Made by a program: the position numbers and the translations under genes. From Sanderia malayensis (lineage: Eukaryota > Cnidaria > Scyphozoa > Semaeostomeae > Pelagiidae): a stretch of 64,000 bases of DNA. Under the pieces are notes generated by a model. That model saw only the letters and a list, made by a program, of their open reading frames with translations. It made no database searches and had not been told where the DNA came from. Location: assembly GCA_013076295.1 (NCBI GenBank), contig RQOL01000699.1:5456001-5520000 (forward strand), read 5' to 3'. This document shows, piece after piece, positions 1 to 64,000 of the stretch. Position 1 is the first letter of the stretch; each line of letters begins with the position of its first letter.

Positions 1-529
1 AGATAAAGTTCCTTAATATTTTTTGCATAACTCTTTATGCTCTTTCTAAATATGTATTCAGGTTTACAATATAAGATAGTTGATTTTTTTCTGACCGTGA
101 CCAATGGTGCAATACTTTGATGAGCGATGACGTGACCCCCGTCACTTTTTCGAAATGTCCCATCTCGGATTTCTGATCCTCTTTGTCTTGGCTTTCATGT
201 GAAACATTAAAATTGAAGGTTACCCTGTTTGTTAGTTTGTAGGGGATAATTCCCTGTCTACAATGTCGCTCAAAATCATAAACAAAACATTTGTTCCTTA
301 ACTTTCCATTATATGGTAAATGAGCATTTGTTAATGGCATATAAATTTTGGCAATTGTTTGAACTTGTCGTGTAATACATCATTCAAAGCATGTTCTTTC
401 AGTGTTTCAAACATGCCCTCAAGTTGCTTTACTTCAAATGTTATTTGTGAAATAAAGCAAATAAAATGTGATTAAGTCTTTTCTGTAAGAAAATATTCTA
501 TAATGGAAAGCGGGTAAAGCAACACTAAC

Positions 530-3500
530 TTTATCGCATCATCAACATGAATCTGCAAAACATCTCCATTCAGCAGGTTATCAGCTACCTTAATGCATGC
601 GGCAAGTTGCCCTAAGTTTGCTGATTTTTGAAAAAGTTGCAATGCCAACACCTAAAAAACAGGCATAAAATATAATTAATTCCATTCAAACAATAAAAAC
701 CAAAGGCAAAATGTGCCGCACATTATATTTTCTAGTTAATTGCAGTTGAGCAATCTTCAAGCTCACTGATTTAATTTTAAAACATTTGAGAATGAGATAA
801 GCTGAAAGAGCTCAAGCAACGAAATTCGACATATGCTATGTTTGATTTTGCTTGAAAGCCAACGCTATACTGACGAGTTTTGTGCAAGTTTAACGTGCAT
901 CTGAAAAATATAATTTACAGTCGAACTTCGCTATCTCGAAGTCCCATGGGAAATGAAAATTTGACTAAACTCACCCAAATGAAAAACAAAAGAGGTATGG
1001 GAATCTGTTCGAGATAGCGAGTTGTTTTAGATAACCGAGTTCGAGATAGCGAGGTTCGAATGTACTTAAGCTCAAGCTTCTGCCATTTAAGCCACTTAAG
1101 CTTCACAAATGGTGCTCCTGAATTCCTCCCAAAGACAATGCGCGTTTTCGTTGCATAATCACTTCAGCGTAATCGGCAGAAAAGATAGCAAATGTAAACT
1201 GTACCTTGTCTTGTACAAGTACACGAGGAACTCCTGTCTCATACTGTGTGGCCAAATTAAACGTGCTGTCTCTATCACCTAGTTCGGTAGCAATTTTCCA
1301 GAAATGAATGGCACCTGAAGCATTATTCCTTTTTATCAGTTCATAATAACCCAAGCTTCCGTATGCCATGGTAAAATTCTGCGCGTAAAATAAAATTTCA
1401 TTTTACGGATCATACAGTATTACAAATAATCTACAGTAGAATGATAAAAAACATAAAAGGATAATTGAAAGCAGTGCCAATATTGTTATTATTATGGTAT
1501 CAAGTAACAGTATCCATCATTTATGTGGAGAAAATTCAAGAATACATTTAACTTCCTTGTAGTAGCCGAGGAACGCATTGCAATATCACATGATTATTGA
1601 TGGTGCGCAATATTCCTGTACTGGCAAAGGGGTTAGGAAAATTTGGAACGTCTCGGAAACTTCCAGAGTATCAAATTGTAAATGGCAACAGTTATGCATA
1701 AGAAACATTGAACTTTATTGGTTTGACTAAATTCTGAAAGAGTTATTGATTGGCCTAATAAAAATAAAACACATGCTGCATAAGTATAAAAACCCGGTAG
1801 TGCAGTGTATAGGGAATCTGTGGAATAATACACGACAGGAAAAAACAACGTGTGTTTTCTTCGGAATCTCTGCAAACCAGCAAAAAGAGGTTGACAAACC
1901 CTCTACAATCTAAACCTAAATCCACAACTAAAGTAGCACAACTAAGCTGTATACCGTCCTTCAAGGGCGAGAAAATAAGAAACAAAACAAACCTTTCTGG
2001 CGGCAGCTTCGAATAGAGTCATCGCAAAAGTCTCATTTTTAGGGACTTCTACTCCCTTTGAAAGCAATGCAAAAGACATTACATATTTACTAGAATATAC
2101 ATTATAATAAATATCTTAGAGATAATGATTTTATGAAACTTGATGCTGATCAAAGATGTTCATGGGAATCAAAAATGAAAAAAACCAACCTTCAAATGCA
2201 AGACACCAAGATTGTACAATGCACTTGGCTCACCTTGAGCGGCTCCTTGCCTATAAAGTTCAATAGCTTCTTGCTTGTTAGCATTAACACCATGCTCTCC
2301 ATGAAAAACTATTTCAGCTAACTTTCGCTGAAAGAAAAATGAACGAAGCATCTTACAAACAAATGCACTCGAAACAACAGCAGTTGAAGCATGCACGCAC
2401 AGCCACTTAGATTTGGCAGCAATCATGCTTGTTGTAGTACCCAAAAAAGTAATAACAAATGTGTTAAAAAATAATGAAATTTTAATACCATTAGCATCAA
2501 CTATTACAATGATAGTGGTACCTTTGCATCTGCCGAACCAAATTTAGCCTCTTTTTTCAACCATTCAATAAGCCCCGATGATGGTCCTCTGCTATCTGAT
2601 ACTTTATCAATCTCATCAAGACGTATCAACTCTGATTGCGTCTGCAAAGCAATATTTCACGGTTAGACATGGCTCAACATCAGGGAAATAATTATTTACA
2701 GTTCTGCAATTCAGTATCACAATAGCTATTAGTTAATTTGTAGCTACAAATACGTCATTAGAAGAAACAAAACTGAATTACGCTTATTGAGTGATCCTCT
2801 CCTTCTATCACTTTTCTCGCTGCTATAGCAGCCGCTCTAAAGTAGCCTGCAGATTCACAGAAAATATCAGCAAAAAGAATTAAAATATATCATCGCCAGT
2901 TTGCTAACCGATTGGATTTCAATAAATATAACAACCTGCAGCAAGATGGCCCGATCTTCCCATTCCAAGACCTAATTGATGTTTATAGCCAATAGATAGT
3001 TGAGCAAGTGGATCACCATAAACTGCAGCGTATAGTTGTTGCTGAATTGCCTAAAATGCATAAAAAATGAATACAAATTCGTTTTTTATTGAAATATTCA
3101 TACATGCTAATATGAGGGTCAAGAAGCGCTGTATTTCTTAGTAGAGATCCGGAGAGATGGCCAAACGAAAAGAGTAATTCAAGCGAAAATTGTTGTACCC
3201 TTCATTAAAAAAGCTGTATTCTGTCTACTTTCGTTAACAATTATTAAAAAAGCACTCACCTTTAAAGGGAACATTGGTATACCAATACCATGATAATAAT
3301 GAACTGATGAAATATAAAAAGAATCTATATTTCCAAGACAACCAGACATTTCGAGATACATCTGTTTCTTAGTAGTAGAGACAGACGATATCTACAAGAA
3401 ATAATAACAGAATGTCTTAATTTTCGGAGAAAGCTCAGAAATGAGAGATATGAGAGTAAACTATCTCTGAACAAAATTCAACTAAGACCGGACAACCCTA

Positions 3501-6500
3501 ACAACTTCCTTAAACTGTACAGCATTGACTTAAATCATCTATATTTTTATGTAACTTTTTAAAACTCGAGGTGTTTTATTACTGAAAAGGTAATGATTTA
3601 CAAAATAGAAAAAATACCGCCAATTGATACAATTTCCATTTGACAGATGTTGAATTATATAACAGTGAACAATTCTGACTTTCCACTAAATCCTTTAACA
3701 TTTGAAAATTCTTATTTACAACTCCCGCTCTTCTACTTTCATGGTTCAAAGTACATATTTTCTGACGCGGTAATCCAAGCGTAGACAGAGAAGAGTCTTT
3801 ATTGCACTGGCAAGTGGCAGTACTTTTTGAAATTTCATGCAGACTTTTATTATATAACCTTTTCCATGCCGTACACGTCTTGTGTTGAGCAATAAACGCT
3901 AAAATTAACATTCCATATCAATTCATAACCAATGAGCTTCAAATTTGCAAGCATAATTCGAACCTTACAAATTCTACGAGAGCCGTAAGGTTCAATTTTT
4001 GTCAGAATGATATAGGTCTAAACAGAGCCCTTTTGGTCAATTCCCTATTGCGTTGCTAATCACCACTCTTGTATGATCCGCATTAACTAGCAACGTATTA
4101 TATTATAATAATAAAAACTATAACTGGAGTAAATATAACTCAAAAAGTACTACCTTTTGCAATTGAATTTTCTGTGCATGTATAAAGGTTCTGCTGAAAC
4201 AGATAGACAAAAACATTAAATACAATTCTATATAGATGTCACACCACAGTCTTGAAAAAATCCTTGTTTATTATATTCTCAATATCTTCTCCTATCTTAA
4301 AAATTGCAAAACTATTAGGGCTATCATAATGGAAATAAAAAATGAAATGCACCAAAAACTGCAATGCCTAAGGATTATGGTCATATTATTGATACCTGAA
4401 GTGGTACGAGGCATTGAGTTCGATACAATGTTATGCAACAAATGAGCCCTTGAAAACCATCAAGACCAGGATAACCACCAATACTCCAAAATCCAGACTC
4501 ACTCTCATAATAAACAGTCTTGAAGCTGTATCACAAAAAAAATCAAACTAAACTCTTTAACCTAAGATGTGTTTGGTATTATGAACCTAAATCAGTTTGC
4601 AAAGATATTTAAAATATCCTTGCATTGTATTGCATCATAAAATACAATATATACAAATACAAATGTGAATTTATATATACATACTGCACTAAAGCATATG
4701 AGCCATTGGCATATGGTAGTTTATATTATTATTTTGCTGCTTAATTTTGAAAAACGTACGTATGCTGCATGTATTGCTGATTGCCTCCTTGATTGCCATT
4801 TGCAATTTTTAGATGTGCCTGCATAGAAAAAATAAACTTTTAACAAAGGTTCCCAGGAAAAAATTATGTAAACAACATACATATTGCTCTGCGTGTGTTT
4901 CAACCCATTAAAAAGAATGTTCAGCGTAACGAATATATAACAAAAGCTGGTTGAGTATAAATGATCAGACCTGATTTCCATCAACTGTAAAGGTGAAGTT
5001 GATCCATTGTCTTAATGGAACTGGTTCTTTTGTTAAGAATGCTTCGCCAGATCCATCTTTATCATGTAACTGGAAATGCAAATGCCCTACAATAAATATT
5101 GTTGAAAAAGTAAAAAGAAGAATATAAAAGACATCAATGTACATATAAATACACCTTGAATAAAACCTATGGTCCACCTTAATCATGCAAAGTTCAGAAC
5201 ACAAAGTAAACTACCAAGAAATATGTAGAATAAGTAAGTAGCTGAATGAGCAACTAAATATCATTCAAAAATCACAATATGTTGAAAGTTATTATATGAA
5301 AAAAGAACAATTTATCTTGCATAAACGATCTGTTTCTTCCTTGAAAGTGACCAAATAACTCAGAGCATGAATAGTAACATAGTATTTACATCTTCCACAA
5401 GACATGAAATAGCTACAAACCTTTTCTATTGAGAAGAATTGTGGGAGATAGAAATTTATCAGGCAATCGATGTGATATCACATTGCAAACATCATTTTTG
5501 CATGGTTCCAATAGATAGAGTTTTGAAGTTATAGTAAAACTAAAATTAAATAATACAGGTTAATAAACTAACTGATTATCCAAGAAATGGAGGTAGGAGA
5601 TTACAACCATCTTGGTGAAGAAAAATACTAATCTCTATGTAATTTTGAAAAATGAGAGATTAGTTAAAAAGATGGAATGATCATGGAGCTTACTTGCATA
5701 TGAAAAATAGGCAGTATACACTGGCTGTGGGCTCAACAACCATGGCCCTGGAGCTGAGAGTTTAAAAATAAAACCAAGTTACTATGCACATATTCATACC
5801 AGGTTCTCTTTGCGATTTGCTTTTGTACCCACAAAGGAACATGTTCAGGCAATGACAATGTATGAAGTTTCCTGAAAAATTAAGAAAACTACACGAATAG
5901 CAATGGCAATTATCCACAACACAAAAAACTAAGTAATTATCTAAGTGCTGCATCAAGGCAGTGTTTTTAAATAAACCTTAACCCTTAACAAAGCATTTGC
6001 ACCAAAAAATGTCGGCACAAATCAAAAGCCTTGCAAAAATCTTTATTGCCAAATGAATGGCAATAAATATCTTGAAAATTGAACATGTTTCAACTTCAAT
6101 TGCTTACTGTATAAAACCCATTTCAGCATTTCCAGAAGAAACCACTGGATACAGTAGAAGATTTTTAACATCTAAAAATAGAAAAAGGGAGCTATTTACA
6201 AAATCTCAGCATAAGTAGGTGTGTTAATGAATTTTTAAAGTGAAACGTCTATGATTTGACTTAAATACAAAATGCATTGTGATAGAAATTATTGTGGATG
6301 GCAAATAGCATCAATATGTAAAAAGTCTTTATCGAGAACAATCAACTTTATCAAGATTTATCAAGAATTGTGCCCTATATTTTAAAAGATATTGGGTGGG
6401 GGACATGACACCCCCATCCCCAAAGTTGCAATGGCCCTTAATACAAGTAATATATGTGTATCTATCAATCTACATTTAATGTTCATTAACCTAAAAAGGT

Positions 6501-7571
6501 ATTGCGTACAGGGCACAAATAACAGCACAACAAATTATCTCTGAACAAAACTGCTATTAGATCTCTAAGAAAGTAGTGTGTGGCTCATCAAAGAGTTAAG
6601 AAAGTTTAGTACTGGGCTTATAAACCTAAAAAATTTAAATGTTTAGTTTAGCTTCTGATTGCCATACAAGCACAAAATACTTGACATTATGACTATAATA
6701 TAGTATTTTTCAATGGTCAATTTAAAAAAATTTTAAACTGACTTTATAATTCTTTATATGACTGATCACACTTTATACATAGGCAATAAAAGTAGCCCTT
6801 GCTACTTCTATTGACTGCTTTAAATCAACCTGCAATGCGGACTGAAATATGATAACATAGTTGTTGTTACAGAATTTACCATTGATCATTTGGCACACTT
6901 GGTGATATTGGATATAAAGTTGTTTCTTTAACCACAGTTCCCATCCAACAGTGTAACTTGGCTTCTCTTTTCTTGCAGATGGATGCAATAGAGGCAACTG
7001 TAATTCAACTGTTTCATTTTGGTTACAACCATGTATGTAAATTTCTTGAGTCAGACAGGCACATATAACAACTTTGGTGGCAAAGAAATCAGTTGGGTTA
7101 TCTAGTTTTCTAGAGTCAAAGTAAACTAAACGTTGAGAAACTTTAGCATTGAATATAGCTTCACTTTGTGCAAGTGGTCCGTGCAACATCCTTTTTAAAA
7201 GGAGCTTGTGCTCGTTATAATATTGGATGTAAATAAATGCCATTAAATGACCAGCTTTCTTGCAATCTGAGATACACCTCACTGAAAATTGTACAACATC
7301 AGAATGAAGATAGTTTATACTTTCCATCTTATTTAAAATCTCTATCTGCTGTTGTGTACTGAATTTCAGAGTAAGCAGCAAAATGACTGGTAGCAACCAC
7401 ATCGCATAGACTTTGTCCACAGCTGCATTGGTCAGCATAATCAACTTGATAACAAACTGTAATGCTTCTTGGTAGACTTCTTTCCTGATCAGATTTGCCA
7501 AATAGACATATTTCAGAACAGCTATGAGACAGTGGTGTTTTGATATATAATAATCTATCCACGTACTCTTA
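530..7571 (-). CDS. SEL1L3-like gene, 18 exons, partial
   Basis: Eighteen exons can be placed on the minus strand with GT-AG borders and matching phases: about 7571-6880, 6171-6108, 5871-5800, 5753-5694, 5539-5421, 5086-4971, 4818-4760, 4525-4396, 4193-4154 (a 40-nt micro-exon), 3898-3618, 3391-3260, 3050-2936, 2846-2782, 2641-2522, 2327-2190, 2055-1993, 1378-1205 and 651-530. The middle exons encode a concanavalin/laminin-G-like domain (PLRQWINFTFTVDGNQ, SGFWSIGGYPGLDGFQG). From 3391 leftward come Sel1-type helical repeats (LAQLSIGYKHQLG, SALYNLGVLHLKGVEVPKN, GDRDSTFNLATQYETG). Domain order, the YKH motif and the conserved LGVLHL segment match the SEL1L3 family, secretory-pathway or membrane proteins of poorly defined function. 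The last visible exon ends in phase 2 and no compatible terminal exon was found, so the gene continues beyond position 1. The start codon and signal peptide are unresolved. Symbol withheld because orthology was not tested. Confidence 0.82.
918..1062. mobile_element. MITE with 23-bp TIRs in a SEL1L3-like intron
   Basis: Terminal inverted repeats CAGTCGAACTTCGCTATCTC and CATTCGAACCTCGCTATCTC (read inward) each continue with GAA and bound a 145-bp element. It is flanked by TA dinucleotides at 916-917 and 1063-1064, the target duplication expected of Tc1/mariner/pogo elements. It lies in the intron between the exons at 1378-1205 and 651-530. No coding capacity. Confidence 0.8.
6880..7571 (-). CDS. 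5'-most recognised exon of the SEL1L3-like gene
   Basis: This long exon encodes about 230 residues of the N-terminal ectodomain. It is open through the proposed acceptor (TTCGCAG, just right of 7571) and ends in a G|GTAAAT donor at 6879. That donor gives the phase needed by the next exon at 6171-6108 and joins to read ...CQMIND-VKNLL. A run-on past the donor reads about 35 further residues to a stop at 6773, but its end phase does not fit the next exon. No credible in-frame ATG lies at the exon start, so a further 5' exon with the signal peptide is expected upstream. An open frame at 7555-7791 is a weak candidate for it. Confidence 0.6.
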
Positions 7572-8065
7572 ACTGCGAATTGAAAATGTTTTGAGTTCGA
7601 AATTTCACTCGACGTGGCATTGTTTCATTCTGAATGTGAGCTGTATTGCACCACCAACCCACAACCCACAACATCTTGAAACAGGTGTGAGCGGGCCAAG
7701 GCGACATATTTCTCAACGACCTTTCGTTGTCATGCGCATGTCCGCCAACCAGCAGAAACTCAACTTGCAACCAACTTGTATACACTCCCATCTACATTAA
7801 ACACAAAATATATACGTGAATCGTCTTGTATCATGCATAAAAGAGGATATAGAAGACTGCCTCTTAACAACAGAGATGCAAGTCTCTGAAAGTCGAAAAG
7901 AGACTCCTATATATTTTTATTATTCTTTTCGGTACGAATATAATCCAGCCGGATTCGAATGTTTTGTATTCTATATGAAACAATTTCTGTGTTGATTTCT
8001 GAGTTATTGTTTCAGAGAAATGAGTGCTGTTACCTAATCAAGTTGGTGAGTTTTCATTTGGCGAT
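7572..8065. other. Upstream of the SEL1L3-like gene, no firm gene
   Basis: This is the presumed promoter and 5' region of the minus-strand gene. Opposing short open frames at 7555-7791 (minus) and 7591-7800 (plus) overlap each other and show no recognisable domain. No TATA box or other promoter element could be assigned. Confidence 0.3.
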
Positions 8066-8067
8066 TA

Positions 8068-8392
8068 CCGTATTTCCTCGATTAAACGCCCCCCCCCCTC
8101 GATTAAAAGCCCCGCTCGAATAAACGCCCCCTTATACTGCCAGCTTTTGCAATAAACGCCCCCCTCGATTAAACGCCCCCTCTTTGTGCAAAACCATGGC
8201 GACTTTCATTTTCTACGTGGTTGCTCGATAAAGCAAGGCTCAACTAAACCATTTTCTTTTTTTCTGGACCCAATGACAGAGCCTGTGATCTTGTACTTTC
8301 TAATAAACCCCCCCTCGAATAATGGCCCCCCTCGATTAGGCGCCCCCTGAAAAAGTGCCGAGATTAATAAACGTTTAATCGAGGAAATACGG
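8068..8392. mobile_element. TA-flanked MITE, GC-skewed, with repeated CGCCCC boxes
   Basis: Ends CCGTATTTCCTCGATTAAAC and CCGTATTTCCTCGATTAAAC (inward, identical) form a perfect TIR; TA duplications sit at 8066-8067 and 8393-8394. The body holds several degenerate copies of a 'CTCGATTAAACGCCCCC' box, so the element is partly built from its own terminal repeat. Non-coding; Tc1/mariner-type mobilisation is inferred from the TA target. Confidence 0.85.
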
Positions 8393-8439
8393 TACGTGCG
8401 CAAGTCAATCAGTACAGACGTGTTTCTGATAGGCGGAAC

Positions 8440-8922
8440 GATCAAAGGCTTTAAGAGTTATGTATATATAGCCCTGGTACCCGTCGATGCCGGGTTGAGA
8501 TTTCGGTGAATGTTCTGCGAATGTTCGGCGAATGGCGAACTGTGTACTTTGATTGAATATGTCAGATTTTAATTAACTTTTTTGAACTGTGTACTTCGAA
8601 TTGAATCAAGAAACATGTACCCCATAACCACACAGATACAGACTGTTGATTTATTTGACGTCACAATGGATCTGAGAAATCGAAAATTCCGTCACACTTT
8701 ATTTCAACTACCCGTTACTTTTCTGGTTTTACCCTTTTAATTCTAAACGTTTTGTAAAACATTTTTCGCTGAGGACACTCCCAGATAAATTCCGGTTACA
8801 TAGATACCTTTCATTTTGCGATCTGTGGAGTGGTTCTTGAGTTATAAGCGGACATAGCCACAAACATACATACATACATACATACAAACAGTTCTGTTTT
8901 ATATATATAGATTTGTTCCAAA
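8440..8922 (+). repeat. Probable retroelement tail with (CATA)n microsatellite
   Basis: A non-coding stretch ends in about five CATA units (roughly 8866-8886) followed by CAGTTCTGTTTTATATATATAG. That layout is typical of the 3' tail of a short retroposed or Helitron-like repeat. There is no tRNA-like A/B box that I could identify, so the class is open. Confidence 0.35.
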
Positions 8923-8979
8923 TTGTACTCTTCTGATATCTTTTATTTTTTATTATTTCTATTTACCACGGATAACATT

Positions 8980-10479
8980 ATTTATATGGAAATGGCTTCA
9001 CCTGATTTGCAAGAAATTATAAAATCCTCTGTGAACGAACTCGAAGCTCGCTTGAATACCTCATTCCAGAAGCCTCTTGATTCTGCAACATCCGATGTTA
9101 ATAATTCAATTAAAGAAGAATTTGAAGGAATGCTTTCTTCAGGCTCATCTTCCTTTAATGTAAGACTTGGCGAAATAAAAAAATCAGAGTTTTCTTTCTG
9201 CCCAATACGAAACCTTCCGAAAACAGGTTGGTACCTTTTTAAGAGAGAACACTCAGATCAAAAAGGAAAACGAAAAACTGCTGGCGTGTATCCGCAGCCT
9301 TGAAAAAACAAGATGCCATAAGAAAGAAATCTATAGACGATCTTGATCAGTATGGAAGGCGTTCAATGCAGTGGCGTAGATAGAAATATTTAGCGGGGGG
9401 GGGGCAAAGACCAATAGTTTCCGACAAAAAGGTGTGTATTTTGGGTGTGTCCACGAGGGCACGCCCAAAAGTAGGAAATTATTCAATAAGACGTTTCTGA
9501 ATATACACAGAGTTTAAACATGAAAGATGACAGTTAGTTGAGAAAAGTACGAATCGGGAAATGAAATGTTTTGGTGATTATCATTTTGAAAAGGTTACAA
9601 CAGAACAAAAACCAAAATAGAACATCGAAAACAAATTAATGAATAGTTTAATTGACAAATTTTCTTGTTTTTGCTTCAAGAAAGGGTTCTTGCATCTTTC
9701 TTAATGGCAAGTTTGCCGCTGTTTCGCCATTGATGTAGATCTACGCCAAGTTTGAAAGACGCTCTTCATTCATGGTACTTCGGTTCGGAGATACGTCTTG
9801 ACTCTCTTTAGGCAGCTGAAAGCTCGTTCGTCGTGAGCTGACGATACTGGAAGAGTCAAGGCTATTTGTAGCAATTTGAAAATGTTTTCAAACTCTCCTT
9901 TAAGATCATTTTCGAAAAATTTCCGACAAAATCTTCAATTTTCCGACAACATGGCTCGGAAGCTCTGGTGGGGGGCGGTCGCCCCCCATGCCCCCCTGTA
10001 TCTACGCCACTGTGGCCGAAATAAGTGGTATTCCACGACTTCACAAAGAAAACTGTGAATCAATAGTTCTAAACGTTGCCGCGAAGCTCGACTTTAACAT
10101 GAAGCCGGAAGACATCGAGGCATGTCCCAGGATTTCTCCGAAGCCTGACGCTCCTATAATCGTGAAGTATGCCTCAAGAAAAACATCAACTGGTATGCTC
10201 TCCAAACAGAGTAAAGCTGGTTGCCGGAAAATGAGTACCTCAGATCTTGGATTTTACCCTTCTTCGCCATCCGTACCAACAGCAGATAAAATCTTTATAA
10301 ATGAAAGCTTAACGTCCCGAAACAATAATCTACTGCGTCTTGCTAAAATTAAAAAGCAGAAGTGCAACTTCAAGTTTGTTTGGTCACGAAATGGCACCAT
10401 TTTTATGAGAAAGAATGAAAGCTCTCCAATTACCAAAATACAACATCTGGATGATTTGAACAAACCTGAACTTAACTAA
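8980..10479 (+). pseudogene. LINE ORF1 (CR1/L2-like), split by a hAT insertion
   Basis: The 5' half starts at an ATG at 8986 (MEMASPDLQEII...) and is a coiled-coil-like, charged segment that shifts frame near 9190. The 3' half resumes after the insertion at about 10013 with EISGIPRLHKENCESIV and ends at a TAA at 10479. It includes the LINE ORF1 features PEDIEACPRISPK, IIVKY, KIFINESLTSRN and FVWSRNGTIFMRK, an RRM-like/C-terminal RNA-binding region. The protein would bind element RNA as a nucleic-acid chaperone. It is broken by frameshift and by the 644-bp insertion. The ORF2 start follows at 10607 in the correct order. Confidence 0.75.
9369..10012 (-). mobile_element. hAT-type element inserted in LINE ORF1
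   Basis: Perfect 14-bp terminal inverted repeats CAGTGGCGTAGATA / TATCTACGCCACTG bound the element. On the minus strand (about 9880-9700) a remnant reads LLQIALTLPVSSAHDERAFS followed by CLKRVKTYLRTEVP and a stop. This is the C-terminal hAT dimerisation region (consensus LPVSSxxxERxFSxLKxIKTxLR). The element is therefore an internally deleted hAT copy. The usual 8-bp target duplication is not visible; only TG is shared by the flanks. Confidence 0.75.
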
Positions 10480-10606
10480 GTTGAGTACTTATTTTACTAT
10501 AACATATTTTTTTACCACATCGTTTTCTACGTTTCTCACCCGCACCCCTATCTTTTACCTGTAATCATGATTGTTGCTAAGTTTTTCACTAACCCCTCCC
10601 CTCCCC

Positions 10607-11002
10607 ATGGCTGGAGAAATCTGTCCGGATTGCAAGAAGACCGTGTATGATAACCAAAACTCGAATTGTTGTGATCACTGTTACTCATGGTTTCATCTCA
10701 AATGCTGAAAACTAAACTTAAATGAATTTATTACACTAGCAAATGATGACAAGAGTGTTTGGTTCTGCCCCCATTGTTCTAAAGATATTTTTCCTTCCCA
10801 TAATTTATCAAATGAAAAATTGAAAAAGGTATTTTACACAACTAAGGAAAGACCCTCAGCGCGATTTGATAGCATTACCTCGAAATACAACAAATCTTGT
10901 TCGGCATGCAACAAGAAAACCCGCGTTGCGACAAGTGCAATACCCTGTGGAATTTGCAAACATCTTATCCACAAAAAATGGATCGAGTCTAATAGATCAC
11001 AC
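10607..11002 (+). pseudogene. LINE ORF2 N-terminus with tandem PHD-like fingers
   Basis: From the ATG at 10607 the frame reads MAGEICPDCKKTVYD, then CCDHCYSWFHLKC, a TGA stop, and WFCPHCSKDIF: a PHD-finger cysteine/histidine pattern. A second finger-like segment (SCSACNKK...IPCGICKHLIHKK) follows at about 10890-10980. PHD-type fingers ahead of the endonuclease are known in some animal CR1-like LINEs. The reading runs straight into a minisatellite at about 10998, so endonuclease and reverse transcriptase are absent here. A related 3' LINE half lies at 40.8-43.8 kb on the opposite strand. Confidence 0.65.
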
Positions 11003-11245
11003 GAGTCAAAACACGAGTGACCACGAGTGGACACGAGTGAAAACGAATGAACACGAATGAACACGAATGAACACGAGCCATTAGGCAGGGAACGCGAATG
11101 ATCACGAGCCATCCGGTTGAGAACACGAGTGAACACGAGCCATTAGATGGGGAACACGAGTGAACACGAGTCCTTAGATGAGGAACACGATACATTAGAT
11201 GGGGAAGACGAGTGAACAGGAGTCATTAGAGGGGGAACACACGCA
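10998..11245 (+). repeat. Degenerate minisatellite, about 31-bp unit
   Basis: Imperfect tandem units built around GAACACGAGTGAACACGAGC plus CATTAGATGGG repeat about seven times. The inner CACGAGTGAA box also repeats. Open frames over this stretch on both strands (HEWTRVKTNEHE on plus; RVHSCS on minus) are by-products of the repeat. Confidence 0.8.
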
Positions 11246-11494
11246 AATAGGGGTACAAACAAAATGGACAAAAACTGAATGCCATTCAAAGTAAGTAGCG
11301 GTAACAAAAGATTGATTACATTTACTAAACACCTCAATAACAACTCAACCAAATATATAAACAACATAAAGCATGCAAAAATGCGAAAGAGCCAAAATAT
11401 AAAAATACGAAAAATTCAAATAATGTGCAAAAAAGTGTCAAATAACCAAAATATAAACACAAACAATACGAATAATGTTTCAGAAAATGTCAAC
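11246..11494 (+). other. A/T-rich spacer
   Basis: A short Asn/Lys-rich frame (11279-11596) reflects A-rich composition and overlaps the end of the MULE-derived gene. No homology recognised. Confidence 0.5.
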
Positions 11495-14480
11495 TTAAGC
11501 TATTCTCAAGCCACTCACGGCTTCCAGCAGCATAATTCTTGCTTCTCCAACTTGCTGGTGCAAATCAGGGTGCATGTAAACTTTCCCATCGAGTAGCGGG
11601 TTTTTGCTGCAAATGTGCACCTTATTTAAATGGTAATAGGTTGAGGTGAACTCTGCATTGCAGATTATATTACCATTGTCGCCTCTGCCTCTTATTCTTC
11701 TGTCTTTGTGACGAATAATTAGGTTGTGGGGAGCCTCTTTGTATTTGTCTGCAAAATTTTTTCCACAACCATAACATTTCGTCACTCCCTGTGGAAATAC
11801 TATTACTTCATAGGGAAATGGTGACATTCCAGAGTGCCAATGGGGCCCTTGTGTTAGGCAAAAAGTACTCGTGGACATTTGCAGAGGAATGCTGTTGTTA
11901 TTGTTGTATGCTGGTATATTTTCCATTTGTGATTGTTGCAATTGTTGATACTGTTGCAGCTGTGGTTGTTGTTGTTGCAGTAGCTGTTGTTGCCGTTGTT
12001 GCTGCTGTTGCGGCTGTTGTTGTTGCAGCTGCTGTTGTTGTTGCTGTTGTTGTGGCAGCTGTTGATGCAGTTGATGTTGGTGCATCAAAAGTTGTTGCTG
12101 TTGCTGCTGTTGCGATTTCTTGTAGTCATCATCATCGACAGCTATGGACTGATGCAAAGTTTCGAACTTACTTTATTGTCATCGCTGCTCATTCCGGTGA
12201 TTTCTAGCTGTCTTGCTGACTTCATTCTTTTTCATGCCTTTGAGGGAAACCGCAAGACCTTTCTCCATCCCTGCTGTCATATTAGGCAGTTTTCTAGCTT
12301 TTTTAGATGTGGCTAGAAAACTATCAGGTATTCCAGTATTCTCCCATTTGCCTGAGCCACGGCCAGACTGTGATGGCAGATCACACGGAGCGATGCAAAC
12401 ACCCTGCAACTGCATTCAAACATATCTTTATTTTTTGTGTGTGGCATGATAATCACAGGTTGGATGCTGCCTTCGCACCTGACGGCTTTAACCAATGGGT
12501 CCTTCGATGGCGTGTCTGTGATACAATCCTCGTTGTTCAGAAGCATTTGTGCATCCTTAAAAATCTTCTCCGTAACATCTTTAGATACTGCCCAATGTGG
12601 TAATTGTAGGTCTGTCACAGTGATAGGAATTTTTCTCGACACATCTGCTGTGGAGATTGTGTTTCTTGTTAGCATTTCCACAGCTGGGCTGGATGCACTT
12701 GATAACGGTGCATTGTCCTTTCCACTTGGCTCCGCAAACCTCACTGGCGCAGCTTTTGGAACGTAGGCAAAAAAAAGCCGAATATGTGCACGTCGGTCTT
12801 CTACAGACATCTCCATCCACAAATCATAGTCGATGAAGAACCTTTCGTACTCTTGGCTGAGACAGTACGGACCTTGATCAAATATGGCTTTCATGCAATC
12901 ATAATACATTCTTGCTGTTCTCCTGTTTAAGGCTTCGAAGCATGCTGCCAAGCTGATATATCTATGGGTCTTGCCTTCCTGCCTACCAATCTCATCCAAG
13001 TCGTTCTTAACCATGTAATGCAGCCATTCTATGGGGTTTTCACCATAATCATCTTTCTAAAAGTAAATGTGAAATTTAGATGAATATATTTCATAAAGAT
13101 GGTGCTTAAATACATCTCATAAAATCATTGCTTGGAAAATGACAAACCTCATTTGCCCCTTCACGGACGGATTTTATCATTTTTTGCCGAATTGCTGCTT
13201 CTTTGTGCTTTTCAAAATATTCCACGAATTTCAATGGCTCGTTCTTTGTCATAGCTTTTTCAATGGTTAGCCACTTTTCTTTTAATGCATTGGCTTTCCT
13301 GTCGAACTCCTCTCCAGATAGGCATTGCACAAGTCCTGCATTTTTGCTGCCAAATATATCATTGATGATTCGTGTGCAAGCCCTTTCGGGGAAGTTCAAC
13401 TGTTGCAATTTCCTTTTCACGTTCCTTCTTACGTGTTCGGCCCCAAGGAGATTAACTGTATGTGCACTTGTTTCTCATAGCATTCCTTTGATCATGGCTT
13501 CATCGTCATCAGTCCCTAATGCACGAAGATACTGGAGTTCTTTCTCGCCTCGCTTGCATGCTTGCCAGAAGTAGCTGTAATCATGCATCTCCTTATTTCG
13601 GTGGGCCATAACTGGGCCAGGAAACCAAGGGTGTCTACCATCTTCTCTTTTAAGAAAAGCTAGGTTCCGGTACACTGTCTGAGTGAGATGATAATTTGCA
13701 GCATTGAAGGTCGTGTCAATTGATAGGACCGTGAACAGTTCCGTATCTCCACAACAAAACCTGCAAAATCAAATACATCAAAATTAACAATATGTATTAT
13801 GCAAGAAACATTGCAGCAAATATGTAACAGAGACCTGTGCCTCTAAAAAAGAATTAACGTGGATATGGAATGATAAAAGTGAATCTTACCGCTTGACATC
13901 ATTAAGCGTTGGTTTGGAATATAGAACTACATTTGCCTGCTTGCCATTGCGAATAAGCATTTCTTGCAAAAAGATTTGATCGTCATCAGAGCCATCACAT
14001 ACATCATTGCAACCTCCTGAAATACCTCCAACATTATTGTGAGCAATTCATCGCCATCAGAACAATTTTTCTGAGCATAATTCTGCTTATAGTTTGACAC
14101 CTGTTTGCTGTTTCTGACCAATTGACTCATAGGTTTTTCGATGTCTTGTGCATCAACAAGTTTGTCTTTCAGCATTCTAGGAGCTGTATTGCTACTTTCT
14201 TATTGCATTTTTTCACTTTCTTATAGCTGTATTGCATTTTTACTGTAATATTAAAATAAGTATTAACATAATAGCGTAGAAGCGCTTGAATCGGCACGGC
14301 ATTAATTGTTTACCTTTATTGGTCGCAACGTCAGCAAAACAGTTCAAGACCTGTGAAGTTATTTTGGCATAATTTATGCTTTCTGGCACCTGATAAGTAG
14401 CTGCAGCAGCAAGCCCATTTTCTAGCTGCCTGCCACCTTTAAGTGAAGCGACAATTTCGATTTCTTCTTTCTTTATAAAT
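11495..14480 (-). pseudogene. Intron-bearing MULE/SWIM transposase gene with polyQ tract
   Basis: Exon-like blocks run right to left: about 14480-14314, 14176-13890, 13760-13148, and 13056 leftward, with GT-AG introns at 14313-14177, 13889-13761 and 13147-13057. Encoded features in order: LFTVLSIDTTFNAANYHL (first catalytic Asp of a Mutator-like RNase-H fold), LRALGTDDDEAMI (second Asp region), an alpha-helical region, a SWIM finger FECSCRVFASLRVICHHS, a basic KKNEVSKTARNHRNEQR segment, a Q/H/L tract, and a C-terminal cysteine module (TKCYGCGKNF...VHICSKNP) ending at 11495. Lesions: an in-frame TGA at 13475-13477, a frameshift near 14000 and a frame change near 12330. It is transposon-derived; domesticated-then-dead and simply dead are both possible. 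Confidence 0.7.
11920..12141 (-). repeat. (CAG/CAA)n polyglutamine tract
   Basis: Roughly 70 codons of mostly CAA and CAG with interspersed CAT and CTG encode a Q-rich stretch with H and L. The mixture of CAA and CAG argues against a simple recent triplet expansion. The antisense frames give long Val/Ala or Leu runs that are not genes. Confidence 0.85.
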
Positions 14481-14538
14481 TTGGAAATGACAGCTCAATT
14501 AGAACATGTATATGTCCCACTTAGTTTTCCCTGCTATT

Positions 14539-14982
<444 letters not shown>

Positions 14983-15142
14983 TGAAAAGTGAAGAGGCGC
15001 AGTTTTGAGGGCATGCTATCGAAAAAGTAGGGATAAATGTCCCAGGAGCCATTATTCAAGTGCAGATTAACGCCATCCATATAAGATTGTATAACAATGA
15101 CCCTAACTTTCATGTTTTGTTCAGCGAAGCTTTTTATTTCAG

Positions 15143-15717
15143 GACTACTCGACCTGGCACACGTGTATTGCGAGACGAATTTGAAACAGAAATGTCAAAA
15201 TCTAATAAAGCAAAGCATATCTGTGGAAAATTGCTCAAGTCTTATGGATGCGGCTATACAATACCATGCCACGGTGAGCGAGTTAAAGTATGCTTAGATA
15301 ATCAACGCTAAAAATGACAGGGGTTTAAAATTGAGCATTGATTAGGGCGGGGTCTTTTCTTCTCCAGAATTTGAATGTGTACAGTTTTTGAGCCCATTTA
15401 TTTAATTCTTACAGTTTATTTGTGGGTTAACTTTTTAGACAAATATTTTATGGTAAGTTCAATTGCGATTTTTGTAACCTAGTTTTTTCAGTCAATTTCC
15501 ATCATTCAGACGTGGGTGTGTTACTAATTTCGTGGCAGAATAGATTATTTGTAATTAAGAACAACTTCTTTTTCAGGATCTTGAAAACTTTTGCTTCAGT
15601 TTCATGGTGAGCCATCTTAAAGCTGTTACGCAAACTGAAGCATTCAAGAATTTAGATGGTGAAATTGTTAAAAATATTATCATTAAAGCGGGTGAATTAG
15701 GTGTATTCAATGGGTAG
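15143..15717 (+). CDS. RCBTB-like terminal exons (BACK domain), partial
   Basis: Two exons, 15143-15273 and 15577-15717, have clean borders (TTTATTTCAG|GACTAC; CCACG|GTGAGC; TTTTTCAG|GATCTT) and a TAG stop at 15715-15717. They encode LLDLAHVYCETNLKQKC, VENCSSLMDAAIQYHAT, DLENFCFSFMVSHLKAVTQT and KNIIIKAGELGVFNG. That is the BACK segment and C-terminus typical of RCC1/BTB proteins (RCBTB1/2), which act as substrate adaptors for CUL3 ligases. The 91 codons are uninterrupted. No BTB or RCC1 exons were found upstream on this strand in the window, so it is either the 3' end of a gene with a very long intron or an orphan duplicate. Confidence 0.7.
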
Positions 15718-16835
15718 CTACTAACACTTGCATTGAATTGGTAAGTAGGAAGACATCTATTCAGTTGATAACAAATGGTCAATGGAGTTACAGCTGGTGT
15801 CAGTAATTAAAATTTAAAAAGTGATATATGTAATGGGGTTTTCTTGATGTAACGAACCCCTGCAATGAAGAATTTTCTGGATAACAATACATAATTTTGC
15901 ATCAAAAAATAAATAAAGTGCTTTTCAACACATTTCCAATCTAAAAAAGTATAACTTTTGGTTCCCAAAGTTTGTGAATGACAATATCAAGGTGCTGTTA
16001 TAAAGTTGTTACAATTATTTGATTTACAATATGACTTCTAAACTTAGCTATCGGCAGGTCTATGTTGCGTAAATTAAAGTTTGAAATTATGCAGTTTCAT
16101 TTTTGCCATGGTAAGCTGGACTCTTTCTAGATTTTGAACAGATGTACCACTGCGATGCAACATCTGTTGAGTATAGATCAGCTGCTACCGAGTGGAATGC
16201 AGATACCCAAGGTACCACTGCGTGGGCCAAGAATATGGCGAATGTGTCATGAACATCTAAAAAGGTACTTCTTATGTCTGCTTTGAAGCTAAATGAGATA
16301 AGACAACTGAAGTGGTTTTAAATTTTCCTCCATATCTATTAAGTGTTCACTGCTGTGAAGAACAAGTGTTTTTAAAGCGTGCAAATGATTGCTCAATATA
16401 AAATAACTAGAAGGAATATTTATTATGATTGATACAAAAAATAGATACCAAAAGGGTAATATAAAACTGATAATTGTTATCACTATCAAAAAAATAATTC
16501 TAATGCTTTGACTGATAAGTTTTGAAATGAGGGTAAAGCTAATCTAGAAAAATCTTTGTGTGACGAGACTACGTACTTACGTTATTAAATGCATAAAATA
16601 TTGAACTTATCGAATTAAGAACTACGCCCTTCAAAGGTTACTACAATTGTCGGGCCAGCGTCACGCCAAGTTTGCTTTTTTGGCACGACACCAGCACGTC
16701 ATGACACGCATGTTCAGTTCAGACGTCATGCTGGTGCAGTGTTCGAGTAAAATACCCTGACACGAGACGGCGCAAATACGACGTTTTTAGTGAGCCTAAA
16801 ATTTACAGCAATGCTACGAGGGAAATGGGGTGATA
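15718..16835. other. No gene recognised
   Basis: AT-rich sequence with stops in all frames. A short imperfect inverted repeat (CACCAGCACGTCATG ... ATGACGT/CATGCTGGTG) lies at about 16688-16738. Nothing else found. Confidence 0.4.
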
Positions 16836-16922
16836 CAAAGAATGGTAAAACCTCCATTAAAGGACACCAATGAGCAACAGACAACTGTAGGTGTTCGTTA
16901 AATGAAGGTTTCACATGTATGT
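16836..16922. mobile_element. Small foldback MITE, pogo/Tigger-like
   Basis: Arms GGTAAAACCTCCATTAAAGG and GTGAAACCTTCATTTAACGA (inward) form an imperfect TIR around a short core, flanked by TA. The 'AACCTCnATTAACGGAC' logic resembles pogo/Tigger termini. Non-coding. Confidence 0.6.
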
Positions 16923-17067
16923 ACCCTTCTCATCTTGCGGTAGGATTTGCTAATAAAAAGCCATGCTATAACTGGTATATTTTATGCATATATCATAGAT
17001 CCAGATTAGTAACTTTAAAAAGACCCCAAATTAAACGATAAGCTATGCAAATCGAAACATGTAGATA

Positions 17068-17148
17068 CACTGGAACCTCAATAAACGGACAACTGTGTAA
17101 AACGTAAAATCATTGACACGAGGTGTCCGTTACATGGAGGATCCATTG
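17068..17148. mobile_element. Small pogo/Tigger-like MITE
   Basis: Termini CACTGGAACCTCAATAAACG and CAATGGATCCTCCATGTAAC (inward), each followed by GGACA, are flanked by TA. The two ends lie only about 80 bp apart. It is related in design to the element at 16836-16922. Confidence 0.65.
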
Positions 17149-18299
17149 TATTTACAATACGAAAGCTGAAACCAATTAATTCTAATACTACATGAAATTA
17201 CAAAATATATCTATTTTGTGCGTGCGCTTGAATAAAAGTCCTCTATTTACTTCTAATACTAGAAGTAGCAAATTGCTATATATTGCTCAGCTTTTGTGGT
17301 TGTACTTTTGGTATTAAGTGGCAGAAGGGCTGCTGAGGTGGAAAGGCCACAGAAGTGCAGGCAGCCCCTTTTCATTGCTGGAAGATTTAACAGGAAATGA
17401 AGGGAGGCAGTAAATTTTGGCGGAAGTTAGAAATTTCGAAAATTCTTAGTAAACAGGATATAGATTAAGAAACTTGCTATTGCAATAATGGATACACTTT
17501 TTTTATAAGAACCAGATAATTTTTGCCTAGCCTCGATGATCTTAACAATTCAAGGTTGAAATGTTCTTAAAGTTGTTCTTATTTTAAGAACAAGTTTTTG
17601 CAATTATTAGGGAAACTACAGTTCGTTTAGTGCATGGAAAACATGCAAGTATGTTTTGAAATTAAATGTCAATGCAAATGTTGATTAATTTGGAAATTAT
17701 CTTCGAACAGGGCCTTTTTAATATACTAACTGGGGGGCCATGCCCCTAGCCTGCTTCGTTTCTTACGTTGTTCTTACTTTGGGGCAAATCTCAGACTGTT
17801 GTTTCTTACAAAGGTTGTTCTTATCAGAAAAAACATTTAAGCCACAAAACAGGTCAATATCTTTAACAGCAGTTAATATTCACTGACTGGGTTGCGAGAA
17901 GGGAAACAATCAGTATTTTGAGCAGATAAATTTATAGATACGTGAAATTTGAAACATTTGGAAATAATCTGATGTTTTCTATGGCGATTGAGTCAGGGAA
18001 TGTCAAGTGTGATTATAAAAAAATATTTTCTACAGTATATATAATAGTTAAAATACGAACTAAATTAGTTTCCAAAGTTTTGTAACGTCATGTTTTGCAT
18101 TACTTCCACCCTACAAAAATGTTTGCTGTTCTCCGTGTCAGCGGTTCATTATTGAACAAATGCGCTGCCAGCGGAAAATAACATTCCTGAATCGAGAATA
18201 TAATGCTCCGCTCCTTCGTCGCTTCGCAATAATTCAAACTTTTTAAAATTCTGCTGTCATAATCTTTCTGGTTTCTGCAAGTAGTTAATTGAAGAGCTT
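17149..18299. other. No gene recognised
   Basis: AT-rich DNA with no frame longer than 60 codons of interest and no identifiable TE ends. Confidence 0.4.
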
Positions 18300-20100
18300 C
18301 ACCATATCATTCCTGAAAGTGAGGAAGACAGTTGTTCTTGTTCCCAAAACAACAGGATTTAAAAATCCTGGTATTTTTCATCACCGATATGTTAATATGT
18401 TTGAACATTTTTAGATCGTAAACGAGAGCACTTGAATGAGAGCTTCGACAGCTGCCAATTCCAACGTACAGTTGGTAACAGTCGACCAAGTGACACGACG
18501 TCTCTCTCCTTGGAGTAGCCTAATAATAAAAAACTTGTAGCTGCATTTGGAATTTGTTGCAAATATTTTATGAGTCGCAGCAGATAAGGGGGATCCTGCA
18601 TGGTCAATCCTTGATAAAGAGGTCAGCGACACGTCTCTTCAATTTCCATGGCACAACATTTGTGAAATTTTATGTATAGAGGCATGAAGATGTCCCTTCG
18701 TTCTCCCATGACAAATATTCATCCAAAACAACACCAGCCTTATTCCCCAGTAGAGATGGAGTGGGGTTTTGAAGACTGTAAAGATTTGGAAATAACTTCT
18801 GTTTCCTTTTGCTGAGAACCAAAGTTTGTTCGGTGAAGACCAAGAGCTTTTTCGTCATCTTGAAATGTACATCAACCCTACAAGGGATAACGATGCGATT
18901 AGCAAGGCAATAATTCAAAGTAACTACAATCAATAAGAGACTAATGAATAATAAAAAAATGTCACTTACATTGATCGTCTTTGACATTTGAGCATCGCTT
19001 TTAAGGATCAAGACTTGTCAGAGTTCTTTTGATTTCAACGTCTCTAACAGCGTTATCGTCTTTTCAACAATTCCTTACCTATCTCGCAATTTGTGTGGTA
19101 ACACTGACAGTATTTCATCATCTTCCAACAATCAATGTTATGCATTCTTCAATTGGCGATTACTCTCCAAACGGTTCTTCCTGTTCGGAGAACGGTCGGA
19201 TCATCCCACCAAAGAACGATTTGTAACCGAAATTTGCATCTTTCCCAAAGCATCAGAGTTTTTAAGATCAGAGTTTGCAAAAAACATCAACTACGGAGGA
19301 GCAAACTAATCACATGCCTTGAACCAACTGGAGTGCTCTCCCTGAACGTTGTCCACACGTTATATTCTTTCCAATAAAGGGATATCTATTGCTTACTGCC
19401 AACTGTTCCCCACTTTCCATCTCCGTCATTGCTTTATAATGTTCAATTTGTACAAAGTCATATGTGACCGCATCAATGTTGCTATGCGACATGTTGCTCC
19501 TTATAACTGAAATATTCTTAAATAGGTTAACTTAAATGAAATCAAATTAAATGGCTACTGGGAATTAAATGCTATTCTATCAGGCTCGGTGGACCACTCA
19601 AGTGTCGCTATTCTAGACAACACTTTCTATTTAAGAAAAGCCTAAATAAGAAAAGCCGAATACAATAATTAAATGATCGCCATACATATTCAAACATAGA
19701 AATAGAATAGCAGATACAACAAAGACGAAATAAAGCATATAATAATAATTATTCTTATCAGAAATCAAAGTGATGCTGTTACTGTTAAGCTATGATATAG
19801 GGGAGGGGTCGCCAGCCTAAAGAGGGTTGTGTGACTAAACAACCTAAGTCATAAAGACAAAAAGGTACACACTTTTGAAACTTAAACACAATCTCACAGG
19901 GGCAATGGGGCGATAAGCATAAAAATAGTTAATTGAAAGTAACTACAAGCTACAAAAACTAATGACTTATACAAAAAACCTCTGCTAAAAGGTGAAGATA
20001 TTCGTAACTGTTAGGTCAGATTCGTTGAGAAACACATTTTAGCAAAAAGGTTCTTGCTAAGATAGACTCAGAAGCTTTGTTACCCTCTCAGCAGAGGGGA
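18300..20100. repeat. Diverged repeat family, copy A
   Basis: Blocks in this interval reappear in the same order and orientation at about 44990-47410. Examples are TTGAATGAGAGCTTCGACA at 18432 versus TCGAATGAGAGCTTCGACA at 45030; TTACTGCCAACTG at 19394 versus 46600; GCTCGGTGGACCAC versus GCTCAGTGGACCAC; GGGGCAATGGGGCGATAAGC versus AGGCAACGGGGTCATAAGC; and GGTTCTTGCTAAGATA versus AGTTCTTGCTAAGATA. Overall divergence is large with many indels. Minus-strand frames in both copies share a GEQLAVS segment, so it may be a decayed gene duplicate rather than a transposon. No function assigned. Confidence 0.55.
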
Positions 20101-20440
20101 CAACAGAGCTGCAAGAAGAGTTTTTGACTCACGGCGCATGCGTCGTGTAGTCTATATGGCCAAGTTTCGCGAAATAACAATGGTTCGATTGTCCGGACAA
20201 AAATTCTTGTACCATCAGGTATTGCGAAATTTGAAATTCTAAAATTTTCCCATACAAATCTCTCATAAAAAGTCGCGCGCAAAATTTTATTCTTATGTAA
20301 ATTAGGAGATCATGCAGCTGAAAACAATTGCAAGCTGTCATTATTCTCAGTTGCTGGTTTGGTTATTAATTTTTATTCGTGCGTGGCCAGAATCAAGAAG
20401 GCCCAAAAAACGCCATTTTTATTTTGATAAAGAACACAGG
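20101..20440. other. No gene recognised
   Basis: Short overlapping frames on the minus strand (20088-20341) lack any recognisable motif. Confidence 0.35.
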
Positions 20441-20442
20441 AA

Positions 20443-20631
20443 TTGCTTTCTTGTCGTGGGGATAAATTGATCAAAATTAATGCCTGCAAGTTGAAGAGAA
20501 AAGCTGTGCGGAAGTATAGTAGCACCCAAAAACTATTGTATCATCATTTGCACCATCATTATGTTTTAGTGTTTTTAGCAGGGGATATTAAAAGTAATCC
20601 CTGTCCAGAAAATCCTGACTTCAGATTTTAA
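20443..20631 (+). pseudogene. LINE 5' fragment with a decayed 2A-like motif
   Basis: The frame encodes a basic segment followed by a hydrophobic run and VLVFLAGDIKSNPCPENPDF, then stops. Many invertebrate LINEs begin with a 2A-type ribosome-skipping peptide ending D-(V/I)-E-x-N-P-G-P. Here the order LAGDIxSNPxP is retained but the key glycine is cysteine (TGT) and the Glu is Lys. The rest of the LINE is missing. Confidence 0.55.
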
Positions 20632-20941
20632 ATTGTTGATGATTACTACGTGCATTTAATTTAGTTTTCTTTTCAATCTCGGGTTTTCTAAATTTATCCA
20701 TCTGTTTTGGGGTATTGTTTTGTTTTCATGAAGTCACATGAACAAAGATTTGTTTTTGGTTTTCAAACCGAGTGTACTTTTCAAAACATATCGTTTTAAT
20801 CAAATGCTAGATGCTTGAATGTATAGGCCGTGAGTCCCCTGAAGGGTCACTTTCATTATATTGACCATGGCAACAATAATATTTTAAACTTTTTGTGTGA
20901 ATAGCTTCACGCATGCAATGCAAACTTTGTCCATTAAAAGA

Positions 20942-21292
20942 GGCGCCACCAGCCCCCAAAAAGTGGGGAGGACTGGAAATTTTTTAGGACCACGCCCATT
21001 TTTGAAAGCCACGCCCATTAGAAAAAGTGGAGTTTTTGTAAGGTTTTTATAGATGTATCATGCAAAAGGTAATTACTGTAAACCTGGGTAAAATTGTTAT
21101 ATATTTAACACAAAATCCCTGACATTAAGTTATGTTATGTTGTCTTAACAGTTTGTTACAATTTGTTACAACAGTTTGCCATCGTACCTCCCCCCCCTAA
21201 ATATTTCTCCTCTGATTTCGAAGAATTGAAAAATTGGCCCTGGAAAATATTGGGGAGGACATGTCCTCCCCAGTCCTCCCCGTGGTGCCGCC
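20942..21292. mobile_element. MITE with GGCGSCACCA ends
   Basis: Termini GGCGCCACCAGC and GGCGGCACCACG (inward) are followed by related GGGGAGGACTGG boxes. The right end abuts the truncated RCBTB-like copy directly, so the element marks the truncation point. Non-coding; superfamily not assigned. Confidence 0.55.
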
Positions 21293-21345
21293 GACCTAGC
21301 ACGCGTGTATTGTGAACCGAATTTGAAACAAAAATGCATAACCGT
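21293..21345 (+). pseudogene. Truncated second copy of the RCBTB-like exon
   Basis: GACCTAGCACGCGTGTATTG and the following 27 bases closely match 15152-15200 and encode DLARVYCEPNLKQKC against DLAHVYCETNLKQKC. The 5' side is cut off by a MITE and the 3' side diverges after KQKC. It is a second, short copy of the BACK exon about 6 kb downstream of the first. Confidence 0.65.
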
Positions 21346-21445
21346 TTTTAAAACGGTTTCGAATTTCCACATTATTGTTAGCCATAAATGTTCGGGATAG
21401 ATATGTTTTTACCCCTAAATAGTGATCAGACACCAAATTATTCCT

Positions 21446-21600
21446 GAGGGCCTGTTCATATGAGGTGAAATCATGTTAATACAGTGATTTCAATGTAAAA
21501 ATGTTTTTACGGTCACATGGAGGTGAGTTATCCAACCTGAGTGAGATCTCACTGTCGTGGCAGGGGGATCTCACCGAGGTGGGATAAAAACAGGTCAATT
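21446..21600. mobile_element. MITE with CCTGTTCATATGAGGTGA-type end
   Basis: The left end GGCCTGTTCATATGAGGTGA is shared with sequence at about 54150-54165 (TTGTTCATATGAGGTGAGGT), and both copies contain repeated GAGGTGRG boxes. The right end (GAGGTGGGATAAAAACAGG) is roughly complementary. It is a non-coding family with at least two copies in the window. Confidence 0.5.
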
Positions 21601-21876
21601 TTTAACATACAAGCTACTGGAGAAATTTCCCCAGCAGGCCGAAAATTATGCCCAAAATTTTGTAAATTTTGTTATGCTGTAAATTTTGTGGACCGCGCCC
21701 ACTTTTAGTAGAGCCTCGAAAAGAAAGAACGTTGAAAATGTTTTGCTCCATTGTCAAATCAATATCAAAATAAAGTCACGAACAATGTAAAAAACGTTTA
21801 AAAATATTCTCTACCAAAACAAACTGCTGGAAAAGAAACAAACAAATTCATGTAATAATAAATAATAACTAGGGGT

Positions 21877-23230
21877 TTACTCCGAGTATTCTGCTAAAAT
21901 GTGAAGAAGTTTCATCCTTCTTGGGTGCTTGCCAGCAAGTCGGTCAATAATAGTTTGTAGGTCTAGGTCTATTTCCCTATGGACATGCAACATTACAAGT
22001 CCATTCTGCTTACTCTCGACCATATTACTTCTAAGATAGGTTTTCAACCGACGAAGAGTGGATATTGTACGCTCACAGGTGCATGTTGTCACTGGAATAG
22101 AGGCGAGAAGTTGCAAAGCAGTATAGATATTTGGAAACACAACTTTGTCAATCAAAATGAGAAGAGAAGAAAGCTTTTCCGGAGGGGTTTTATCAGACAT
22201 GTCCCAATACTCTTCCCGCATTATCAACTCCGTGTTGATATATCTGGAAGATCCTCGTCATACAAATCAAGGCTCTGGAAGTTCCTCTTTATACAAATCA
22301 AGGAAACTTATAAACTTCTCCCTCCATTCAACCGACGAAACAACTCCAGCTGGAAAGCAATAGAATCCATTCATGATAACACGATTTCTTTCTGAAAATC
22401 GTTTTCTTATTTGTGCCAACATAGGATCCAGGGAAGGTAAAGTGATTGACCTTTCATAATCTGAAATAGATTCTGCTGGTACGTTTGAACGATGCATTTG
22501 CCGCGCGATGCTGCGATGCTTGCAGGAGCACTATGTATAGAGTTAGCAACATCTACTGCCTCTTCGTACCACTCGCGATGATTTTTGTGGATTTTCGTAG
22601 GCGCCGTGAAGCTAGAAATAGTACTATGATGCTCTTGTCTGAGGCGGCAACATCGATAGTAGAGGACTGAAGCTGCTTAGTCAGAGGTCTTGTAATCTAC
22701 AGCATACATGAAACAACTAAAAGACGCATTATAAATTCAAAAGATATTACTGAATGAAATGCATTCACAACAGGTTTTGGTTTTGCTTATAGACGCTATA
22801 AACATAATTTATTAAGTAGGTTTAAATTCAACATGAGTTGGAAAAACGAGCTGCCGTCAATTGCTTTCGAGCACGCTGAGAAGATGGAAAATGAGTTTGA
22901 AATTTAGAAAAAGGAAAAACAGCAGCGTGCTTTTCAGTTGCCATGCTTTGAGTCAATTGAGACAGTCATCAATTCGTGCCAACAAACGTGTACGACAAAC
23001 ATTAATTAATCGGGTATGTGCGGCTTCGGGGTAATTTTCCTTAATTTTCTGAGTAAGAAGATCAAACCTCTTTGGGCTGTTATTAAAGTAATCAAAGACT
23101 ACGCGAACACGATCCATCATATTTCGAACGACAATGGGAAGTTTGGCAGCAAAAGTTATGGCAACAAGAATAAAAAACAAAGCAATTGCTGTGAAAGAAG
23201 ATTGTTTATTGAAAGATGAGACTGGCAAAT
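21877..23230 (-). pseudogene. hAT transposase remnant
   Basis: Reading right to left: FDYFNNSPKRFDLLTQKIKE and HTRLINVCRTRLLARID (about 23130-22960), EWYEEAVDVANSIHSAPASI (about 22575-22515), NVPAESISDYERSITLPSLD, and then the C-terminal dimerisation domain LLASIPVTTCTCERTISTLR-RLKTYLRSNM ending at 21877. The order matches ZMYM1/52-kDa-repressor-like hAT transposases, which cut DNA with an RNase-H fold. Several frameshifts and a stop-rich centre show it is dead. Confidence 0.75.
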
Positions 23231-23311
23231 CATCGGTGTCCCATGTATGAGGTGACTTGATTCAGCAGTTAGAGAATGGTCGTACATACTCATTTGAAAA
23301 TTTGGCAGACA

Positions 23312-23480
23312 TCAAAGGTAAAGAGACAACTTTTCATCCCCAATCAATGAAATGGAGGCAGTATTAAAAAGACAAGATCCGTTTGGTGTTGCTCTAAAAC
23401 CAAAATGATATATTATATCTATGTGTGTAAATCTGAAGTCCTGAACTAACTTATAAATGTTAACAGGTGGGCAATTCAAT
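23312..23480 (-). pseudogene. OTU-like cysteine protease fragment
   Basis: GFRATPNGSCLFNTASISLI-GDEKLSLYL resembles the catalytic-cysteine segment of OTU-like domains (consensus DGNCLFxAxSxxLxG). The fragment is short. Such domains occur in host deubiquitinases and in some transposon-encoded proteins; the context here is transposon debris. Confidence 0.4.
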
Positions 23481-23524
23481 TTTGTGAGCCATTTAGCCAG
23501 TAACAAAAAAACTATATAGACCAT

Positions 23525-24250
23525 TTTATATAATACTCAGACACAATTGATAAATTCAATATTTACATGACAGGTTGAAGATTTCCAGTTCTATTTTTTC
23601 CTAAGTTGGAAACTGCAACCTGTGGCTCGGAGCGCAAGAAAATAAGGAAATGCAAGAAAATAGGAAAATCCAATATGACTAAAGTAGGCTAAAGTAATGT
23701 ATAAACACATTCATTGTGCCTAATGATTAAATGCTGCACTTGCAATTATTTGTTCGTCAAAAAAACAAAGTATGAACTGTCTCCCAACTTTTTGCTGCGG
23801 ATGTTTCTAGCGAGACTTGGGCCTTCGAAATATTCATGCACTGGAAATGAAAAAGAGGCTGCGAACGGCGCAGAAACGGAAGAGACAAGGGATGGACTAT
23901 TATTTTTTCAATTCCTGTTATCTCTTTCATTCAGCAAGGTCGCTGAAACGATCAGACAATTGTGATTTGAAACTCATTGCTGGGGCCGCATTGCACTTGA
24001 GGTAATTAGTAATTTAATCACTAATAATTGAGGGAAAGTAAGTTCATTATAGATGTTCTAAAAGCTGACACAATACTGAAAGATTCAATGTCTTTCGATA
24101 CAGCGACTTTCCATACAGAGTTTTAAAGTAGACCAATTGACCCAACAACAGTTTTGATTATCAAAAACTAATACACAAACTTGTGGATGTTTTTACACGA
24201 AGCTCCTTCGATGATATAGAATTCTAAATGGTACCTGGTAAGACGAAGAA
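23525..24250. other. No gene recognised
   Basis: Only short frames without identifiable domains. Confidence 0.35.
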
Positions 24251-24252
24251 GG

Positions 24253-24400
24253 TTGTTTTCCAGTGGAAGATTGAGCTTTACTGCCATTGCAAAAAAATCC
24301 TTCATGGATGAGCCCTTAATAGAGTGCTCTAAATGTAAAAGGTGGCTTCATGAAAGATGTGAATCTGGAAACATAAATGATCAACATTGGAAATGTACCA
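24253..24400 (+). pseudogene. PHD-finger fragment
   Basis: DEPLIECSKCKRWLHERCES is followed by QHWKC and reads as the central and C-terminal half of a PHD finger (CxxC...HxxC...C). An upstream YCHCKK in the neighbouring frame could be its first half, shifted by an indel. It runs into a minisatellite and has no other gene parts. Confidence 0.5.
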
Positions 24401-24487
24401 ATGTACCAATGTACCAATGTAACAATGTACCATTGATGTACAATGTACCATTGATGTACCAATGTACCAATCAACAAATATACCAAT
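24392..24487 (+). repeat. AATGTACC minisatellite
   Basis: Tandem AATGTACC/AATGTAACA/ATTGATGTACC units, about ten of 8-12 bp. Frames reading MYQCTNVP on plus and WYIGTLVH on minus over it are artefacts. Confidence 0.85.
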
Positions 24488-24599
24488 TGTAAAGGCATGT
24501 GCAAGAAAAGAACAAGGAACAATGATTCCAATGAAGAATAAGAAGGGCAAAGCAAACAATATTGTCGCAAACTGTGTAAATGATATATTTTAATGATGC

Positions 24600-25044
24600 A
24601 TTTTTTGCCATTGCCGTATTTTCTTGTAGACGTTTTGTTTTGTTATGTTGAATGTTCATTTGGTGATGCATGTTTCCTTAAATAGCAAGGGTACTGGAAG
24701 GGTACGAATGAAGGTCAGCTGTTTTTGAGAATAAAGCAAGGACGTAACAGGCAACGCTACGATGAACTTTACAAAGACAGGAACTTTATTCAAAAGTTCT
24801 CTTTAAAAAAATGGCGCTCTTCAGCACTTTTTGTTTTTCTAAAGATTTCGCTGTTTTTGTAAAGAAAGTCTGATTTTAAAATTGTCAACGTGCAATGGAC
24901 GTAGTCTACTTTGTACATGTGTCTGCAGGGCGTGGTCACATAACGTTTTCCAGTTTTTTGTGGCCCGAAAAATTTCACAACTAGTTAGAATTCCTTAAAA
25001 AATGCTATGGATGAAAATGTCCCATATGAATACGATCAGTGGGC
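24600..25044. other. No gene recognised
   Basis: AT-rich spacer; the end contains GAGGTGGGATGAAAT, related to the GAGGTGRG boxes next to the second Mutator-like copy at 54.2 kb. Confidence 0.35.
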
Positions 25045-26070
25045 GAGCACGGTGAGGTGGGATGAAATCGTCAAAAGTGCGCAACCGTGAATATTAAGTC
25101 GGTAAATCTAGCTTCCATACAACATGGCTGACAGGTCCAATTTACCAACTCCTTCCCGTAGCATTAAGTGTGCAACCATTGCAAGTGACAATCGAAGGAA
25201 GAGTTTTCGATGGTCAATTTCAATGGTGGAATATTTAATCAGCTGCTTGGAAGCATACAAAACAAAAATGGCGTACCAAAGCTTAGACTTTGATGCCAAT
25301 AGGCTGGCTCAAATAAAGGCCGCGAGGGAGGATCTACGAAACAAATAGAAAGTTTGGTGCAATTGGACTATATGATGCAATTATGCAAATGAACCTGTAG
25401 AAGAGATGTCAGTCCAAGAAAGGGCTCTAAATTTGAGAATGAAGAAATACCAATTCGTAAAAGTTCAGAAAGGGCACCAGCGCGTTCAAGAAAAAATTAA
25501 AGAGATTCGCCAAAACTTGTTCAAAGCTGTTACTATAGGAACGCGAAGTGGCAGTGATAAAATAGTGTTTGAATTTTACAAGCAACTTTGTGGGGTATGG
25601 GGTGGATCTCCATCAACAGACCCTTTAACGTTTGGTGTGGAAACGGATAATTTTCCATAATTGAAAGTAACAATGAATCACAGGTTGATCTTACAGAAAT
25701 TGAAAGTCGTAAAGAATTAGGCGACATCAAAAGTGCTTGAAACATTTTCATTCAGAGCTGCATGACTTCTGCTCTAAAATGGATTTGCCACCTCCAGTAC
25801 ACAAGAAAGCCCTTAATCAACATCTGTAGGAGATAGAGAGTGGAGTGATGCTGGAAGTAAGAGAAAAGATGGTTGATGCTGCTGGCCGTCTTCGAGAGAG
25901 ATATAGATTAGCAAGAAAAAGAAGAGACTAACAAAGAAGAGAAGCAGAAATGAAGCGATTTCTCATAAGCCAGGGAGTTTTGGTTTGGGAGCAAAGCCAG
26001 ATTTGCCAATCAAATGCAGCACTGATCATTCTAATAGGAATGATAGTCAAAAGAGACGAAAATTAAATTT
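25045..26070 (+). pseudogene. SANT/Myb-like plus Mutator-like transposase remnant, copy 1
   Basis: FRWSISMVEYLISCLEAYKT starts a MADF/Myb-SANT-like DNA-binding segment at 25124-25348. It is followed by QKGHQRVQEKIKEIRQNLFK and GTRSGSDKIVFEFYKQLCGV-WGGSPSTDP (25406-25660). Further on, CSKMDLPPPVHKKALNQHL and VDAAGRLRERYRLARK (about 25765-25925) look like the start of the family usually annotated as 'Mutator-like transposase domain'. Frameshifts and stops break it. The same module recurs, more degraded at its start but longer at its end, at 54.3-56.2 kb. Confidence 0.6.
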
Positions 26071-26487
26071 TTCGGAAAACAATGAAACAATTAATATTAC
26101 TTTTATTGATGAAAACTCAATTTACCAATTCTTTCAAGACAAAGATTTGTAATTTTTTGCAGAGTAAGCATGCTTTCATAACAAACTGTCACTGGGGTAA
26201 TAATATTTACCTTTTTTCTGTTGTATTTTATAATATTTGCTCTTGTAGCAATTTTTTTGGTAATGTTTAACGTCCATTAGGAACAGTTGATTCCAAAACT
26301 ATGATTCTTTTCACCGTCAAATTTAGCAGCCGAGTTCTACTCCTGGAGAAGCCTAACGGTGAGTTCAGATTCTGTGTGTATTCCTATTGATCTGTGTAGT
26401 TGATTGACAGAAGAGTCAGAAGTCTTAATAATAAGTCGTGCATGTAAGAAAAATGAGTCAGTATTGAGTTGATTATAAAAGGGTTGG

Positions 26488-27420
26488 TTGCTATTCGTTG
26501 ATGTTTTTCTGACTCACTCTGCTCGGAACCTGAGCACGCTACAAATTGATGACAGAGGCTTCTCGGATGGCATGGCCATTCAAATACTTCCAGAACATTT
26601 TGCTGGCGGTGACTTTATGACTTGGTTGCGTCATTTTGACCGTTGTGCTCGGGCCAACATGCGGAATGAAGCTATCCGCCTGATCAAACTTCCAGCATTA
26701 TTGTCTGGTCCGCCTGCCACTTACTTCGACTTTCGACTCCTTAGTTGCAAATAAAAAAGACACTTTGCCACATCTACTTGCTAGGAGATGCTTTACACCC
26801 ACAATTAATTGCGACAAATTTGGTCGTGACTTCGACACCCAAGTTTTACGTCCAGCTGAGAATCTTTCATTGCACCAGTGGCGCCTGAAAGATCTCCTCC
26901 GAAATGCCGAACCCGACCTTTCTGAAGATGTTTTCGAGGCTTTGTTGCGCCGGCAATTTATGAAAGGCTAAGGCTTGCCCATCACATCTGGATGAAACTA
27001 TTGGAATCAGATCCAAAACCTAATCTTGCAAGGATGGTTGATTTTGCTTAACGGCTTCGTGCTCTCGCACAGCTACCTGCTGACTCGCCGGCCACAGGAC
27101 CCCATTGCTTCCCAAGTCTCACAACCACAACAGCCGACGCTAAAACAGCAACGCCTTGGTCAATTGGAAGGCATTGTTTTCAAAATGGCGGATCAACAAG
27201 CCACACTAATCGTTGCTGTATCTTCACCTGCCACTGCTGCGCCCCCTGTACCTTCCTCTTCCAATTCAAAAAGGGGAATGGATTCCCGCATACGGTGCAT
27301 TTATTGCTACGAGAAGGACATATTGTTCGCAATTGCGCTCGTCACCGTGATGCAGAGCCGTGCACCATGTGTGGAGATTGGGGCCACTGCCCTCAGATTT
27401 GCCGAACAATTTTATTAGGT
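26488..27420 (+). pseudogene. LTR-retrotransposon gag remnant with CCHC knuckles
   Basis: ILPEHFAGGDFMTWLRHFDR is a capsid-like start, followed in shifted frames by LRPAENLSLHQWRLKDLL. At 27290-27410 two zinc knuckles are visible (CIYCYEKGHIVRNC across a frame change, and CTMCGDWGHCPQIC). It corresponds to Gypsy-type gag. Protease, RT and LTRs were not found next to it. Confidence 0.65.
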
Positions 27421-28955
27421 TTTCTTCTCAACAAGATCGTAAGTTTGAAAATGCTTAAAACATCCGTGGGATGCTTCAGAAAGGGAGAAGAGGGAAAGAA
27501 AAAACAAGAAAAAAGTATGATGCTTTTAACATAAATTAACATAATTGACATGATCAGTATAAGCACATAATCCCGCTGTCAGTAAGCTTTATTAAACACT
27601 TGATAGTGGTACACACTAGATTCAGAGATGATCAGAAACATGTAAGAATATATTTACTTGTAGCTACTTTCAGTTATAATCATACGGGCTTTCTATGAGT
27701 CATATCTACACACGATATCTAGAACACGATAAAAAGAGAGGTGAAAGAATCCAAAAAGGGAACCAAAAATATCTTACGTAATTTGACATTGTTTACGAAG
27801 AATAGCTGAGAAAAACGCTATTGTGTTTTTGGATGGCAAAAAAAGATTAAATTTTTATTCAGCTCAAATCTGTTTGAAATACCTGGATAGCATTTGAATT
27901 CAAATGATAACACGTCATGTTATTGTACTTCGTACATATTTTCGTGGAATCAAATGAGCGATGTGAAAAGCGCGTCGCCGGGGGATTAAGTATAAAGTAA
28001 GGAGAGAGCTTTGTTTTCACTGATTATAAAGGGGAGAGAATAAGAGAACCGCAGTAAGTTTGCTGAGGTTGAAACTTGTAACCTGTTTGAATTTTAATAG
28101 CTTTGGAAGTGTGATATGATTGTCAGGGTAGATATGATCTTTCCTCAGCAGCAAAATGAAAGCAATGCACGTACTTATACTAGAAAAACATGCCAGTGGA
28201 ATGCGGAGAAGAAAGAAGGAAAACAGAAAAAAAGAAAAAAGGAATGGCAAACAATGAAAGGTCAGGATCTCCAAACAAGAGTTATTTCATAAGAGAATAA
28301 CCTAAATTATGTTGCAAAGATTTTTCAAAAGAGATTTGATCAGACATCAGTCAAAGATTTTGTAATTGCAAGGAAACAAAGAACACAAAGAGAGTAGAAA
28401 AGCAAAGACAAAAAAAGAATAAAGTCTAACTTGTAAGAAGTGTAAGAATGTTTTTGGCAGGAAGGAATCTCTCATGGGATGAAATTGACAAAACTTGCCC
28501 CAATTCATACGGCAATAAAGAAAGCTGTGCTGTCGCTAAAAAGCGTTTGGGTGAAGAAAATAAATATAGTGCAAACATTATGTCACATCTTAAAATGATT
28601 GGCGTATTGGTATACGAATCTGATGAATGGTGATATTTCTGCAGCTGATATTGATGAAATGGAATCAATGTCAGAAGGACGTTTCATTGAGCGATTCCAG
28701 TGATAATAACTGAGAACTGACTTTTCAAGCTGCCTTCCTATTTTTATATTGATATGTACTATGAAAAATTTTTACCCAACATTTTGATGCAAAGAATTTT
28801 TTTTACCCAACCTTTTTAGTGTGGAAAATTTTGTTTACCCAACTGATTTCTCTTCGGTACCAAACCCTGGCTAAATAATGAACGGTCCCTATGAAGTTCA
28901 TTAACACAAAGTTATGACATTAACAAGCTCTATTTTCATTTTGCCACTCCTATTG
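27421..28955. other. No gene recognised; short TTTACCCAAC direct repeats
   Basis: Mostly AT-rich with short frames (a 61-codon frame at 28448 has no clear domain). Near 28767-28840 three copies of (T)TTTACCCAAC occur about 32 bp apart. Confidence 0.35.
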
Positions 28956-28959
28956 TTAA

Positions 28960-30671
28960 AGGGCTACTCTCACCATATTTTTTTATTTCATTTCTGGGTA
29001 GTTTTTGACGTAAAAACAGGTACTGCACTTTTTAAATTTCGAAATTCGCTCATTAACACCTCTTTTCACGGCTCTAAAAGTGCGATTTTCAGAAAAAAGT
29101 CGGGCAAAAAGAAAACTGGGGCGAGGCCGGTGTGACGTAGATGCCGGAACGCATGAAATTTATTTTATTGTGTTCAGTACCAATTCAATGTTTTGCATAT
29201 TATGGTCAAAACCAAGTCGTATTTAAAAAATTAAATCGTGCCACGAACTAGTTCAGGATCTGAGGAATCTGTTGATGCCTCGTTTATCATGAAAAGAGTG
29301 AGTTCTTTACGAAAATGAGGATGATTTGCTCACGCTTATGCTGCAAGCCGGCATGTTTTTCGACCTCAACGTCGCAGTCTCGAGCGAGCTTCACATACAG
29401 TCTTCAGTGGTGCGGGATAGTTTTAAACAACAATATGAATTCGAAATCTATTCAATTAAAGAGGAGCAAGCTCTCTTTCAACAATTTTTCGATAGAATTA
29501 ATAGTATGGAAAATTGGTGAGCTCTTATCTATGCATTTATAAGATTTAAACCAAATCGGGTCAGTTAAAAATTGCTAAATTGTAAAATTGCTAGGCCGAA
29601 CAGGTTCTGGCACGGGTAAAGCTATTTTGGATTAATAATGCATGAAAATAACCCTATTTGTCTTATCTGGTGTGTATTTGAAGCAGCAGCTCATATTTTG
29701 GTAATATTTCAAGTGTAGTTATGGTCATAGCTGTGTAGAAAAACTAGAAAATCCCTTCCAGGAGTGTGAACATTAATGTCCAGAGATCGAAGATTTCACA
29801 AGTTCAATGTGAATTCGAAGGAAAACTTTCCAGCACAATGTTGGGCTTCATACTGGTGTTCTAGTTTTGATCATATTGTCTGACTTTCTCAACAATATAC
29901 ACCTTTACTTTGCCTTAGGTTTCAATGTAATCACCAAGGTATATAATTTATAACAAGAACTCCATGGTTATGTCAACCAAACAATTTCAATTTGAGCAAT
30001 TTTTTAACAGCGCATCACTTCAGCATTTCAATATCTTTGACAAAAACCCAAGTAGTAAAGACAAAAATAATCCATAATTATCTTGCTAAAACCAAGCACA
30101 CGGCAAAACTTGATAAAATAGATTATAGAACTGATGGAAACGATAAACAAACTTATTATATTCACGAATAGTTGGTTGTTTATAACGCAAATGAAAGGAA
30201 GGAAGAGGTTGAGTGATGAACAGATAACAACGTGAGGTGTGTGAATACTGGAAAAATCCATTGTCACTGCATCAGTTTTGGTGTCAATTTTCAGCCCTTA
30301 ACAATGCCGAAAATTAAAAAAAAACACACGGGGAGATGTCAATAAGCTTTGTAATGATGGTGTTGAAGTAGTTTGAGAAAACATTTGTATTTATCATTGA
30401 AAACAAGGGAGAAAACCGGACGCGACGTTGATTTTTCCATACTGAAGCCAAAGAGAGAAGTTTTTTTGCGTTCCGGCATCTACGTCACACAACCTCGGCC
30501 CAGATCGTTTCATGTTGCGCGACATTTTCAGAAATGGCCTGAAAATCGCACTTTTGGAGCCGTGAAAAGAGGTGTTAATGAGCGAATTTCGAAATTTAAA
30601 AAGTGCAGTACCTGTTTTTACGTCAAAAACTACCCAGAAATGAAATAAAAAAATATGGTGAGAGTAGCCCT
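28960..30671. mobile_element. 1.7-kb long-TIR element with TTAA duplications (Kolobok-like)
   Basis: The left arm (28960 to about 29153, starting AGGGCTACTCTCACCATATT) and right arm (about 30460-30671) are inverted copies with one indel-rich patch. TTAA sits exactly outside both ends (28956-28959 and 30672-30675). TTAA targets occur in piggyBac, Kolobok and some Sola elements; the AGG terminus fits Kolobok (RRG) better than piggyBac (CCY). The interior has only short frames (for example 29326-29520, LQAGMFFDLNVAVSSELHIQ) without a recognisable transposase, so it is probably non-autonomous. Confidence 0.75.
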
Positions 30672-30697
30672 TTAAGGAGTTTGAAGAAGTTAATGCC

Positions 30698-30928
30698 GTG
30701 TTTCAAGCTACTAATATAGACCCAGAGATTTTAATGAAAGAGCTTAACATCCACTACCAGTCTCTGAAGCAAAGAGTTTACGACAAACATGGCAATGACA
30801 TACCTATGTCAAGTGTATATCTTGGAGTCAAATTATTGTTAAGAGAAGATTCAAGGAACCGAGACAAGCATAAAAGTCTTTTATCAATGAAGAAAAGATG
30901 CGCGGTAGTTGCAACATCCGCGTTGTAA
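30698..30928 (+). other. Unrecognised 76-codon frame
   Basis: The frame starts just right of the TTAA element and reads NIDPEILMKELNIHYQSLKQ. It may be the far 5' part of the Tc1 remnant or unrelated. No domain assigned. Confidence 0.25.
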
Positions 30929-30956
30929 CTACCGCGAAGTTCATAAATGTGCCAAA

Positions 30957-31345
30957 TGGTATTAAAAATAAAGTAAGAAAACAAAAACGATTTATTTCCA
31001 TGATTAACCGAGCTGCACGTGTGAGATGGGCTAAGGTACTGTCACACTGGGAAAAAATCAACTAGGAAAATGTAGTTTTCTCCGATGAATGCAGGTTTAG
31101 TCTTAAAAATGACTGCAAAAAGTTACGAGTTTGGTGCACATCCAAATAACTCAACAACCCAGAGCTTTTTCAGCCAACATTTCAAAATACAATATCTGTG
31201 ATGTTTTGGGGGTGCATTGGGCCTAAGAGGACGGGGAAGTGGGTCAAGTGTGAAAGACGAATGAATGCAGCAAAATACGTATCTTTCTTGCAAAACAACA
31301 TTACCCCTAGCATTAAACTGATGTTTGGTAAAGCAGAAAGCCCCC
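30957..31345 (+). pseudogene. Tc1/mariner transposase remnant
   Basis: AARVRWAKVLSHWEKIN, ENVVFSDECRFSLKND (first catalytic region, SDE), ISVMFWGCIGPKRTGKWVK and MNAAKYVSFLQNNITPSIKL match the DDE domain of Tc1-like transposases in order. In-frame stops occur after HWEKIN and CTSK. The remnant ends at a C-rich run before the third catalytic residue, where Rep-like coding begins. Confidence 0.8.
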
Positions 31346-31355
31346 CCCCCCTCCA

Positions 31356-31700
31356 ATGCAAGAAGCAGATGTGACAGCAAAGAAATGGTTTTTTACGTTG
31401 AACAACTACACAGAAGTACAGTATCAATTAATAAAAACCATGCGACAAGACCCACAAGGTATGATGAAGTATATCATAGTGGGAGAAAGGGTAGGAGACA
31501 ATAACACACAACATTTACAAGGTTTTAAATGCAACTCGAGCAAAAGAAACGGCTACAGGGCCTAAAGGACGCCATCGGAATCCAAACAATTCACCTGGGA
31601 AAAAGACGGGGGTCAGCAGAAGAGGCACGTGACTACTGCAAAATGGATGGGAAATAGTGGGAAGCTGGACAAATGTCCAAATCTGATGACCGCAACGACC
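31356..31700 (+). pseudogene. Endogenous CRESS-DNA virus Rep (HUH) fragment
   Basis: The three rolling-circle-replication motifs are present in order. Motif I is in KKWFFTLNNYTE (31380-31415), motif II is HLQGF (about 31512-31526), and motif III is DYCKMDG (about 31631-31651) in a shifted frame after a break near 31550-31565. Rep of circovirus-like single-stranded DNA viruses uses the motif III tyrosine to nick the origin. The SF3 helicase domain is not recognised downstream. The frame is broken and the copy is fused to transposon debris, so it is a fossil insertion, not a working gene. Confidence 0.75.
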
Positions 31701-31739
31701 CCGCAATAATGGCAAAAGAAATGGCAAAAGGGGTGTTAC

Positions 31740-32206
31740 GGCTGATGTAATCATTAATTTTACATATGTTCACAATATTACGAAATTGCCTTGTGATCAA
31801 CTCACGCGCTTGTGACAAGGACGTGATCTTCTATGATTTTTATTTTAAATGATTCATTGTAACAAGATGATTCAGACTTTGATTATTGGAGCTAGAATAC
31901 ACACGTGTGGTCTTTTCTCGCTTGTTGAACCTTGCTACCCAACATTTGGTGACAGAGGTGCAAGTCAGAATTTTGTATGTGCTCTGAATATGGCGAAAAT
32001 TTCTCCAGAAAAGTTTGATAGTGGTGATTTTGCTTCGTGGCTTCGTCAATTTGAGTGCTGTGCCGCTGCCAATGGATGGGATCACGCTCGAAGACTCTCT
32101 ATCTTGCCAGCCTATTTGCGTGGACCTGCTGCCACTTACCACTGTTCTTTGGCCGCTGCCCAGAAGAACCCATATCCTGCTCGCTCTTACTACAAAGAGT
32201 AACTAA
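31740..32206 (+). pseudogene. Gag N-terminal fragment with possible LTR/PBS edge
   Basis: MAKISPEKFDSGDFASWLRQ and FECCAAANGWDHARRLSILP-AYLRGPAATY resemble a Gypsy gag start, and parallel the gag start at 26.5 kb. Just upstream is CATTTGGTGACAGAGG, a primer-binding-site-like edge also seen as GATGACAGAGG at 26.55 kb. The rest of gag is missing. Confidence 0.55.
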
Positions 32207-32309
32207 AGTAAACTATCAGCAAAAGCCAAGAAGAAATGACCAATTATCAAGTGATAATCAACGTAATCTACACAATGCTCAGCCATATTGGCTGTAAGAA
32301 AGATTTAAT

Positions 32310-32815
32310 TTGGAAAACATGGATGAAAATGAATGTGAAGTGGAGCTCAGATTCAGAAAAGAAGAAATTTATGATCTCATTTGTCTGTTACAATTTCCAG
32401 AAGCCCTCAGGGGCAGCAACAAAATTGTTTATGATGCTGTGGAGGCTCTCTATATGTGGCTGAAAAGACACACATATCTATGCAGATACGTAGACCTCAT
32501 TCCACGTTTTGCTAGCCCAATGTTTCAACTTTGTATGGCTTACATTATGGTCAGAGACACAGATATGGTTATCTGCTCAGCGACTTGGATCAACCATGCC
32601 TATCCTCTCCTAATCTCAAAATATTTGCAGATGAAATCCTCGACAAAGGAGCTACACTTGAGAATTGTTAGAGTTTTGTGATGGAATGTGGAAAGCATAC
32701 AGAAACGTAATTCTTGATGCCAACATCCAAGGCTGCTGCTTTCACTGGACCCAAGCAGTTCGTGGAAAGACTTCAGTAAAGAGGAAGGGCGAGAAGCCCG
32801 AGGCCTTATAAGGGG
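32310..32815 (+). pseudogene. PIF/Harbinger transposase remnant
   Basis: EVELRFRKEEIYDLICLLQF, EALYMWLKRHTYLCRYVDLI and PRFASPMFQLC match the N-terminal half of HARBI1-like transposases (RF.K..I..L...L, L..FLKR..YPCRY.D..P.F.R). A degraded GFVDGTVRP-like region follows to about 32810. Stops and frame changes break it. Confidence 0.65.
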
Positions 32816-32845
32816 TATTGGAAATATGAAATATTCGGGAATTTT

Positions 32846-33983
32846 TTGGGGGGATATAAATATTTAGGTTTTTCGGTTTTGAAATATGAAGTAACGTTGA
32901 TTCCCAGTATGAAATATGAAATAAAGAAACAACTAAATATTTCTTTAAATTCAAAATTCAACGAACTCAAAATCCACATGGCACGACGATACGAAGAAAA
33001 CGAAGCTATACCTGCCGTTGAGGAAAATATTCGAGAAAATGCTAGGCCACAAAGAACGATTGTTGACATTCAGACATTCTCTGGGAAAGATGAAGAAGAT
33101 ATTGCTGAGTGGTTGATTCGCTGGGAAGTCGCAGCAAATGCAAACAACTGGACTCCACAGCAACAACTGACGATGATACCTGTCTATCTGACCGGAAGAG
33201 CTGGGCGTGTATTTTGGAGATTCCCAGAAAACGTCAGGAATAGCCTCGAAGAATTGAAGGATTCCCTCGATGAAACATTCAGCACGGAAAAGAAGCGATA
33301 TTTGGCCAGACAGAAACTCCACGAGATAAAACAGGGATCCAAAGAGTCTGTCATAGAGTTTTCTGAACGAGTAGACAAACTCGTTATGAAGGGGCATGAT
33401 GGCTTGGACAGTGCAACGAAAAAAACCGAATCGCCAGCGAATGCTTCATCAAAGGACTGCGGCAAGAGATAAAAGAGACGGTGTGGGAAAAGTGCCCCAA
33501 TTCCTTTAAAGAAGCTATCCAGTCCGCAGAAAGAAGGGAGGTTTTCCTTAACTCGGTTTTCCTTAACTCGGCAAGCGGTCTGCTGGTGTGAATGAAGTTT
33601 CAGAAGACCTGATTGGCCTGATCCAGAAGTTTAATAGCGATAGAGAACGCAGTAATCAGGAAATCTGGAAAGCAATACAGAGCTTAACGACCGCGGTACA
33701 GGAACTAGCAACAGCCAGAAGAAATGATAACACCTGGAATCAACCCCCTGGAGCAGAAAGAAGAACCCCTATCGTGTGTTATGGATGCAATCAGACTGGT
33801 CACATAAGACGAAATTGCCCCTTGGCTCAGTACAGACAGCCAATGCACATGAACCCAGCATTGGATAGAAGATGCCCAGCAGCCGAAGAACCGATTTCAG
33901 AACGCCCAGATCCTGGTGCCAGACAGACGGAGAGATTGAAGAAGAGCAGCAAGTCTGTCCGGATTCAGAAATTGTCGATCTAA
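32846..33983 (+). pseudogene. Gypsy gag (capsid and CCHC nucleocapsid)
   Basis: The capsid-like domain (IVDIQTFSGKDEEDIAEWLI, LTMIPVYLTGRAGRVFWRFP) spans about 32980-33420. After a frame change near 33415 the nucleocapsid frame 33588-33983 carries one zinc knuckle, CYGCNQTGHIRRNC. Gag packages element RNA. The 5' LTR is not found upstream; sequence before 32960 consists of odd GAAATATGAAAT repeats. One or more indels separate capsid from nucleocapsid. Confidence 0.8.
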
Positions 33984-34345
33984 ACTGCTCGTTGATTTCA
34001 AGATTGGCGAAGGAAGGAACTTGGGTTAGGGGTAAAACGAACAATGTTGATGTGGACATTTTTGTTGACACTGGGGAAAGGTATAATTTAATTGACTATA
34101 ATTTTTGGAATGAGGTTTGCATGGGTAGAAAATTTCGTGATACTTTAACTTCGCTTGTTGGAGCTGGCGGGAAGAATTTGGCTGTGATTGGTGAAGGGAA
34201 CGTTTCACTTTGCATAGGAGGAGCTTATTTTGATTTGTTTGTTGTTATTGTAGGTGATTTTAAGTTTCATTTGCTATTGGGAGATACATTTTTGAGAGAA
34301 GAAAATTTTGTTATTGTGAAAAAGTGTTGGGAACACATGGGGTAG
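33872..34345 (+). pseudogene. Gypsy aspartic protease region
   Basis: VDVDIFVDTGERYNLIDYNF holds the catalytic DTG at about 34057-34080, and [14 protein letters not shown] is the C-terminal flap/ILG-like end. It overlaps the gag end in another frame, as is common in Gypsy pol. The next frame (RT) overlaps at 34324. Confidence 0.7.
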
Positions 34346-35456
34346 AAGTTGGTTTTGAGCCTTTGCCTTCTGAATGTGTGGCTACGTTGAATTCTGTAGT
34401 TGAGCTACCCGTTGGGACACCCTTGCGTGTAAGAGCAGATTTGTCTGGTAATCATTGTGGATTGGTTTTGTTTGGGGAACGCCAGTTGGTCAAGACTGAC
34501 GAGCGTGTTTTAGTTGCCCCTGTCGTGACAAAAGCGGATGATGACAATTCTGTTTTACTCGAGCTGGTAAACACAACTCGCAACAAGGTTTCGTTGCAGC
34601 CTGGCACCAAAGTGATGCACCTACAGCCCTTTGACGCAATCGTGGACGACTCAGTTCAGACGATGTTTGAAGGACAACAGAACACCGCAGAAGTGGCCAT
34701 TGGAGATTTCAAGCTAGAACACCTTTCAGATGACGAGCAAGACGTTCAGAACATGCTGCTTTCTGAAGTCATCCAGCCATCCGCAAGTCCGTGGAGCAGT
34801 CCAGTCGTACTGATCAAAAAACCGAACGGGGAGTATCGTTTCTGCGTGGACTACCGACGACTAAATGCTGTGACCAAGAAAGACGCATACCCTCTGCCAG
34901 AATTGACGAGACTCTGGATGCTCTCGGAAACGCAAAAGTCTTTACGACCATTGACTTGTAGTCTGGATTCTGGCAAGTCCCCATGAAGCAAGAAGACCGA
35001 GAGAAGACGGCATTCGCGACACACAATGGCCATTACTCGTTCAATGTGATGTCTTTTCGATTAGCCAATGCTCCTGCGACTTTCCAGAGACTTATGGATT
35101 TGGTTCTATCTGGCCTTCATTGGACGCATTGCCTCGTGTACCTCGATGACATCATTGTCTTTGCTCCAACTGTGGAAGAACATCTAAAACGATTGGACGT
35201 AGTTTTGGACAGAATTGAAACAGCCGGACTCACTCTGAAACCAGCAAAATGTCAATGGCTAGGGCGATTGGGGAAGTTTCTTGGACACATTGTCCCTGAA
35301 GAAGGAGTGACCGTGGACCCAGCCAAAGTCAGCTCTGTTAAGAATTTTCCGATTCCTCAGAACAAGACAGATGTAAGACGTTTCCTTGGATTGACGGGTT
35401 ATTACAGAAGATTCATCACCAATTATGCAAGCCGATCCAAACCGCTGGTAGATTAA
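34324..35456 (+). pseudogene. Gypsy reverse transcriptase, frameshifted
   Basis: [20 protein letters not shown] and [18 protein letters not shown] give the finger motifs. A frame break near 34905 and an in-frame stop in the palm-A region follow. FRLANAPATFQRLMD, HCLVYLDDIIVFA (catalytic YLDD) and FLGLTGYYRRFITNYAS complete the domain in the frame 34983-35456. The enzyme would copy RNA to DNA, but the breaks make it inactive. Confidence 0.85.
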
Positions 35457-35501
35457 ACAAAGAAGAAACGCCTCTTTCAGCGGACAAAAGACGCCGACAA
35501 T

Positions 35502-35960
35502 GTGTTTCAAGAGCTGAAAAACTGTCTGATTTCTGCACCTGTTCTGCAATGCCCAGACGTCTCGCTACAGTTCAAGCTCTACACTGATGCTTGCGACTAT
35601 GGCCTGGGAGCAGTTCTCGCTCAAGAAACAGATGATGGTGAAGCAGTAATTGCTTACGCGAACCGAATATTGAAGCCATCTGAAGCCAAGTATGCTGTAT
35701 TGCAGAAAGAAGCCCTTGGTATTGTCTGGGCGTTGAAATACTTTTATCCTTATTTGTATGGCAGACATTTCACCATTGTTACCGACCATCACCCACTGAA
35801 ATGGCTGAGGACTATGGACGCTCCAAACAACCTCTTTGCGAGATGGATCAGTGAAATCCAAGGGTATGATTTTGACGTCATCAATCGGCCTGGAAAACTC
35901 CATGGAAACGCTGACGCTCTTTCCAGATGTCCAGTTCAATATGATCTTTTGGCGGTATGA
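35502..35960 (+). pseudogene. Gypsy RNase H
   Basis: LYTDACDYGLGAVLAQ, KYAVLQKEALGIVWALKYFY and FTIVTDHHPLKWLR are the RNase H core with D, E and D. GKLHGNADALSRCP is the conserved end. The domain itself is uninterrupted; a stop at about 35456 separates it from RT. Confidence 0.85.
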
Positions 35961-37326
35961 TGTCATCCAGCTACAGAAACAGGACGAATACGCCGGAAAA
36001 TGGATTGTCTTTTTGTCAGAAGGAGAGCTGCCATCTGACAAAGATGTAGCAAACAAGATGGTGAAAGAGAAAGAAAACTTTGTCGTTGGAGATGACGGAA
36101 TGCTGTACCGAAAGTGCAAGACCAAGACTGGCCATGCAAGAAGACAGCTTGTGGCGCCAAAGCTGCAGATTGGACAGATATTAATGCGGATGCACGACCA
36201 TCAGTTATCCGGACGTCCAGGTTTCTTCAGAACACCTCGAAAAGTACAACAGAAATACATTTGGCCGAAAATGAAGAGCAGCATCAAGAGACACATCCGG
36301 CACTGTGGAGAATGTGCGGAGTTCAAATCTCCAAAGCCGGCCGGAAAGAAACCTGTGAAATCTATTGTAACCTCAAGGCCATTGCAAATCGTGGCTATGG
36401 ATTTTGTCGGTCCCTTGCCAAAGTCTGACAGAGGAAATATGTATGCTCTGGTAATGGTAGATCATTTCAGTCGTTGGCCTGTCATGTATTCAGTGGACAA
36501 TATAGAAGCTGAAACTGTCACTGTAAAGTTGCAAGACTTCATTCACACCTATGGTTGCCCTGAAGAATTGTTGTCTGATAGAGGAAGTCATTTTACGGCC
36601 GAACTGATAAAAGCACTTACCAAGCAAACGGGGGTAAAGAAGATATATACGTGTGCATTTCGACCTTCAACCAATGGCCTAAATGAACATCTGAATGGTA
36701 CGCTATTTCAAGGAGTTAAGATGTATGTTTCGAAAAGGCCATCAACACGGGACCAGTATCCAGACGCGTTAGTATTCGCATACAGAACAATGCCTCATTC
36801 AGTGACACAACATACCCCAGCGTTTCTCATGTTTGGAAGAGAATTAAACTCACCACTGGATATGAAACCGCCTACAAGGCTATATACTGTTGATCCAGTG
36901 AAGAGTATGCAGAACGAACGCCAGTTGGCTTACGAAATTGTTAAAAACTTGGTTTCGAAAGAACAAGCACGTCAGAAAAAGCATCACGATAAAAACCTAC
37001 CAAAAGTTAAAGTTACTGTCGGTGAAAAAGTATGGCTTCGTGACTTCATTATAAAGAAAGGAACCTCGAAGAAGTTTCACCAGCCATGGAAAGAACCCTA
37101 CGAAGTTGTGAAGATCGTAGGAGAAAACAATGTCGAGATAAACATTGGCGGAACAAAGCGCGAGAAAACAAAAAGAGTTAATTTGGAACAGATCAAGAAA
37201 GCTAATGAAGCCGATGGAAGCCCAAGTGATATTGCAGAAGTAATGGACAAAATGCGTACCAGAATTCCTGGACAGAGACTCGTTACAAAATGTTTTGTGG
37301 AGTTTAATGATGGACATACACAATGA
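35836..37326 (+). CDS. Gypsy integrase, long uninterrupted frame
   Basis: The 496-codon frame contains an HHCC zinc domain (HDHQLSGRPGFFRTPRKV, IRHCGECAEF), then a DDE core (LQIVAMDFVGPLPKSDRGNM, ELLSDRGSHFTAELIK, GLNEHLNG) with all three acidic positions present, and a C-terminal GPY-like region (KKFHQPWKEPYEVVKI). Its real start is probably inside the frame, downstream of RNase H, because the first ~40 codons overlap RNase H in another frame. It catalyses insertion of element cDNA. It ends at a TGA at 37326, 150 bp before the LTR. Confidence 0.85.
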   Translation: MRDGSVKSKGMILTSSIGLENSMETLTLFPDVQFNMIFWRYDVIQLQKQDEYAGKWIVFLSEGELPSDKDVANKMVKEKENFVVGDDGMLYRKCKTKTGHARRQLVAPKLQIGQILMRMHDHQLSGRPGFFRTPRKVQQKYIWPKMKSSIKRHIRHCGECAEFKSPKPAGKKPVKSIVTSRPLQIVAMDFVGPLPKSDRGNMYALVMVDHFSRWPVMYSVDNIEAETVTVKLQDFIHTYGCPEELLSDRGSHFTAELIKALTKQTGVKKIYTCAFRPSTNGLNEHLNGTLFQGVKMYVSKRPSTRDQYPDALVFAYRTMPHSVTQHTPAFLMFGRELNSPLDMKPPTRLYTVDPVKSMQNERQLAYEIVKNLVSKEQARQKKHHDKNLPKVKVTVGEKVWLRDFIIKKGTSKKFHQPWKEPYEVVKIVGENNVEINIGGTKREKTKRVNLEQIKKANEADGSPSDIAEVMDKMRTRIPGQRLVTKCFVEFNDGHTQ

Positions 37327-37465
37327 ATAGACTCCGAGTTCGTTCCTGATGAACTGTCTCAAGAATTCAATACGAAGAAATAACTGTTTGAATTGTTCTT
37401 AACTTGTTGTTCGTAAATCGTTATTTCTTTTCATTATTAATATTTGGTAAATAGTAATTATCTTA

Positions 37466-37770
37466 GGGGGGAGATGTGTCACGATTTACTCATGAGCATC
37501 GAGCCCGTTACATAATCTCTATATTTAGTGTCATCCGCAATGTTTTTATATGGAAACCTAACCTGCTGTGTTAACGAAATTGTTTGCACACGTAGATATG
37601 TTATTTTTATAGTTTATGTAATTCTGTCCACGCAATGTTTATTTTGAGTTTCCCATTTTATATAAATAAGTGTAATTGTGCCAGTAGATTCAGATACATT
37701 CGAGTAGCAAACTGAAAAGCTGATCGAACTTTAAGTTGTCCATTCCTCTCGGCTATTGGGGTCTGTGACA
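37466..37770 (+). mobile_element. Gypsy polypurine tract and 3' LTR
   Basis: The polypurine tract AGGGGGGAGATG directly precedes TGTCACG at 37477. The LTR runs to GTGACA at 37770, giving TGTCAC...GTGACA inverted ends and about 294 bp. A TATATAAATAAG box lies at about 37669. No second LTR copy is present in the window, so the 5' end of the element is lost. Confidence 0.75.
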
Positions 37771-38480
37771 CGTGAGCCAATGAAAAACTACTTGACTGCT
37801 GCCTCGTGTCTTTTATCAGCCGATGGGGTTACAGATTTTCATCACTAGGACAAAGTGATGACAAATGTTTGATGCTGTTAAGTGCTTAATTTCCACAAAA
37901 GATCCAGATCCACAAAAATATATTCCTCATCTCACTGATGGGCGACACTTGGTGTGAAGAAATCAAGGGTTGAAGAAAGGGAGGACAACATTTCTTCACC
38001 TTCCACTGATCTTAATGTGTGTAAGAACTCTGTGCGTATTTCCAGCTCTTTACCAGAAATGGAGCCAATGTCTTTGGACATAAGTGCAAATTACAGAATT
38101 GATTCTGATCAATCACATTGGTTTACTATATCAAGAAGCAAACAAATCTTCCTGATTCAAAAAAATATGACATTCTTTGCAATATCTGGAAACCAAATCA
38201 GCATTTTATTTTCCCGAAGAACGACAATGGTAGGAAATTCCAGTATTCTTGGTTTAATTCTTTTCCTTAGCTAGTTTTTTCACGAGCACTCGACGGTGCC
38301 TTTTGTTTATATTGCGTTCTGTTTGGTGGAGAGAGCACTCGCCACGCTACAAAGCCTGACAACTATTCCGAGCGCCGCTGACTGAATGGCAGAATGCCTT
38401 AAGATGTCTTAAAAGTCATTCTTCTCAATCGCCTGTCCTCTCAATCTGCAAAAGTACAAAAGTAACGGTATTAAAGTTGT
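37771..38480. other. No gene recognised
   Basis: A 106-codon frame at 37954-38274 has no recognisable domain and lies between TE remnants. Confidence 0.35.
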
Positions 38481-39330
38481 AATAGTTAGCTTTAGTTGCT
38501 AAGCAAGTTGATGCTGAAGGTGGCATAACAAAAAGTCCATGTGAATGTCCTCGTGGAAATTGGCTTTGCAGCCATATGGCAGCATCTGCAATTTATGCCA
38601 ACGAAATAGGTCTTTCAAAAACTGATCTCCAAATTCATGGATTGGAAGGGTAAAAAAAGCTGTAAAACAAGAGTCAAAATCTTATGCTGCTTACTTTCCT
38701 GAGGCTAGACCAGAATTTGCGTGATTATCAAGGCCTGTTAATGACTCTGATAGGGGGTTCCTTATTCCTCCCTCGCAGAGACATCTGTGCAAGTTCCAAT
38801 GCAGTGGATTGTAGGTCGAGAACCACCGCAAAAATGGAAAGACCCAAGAGCGCAGTTTTAATTCAGGATACCATTGATAAATTTATTGAAAACAAGGAGG
38901 CATTTATTACAAAATGCAATGTTACTGATAAACAAATTCAATTGCTTGTAGAGAAAACAGATGTCAAAAGAAAATCAGAACTATAAGGTCAATATCGCTG
39001 ATCGCATCTAGCTGGCAGAAACATTTTGGAGATGTGATTCAACCGTGCTCACGAAATACCTAGCAAATCGCACTTTCTTACCATCAATTTTAAAGAAATT
39101 AAGAGGTGAATATACTTTGGGGATTAAAGATGCCATAATGTGGGGTAAGATGTATGAAAACATTGCCATTGAGGAATAAAAGAAAATTACAGGAAATAAT
39201 GTGCCACCAGCTGGTTAACACCCTGGTGGAATTATTGAGACACACTCTGTAAGTAAGGAAGTCTTTGAGGTCAAATGCCTCTGGAAGTATGCCATCCAAG
39301 AACACAATGCATGGCTTCTAGAATGACTCT
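38481..39330 (+). pseudogene. SWIM-finger plus YqaJ-like nuclease remnant
   Basis: GGITKSPCECPRGNWLCSHM forms a SWIM zinc finger (CxCx(n)CxH) at about 38516-38590. Further down, IKDAIMWGKMYENIAIEE and KEVFEVKCLWKYAIQEHNAW (about 39100-39310) resemble the YqaJ-type exonuclease fold with the E-x-K catalytic pair. The SWIM plus YqaJ combination is common in uncharacterised cnidarian and other invertebrate gene families. Many stops and frame changes show decay. Confidence 0.55.
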
Positions 39331-39730
39331 GCCCATGACACATAATGTTGTAGGAACCATTCTTCAAAAGCAAAGCTTTTCACCCAGCCACTATCTGTGA
39401 CACTTTATCCTTTAGCTGCTTTGTAATACTTTTCTGGATCTCTGATAACATCTTGCCACCATACTGTTATTGACCACGGGTATTGCCAGAGTGATTGAGA
39501 TTTTACTATCAATAAATGCTTAACTTATTGTTTTATAGCTTATAGTCCAGGTACAGTTTGTATCACTCAATCCAGTCTCAAATTTCATCTATTTTCTTTG
39601 ATAGCAAGACGAAGGCAACTTTTTTTTAACTTTTTGGTTCCTTTTGGGCCATATGTGTCGCCATTGACAATAATGAGCCTCATCATGCTGTTCCTCCTCC
39701 GCCAACTCAACGTTAACAGGACCCCGTTGC
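39331..39730. other. No gene recognised before the retroelement frame
   Basis: Stop-rich; may contain degraded RT palm sequence belonging to the frame that starts near 39730, but no motif was readable. Confidence 0.3.
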
Positions 39731-40781
39731 TCGCCAAATCTGTTGAATGTGGCTCCGAAAGTCGTTTATTACCCAAAATCTACAAAGTCATGGTTAATTG
39801 CAAAGCCAGGGAAGATAGACCTCGCAAAGAAATTGTTCAAAGATACTAACATAAATATTACAGTGGATGGTCAAAGACCCCTGGGTGTTGTAATTGGCTC
39901 AGCTGATTTTCGAAAAAACTTTATTAAGGAGAAAGTTGATAAATGGGTGCGTGAACGTACTATATTGTCCAAGATTGCAACTATTTACCTTCAGGCAGCG
40001 TATTGTGCTTTCACGGCCGGATGTCGTCACAAGTTTAATTACACGTTGAGAACTATCCCTTGCTTAAATGAACACCTTAATCCGGTTGAAGATGTCATCC
40101 ATCACAAACTCATTCCAGCTTTGTGCGAAGGCCGCTCTTGCAGTGACGATGAGAGTTTGCTGTTATCCCTCCCAGTAAAACTTGGTGGTCTGGGAATTCC
40201 TGATTTGACGAAGACAGCTGCATTCGAATATGATGCCTCTAAATCCATCACGGAACAATGCACAAAGAATACAATTCGTCAAAATAATCCGGTGGTTGAA
40301 GGCAATGATTACGCGCTTGTGAATTCTGATATCACAAAAAAGAAGTCGGAATACTATGCAAGTATCATAGCCTTCCTTCGTGAAAACATGACTTCATCTC
40401 AATGCAAGGCCTACGAGATAGCATGTTCCGATGGTGCATCGATTTGGCTCTCATCGTTGCCTTTGAAATCAAAACATTTCCACCTCTCGAAACGTGAATT
40501 TCCTGATGGTATATTCTTGAAGTACACAAGGAACTTAAAGAACCTTCCTTCCGAATGTGTTTGCAAGGCAAAGTTTAGTGTCGACCATGCTCTTTCATGC
40601 AAGATTGGTGGTTTTGTCACCCTTTGACACAATGAAATGAGGGATCTTACTGCTGATTTTTTGTTTGTTTGTTTTTTTGTTTGTCATCTTATTTTAATTC
40701 GATATCTCTAATAGCTTTACAGAAAAACTAATCTAAATCGAATATTTAACTACCATAATTTATTACGAATCGAGATACAAT

Positions 40782-42905
40782 TTAACCGCATACAATACAA
40801 GCATGGCATTTACAAGCCGGCCCGTTCCACTGTTTTATTTGTCTCTTGAAAGTTTGGACATTTTCGGCCAGTTTAAGTTCTTTTGGCAATGCATTCCAGA
40901 TTTGTGGTCCCAACGACAAGAGACTTTTCGAGCCAAATGTTACTTGGTTTGGTCTATGATGAATCAATTCTTTTGGATTCCTTGCTGACCTTGTTGTTTG
41001 TTTTAATTTAAAAATGTTTTGTATAAAAGGGGGATTCAGCTTTGCGACAGTTTTATAAATTTCAATACAAAGGGTTCTGAGACGGCTGATCCTCATTGTG
41101 CTTTTTCCTGCTTTTGAAAGTAAGGTGTCATACGAGCTTGTAGTGTCGTTAAAAAGAAATTTGAGAGCTCTTTCTTGGATCTTCTCAATTTTTTCAACAG
41201 ATTTCGCAGAGGAAAAATGCCATACTAAAGGGCAGTAATTAAAGTTCGAACATACAAAAATTTGGACCGATATCTTTTTGGCGTCAAAACCCATGTAACC
41301 CTGAAGTCTTTTTAATGCCTTTAGTTGTGCAGCGGCTTTTCTGCACAGATCGGAAATATGTTCATCAAAAGTTAGGTTGTGATCAATTTTTACCCCCAAT
41401 AGTTTTACTATGTTTTCAGATTTTATCTGCTTCCCATGTATGGTTATTGTTTTTCCGGTTGTGTCGTTCTTGCCTTTGCTAACAAGTAGGGCATGAAATT
41501 TATCTGGGTTCGCAATCATTTGGTTCCTTTCCAACCAGTCGATTGCGACATTTGATTCTTGTTCTAAGATTCTAATCAGATTTGGGAAGGAGTTTGAAAA
41601 AGCTGTCAAAGTGTTGTCATCTGCGTAATTATGCAGAGTTGCTTTCTTTATATAAAAAAATGTGGTACGAACTGGCTCACCCTTGTCTAAGGGGGTAACA
41701 GCAGCCCGCTTCCCCTTGTCTGGAAACTGACATTTCTTAAAACTATTATTTATTGCATTTGTTAGCGGTACCGCAAGTTCTCGAGAAGCTAAAAGCACTA
41801 GCTTAGGCGGAATTTGATCTTCCCCTGTTGACTTTTTGCTATCTACGTTTTTTAAAAACTTCATGACTTCATTCGATTCGACGGCACGAAATGAAAAGGT
41901 TGGAAAATCGTTTTTTGGATTTTGAATTATAGCTAAGATACTAGGATGGGTTGCATATTTTTCAAGAATCAATCTCACAATGTCTCTATCACTGGTTTGT
42001 TCATATCTGTCAGCTAGGCATTGTGGTTTTTTCCCACTTGATTTTTCGACTATATTAATGTAATGTTCGTTAAAAGTCTCAGCAAGCTCACGATCATCAG
42101 TAATGATCTTCTCGTCCTTTACAAGCAAAATGTCGTTCCCTGATAAGCCCCCTTTATTTGTCAGGAATGGTTTCACTAGATTCCAGAAATCTTTATTTGT
42201 CATTAACCCATTTTCCGTCACCTTGTTGAAATGAGATTTGATCGCCTTTTTTCTGAGAGAGACGCATTTATTCCTCTGCTTTTTGAAATTGAGCTCGTTT
42301 TCTCTGGAGGGGTTTTTCTTGAATTTTTTCTGTAGGCGAGATCTGTTATATATTTCTTTTCTCCATGTTTTATTCATAAAGGGTGCGTCGTTTCCCCTCA
42401 CAGTTTTGGTTCGCAGGGGGGCATGTTTATCTATGATTTTGTGAAACTTATTTTCTAAATCCTCATAGCAAAAATTTGGATCGTCTGAGAAACATACCAG
42501 GCTAGCATTTTTTACATCAGATAGAAAATTTTCAGTAGAGAACTTTTTGTAACTTCTATAAGTAATCTTCTTGGGCTTGAGTCGGGGAATGCAAGACTTC
42601 ATACATGTTGTGACCATAAGATGGCAGTCATTTAAACCGGTTTCAAAAGCAGATGTTTTTTGAAAGTTCCGTTTACGATTTGTAAGAATCACGTCTATGG
42701 AAGAACTATGATTACTTGTAAAGCAGGTTTTACCCCTCACTAAGTTTTCAAGATCAAAAACGTCGCAGAACTCTTTGAGGTTCTCGAAACCAGGGTGCCT
42801 ACGATTTTGCCAGTCTATATTTATGTCACCATAAATGATAACATTTTCGTACTTATCTAAAGCTTTATTCACGCAAGATGATAACTCTTGGAAGAATGCT
42901 GTCAT
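40782..42905 (-). CDS. LINE ORF2 with RT core deleted in frame
   Basis: A 707-codon open frame. VIIYGDINIDWQN and SSIDVILTNR are the end of the endonuclease (GDxN, SxxDxI). A linker follows, then FLKNVDSKKSTGEDQIPPKL and AAVTPLDKGEP (RT start). At that point the frame jumps directly to FFYIKKATLHNYADDNTLTA (the YADD motif region). In this LINE family roughly 130-160 residues, including the FxDxxxAFD palm-A motif and the SGVPQGSxLGP motif, normally lie between. The C-terminal thumb and CCH-like tail (CKCHACIVCG) are present. An in-frame deletion has therefore left an open but catalytically dead RT. Confidence 0.8.
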   Translation of the reverse strand: MTAFFQELSSCVNKALDKYENVIIYGDINIDWQNRRHPGFENLKEFCDVFDLENLVRGKTCFTSNHSSSIDVILTNRKRNFQKTSAFETGLNDCHLMVTTCMKSCIPRLKPKKITYRSYKKFSTENFLSDVKNASLVCFSDDPNFCYEDLENKFHKIIDKHAPLRTKTVRGNDAPFMNKTWRKEIYNRSRLQKKFKKNPSRENELNFKKQRNKCVSLRKKAIKSHFNKVTENGLMTNKDFWNLVKPFLTNKGGLSGNDILLVKDEKIITDDRELAETFNEHYINIVEKSSGKKPQCLADRYEQTSDRDIVRLILEKYATHPSILAIIQNPKNDFPTFSFRAVESNEVMKFLKNVDSKKSTGEDQIPPKLVLLASRELAVPLTNAINNSFKKCQFPDKGKRAAVTPLDKGEPVRTTFFYIKKATLHNYADDNTLTAFSNSFPNLIRILEQESNVAIDWLERNQMIANPDKFHALLVSKGKNDTTGKTITIHGKQIKSENIVKLLGVKIDHNLTFDEHISDLCRKAAAQLKALKRLQGYMGFDAKKISVQIFVCSNFNYCPLVWHFSSAKSVEKIEKIQERALKFLFNDTTSSYDTLLSKAGKSTMRISRLRTLCIEIYKTVAKLNPPFIQNIFKLKQTTRSARNPKELIHHRPNQVTFGSKSLLSLGPQIWNALPKELKLAENVQTFKRQIKQWNGPACKCHACIVCG

Positions 42906-43069
42906 GTTTGATGATGCAGGGGGTCTGTAAACAGCGAAAAGGGCCCACTTTTTTTTATTTAATTTAGCTCGGTGCAGATCATTTCTAGATTATCGCTTTC
43001 TAAAGTTGGAACTCTGTTACATATAACTCCTTTCCTAGTAAATTGCATAAGACCTCCACCATGCTCATT

Positions 43070-43775
43070 TCAGTCCCTTCGTAGTGGGTTTTGGTAATTT
43101 TCGATAATGAAATTTTGAGTTGGGAAATCACTACTTAGTTTCGTTTCTGCAACTACCATAATATCTGGAAAAGCTTTCTGCATTATTTCTCTAAGTTCGG
43201 ATATCTTGTTTCTTAGACTATTTATGTTTAAATATGCAATTAATGGATTATTTGGGTACTTGTTTCTCAGCCTATTTAAATCTTCTAATTCAGAAAGCTT
43301 CTCCTGAGTATTAATTATGTCTTCATTTTGTCTTGAGATATGCTCTCCTATAGGGGCGACTGAATCACTTAGCATTTCTGAAGTTAAATTAGTACTTGCA
43401 GATGACAAACTATATGAAAAGTCTCTACGATTTCTTGGTAGTCAACTTTGAGTTAAATACCTTATAAAGTTTTCTGTTATTATCTTGGATCCGTATTGAT
43501 TCAGATGCAAACCCCATCTATTTAAATGAACTGGGTTCACATTCTCATGAGTTATGAATCTTGTTCGGCTTTCTCGCAGCATTTCCCCAAGAAGTACATT
43601 TACTGCTCTTCTCTTTGTCTCCATTTCGGGTGAGTCTGTTCTTCTGATAAGACCTGATACGGTTGCTTTTTGACCATGCGATTCAATTTCCTTAGCAATT
43701 CCTATGATCCTCTCGGCAATCTCCTTCGGCTCCTCGTATCTTAAATCGTTCGTTCCGCAGTGTAGGATTATTTAG
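43070..43775 (-). pseudogene. LINE SGNH-esterase and endonuclease start
   Basis: IILHCGTNDLRYEEP (about 43774-43730; SGNH block III GTND) and HLNRWGLHLNQYGSKII (about 43535-43485; block V) indicate an SGNH hydrolase/esterase-like domain, known from CR1 LINEs. It ends at a stop at 43442. The next frame (43408-43070) starts the EEP endonuclease: NPLIAYLNINSLRNKISEL, FPDIMVVAETKL. The reading is broken again near 43075. Confidence 0.7.
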
Positions 43776-44299
43776 TGTCCAAAGTATGCAAGGACGTATG
43801 CAAAGTGCCTTGTTTGCAACAATCTGAGAATGGTAGCGAACTACGAGCTGATGTTAGTGCTAGAGGGTTTTAGCAGCGTATGCAACGAGCATTTGTTGAC
43901 GTTAGGGTATTTTACTCTTTTGCTCCAAGTTACCGCTGCAAAACCCTAGCTTCAACGTTTAGATCAATGGAGCTTGAAAAGAAACGAAAATATAATGAAG
44001 TCATCATGAACGAAGAAAATGGAACTTTTACCCCATTGATATTTTCTTGCAATGGTGGTATGAGCCGTGAAACAAGAAAATTTTTCCAGCAATTGTCTGA
44101 ACTAATTTCAGAAAAGCACAATCAAAATGTTAGTGAAACATGTGCATAGGTTAAAAGAAAGTCGGGTTTCTGCTTACTCAGAACTGCTGTTTTGTGCATT
44201 AGAGGTTCAAGGTCTCGAAAACATAATGTCCCCATTGGTGAAAAGGGCGATATTGACAGTAGAAACGTTTTATCTAGTATTATTTATTAGAAACAGTTA

Positions 44300-44989
44300 C
44301 CTGTACATAGTTTGATTTTATTTATTGTTTTACAAGTTTTTGTGAAAAATAAAAAAAAAGAAATGTTTCGATCCAAATGTCCATCTTATTTTACAACAAT
44401 TGACCAATCAGCGCACTGCGAGAAAAATAAAAATTATAGGGGGGCGGGGGCAAAAATCCCGCTAGAAAATGTAAGAAAGTGATGTTTTTCCTGATTTCCT
44501 GCTGTCATCAATAATTTTACAAAAAAAAACCAAAAATTTTAACAATAGCAAAATAAACATTTTCACACATAAACATGACAACCAAAACATGCCAAAATGT
44601 CCCACCATTAACGTAAAATCAATCCTCTCTTTTTGAAAGTTAGCAAAGACCAATAAATATGCACAAACAATAAACAAAGCGTAATGACAAATTTGTTCCA
44701 AATCGATGTTTTGTATGGGCAAAATTATGGTTCTAAACATGGAATTTACTTGATGTTTGCTCTATTTATTCAATTACAATAATGATAATGAAATCAAGAC
44801 CACATCTCAACAGAATAGATTTTCATCTTAAACCCCGACCCAAGCGTTGCCGCAAACTGTATCAAAATAGTGAAAAAGTGAACCTAACGAACATTTCTCT
44901 CCAACCCACACAAATTTTGTATATATTTTATACCTAAAAGCATTTTATGCTTTTGGGCATAAAATATTTCGACTTTGATATATTTTGCA
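44300..44989. other. No gene recognised
   Basis: A-rich 3' tail-like sequence (AAAAATAAAAAAAAAG at about 44344) may be the 3' end of the split retroelement. The remaining DNA is AT-rich. Confidence 0.35.
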
Positions 44990-46092
44990 GTTTTCTGTCT
45001 TCTTTCTACGTGGACTCAAATTGCACTCGAATGAGAGCTTCGACAAACTTCAATTTTCGCATTCACTCATTGGCAGTCACCCTAAAACCATCTTTCTCTG
45101 TGGCGTGGCAAACTAATTTCAACATTTACAGCTGCATCTTGAACTGTAAAACCAGTGAAAGAGAGTTTCAAAAACTGGGTTACTTTAACTCAATTACAAA
45201 AGCAGCAACTAAAACAAACTCACAACACTTGTTCTCGAGCAAAAGTTTCTTCTGGTGTTTCGGATTTCCGCAGTTCTTCGTAGCTCGGCTCTTCAGTTAA
45301 CCCCACAATGAAACGCATGAATTTCTTTCATGTCAACATTATTGTAAATTCGAATAATTACAACCGACGATTACTCGTGACGCGGTCACTCAAGAGACAC
45401 TTCAAAATTATTAAAGATTACAGTTGCAAGTAAAAGTTCAGCATTAAAGTCAAAAATTAAAGTTAAAAAGAGGAATGATGAAGATGAACTAAATTTTAGG
45501 ACTTTAATATCTACCAAATAAGGATCAATGTTGACAGTAAAAAACTTAACAAATGAAAATAAATCGGTAAACTGAGCACATGAGAAATTACATAAATATG
45601 AAATCAAAGTTTAACTAAAAATCATCATGAAATAAGGGTTTAAAGATTCAAAGTTCATTTGATGATAATAAAAAATTATTACTAAATGCAATCCAGTGAA
45701 TTCAGTTCAATGCTTATGACGATATTTTTATTGTTGATGTTGTTGTTGTCTATTTCCAATCTTTCACAACAGAACCTTTCGCAAATGTTTCAAAAGAAAC
45801 ACTGGAGGAAGAAGATAAACGCCGCCTGCATAGTCCATCTTTGATAAGACGATGAATTCAAAGGCTTCTTTTTTATTGGAATGGCGCAGGAGTTTTCTTA
45901 CACCAATTAGATTACAGCAATGATCTCGCTGGAAGCTTTTTCAACAATCTTTAGAACTGGACTTTAGCTTAGAAAGCTTAGAAAGCTGTGAAGCTATGAA
46001 AGTTGCTTTGCACTCACAACCATTGTTTTCTTTGAGTTGAGAGCAATGTTTTTTGACTGAAAGCCAAGAGCTCAACCATCAATGTCAATTTG

Positions 46093-46138
46093 GTACTTTA
46101 CTGTCTGACAAGAAGACTCTTGTTTGACAGTAAAGTAC
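46093..46138. repeat. Hairpin with 21-bp arms
   Basis: GTACTTTACTGTCTGACAAG pairs with the reverse complement of CTTGTTTGACAGTAAAGTAC with two mismatches around a loop of about 5 nt. It is absent from copy A of the surrounding repeat. A miRNA-like precursor, a MITE relic or a regulatory RNA are all possible. Confidence 0.7.
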
Positions 46139-47284
46139 TGTCTAAATTGCAAAATGAGATTCTTAACAGCTGTACGCATATCTCAACATGTGTATATTTA
46201 TATGCGTTACTTCTCATGATGTCTCCACCGCAGATAAGCACATTCTTCAATCCATTTAAGATAATGGCAATTGAGGATCATTGAAAATTTGTAAAACTAT
46301 GTTGTTAGATCGAGTATTGTTTGCCTGTAGCTCTCGTACAGTTGTAAACAAAATTCTCCCTATTTGCCACGTGACCACCTTTCTGCATCTCAAATGGCAT
46401 CATGCTTTAGTTGGACAGAGTCCTTTCCATTCCCTGCTTCCTGCGACTGACAACGGTCTTCTCCACTAGGGCTGATGTGTCATCTGAACTGCTTGTCTTG
46501 AAAAATACGAGTTGCGAAGTAATTCGTGACGTGTCTCGTATAAAAGAGCATGTCAATAATCATGGTAAATGTCTCTGTTCGGAAGCAAACATCTCCGACT
46601 TACTGCCAACTGCTCTCCAGTGTCCAAATGCATTGTTTATGTATGCCGTTCAGTCAGTTCAAAGTCGAATCTGAATGTCATACTGCAACATGTTCGTTAA
46701 AACTAAAATATTATTACATAAACGTATTTCAATAAAATCAATTTAAATGAATAATGTGCTACTCGATTGGGCTCAGTGGACCACATAAATTTCGCAAGTG
46801 TAGACTACACTTAAATCAATACTAAGAAATACGAAAGGGTTGCAAATACGATATTTAAACGAATGCCCTAAATATGCTTACGGTGAATGAAATAACAGAT
46901 AAGACAATATAATATAGGATATAATATATTGTCAATATAACAAAAGAGCTCAATATTATAAGAGAAGCTGCAGAATATAGAAAACAAGTGTTCACCGTCT
47001 TGTTATTGCACCATACCCAGAAACCTAAAGTGACGGTGAAACCTTGTCATCTTTGGTCTGGTTTCTAAAGTAACAAAATTTAATTACTCTCAACAAACGC
47101 TAACCTACAAAGGGTACGCCAACCTACTTTGTCAAATTAAGCAACTTATTTAGGTCATAAACGCATAAAATATAAGCTTCACTAGCTGCACGCTGTTAAC
47201 AGTCACACCAATCTTATAGAGGCAACGGGGTCATAAGCATAACAAAAATTTAAAATAACTAAAAGATTCAAATAGTTAATAAAT

Positions 47285-47327
47285 GCTACGAAAAGCTTCA
47301 CTTCCATTTAAAAGTGAAGCATTTCGT
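47285..47327. repeat. Hairpin with 18-bp arms
   Basis: CTACGAAAAGCTTCACTT and AAGTGAAGCATTTCGTAG are inverted with one mismatch, loop CCATTTAA or similar. Not found in copy A. Confidence 0.7.
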
Positions 47328-47602
47328 AGTTAAATCGGATCTGTTAAAAAACATATCCTACCAAGAAAGTTCTTGCTAAGATAAGATTCTCAACAGCTGT
47401 ATTTCCCTCTTTTTAAGTGATTGCTATATGTGTCACCCCTGTAAATGTTATGGCAGCGCCAGAAAAACTAAAATATTGCTTAAGCGCTGGAAACATTATC
47501 AGAGACTTTTAATTTTCTTGTGTCTCTTGTGTGATACGATTTACTTTAAAAGTTTCCTAAATTTCCGGTGCAAAAAATAACATATTTCGAAGTTGAGCCT
47601 AT

Positions 47603-47819
47603 TAGATAGGTGCACGGGCATAATTTATCGAATATCGAAGGGGAATATAGCTGATGGTGTTTTTCTGGTGTGAAATTTGATGCTCTTTCCGAATCTGCTT
47701 GTCCCCAAACGATTTAGTGGTGGGTGTGGCAGGGCGTGGTCAAAAAAAATTTCCTATTTTTTTTTCAAAATACCAACGGAAAATCGAGATTTATGAATAA
47801 ATATACCTTATTTATTGTC
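47603..47819 (+). repeat. Left terminal inverted repeat, 217 bp
   Basis: Pairs with 53194-53410 with a single difference noticed. It contains short T-runs and A-runs (CCTATTTTTTTTTCAAAAT) conserved in both copies, which normally drift quickly, supporting recent origin. Confidence 0.92.
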
Positions 47820-48218
47820 CATTGTGCTGTGTTTCCGTGTAAAATGAAATAAAACAATCAAATATATCCCATTGCCGTCAATTTTATTTTTTAAAATGCA
47901 CCTCAAAAATAGCTCTTTCGACACGCTTTTGGTCAAAGAATTCCGTGAATATCTACATCCGGGTAAAATAAACAATTACGGTGTGTGGCAGAATAAAACT
48001 ATCCTGGTGGTCTTGGTGTATAGCTGCAGTAAAAGTTGAACATGTGGCCTAAGGTAGGTTGAATCTTTAATCAATTTTCAATCACGTTAAATCAAAATCG
48101 TTTAACCTCAAATTCTTCGCAATTGAAATTGAATATTCACATCTAGATAACAAATATCGCATATTTCCTCCTCTGCGGGAACGCATCTCTTCATTTACTC
48201 GTTTCAGGTGGATTTTTA

Positions 48219-50115
48219 ATGGATCTACCATCAGCAACACCGTTTGCTTCCTTAAAAACAGCTGACCAGTCGGTTCTGTGCTGCTTATGTAAAGAAAGGA
48301 TTCGCAAATCTGAAAAAAGTCAGGTCTTCAAGGAAAAAGGGTAAGATACGAATGCATTTTGCTTTTCTACCCTGTTGGCGTTCATCCTGTAAATGGGGAC
48401 TTATTGACTGTTTTTCTTTTCACAGTTGGGAATCGATAAGAGAAAAGGCGTTACAGTGGAAATGTGTCACAAGTCCAAGATCATATGCTCTAAATTTTCC
48501 GTATGCACATGACACTCTGAAGCAGCATTTTACGTCAAAAGCCAACAATGAATTGAAATGCCACACACAATGTCGCAAGCATTTCGGAGATAGCACGAAA
48601 TTGCAAGCTAACCTCAGTGATTCTGCTCCTGGATTTGACGAGGAACCCATGTTGACTGAGAATGAAGAGCAGAGCCAAGCATCAAATCTTCCTAGTACTT
48701 CAGAGTGCCCAGCAACACGTAGTAAAGTGGATCATTTACCAGCACCAAGTGATCATAACAGGAAATGTTTTGTCTGCAACAAAGGCAGAAAGAAACTACG
48801 TGGACATGAGGAGACGCTGATGAAGCTTCAAGAGCCAAGAGCGGAGGCAAAATTGATCAGTGTTCTGGATGAAAATAAGCATTCAGATGACCCCATTCTT
48901 CAAAGTGCCGCAAAACGATTGCAGATTCATCAAGCAGGTGGAGGAGACCTCTTCGCAAGAGAGTTGGACTACCACAAAAGTTGCTATAAGTTTTTCACAA
49001 GATCCCGCACAGTGAATATTGAAACTGATGTTCCTTTTGAAACGATGAATGCACATTGTGCAGAGGAAGAGTTCTTGAAGATAATCGAAGTTAAAGTTAT
49101 TAGCGAAAAGTGCTGCTACTTTCTTGTTGATCTCCTTGAAGATCTGCAAAGTCTTTATGATTTCCACGTGGTACCGATTGAGGGAGCATCTCGCAAAACA
49201 TTTGCAAGCCAAGTAAAGGACATGATATTGAGAAAGTTCGAAGGCAAAGTCGATTTTGCAAGAGCTTCAGGTGTTCGGGGGTCAGGCAATATTCTTCACT
49301 CAGTGGATGTTAATCCGCTTGATTACTCATTGGCAACTTTGCAAGGAGCAGGCTTAAGAGATGATGACATCACTAAAGCATTTGCAAATATGATTAACAG
49401 AAAGGTTAAGTGCCTAAAGCAAAAGCAGCTTGCTGAAGGTCAGGTTAGGAATGAACAAATTTCATTTGATGAATTAGTCGCACAGCTTGATGAGCATGAA
49501 CCCCTACAGCAAATCTACAATGCAATTGGCTTGTCACTGCATCCTTCTGCAAAGAAAAATGAGCACGGATATGTTGTCCTTTCATCTTTGCAAGCAAACA
49601 AGGTCTGGTCGATTGCTGGAACATGGCAGCAGTTGTTAACAGGGGAATTTTCATCAACATCCTTGGCATTAGGGATGGTTATTCATAGAGTGACAGGGAG
49701 CAAAGAAACAATCAACCTCCTAAGTAAAGTTGGAATCACTCCTAGCTACACAACCATTCGCGAGACTAACAAGAAATGGGCAAAGGACACAACTGAAGAA
49801 TTGCAGAAAAGAGTAGCCCCCATTTGCATGGAACCATTCAAGCCAACACACATTACACTAGACAATAATGATGGGCGACAAATGACTTTAACAGGTGTTG
49901 GAACGACTCATGACACTACCGGCACAATTAACCAACCAACACTGCCTGGCGAAGAACACCATTCACTTTTTTATCCTTTAGAAGGACAGACAAGAGCTGT
50001 TCGAAATTCAGAAGATGTTTGTTACGACGAATTTAGGATTGGAAAACCAAAGGCCCCGCCTACTATTAAGGCATATGATTGCAATGATGATAAAAAGAAA
50101 TTGATCACAGACTAA
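48219..50115 (+). CDS. Transposon protein A: two zinc fingers and first catalytic Asp
   Basis: The start is the ATG at 48219: exon 1 (48219-48340) ends at AAAAAGG|GTAAGA and joins exon 2 at 48426 (TTTTCACAG|TTGGG), giving FKEKG-WESIREKALQW. This beats the ATG inside the intron at 48352. The product is 603 residues. Finger 1 uses C21xxC24 and H87xxC90; finger 2 uses C155xxC158 and H224xxC227. The region around 380-500 is helical (FDELVAQLDEHEPLQQIYNA, ALGMVIHRVTGSKETINLLS). THITLDNNDGRQ (D520) is the likely first Asp of an RNase-H-fold transposase core. The protein stops at TAA 50113-50115 before the second and third catalytic residues, which lie in the next frame. It presumably binds the TIRs. 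Related two-finger proteins are common but mostly uncharacterised in invertebrate genomes. Confidence 0.8.
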
Positions 50116-50147
50116 GCAAGGATTGCGCTTGGGCTTTAGCTGCGATG
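50085..50147 (+). promoter_or_regulatory. A/B gene junction, candidate -1 frameshift zone
   Basis: The B frame is open upstream of its ATG back to about 50097, where it meets TGATAA, so the A and B frames overlap by about 20 nt around GATAAAAAGAAATTGATC. A -1 shift in this A-rich stretch would fuse A and B. T-AAA-AAG is close to, but not, the canonical A-AAA-AAG slippery heptamer. A good acceptor-like GGGCTTTAG lies just before the B ATG, but no strong donor was seen at the end of A. Reinitiation, frameshift, cryptic splicing or a mutation are all open. Confidence 0.45.
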
Positions 50148-53129
50148 GCAACACAAACTCTCTCACAAGACACCGAAACTCCACAGGAAGATAGTATGGT
50201 GCCAGAATCGTCTCCTAGTCAGGGTAGCACAGTATCATGTAATAATTCAATCGGATCGTGGACTGCCTTTAACAAGAAAGCAACATCGGTAGCGACAACA
50301 AAGTCGCGCAATGAGTATCTTCCCACCATATCACATCCTCCAGATGACAAAATCTGCAAATACTACTTGGATTATATTCTGGATATGGCTGGCAGTCTTC
50401 ACCTGGAACATATATTTGTGCACTGTGACCAAGCAGTCTTCTACAAAATGTCTCAGATAATGTGGAAAGAGTGTGATAAATACAAGAAAGTGATTTGTTT
50501 GATGGGTGGCTTTCATACCCTTCTGGTTTGGTTAAAAGTTCTGCATAAGCAGTTTGGTTGCTTGGGATTTCGAGACTGGTGGTGTGAATCGGGAATAATC
50601 GCAGAAGGGTCAGTTGATCAGGCAGCAGAAGGCCGGCACTATTCTCGGTCTATGCGCCTTCATAAACAATCACTGGAAGCATTACTAAGATTCAAAGGAT
50701 CTGAAGTTGAAGTATCAAGGGAGCTTGCGGAAGTAGCTAAAGCACTTGCATCATCAGTATCTCCAACTTCATTGGAAGCTGTTTTATCTCACCCAAACTT
50801 TAAAACCTGGAAAAATGAGATTCTTAAGTGTTCTGGAACAATGGGCACATTTTTGCTAAAGTACATATTCGAAGTAAGTACAATGCTTTCATTTGTCGTC
50901 AGTTTCAGAGAGAAGAATATGGAGCTCCATCTAGAAGCATTGCAGCAATTGGTTCCACTGCTTTTTGCTTTCAATCATCAAAATTACGCTCGGTACTTGA
51001 CATACAGCCACATCATGCTTTCAAATATGAAAACCGAAAATCCAAATGCTTTTGATGATCTTGCAAAATATGGTCCTGGAGTTAGCCTTAGTGGCGAAGC
51101 TTTCTCGAGCATCCCTGGAGATTTAGTTACAGAGATTGGTCCTAATCGTGAAAGCAAAGTACGCGGTGGTCCTATGAGCGGTGGCTACAGCACTTCCCCA
51201 GAAGCCGTGGACACTTTTTACAAAAACTCCCATAAGTTAGCTAAATTAAGATTATTGACAAAGGAGCGATTTAGAATAAAAACCTCTAATGTCCATAATG
51301 AAACAACGACTGGCGCAAAGTTTAAGCACGAAAAGCAAGTGATGAACTTGATCGAGAAGTTGCGCACATACTCGTACCCATTCGCAGGGCCAGCACGCAC
51401 CCTTTCAACTGGAATTGAAATTAGTCCGGAAATAGTAACAGGACTTCTTGAAGCAAAGTCTGCTGGTAAGGAAATGCATCGACATTTCTACTCGGATCGT
51501 CTGCTCTCTTCTGAAGTTGGTTTCTTTGAGCCTATTGAGAGAAGCAAAATTAAAACTGGCCTAGAAAAGAAACAGAAACCTGCAAAGGCCTTATCAGTCC
51601 TAAAAGAAGATCGGCAAGCACTTGGTCTTATTGTTTCACAATGCCACGATAAAAGAGAAGCATTTTCTTATTGTCTCACTAAATATCCTCTTGCAATAGC
51701 AACTCCCGACGGAAAGTTGTATCAACCAGGATCTAAAGCAGCATTCAGAAATAATCTCATTGACCAAGCTGAGGCAACCATCGAATCTCCACCTCTTCGA
51801 GCGACAACAATTTATGACGGTATGGCAGTAATCAGGGCTTCAAAGCCCACCACAACATGGGGTCAGTACATGGCAAATCAATTGAAAGCATTCACACCTC
51901 CTTCATCATGGTATGTACAGGAAACTGTCATAGTATTCGATAACTATATTGACGACCAAGAGTACTCGATCAAAGATGCTGAGAGACAAGAAAGAGGTTG
52001 TAGCGCAAGGGTTCATTTGGGTACTAATGAACAAAAAATGATGAATGGTAAAGACTTTCAAATGTTTATGCACAACAAAGAGAATAAAGACGAGCTCATC
52101 AAGCGATTCGTTGAATTTACCTGTCTGCTAGAAACACGGTCCAATTTCAATGTTCCTTGCACAGTCAATCATAGGAACACAACACTGACTGTCACTCCAT
52201 CAAATGTGGCTAAATTGTTTGATTGTAATCACGAGGAAGCTGATACTCGTGTAGTATTGCATGCATTCTTATCTGATGGTCCAGTGATCATCAAAGCTAA
52301 GGACACGGATATCCTCATTCTTATGATATATGCCTTTGCAGTAAAACAACCGCAGTCGGAATGGTGTATGCAAGTTGACCATGATAAATTCATCAGCATC
52401 GGAAAGATCGTGCAGTTCCTTGGCATTTCCACAGCCCTGTTGTTACCTGCCTTTCATGCTCTAACCGGCTGCGACACCACTAGTTATTTTTATCGGATTT
52501 CAAAGAAATCAGTTTTTGACAGGGCAGTGAAACAAAAGTCGTTGCCCCTTCTCGAAAAATTGGGAGATGAAAAATCTCTTCATGCAGATTGGGAACGTGA
52601 CATCACTAACTTTATTCATAAAACAATATACAATGGCAAAGAAAACGACGACCTAGTCACTACACGAATCAACGAATACGACAAGCTAAGGGTAAAAACA
52701 ACGCAAAGTATTATTCCTGATCCTGGAAGCTTGAAGTATCTGATCGAAAGGGCCAATTTGGCCACATACTATCTGAAACATTTCAGTTTACCAGTCGTCG
52801 AAAAGGTCAGTGTTTCTGAAAGCGGCTGGATAAGAGAAGAAACTGGCCATCTGCTACCTTTGTGGTACCATGGGCCACAAATGCCCCGATTAGTGCGAAA
52901 GAGAAAGTCGGGAAAAAGAAAGAAGTCTGCAAAAAGCGCTAGTTTTTCAGTGATGGACACGAGTGAGACCTCAGATGCTACAGATAGCGATGATGAGTTG
53001 ACGGGAAAGACTGTTTTTACAGAGCATAGAATCTGTCCTGATGACAAGGGCGACTATGACTGGCTGTACTCGAGCTCTGAAGAAGATTGTGCTGCGTATG
53101 ACAGTGATGACGATGAATATATACCTTAA
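50145..53129 (+). CDS. Transposon protein B: transposase core remainder plus FEN/XPG-like nuclease
   Basis: 994 residues, no breaks. HIFVHCDQAVFYK (D95), LMGGFHTLLVWLKVLHKQFG (121-140) and WWCESGIIAEGSVDQAAEGR (E148/E154) fit the second Asp and Glu of a DDE core. After about 550 the layout matches flap-endonuclease/XPG enzymes: IYDGMAVIRAS (D558, like D34 of human FEN1), VIVFDNYIDDQEYSIKDAER (D599, like D86), HEEADTRVVLH (E698/D700, like E158/E160), KDTDILIL (D720/D722, like D179/D181) and HALTGCDTTS (D777, like D233). Spacings of 20 and 55 residues between the last three clusters are close to FEN1. The tail is acidic (SDDEL, SSEEDCAAYDSDDDEYIP) after a basic RKRKSGKRKKSAK, a probable nuclear signal. 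Frame is -1 relative to protein A. Confidence 0.85.
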   Translation: MATQTLSQDTETPQEDSMVPESSPSQGSTVSCNNSIGSWTAFNKKATSVATTKSRNEYLPTISHPPDDKICKYYLDYILDMAGSLHLEHIFVHCDQAVFYKMSQIMWKECDKYKKVICLMGGFHTLLVWLKVLHKQFGCLGFRDWWCESGIIAEGSVDQAAEGRHYSRSMRLHKQSLEALLRFKGSEVEVSRELAEVAKALASSVSPTSLEAVLSHPNFKTWKNEILKCSGTMGTFLLKYIFEVSTMLSFVVSFREKNMELHLEALQQLVPLLFAFNHQNYARYLTYSHIMLSNMKTENPNAFDDLAKYGPGVSLSGEAFSSIPGDLVTEIGPNRESKVRGGPMSGGYSTSPEAVDTFYKNSHKLAKLRLLTKERFRIKTSNVHNETTTGAKFKHEKQVMNLIEKLRTYSYPFAGPARTLSTGIEISPEIVTGLLEAKSAGKEMHRHFYSDRLLSSEVGFFEPIERSKIKTGLEKKQKPAKALSVLKEDRQALGLIVSQCHDKREAFSYCLTKYPLAIATPDGKLYQPGSKAAFRNNLIDQAEATIESPPLRATTIYDGMAVIRASKPTTTWGQYMANQLKAFTPPSSWYVQETVIVFDNYIDDQEYSIKDAERQERGCSARVHLGTNEQKMMNGKDFQMFMHNKENKDELIKRFVEFTCLLETRSNFNVPCTVNHRNTTLTVTPSNVAKLFDCNHEEADTRVVLHAFLSDGPVIIKAKDTDILILMIYAFAVKQPQSEWCMQVDHDKFISIGKIVQFLGISTALLLPAFHALTGCDTTSYFYRISKKSVFDRAVKQKSLPLLEKLGDEKSLHADWERDITNFIHKTIYNGKENDDLVTTRINEYDKLRVKTTQSIIPDPGSLKYLIERANLATYYLKHFSLPVVEKVSVSESGWIREETGHLLPLWYHGPQMPRLVRKRKSGKRKKSAKSASFSVMDTSETSDATDSDDELTGKTVFTEHRICPDDKGDYDWLYSSSEEDCAAYDSDDDEYIP

Positions 53130-53193
53130 TTGGTTAGAGAATATCATGGTTTAGTGTTATCCTCAGGAAATTTATCTAACAAAAGCACTAAGT

Positions 53194-53410
53194 GACAATA
53201 AATAAGGTATATTTATTCATAAATCTCGATTTTCCGTTGGTATTTTGAAAAAAAAATAGGAAATTTTTTTTGACCACGCCCTGCCACACCCACCACTAAA
53301 TCGTTTGGGGACAAGCAGATTCGGAAAGAGCATCAAATTTCACACCAGAAAAACACCATCAGCTATATTCCCCTTCGATATTCGATAAATTATGCCCGTG
53401 CACCTGTCTA
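53194..53410 (-). repeat. Right terminal inverted repeat, 217 bp
   Basis: Inverted copy of the left end; begins 65 bp after the stop codon of the second gene. Confidence 0.92.
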
Positions 53411-53415
53411 TATGT

Positions 53416-53522
53416 TCAGATGCATAAAAAATGAAAAGGTCATCTTTTCATTTTTCATGCATCTGAACAAGTTTATCATCTTTTGGGAACATGCAATTCT
53501 CTTGCATGCTGGCAAAAGATGC
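53416..53522. repeat. Two adjacent hairpins at the transposon's right edge
   Basis: The first hairpin has 25-bp arms: GTTCAGATGCATAAAAAATG plus AAAAG against the inverted copy ending GCATCTGAAC, one mismatch, 5-nt loop GTCAT. The second (about 53477-53522) pairs CATCTTTTG with CAAAAGATG and, inside it, CATGCAA with TTGCATG. Both start within a few bases of the target duplication. Confidence 0.75.
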
Positions 53523-53529
53523 TGTCGCA

Positions 53530-54140
53530 GAAGAGGATTGAACGAGACAATTGAGACTATTGTTTGACTTTTTTATTGTTATTTTTTATTGTTTGTTAAA
53601 TGTTACATTGTCGTGATTGTGTGGAGGAGATTTTGGGCGTGTGATTTTGGCGAAGTAGTTTTAGTTATATATGTCTGTTGGAGTTGACGCTGTACGTTGT
53701 AGAGAAAAAATATCAAGTGAAAAAACAGTGAGACCTTTTTGTTATCGTGCTTCTACCTGTTCCCGATAATGCGAACTTTTGTGAAACTTATCACTTAACA
53801 CTTATCTCTTCAAGGACTAAAGTGATACAATTGACTTGTTTATGTGCAAAAGCATGGTGAAAATAAAGCCCTGACTAAAGAAAGTAAAGCACAGCAAGAA
53901 CAGCAAAAATAAAGAGAAGTAAAAACATGGAGAAATCAAAAGAAAAAAAAACAATTTTAAGAAAGAAAATAATTCCAAAATAAATGAGGAAGATATGTTT
54001 TTCAGTAATAAAAAAACTTACTTTGAACTTTCGTCATTTGCATTTCCAGATCCGCTTTTTTCTTTGATAGTCCACATATTCCAATTTAAGCCAGTTTTAT
54101 TTATGTGCAGATGTAAGGACGTGATCTCTAACCTTGATAA
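53530..54140. other. No gene recognised
   Basis: AT-rich spacer between the young transposon and the next MITE/Mutator-like remnant. Confidence 0.35.
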
Positions 54141-54144
54141 CTCC

Positions 54145-54300
54145 AAGACCTTGTTCATATGAGGTGAGGTGGCCCATCGAGGTGGGATCGCCCACAGAAG
54201 TGAGATGCAGTCGACACAGTGACTGGTATGTAGAAATGCTTTTGCATTTATATATGAGAGGTGAGCTATTTAACCTGCTGAGGTGGAATGAAAGTGTCAA
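54145..54300. mobile_element. MITE copy related to 21446-21600
   Basis: TTGTTCATATGAGGTGAGGT and further GAGGTGGGATC/GAGGTGGAATG boxes are shared with the element at 21.4 kb. It directly precedes the Mutator-like remnant. Confidence 0.5.
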
Positions 54301-56180
54301 TAGTTTGCAAACGTGAATATTAAGTCGTAAATCTGGTTTCCAAACAACATGGGTGACAGATCCAAATTGGCATCGTGGAGAGTGTGGTCGTCCAATTGGA
54401 CTATCTGATGCAATTGAACCTATGAAATAGATGTGGGTCGAAAAAAGGAGTGCCTATTTAAGAAGGAAAAATCAGGAAAGATAGCGTAGTCACACCAGGG
54501 ACTCGAAGTGGCAATGGTCAAATTGTCTTTAAATTCTATAACAAGCTATGTGCGGTTTGGGGTGTAGCCATCAAATATGCTAAGCATGAGCTCCGAGCAT
54601 TGCTATTGAACCCCTTGAGGTGTGGAAACGATTTTCGAAAGCAAGGCACTGCCTTATACAACGAGCAATAAACAACACAGACAAAAAATGATTCCAGTGT
54701 TGCGAGAATAGGGAAACATCCAGCGAAAACAAAAATAAGAGAAGCCGAAAACATCATGGAATTGATTTCAGCAACAAGTTCAATGGCTTCACAAGGAAAA
54801 TGCTGAAACAGGGGTACACAGAGGTCTTTACCTCTGAAACTCTGTCCGAGTTGGCATCTCCTCTTTTTCCAATGTATGAACTTTCCGCCAGCCAACGAAC
54901 TCTTATAAATATGAGACCACAACAAATCCACCACAACTGCCTTCAAGCTCTCATTCTCAGAAGAAATTATTACAGTCAGTTGAATCGTCAAAAGCAAAAT
55001 GAACGAACAAGTTGCACGGCACTGAAGGATGTGGGGGAAAAAGGCTTTGTGGCGGAGCTGGTAAATCCATTTGAGATCATTTCCAGCACAGAGTGTGTTG
55101 CCGAGGAAAATTTGGAAGTGGACCTCCGAAAGTGAAGAATTCTGGAATGTTAATAAAATATTTTTTCTCGGAAATCTAATAGTTGGAAATAATGTAACTT
55201 ACACATTCGAATGATACATTCCAGCTATTAATTAAAAAAAGTTTTTACTGAATTTGTCAATTTTGTCTCGTTTATCAGGATCAAGTGCCAAATTCGAATA
55301 TCTTCAACGGCCATCACACAGCACGCCGCCAAATATGTTTGGTAAACTCATATTCACCACTAGTATAGCATATGTGCTATCCCTTATAAAACATTAATTG
55401 TATCTACTGCACCGGAAATTTAGAAAACATCACCCATGTTATTTCCTTTCATTGTTAACCAATCCACCACAACTGCGTTCAAGCTCTCATTAGAACAAAT
55501 TGACAGAATTCTCGTCAGAGCTATTTCAACATCAAAATAAATCCAAGTGGCGATGAACAAATCAAAGATGCAGGGAAGAAAGGCTTTGTGGCAGAGCTGG
55601 TAAACCCATTCCAGATCATTTCGAGCACAGAGGGTGTTGGCGAAGAAAATTTTGAAATGGACCTCGGTAAGTCAATTTACAAATACGAGTTTACAAAAGT
55701 ATTTGGCATGGCAATTCGACAAAATCCTGGACAAATATATGCCATAAAGAAGGCTGCTGTATCTATTCTTTTCCATTGTAGTGATCTTCCAGGAGAGGAG
55801 CGACATAAGTTTTGTCCACGCACGATTGACTCTTGGTGCCAATGGCAAAAAGATAAAATAAACAATACAAACACATACAAAAAGAAGATTAACTTGCCAA
55901 AAGTAGTCAGTAAACTAATAGAGCCAATTTTCCGTGACCTAAGCCGAAATGAATTGCTCTCAAAGTGCCTGGAGTCTGACACAAAATGTGAATGAGGCAT
56001 TCAATCAGATTGTATGGAAGAAGTGCCCCACACCAATATATGTTGGCAGAAAGATACTGGAAATGGGTGATTGCTCAGCAGTTACAAGTTTTATTGATGA
56101 ACCAACTGGAATAAATAGAGTCTTCAAGTTATTGAGATTTTCGGAAAATGTCAACTTGAAAAGATGGCTACAATAAACAA
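54301..56180 (+). pseudogene. SANT/Mutator-like transposase remnant, copy 2
   Basis: The start (GTGAATATTAAGTCGTAAAT...CAACATGGGTGACAGATCC) matches copy 1 at about 25085-25140 and runs through GTRSGNGQIVFKFYNKLCAV. Downstream, MASQGK...YTEVFTSETLSELA (54800-55135) and KVFGMAIRQNPGQIYAIKKA, then HKFCPRTIDSWCQWQKDKIN, LPKVVSKLIEPIFRDLSRNE and VNEAFNQIVWKKCPTPIYVG (55588-56170) form the C-terminal half of the family annotated as Mutator-like transposase. A block of about 220 bp is duplicated inside (54914-55138 and 55455-55673). Frame breaks at about 55990 and elsewhere. Confidence 0.65.
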
Positions 56181-57585
56181 AAAGTATTGAAAGATGCAAA
56201 ACAAAAAGAAAGAAATTAAGGGCTATATACAAAGGATATGTTCATAAAAGGAAACAGGGTGAAAGAAAAGATTCTCTTGCAAGTGGTTACTTCTGATGTG
56301 ACAAAGACATTAATTCTATTTTCTTTTTCAACTTTAAATTGCGTTTTCTCGAAAGTCTCAAAAAGCATGACTTTCAACTTCAAACAACTGTAACTCAACC
56401 CACATTAGAGGTATTTTGATGAAATTCGCTTTAAAATACAGCAGATATATCAATCTTGTGTAGCATACCTCAAAATGCAAAATATGTATTTTGAACTAAA
56501 AAATAACTTCATTAAAAACAATTGCGTTCTTTTAAAATTTATGAATTTTGGCTTATTAACCAATAATTTCAAAATAATCACTCTTGCAAGCTAATTTTAG
56601 GTATGCTGCACAAGAACAGGATACTAACAACTCATCTAGAAAACTGGGCTTTATTATTTTTTGGCAATTATCCATAAAACCTGCACAAAGTTGGATGCTC
56701 CTTTTGATGTAAATGTTCGTGTAACTTTAGCTTTCAGAGGAGTAAGAATGAAAGTGGTGTAGAGCTATGAGCATGCCAGCAGTGTTAAGCAAGGCCTCTT
56801 TCATAGAAGCCCAAGCCCTCTCTCTCTTGCCCTCCATTTTATAAGAAAGCCTGGTGGGAGTTTTTAGACGTATGTGCCCTTCATTTACTGCAATGGATTG
56901 TAATGTCCAATTTTCTTTTTGTTGAGTTAAGCAGTGATTCTATAAATTGTATTCATGAATGATTTTTTATGTACACTCTTTTTTTATAAGAATAAACTTT
57001 ATAAGAATAATGAGGCTCAAAATTCGTGAAATTTTAGAATATTTTAAGAATATTGTCAGGCTCACAATCTTGTAAAACTATTATTTTTAGCAGGCGTTTT
57101 TTATATTTGAATTGGTGTGCTTTCCACAGGAAATGGATTTAAACGCACTCATCCAAATTTCGATGAAAGTGTTATATGTTGATAACTTGTTCTGTTAGCC
57201 ATTGTGAATATTGAGGCTCAACAAAAAATTAAGTATTCTATAAAAAAGGAGTGTATGTTGTTGGAGGCTGTTTTTTTTTAAATTTATGAAAGAGTCATCA
57301 TCACTGCTGCTTTTTTCAGTTTGCAATTTCATGTTCTGTTTTGTTTTTCAAATACATTTATAGTGACATCTATATTTCAGCTTTTAACACAAACAATATT
57401 TTACAGCCAGTAATATTCTTACATAATACATATATCGCATTATATACTCTTGTATTGTTCTGTTATTGTTCAATCAAAAGGAAAAAAATATTTTTCTTTT
57501 GTCAACTCTCTTTCTTTGTGTAAGTGGAGCAGTTAGTATTTACTATTGCTAGTCTAATTATTGTTCCAAATGACTCCTGAAGAAA
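56181..57585. other. No gene recognised, AT-rich
   Basis: Very AT-rich, stop-dense on both strands; only short frames (for example 57341-57523). Ends at the assembly gap. Confidence 0.45.
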
Positions 57586-57685
57586 NNNNNNNNNNNNNNN
57601 NNNNNNNNNNNNNNNNNNNNNNNNNNNNNNNNNNNNNNNNNNNNNNNNNNNNNNNNNNNNNNNNNNNNNNNNNNNNNNNNNNNNN
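57586..57685. other. Assembly gap (100 N)
   Basis: Exactly 100 N, the conventional placeholder for a gap of unknown size. It lies at the left edge of the satellite, so the array is probably longer than shown. Confidence 0.99.
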
Positions 57686-58140
57686 CACTGAAAACAAGCA
57701 AATGCAAGTGTAATTTACTTAGTTCCAGCTGTAATAACGTGGATTCATATGCAATTGGTGTGCAGTAATGTTAATATCAATGAAAACAAGCAAATGCATT
57801 TGTATTTTACTTAGTTTCAGCTGTAATAACGTGGATTCATGTCCAATTAGTGTGCAGTAATGTTAATATCACTGAAAGAAAGCAAAAGCATGTGTAATTT
57901 ACTTAGTTTCAGCTGTAATAACGTGGATTCATGTGCAATTAGTGTGCATTAATGTTAATATCACTGAAAACAAGCAAATGCATTGTATTTACTGTTTCAG
58001 CTGTAATAACGTGGATTCATGTTCAATTAGTGTGCAGTAATGTTAATATCACTGAAAACAAGCAAATGCATGTGTAATTTACTTAGTTTCAGCTGTAATA
58101 ACGTGGATTCATGTGCAATTAGTGTGCAGTAATGTTAATA

Positions 58141-58242
58141 TTCGGCATTTTGTGGGCTGCAACCATGGGCAAACTGCACTTCTGGTTGCTGCCAAATCTC
58201 ACTGCTGATTGTGGGTTTTTCGAATCATTTATGCGCAACCAA
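58141..58242. repeat. Foreign ~102-bp segment in satellite, copy 1
   Basis: TTCGGCATTTTGTGGGCTGC through TTATGCGCAACCAAAA replaces the CACTGAAAACAAGC part of one unit. It has no resemblance to the satellite. Same junctions in all three copies. Confidence 0.9.
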
Positions 58243-60056
58243 AAATGCATTTGTATTTTACTTAGTTTCAGCTGTAATAACGTGGATTCATGTGCAATTA
58301 TTGTGCAGTAATGTTAATATCACTGAAAACAATCAAATGTATGTGTAATTTACTTAGTTTCAGCTGTAATAACGTGGATTCATGTGCAATTAGTGTGCAG
58401 TAATGTTAATATCATTGAAAACAAGCAAATGCATGTGTAATTTAGTTAGTATCAGCTGTAATAACGTGGATTCATGTGCAATTAGTGTGCATTAATGTTA
58501 ATATCACTGAAAACAAGCAAATGCATGTGTAATTTACTTAGTTTCAGCTGTAATAACGTGGATTCATATGCAATTAGTGTGCAGTAATTGTTAATATCAC
58601 TGAAACAAGCAAATGCATTTGTATTTTACATAGTTTCAGCTGTAATAACGTGGATTCATGTGCAATTAGTGTGCAGTAATGTTAATATCACTGAAAACAA
58701 GCAAATGCATGTGTATTTTACTTAGTTTCAGCTGTAATAACGTGGATTCATGTGCAATTAGTGTGCAATAATGTTAATATCACTGAAAACAAGCAAATGC
58801 ATTTGTATTTTACTTAGTTTCAGTTGTAATAACGTGGATTCATGTGCAATTAGGGCAGTAATGTTAATATCACTGAAAACAGGCAAATGCATGTGCATTT
58901 TACTTAGTTTCAGCTGTAATAACGTGGATTCATGTGCAATTAGTGTGCAGTAATGTTAATATCACTGAAAACAAGCAAATGCAAGTGTAATTTACTTAGT
59001 TCCAGCTGTAATAACGTGGATTCATGCAATTGGTGTGCAGTAATGTTAATATCAATGAAAACAAGCAAATGCATTTGTATTTCACTTAGTTTCAGCTGTA
59101 ATAACGTGGATTCATGTCCAATTAGTGTGCAGTAATGTTAATATCACTGAAAATAAGCAAATGCATGTGTAATTTACTTAGTTTCAGCTGTAATAACGTG
59201 GATTCATGTGCAATTAGTGTGCATTAATGTTAATATCACTGAAAACAAGCAAATGCATGTGTAATTTACTGGGTTTCAGCTGTAATAACTTGGATTCATG
59301 TTCAATTAGTGTGGAGTAATGTTAATATCACTGAAAGCAAATGCATGTGCATTTTACTTAGTTTGAGCTGTAATAACGTGTATTCATGTGCAATTAGTGT
59401 GCAGTAAGGTCAATTTCACTGAAAACAAGCAAATTCAATTTGTATTTTACTTAGTTTAGTTGTAATAACGTGGATTCATGTTGCAATTAGTCTCCAGTAA
59501 TGTTAATATCACTGAAATCAAGCAAATGCATGTGTATTTTACTTAGTTTCAGCTGTAATAACGTGGATTCGTGTGAAATTAGTGTGCAGTAATATTAATG
59601 TCACTGAAAACAAGCAAATGCATGTGCATTTTACTTAGTTTCAACTGTCATAACGTGATTCATGTGCAATTAGTGTGCAGTAATGTTAATGTCATTGAAA
59701 ACAAGCAAATGCATGTGTAATTTAGTTAGTATGAGCTGTAATAACGTGGATTCATGTGCAATTATTGTGCATTAATGTTAATATCACTGAAAACAAGCAA
59801 ATGCATGTGTAATTTACTTAGTTTCAGCTGTAATAACGGGGATTCATATGCAATTAGTGTGCAGTAATGTTAATATCACTGAAAACAAGCAAATGCATTT
59901 GTATTTACTTTTTCAGCTGTAATAACATGGATTCATGTGCAATTAGTGTGCAGTAATGTTAATATCACCGAAAACAAGCAAATGCATCTGTAATTTACTT
60001 AGTTTCAGCTGCAATAACGTGGATTCATATGCAATTAGTGTGCAGTAATGTTAATA

Positions 60057-60158
60057 TTCGGCATTTTGTGGGCTGCAACCATGGGCAAACTGCACTTCTG
60101 GTTGCTGCCAAATCTCACTGCTGATTGTGGGTTTTTCGAATCATTTATGCGCCACCAA
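60057..60158. repeat. Foreign ~102-bp segment in satellite, copy 2
   Basis: Near-identical to copy 1 (CGCCACC for CGCAACC), 1916 bp downstream of it, with the same satellite junctions. Confidence 0.9.
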
Positions 60159-62992
60159 AAATGCATTTGTATTTTACTTAGTTTCAGCTGTAATAACGTG
60201 GATTCATGTGCAATTATTGTGCAGTAATGTTAATATCACTGAAAACAAGCAAATGCATGTGTAATTTACTTAGTTTCAGCTGTAATAACGTGGATTCATG
60301 TGCAATTAGTGTGCAGTAATGTTAATATCATTGAAAACAAGCAAATGCATGTGTAATTTAGTTAGTATCAGCTGTAATAACGTGGATTCATGTGCAATTA
60401 GTGTGCATTAATGTTAATATCACTGAAAACAAGCAAATGCATGTGTAATTTACTTAGTTTCAGCTGTAATAACGTGGATTCATATGCAATTAGTGTGCAG
60501 TATTGTTAATATCACTGCAAACAAGCAAATGCATTTGTATTTTACATAGTTTCAGCTGTAATAACGTGGATTCATGTGCAATTAGTGTGCAATAATGTTA
60601 ATATCACTGAAAACAAGCAAATGCATTTGTATTTACTTAGTTTCAGTTGTAATAACGTGGATTCATGTGCAATTAGGTGCAGTAATGTTAATATCACTGA
60701 AAACAAGCAAATGCATGTGCATTTTACTTAGTTTCAGCTGTAATAACGTGGATTCATGTGCAATTAGTGTGCAGTAATGTTAATATCACTGAAAACAAGC
60801 AAATGCAAGTGTAATTTACTTAGTTCCAGCTGTAATAACGTGGATTCATATGCAATTGGTGTGCAGTAATGTTAATATCAATGAAAACAAGCAAATGCAT
60901 TTGTATTTTACTTAGTTTCAGCTGTAATAACGTGGATTCATGTCCAATTAGTGTGCAGTAATGTTAATATCAATGAAAATAAGCAAATGCATGTGTAATT
61001 TACTTAGTTTCAGCTGTAATAACGTGGATTCATGTGCAATTAGTGTGCATTAATGTTAGTATCACTGAAAACAAGCAAATGCATGTGTAATTTACTTAGT
61101 TTCAGCTGTAATAACTTGGATTCATGTTCAATTAGTGTGGAGTAATGTTAATATCACTGAAAACAAGCAAATGCATGTGCATTTTACTTAGTTTCAACTG
61201 TCATAAAGTGATTCATGTGCAATTAGTGTGCAGTAATGTTAATATCACTGAAAACAAGCAAATGCATGTGTATTTTACTTAGTTTCAGCTGTAATAACGT
61301 GGATTCATGTGCAATTAGTGTGCAATAATGTTAATATCACTAAAAACAAGCAAATGCATTTGTATTTTACTTAGTTTCAGTTGTAATAACGTGGATTCAT
61401 GTGCAATTAGGGTGCAGTAATGTTAATATCACTGAAAACAAGCAAATGCATGTGCATTTTACTTAGTTTCAGCTGTAATAACGTAGATTCATGTGCAATT
61501 AGTGTGCAGTAATGTTAATATCACTGAAAACAAGCAAATGCATGTGTAATTTACTTAGTTTCAGCTGTAATAACGTGGATTTATATGCAATTGGTGTGCA
61601 GTAATGTTAATATCAATGAAAACAAGCAAATCCATTTGTATTTTACTTAGTTTCAGCTGTAATAACGTGGATTCATGTCCAATTAGTGTGCAGTAATGTT
61701 AATATCACTGAAAATAAGCAAATGCATGTGTAATTTACTTAGTTTCAGCTGTAATAACGTGGATTCATGTGCAACTAGTGTGCAGTAATGTTAATATTAC
61801 TGAAAACAAGCAAATGCATTTGTATTTTACTTAGTTTCAGTTGTAATAACGTGGCTTCGTGTGCAATTTGTGTGCAGTAATGTTAATATCACTGAAAACA
61901 AGCAAATTCATGTGCATTTTACTTAGTTTCAGCTGTAATAACGTGGCTTCGTGTGCAATTTGTGTGCAGTAATGTTAATAACACTGAAAACAAGCAAATG
62001 CATTTGTATTTTACTTAGTTTCAGTTGTAATAACGTGGATTCATGTGCAATTAGTGTGCAGAAATGTTAATATCACTGAAAACAAGCAAATGCATTTGTA
62101 TTTTACTCAGTTGCAGCCGTAATAACGTGGATTCATGTGCAATTAGGGTGCAGTAATGTTAATATCACTGAAAACAAGCAAATTCATGTGCATTTAACTT
62201 TGTTTCAGGTGTAATAACGTGGATTCATGTGCAATTTGTGTGCAGTAATGTTAATATCACTGAAAACAAGCAAATGCATTTGTATTTTACTTAGTTTCAG
62301 TTGTAATAACGTGGATTCATGTGCAATTAGTGTGCAGTAATGTTAATATCACTGAAAACAAGCAAATGCATTTGTATTTTACTCAGTTGCAGCCGTAATA
62401 ACGTGGATTCATGTGCAATTAGGGTGCAGTAATGTTAATATCACTGAAAACAAGCAAATTCATGTGCATTTAACTTTGTTTCAGGTGTAATAACGTGGAT
62501 TCATGTGCAATTAGGGTGCAGTAATGTTAATATCACTGAAAAGAAGCAAATGCATGTGCATTTTACTTAGTTTCAGCTGTAATAACGTGGATTCATGTGC
62601 AATTAGTGTGCAGTAATGTTATTATCACTGAAAACAAACAAATGCATTTGTATTTTACTTTGTTTCAGCTGTAATAACGTGGATTCATGTCCAATTAGTG
62701 TGCAGTAATGTTAATATCACTGAAAGAAAGCAAATGCATGTGTAATTTACTTAGTTTCAGCTGTAATAACGTGGATTCATGTGCAATTAGTGTGCATTAA
62801 TGTTAATATCACTGAAAACAAGCAAATGCATGTGTAATTTACTGGGTTTCAGCTGTAATAACTTGGATTCATGTTCAATTAGTGTGGAGTAATGTTAATA
62901 TCACTGAAAACAAGCAAATGCATGTGCATTTTACTTAGTTTGAGCTGTAACAACGTGGATGCATGTGCAATTAGTGCACAGTAATGTTAATA

Positions 62993-63094
62993 TTCGGCAT
63001 TTTGTGGGCTGCAACCATGGGCAAACTGCACTTCTGGTTGCTGCCAAATCTCACTGCTGATTGTGGGTTTTTCGAATCATTTATGCGCATCCAA
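62993..63094. repeat. Foreign ~102-bp segment in satellite, copy 3
   Basis: Near-identical (CGCATCC), 2936 bp downstream of copy 2, same junctions. The flanking units (TTATTGTGCAG just after) also match those of copies 1 and 2. Confidence 0.9.
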
Positions 63095-64000
63095 AAATGC
63101 ATTTGTATTTTACTTAGTCTCAGCTGTAATAACGTGGATTCATGTGCAATTATTGTGCAGTAATGTTAATATCACTGAAAACAAGCAAATGTATGTGTAA
63201 TTTACTTAGTTTCAGCTGTAATAACGTGGATTCATGTGCAATTAGTGTGCAGTAATGTTAATATCATTGAAAACAAGCAAATGCATGTGTAATTTAGTTA
63301 GTATCAGCTGAATAACGTGGATTCATGTGCAATTAGTGTGCATTAATGTTAATATCACTGAAAACAAGCAAATGCGAGTGTAATTTACTTAGTTTCAGCT
63401 GTAATAACGTGGATTCATATGCAATTAGTGTGCAGTATTGTTAATATCACTGAAACAAGCAAATGCATTGTATTTTACATAGTTTCAGCTGTAATAACGT
63501 GGATTCATGTGCAATTAGTGTGCAGTAATGTTAATATCACTGAAAACAAGCAAATGCATGTGTATTTTACTTAGTTTCAGCTGTAATAACGTGGATTCAT
63601 GTGCAATTAGTGTGCAGTAATGTTAATATCACTGAAAACAAGCAAATGCATTTGTATTTTACTTAGTTTCAGCTGTAATAACGTGGATTCATGTGCAATT
63701 AGGTGCAGTAATGTTAATATCACTGAAAACAAGCAAATGCATGTGTTTTTACTTAGTTTCAGCTGTAATAACGTGGATTCATGTGCAATTAGTGTGCAGT
63801 AATGTTAATATCACTGAAAACAAGCAAATGCAGTGTAATTTACTTAGCTTCAGCTGTAATAACGTGGATTCATGTGCAATTGGTGTGCAGTAATGTTAAT
63901 ATCACTGAAAACAAGCAAATGCATCTGTATTTTACTTAGTTTCAGCTGTAATAACGTGGATTCATGTGCAATTAGTGTGCAGTAATGTTAATATCACTGA

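Follow-up and report, generated by a model that had tools for sequence, protein, structure and literature searches.

A very recently moved, probably AcademX-like transposon of Sanderia malayensis with a predicted DDE core and FEN-type nuclease in one protein

Introduction

The role of a second nuclease in eukaryotic transposons is a question raised by an element of 5808 bp in the genome of the scyphozoan Sanderia malayensis (47603–53410 of a stretch of 64,000 nucleotides, contig RQOL01000699.1, assembly GCA_013076295.1; the whole stretch is here called the window). A first-pass annotation had described it as a young and possibly active DNA transposon and related it to AcademX. The question can be tested by inactivating the nuclease and reading the ends and the target-site duplication (TSD). 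The locus offers what such a test needs, namely a very young family, near-identical copies of which one is open, unoccupied relatives of the insertion sites and a genome rich in relatives. The element is very probably a young AcademX-like transposon whose protein of about 1,600 residues would use a DDE core for the 3' ends and, most likely, a FEN-type nuclease for the other strand.

Element ends and target-site duplications

The element is bounded by terminal inverted repeats (TIRs) of 217 bp, with TAT on either side. The left TIR (47603–47819, plus strand) starts with TAGATAGGTGC and the right TIR (53194–53410, minus strand) ends with CCTGTCTA. The left TAT lies at 47600–47602 and occurs once at an unoccupied relative on contig C824, and the right TAT lies at 53411–53413. 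Both the TIRs with one difference and the 3-bp duplication had been noticed before and were recovered here. Many differences between the TIRs had been named as an outcome that would speak against a transposon, and the comparison gave a single mismatch, at position 5. This mismatch (T/C) is identical in all three full-length copies and is therefore a feature of the family.

TSDs were counted at the 14 of 20 loci at which both ends are present, the other six (L017–L022) being one-ended, and measured 3 bp in 12 of them and 4 bp in L013. The remaining locus, L016, has no TSD, its inverted arms are less alike than those of its kind, and the 10 left-flank bases displayed are those of L017; it may be a chimera or a duplicate. 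Two more distant relatives from this genome, at 42–43% protein identity, both have ends TAGACAGG: C571 has TIRs of 310 bp (96%) and the duplication AAA, and C787 has TIRs of 327 bp (99%) and the duplication TTA. With these two included, the TSD is 3 bp in 14 of 16 elements, 4 bp in one and absent in one. This agrees with the 3–4 bp duplications that the first-pass annotation had given for Academ-type elements, and the available part of PMC10045372 gives 3 or 4 bp for AcademX and 9 or 10 bp for AcademH.

Sister copies and unoccupied sites

The assembly searched comprises 184 Mb in 918 contigs. At least 40 matches to the left TIR were found (the best 40 of 49 candidates were scored), among them both ends of two further full-length copies, B (C479:860510-866318) and C (C479:323502-329309), and many diverged ends. 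Over 5809 alignment columns, copy B is 99.98% and copy C 99.93% identical to the window copy, and the three vary at four columns of the element, two of them substitutions and two single-base differences in length. All three sit in different flanks.

The window flanks, joined without the element, match C824:48409-48707 with 98% identity over 299 of 300 bases, and a single TAT is found at this junction. C824 aligns to the window on both sides (96–98%) and may be the other haplotype or a duplicate. The joined flanks of copy C match contig C155 with 100% identity over 300 of 300 bases (best 40 of 1569 candidates scored). The insertion of copy B lies within a repeat, and the joined flanks of this copy match at least 23 places with 96–99% identity, each match covering 299 or more of 300 bases. 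An unoccupied relative therefore exists for each of the three insertions, and these relatives could be sites that were never occupied. The further copies and empty sites by which the first-pass annotation had proposed to check its reading were thus both found, and the element has moved very recently. Of the young and possibly active copy described there, the recent movement is borne out by the near-identical copies and the unoccupied sites, but the intactness is not, as a frame change described below interrupts the protein.

Some other features of the window were observed. A near-perfect inverted repeat right beside the TSD (53414–53470) belongs to the target and is also present at the unoccupied relatives. 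In C824:46500-50500, about 0.74 kb of unmatched sequence stands where the window has 44927–47413 (2.5 kb), and window positions 45150–47602 are a repeat, at least 1.9 kb of which is matched at 12 other places (82–88%). A second TIR element at 28956–30675 has 137-bp TIRs (99% complementary) with 1446 bp between them and ends TTAAAGGG; it gave no BLAST match to the loci of the 47603–53410 family. Broken retrotransposon frames with reverse transcriptase and integrase domains, Ty3/gypsy-like by their order, lie at 32846–37326, a long LINE-like frame with a domain of the endonuclease-reverse transcriptase type at 40782–42905 on the minus strand, and an array of a satellite unit of about 92 bp at 57650–64000, towards the window end.

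One protein, interrupted in the window copy

On the plus strand, coding exon 1 (48219–48340) starts with ATG and carries a CxxC pair, followed by an intron of 85 bp (GTAAG...CACAG, 48341–48425); in P0004, a public gene model, these exons are joined by the same splice. The first part of exon 2 (48426–50112, plus strand) encodes the cysteine/histidine-rich N-terminal part and the start of the transposase core, and together with exon 1 it makes up the 603 codons with a spliced first exon annotated earlier. The second part (50094–53129, plus strand, stop included) encodes the rest of the core and the FEN-type nuclease. It is open from 50094 and contains the annotated frame of 994 codons, which begins at the ATG at 50145 and was found at 50145–53126.

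The two open frames had been taken as separate, but they are halves of one protein, divided by a one-base frame change within their overlap (50094–50112, plus strand). Copy B reads through this overlap with 1624 codons and is open throughout, and copy C is continuous there and carries a separate frame change of its own near the 3' end. In an alignment of 48 proteins, consisting of copy B and those 47 of the 120 listed homologues that reach 1330 residues or more, the conserved residues of both halves share one chain. Since the sister copies and the long homologues are continuous across the overlap, a two-gene element is ruled out. P0004 shares the two coding differences of copy C and P0002 fits the window copy, so these gene models seem to come from Sanderia malayensis.

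As assembled, the window copy is therefore broken, contrary to the intactness assumed earlier, and could be mobile only with protein from a sister copy. An intact copy may be exceptional within the window, but it is not so genome-wide. A protein search of the genome gave at least 50 matches (the best 46 of 1046 first-look candidates were scored), and the genome matches listed include other long frames without an inner stop, of 1624, 1607, 1557 and 1551 codons, which rules out a lone intact survivor. The frame change might also be an assembly error, the real locus being open, which is compatible with the explanation preferred here and has a chance not far below even. Copies B and C, near-identical elsewhere, are continuous at the same place, as an error would predict; however, copy C has a different frame change elsewhere, which makes real decay plausible too.

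Transposase core and nuclease domain

All three catalytic residues of the DDE core were located on the plus strand. The first aspartate (49861–49863, in LDNNDG) is present in 48 of 48 aligned long proteins; the second (50427–50429, in HCDQA) in 98% of the 48, directly after a strand in homologue models; and the glutamate (51132–51134, in DLVTEIGPNRE) again in 48 of 48, in the helix following a helical insertion in these models. An RNase-H fold was predicted for the core of a homologue, with the three conserved acidic residues properly placed and a long all-helical insertion ahead of the last glutamate. Among the solved structures compared with the core model, the P-element and hAT (Hermes) transposases were closest. 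Between the second aspartate and the glutamate lies a GxxH motif (glycine in at least 90%, histidine in 48 of 48 long proteins). The available part of PMC10045372 describes a C/DxxH motif in P, hAT, Kolobok, MuDR and Dada, from which GxxH departs at the first residue.

The FEN/EXO1/XPG-type nuclease domain lies at about 51732–52802 (plus strand), the limits being taken from residues 781–1137 of a homologue model. Seven codons for conserved acidic residues start at 51816, 51939, 52236, 52242, 52302, 52308 and 52473. The FEN/EXO1/XPG fold was predicted on a homologue with Exo1 as the best structural match, and the predicted fold together with the seven conserved metal-binding acidic residues places the domain among the FEN1/XPG superfamily by its traits. 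Cutting of flaps or other structures by this domain is putative. Unlike the FEN1/EXO1/XPG superfamily, the domain is part of a transposon protein and has no sequence-level PDB match. The proposed pairing of a DDE core with a FEN/XPG-type nuclease thus found support in the conserved residues and in both folds predicted on a homologue. Foldseek searches with the core and nuclease models gave no match at E<=0.001, and searches of PDB chains by sequence with both parts gave none. Placement in a host gene family had been named as an outcome that would count against the proposal, and Pfam matched nothing at all in both window frames.

Part of the core is matched in relatives by Pfam DUF6589 (PF20231), with P0016 scoring above the cut-off and P0012 and P0044 scoring below. 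DUF6589 may be a transposase domain, and the structural link of the core to P-element and hAT transposases suggests a meaning for it. A literature search on DUF6589 found no paper.

Relatives, clades and protein-level constraint

A tree was estimated by a quick maximum-likelihood run (LG+G4, with SH-aLRT as the only support measure) from 65 rows, namely the window ORF2 and those of 170 proteins with at least 900 residues, the GCD motif and enough sequence beyond it. The clade that holds the window protein has 15 members, a support of 100 and a long stem. Of the 65 rows, 44 have a C-terminal tail with at least eight cysteines, and none of these 44 is among the 15 of the window clade. The tail is also missing from six rows outside this clade, so that the trait needs four changes on the tree; a stricter cysteine pattern is found in 21 of 63 rows. 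From P0044 onward, a cysteine-rich CxC...CxC tail follows a GCDT motif in the relatives, and some relatives are publicly named 'Tesmin/TSO1-like CXC domain-containing'. Most listed proteins are unnamed, and the named ones come from beetles, thrips, sea urchin, sea cucumber, corals, sea anemones and eel. Two relatives bear bacterial metagenome labels, which are probably contamination. A phage or viral origin was rejected, with no megablast match in phage records and no match of the core in a viral structure library at E<=0.001.

Over 1542 codons, copy B and the C686 subfamily (64% identical in protein) gave pN 0.233 and pS 0.752, and the comparison with L024 (63%) gave pN 0.244 and pS 0.761; three comparisons at 38–39% identity gave pN 0.44–0.45 and pS 0.72–0.76. 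Because synonymous sites are near saturation, pN and pS are given without a ratio. All five comparisons point to constraint at the protein level.

Fold-back satellites

Five loci (L012–L016, on contigs C777, C551, C469, C405 and C303) carry fold-back elements 3.16–3.5 kb long, whose inverted arms measure about 1.25 kb and are interrupted in L013. All but about 0.1 kb of the arm sequence matches element positions 4664–5808, a part that holds the right TIR and the nuclease end of the gene. In their outer 850 bases the arms are 93–94% alike to the window family, and they come from a sibling family. The two arms of a copy are 99.2–99.9% alike (97.3% in L016), and arms of different copies 98.1% on average (96.7–99.2% in 40 comparisons); whether the pairs were same-side or cross-side made no difference. 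In four of five copies the arms are closer to each other than arms of different copies are on average, a pattern that suggests homogenisation of the arms inside individual copies. The fold-back form is itself multi-copy, with TSDs of its own in four of five copies. Read-through transcription of such an element would yield a long hairpin RNA, for which Mu killer of maize offers a precedent.

Proposed mechanism

Evidence for the family comes from the termini, the TSDs, the unoccupied sites, the near-identical copies, the synonymous excess and both folds, predicted on a homologue. The family is most likely cut-and-paste. The parts of the protein, their conservation and the genomic products were observed, and from them we infer each step of the reaction. 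The protein of about 1,600 residues would bind the terminal repeats (TAGAYAGG...), presumably via its cysteine/histidine-rich N-terminal part. The RNase-H core would free the 3' ends of the element and join them to target DNA with a stagger of 3 bp, occasionally 4 bp, a role assigned to it because of the conserved DDE residues and the TSDs. The FEN/EXO1-type nuclease would most likely cut or trim the 5' ends, either at release or as 5' flaps after strand transfer.

FEN, EXO1 and XPG are nucleases of repair and replication and Exo1 is the best structural match, so that in the same element the FEN-type domain could act on donor-gap repair, on copying or on host DNA structures, which is possible but not the favoured role. 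Against this, the nuclease lies in one chain with the core and its acidic residues are kept in the 47 long homologues, and it is therefore probably used at each jump. Moreover, PMC10045372, in the part available, ties the encoded enzyme to the length of the TSD.

Beyond the processing of 5' ends by the fused nuclease that is favoured here, a more far-reaching and speculative model, held to be doubtful, is a transposase made self-contained by its two nucleases. The DDE core, which is P-element-like, would act on the 3' strands and the fused FEN/EXO1-type nuclease would be required for the 5' strands, as a one-protein eukaryotic counterpart of TnsA-TnsB that is free of host flap-processing enzymes. 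The fold-back satellites would rely on the same enzyme and could also direct hairpin RNA against it.

Comparison with known systems

The nuclease of AcademX is of the XPG type, and a Cys8 zinc finger was reportedly part of Academ in its original description. By published descriptions, the window element fits an AcademX-like element. It shares with AcademX the 3- or 4-bp TSDs (3 bp in the window) and, by description, a nuclease encoded by the element, and the available part of PMC10045372 ties TSD length to the encoded nuclease in AcademX and to the helicase in AcademH. Its 5808 bp are similar to the mean length of 5565 bp given for curated bivalve Academ families in the part of PMC10294476 available. 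Pfam found no helicase in the window frames, where it matched nothing at all. Families of this kind may already be in Repbase. Searches naming Academ found no paper on the mechanism of Academ transposition among titles and the starts of abstracts, and a search for Academ, DNA transposon and XPG gave no title about Academ transposons.

A separate superfamily with a nuclease, which resembles AcademX in TSD length and nuclease presence only, is rather improbable. It would account for the missing C-terminal CXC-like tail in the window clade of 15, a tail present in most other relatives and, if equivalent to the Cys8 that is said to mark Academ, a difference from that group; the likeness to AcademX is also one of published descriptions. 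Nevertheless, the 3–4 bp TSD and the nuclease are traits of AcademX in the part of PMC10045372 available, and the bivalve mean (PMC10294476, in part) is close to the length of the window element. That the locus is a domesticated host gene or a segmental duplication lying between repeats, as the public gene models P0002 and P0004 covering such copies might suggest, is contradicted by the TIRs, the TSDs, the unoccupied sites and the three near-identical copies in different flanks and has practically no probability.

With the AcademX-like transposon as the preferred reading, likenesses to other systems can be named. P and hAT elements have 8-bp TSDs, whereas the window element has 3-bp TSDs and an extra FEN-type nuclease. 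The core predicted for the window family resembles the P-element and hAT (Hermes) transposases in its RNase-H fold and in the long all-helical insertion before the last glutamate, but glycine replaces the cysteine or aspartate of their C/DxxH motif (PMC10045372, in the part available). Mu killer of maize is, in the available part of PMC3440606, a segment of an autonomous transposon duplicated in inverted orientation, and in this it resembles the fold-back derivatives. It differs in that the inverted form seen here is a multi-copy element, with its own TSDs in four of five copies.

In Tn7, TnsA is restriction-enzyme-like and cuts the 5' strand beside TnsB, as the FEN-type nuclease may do at release. 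The heteromeric TnsA-TnsB transposase cuts both strands at each end (PMC8188705, in the part available). The likeness to the window element is by analogy only, in that one transposition reaction would be split between two different nucleases. Tn7 is bacterial and uses two proteins, whereas in the window element the FEN-type nuclease is fused with the core into one protein.
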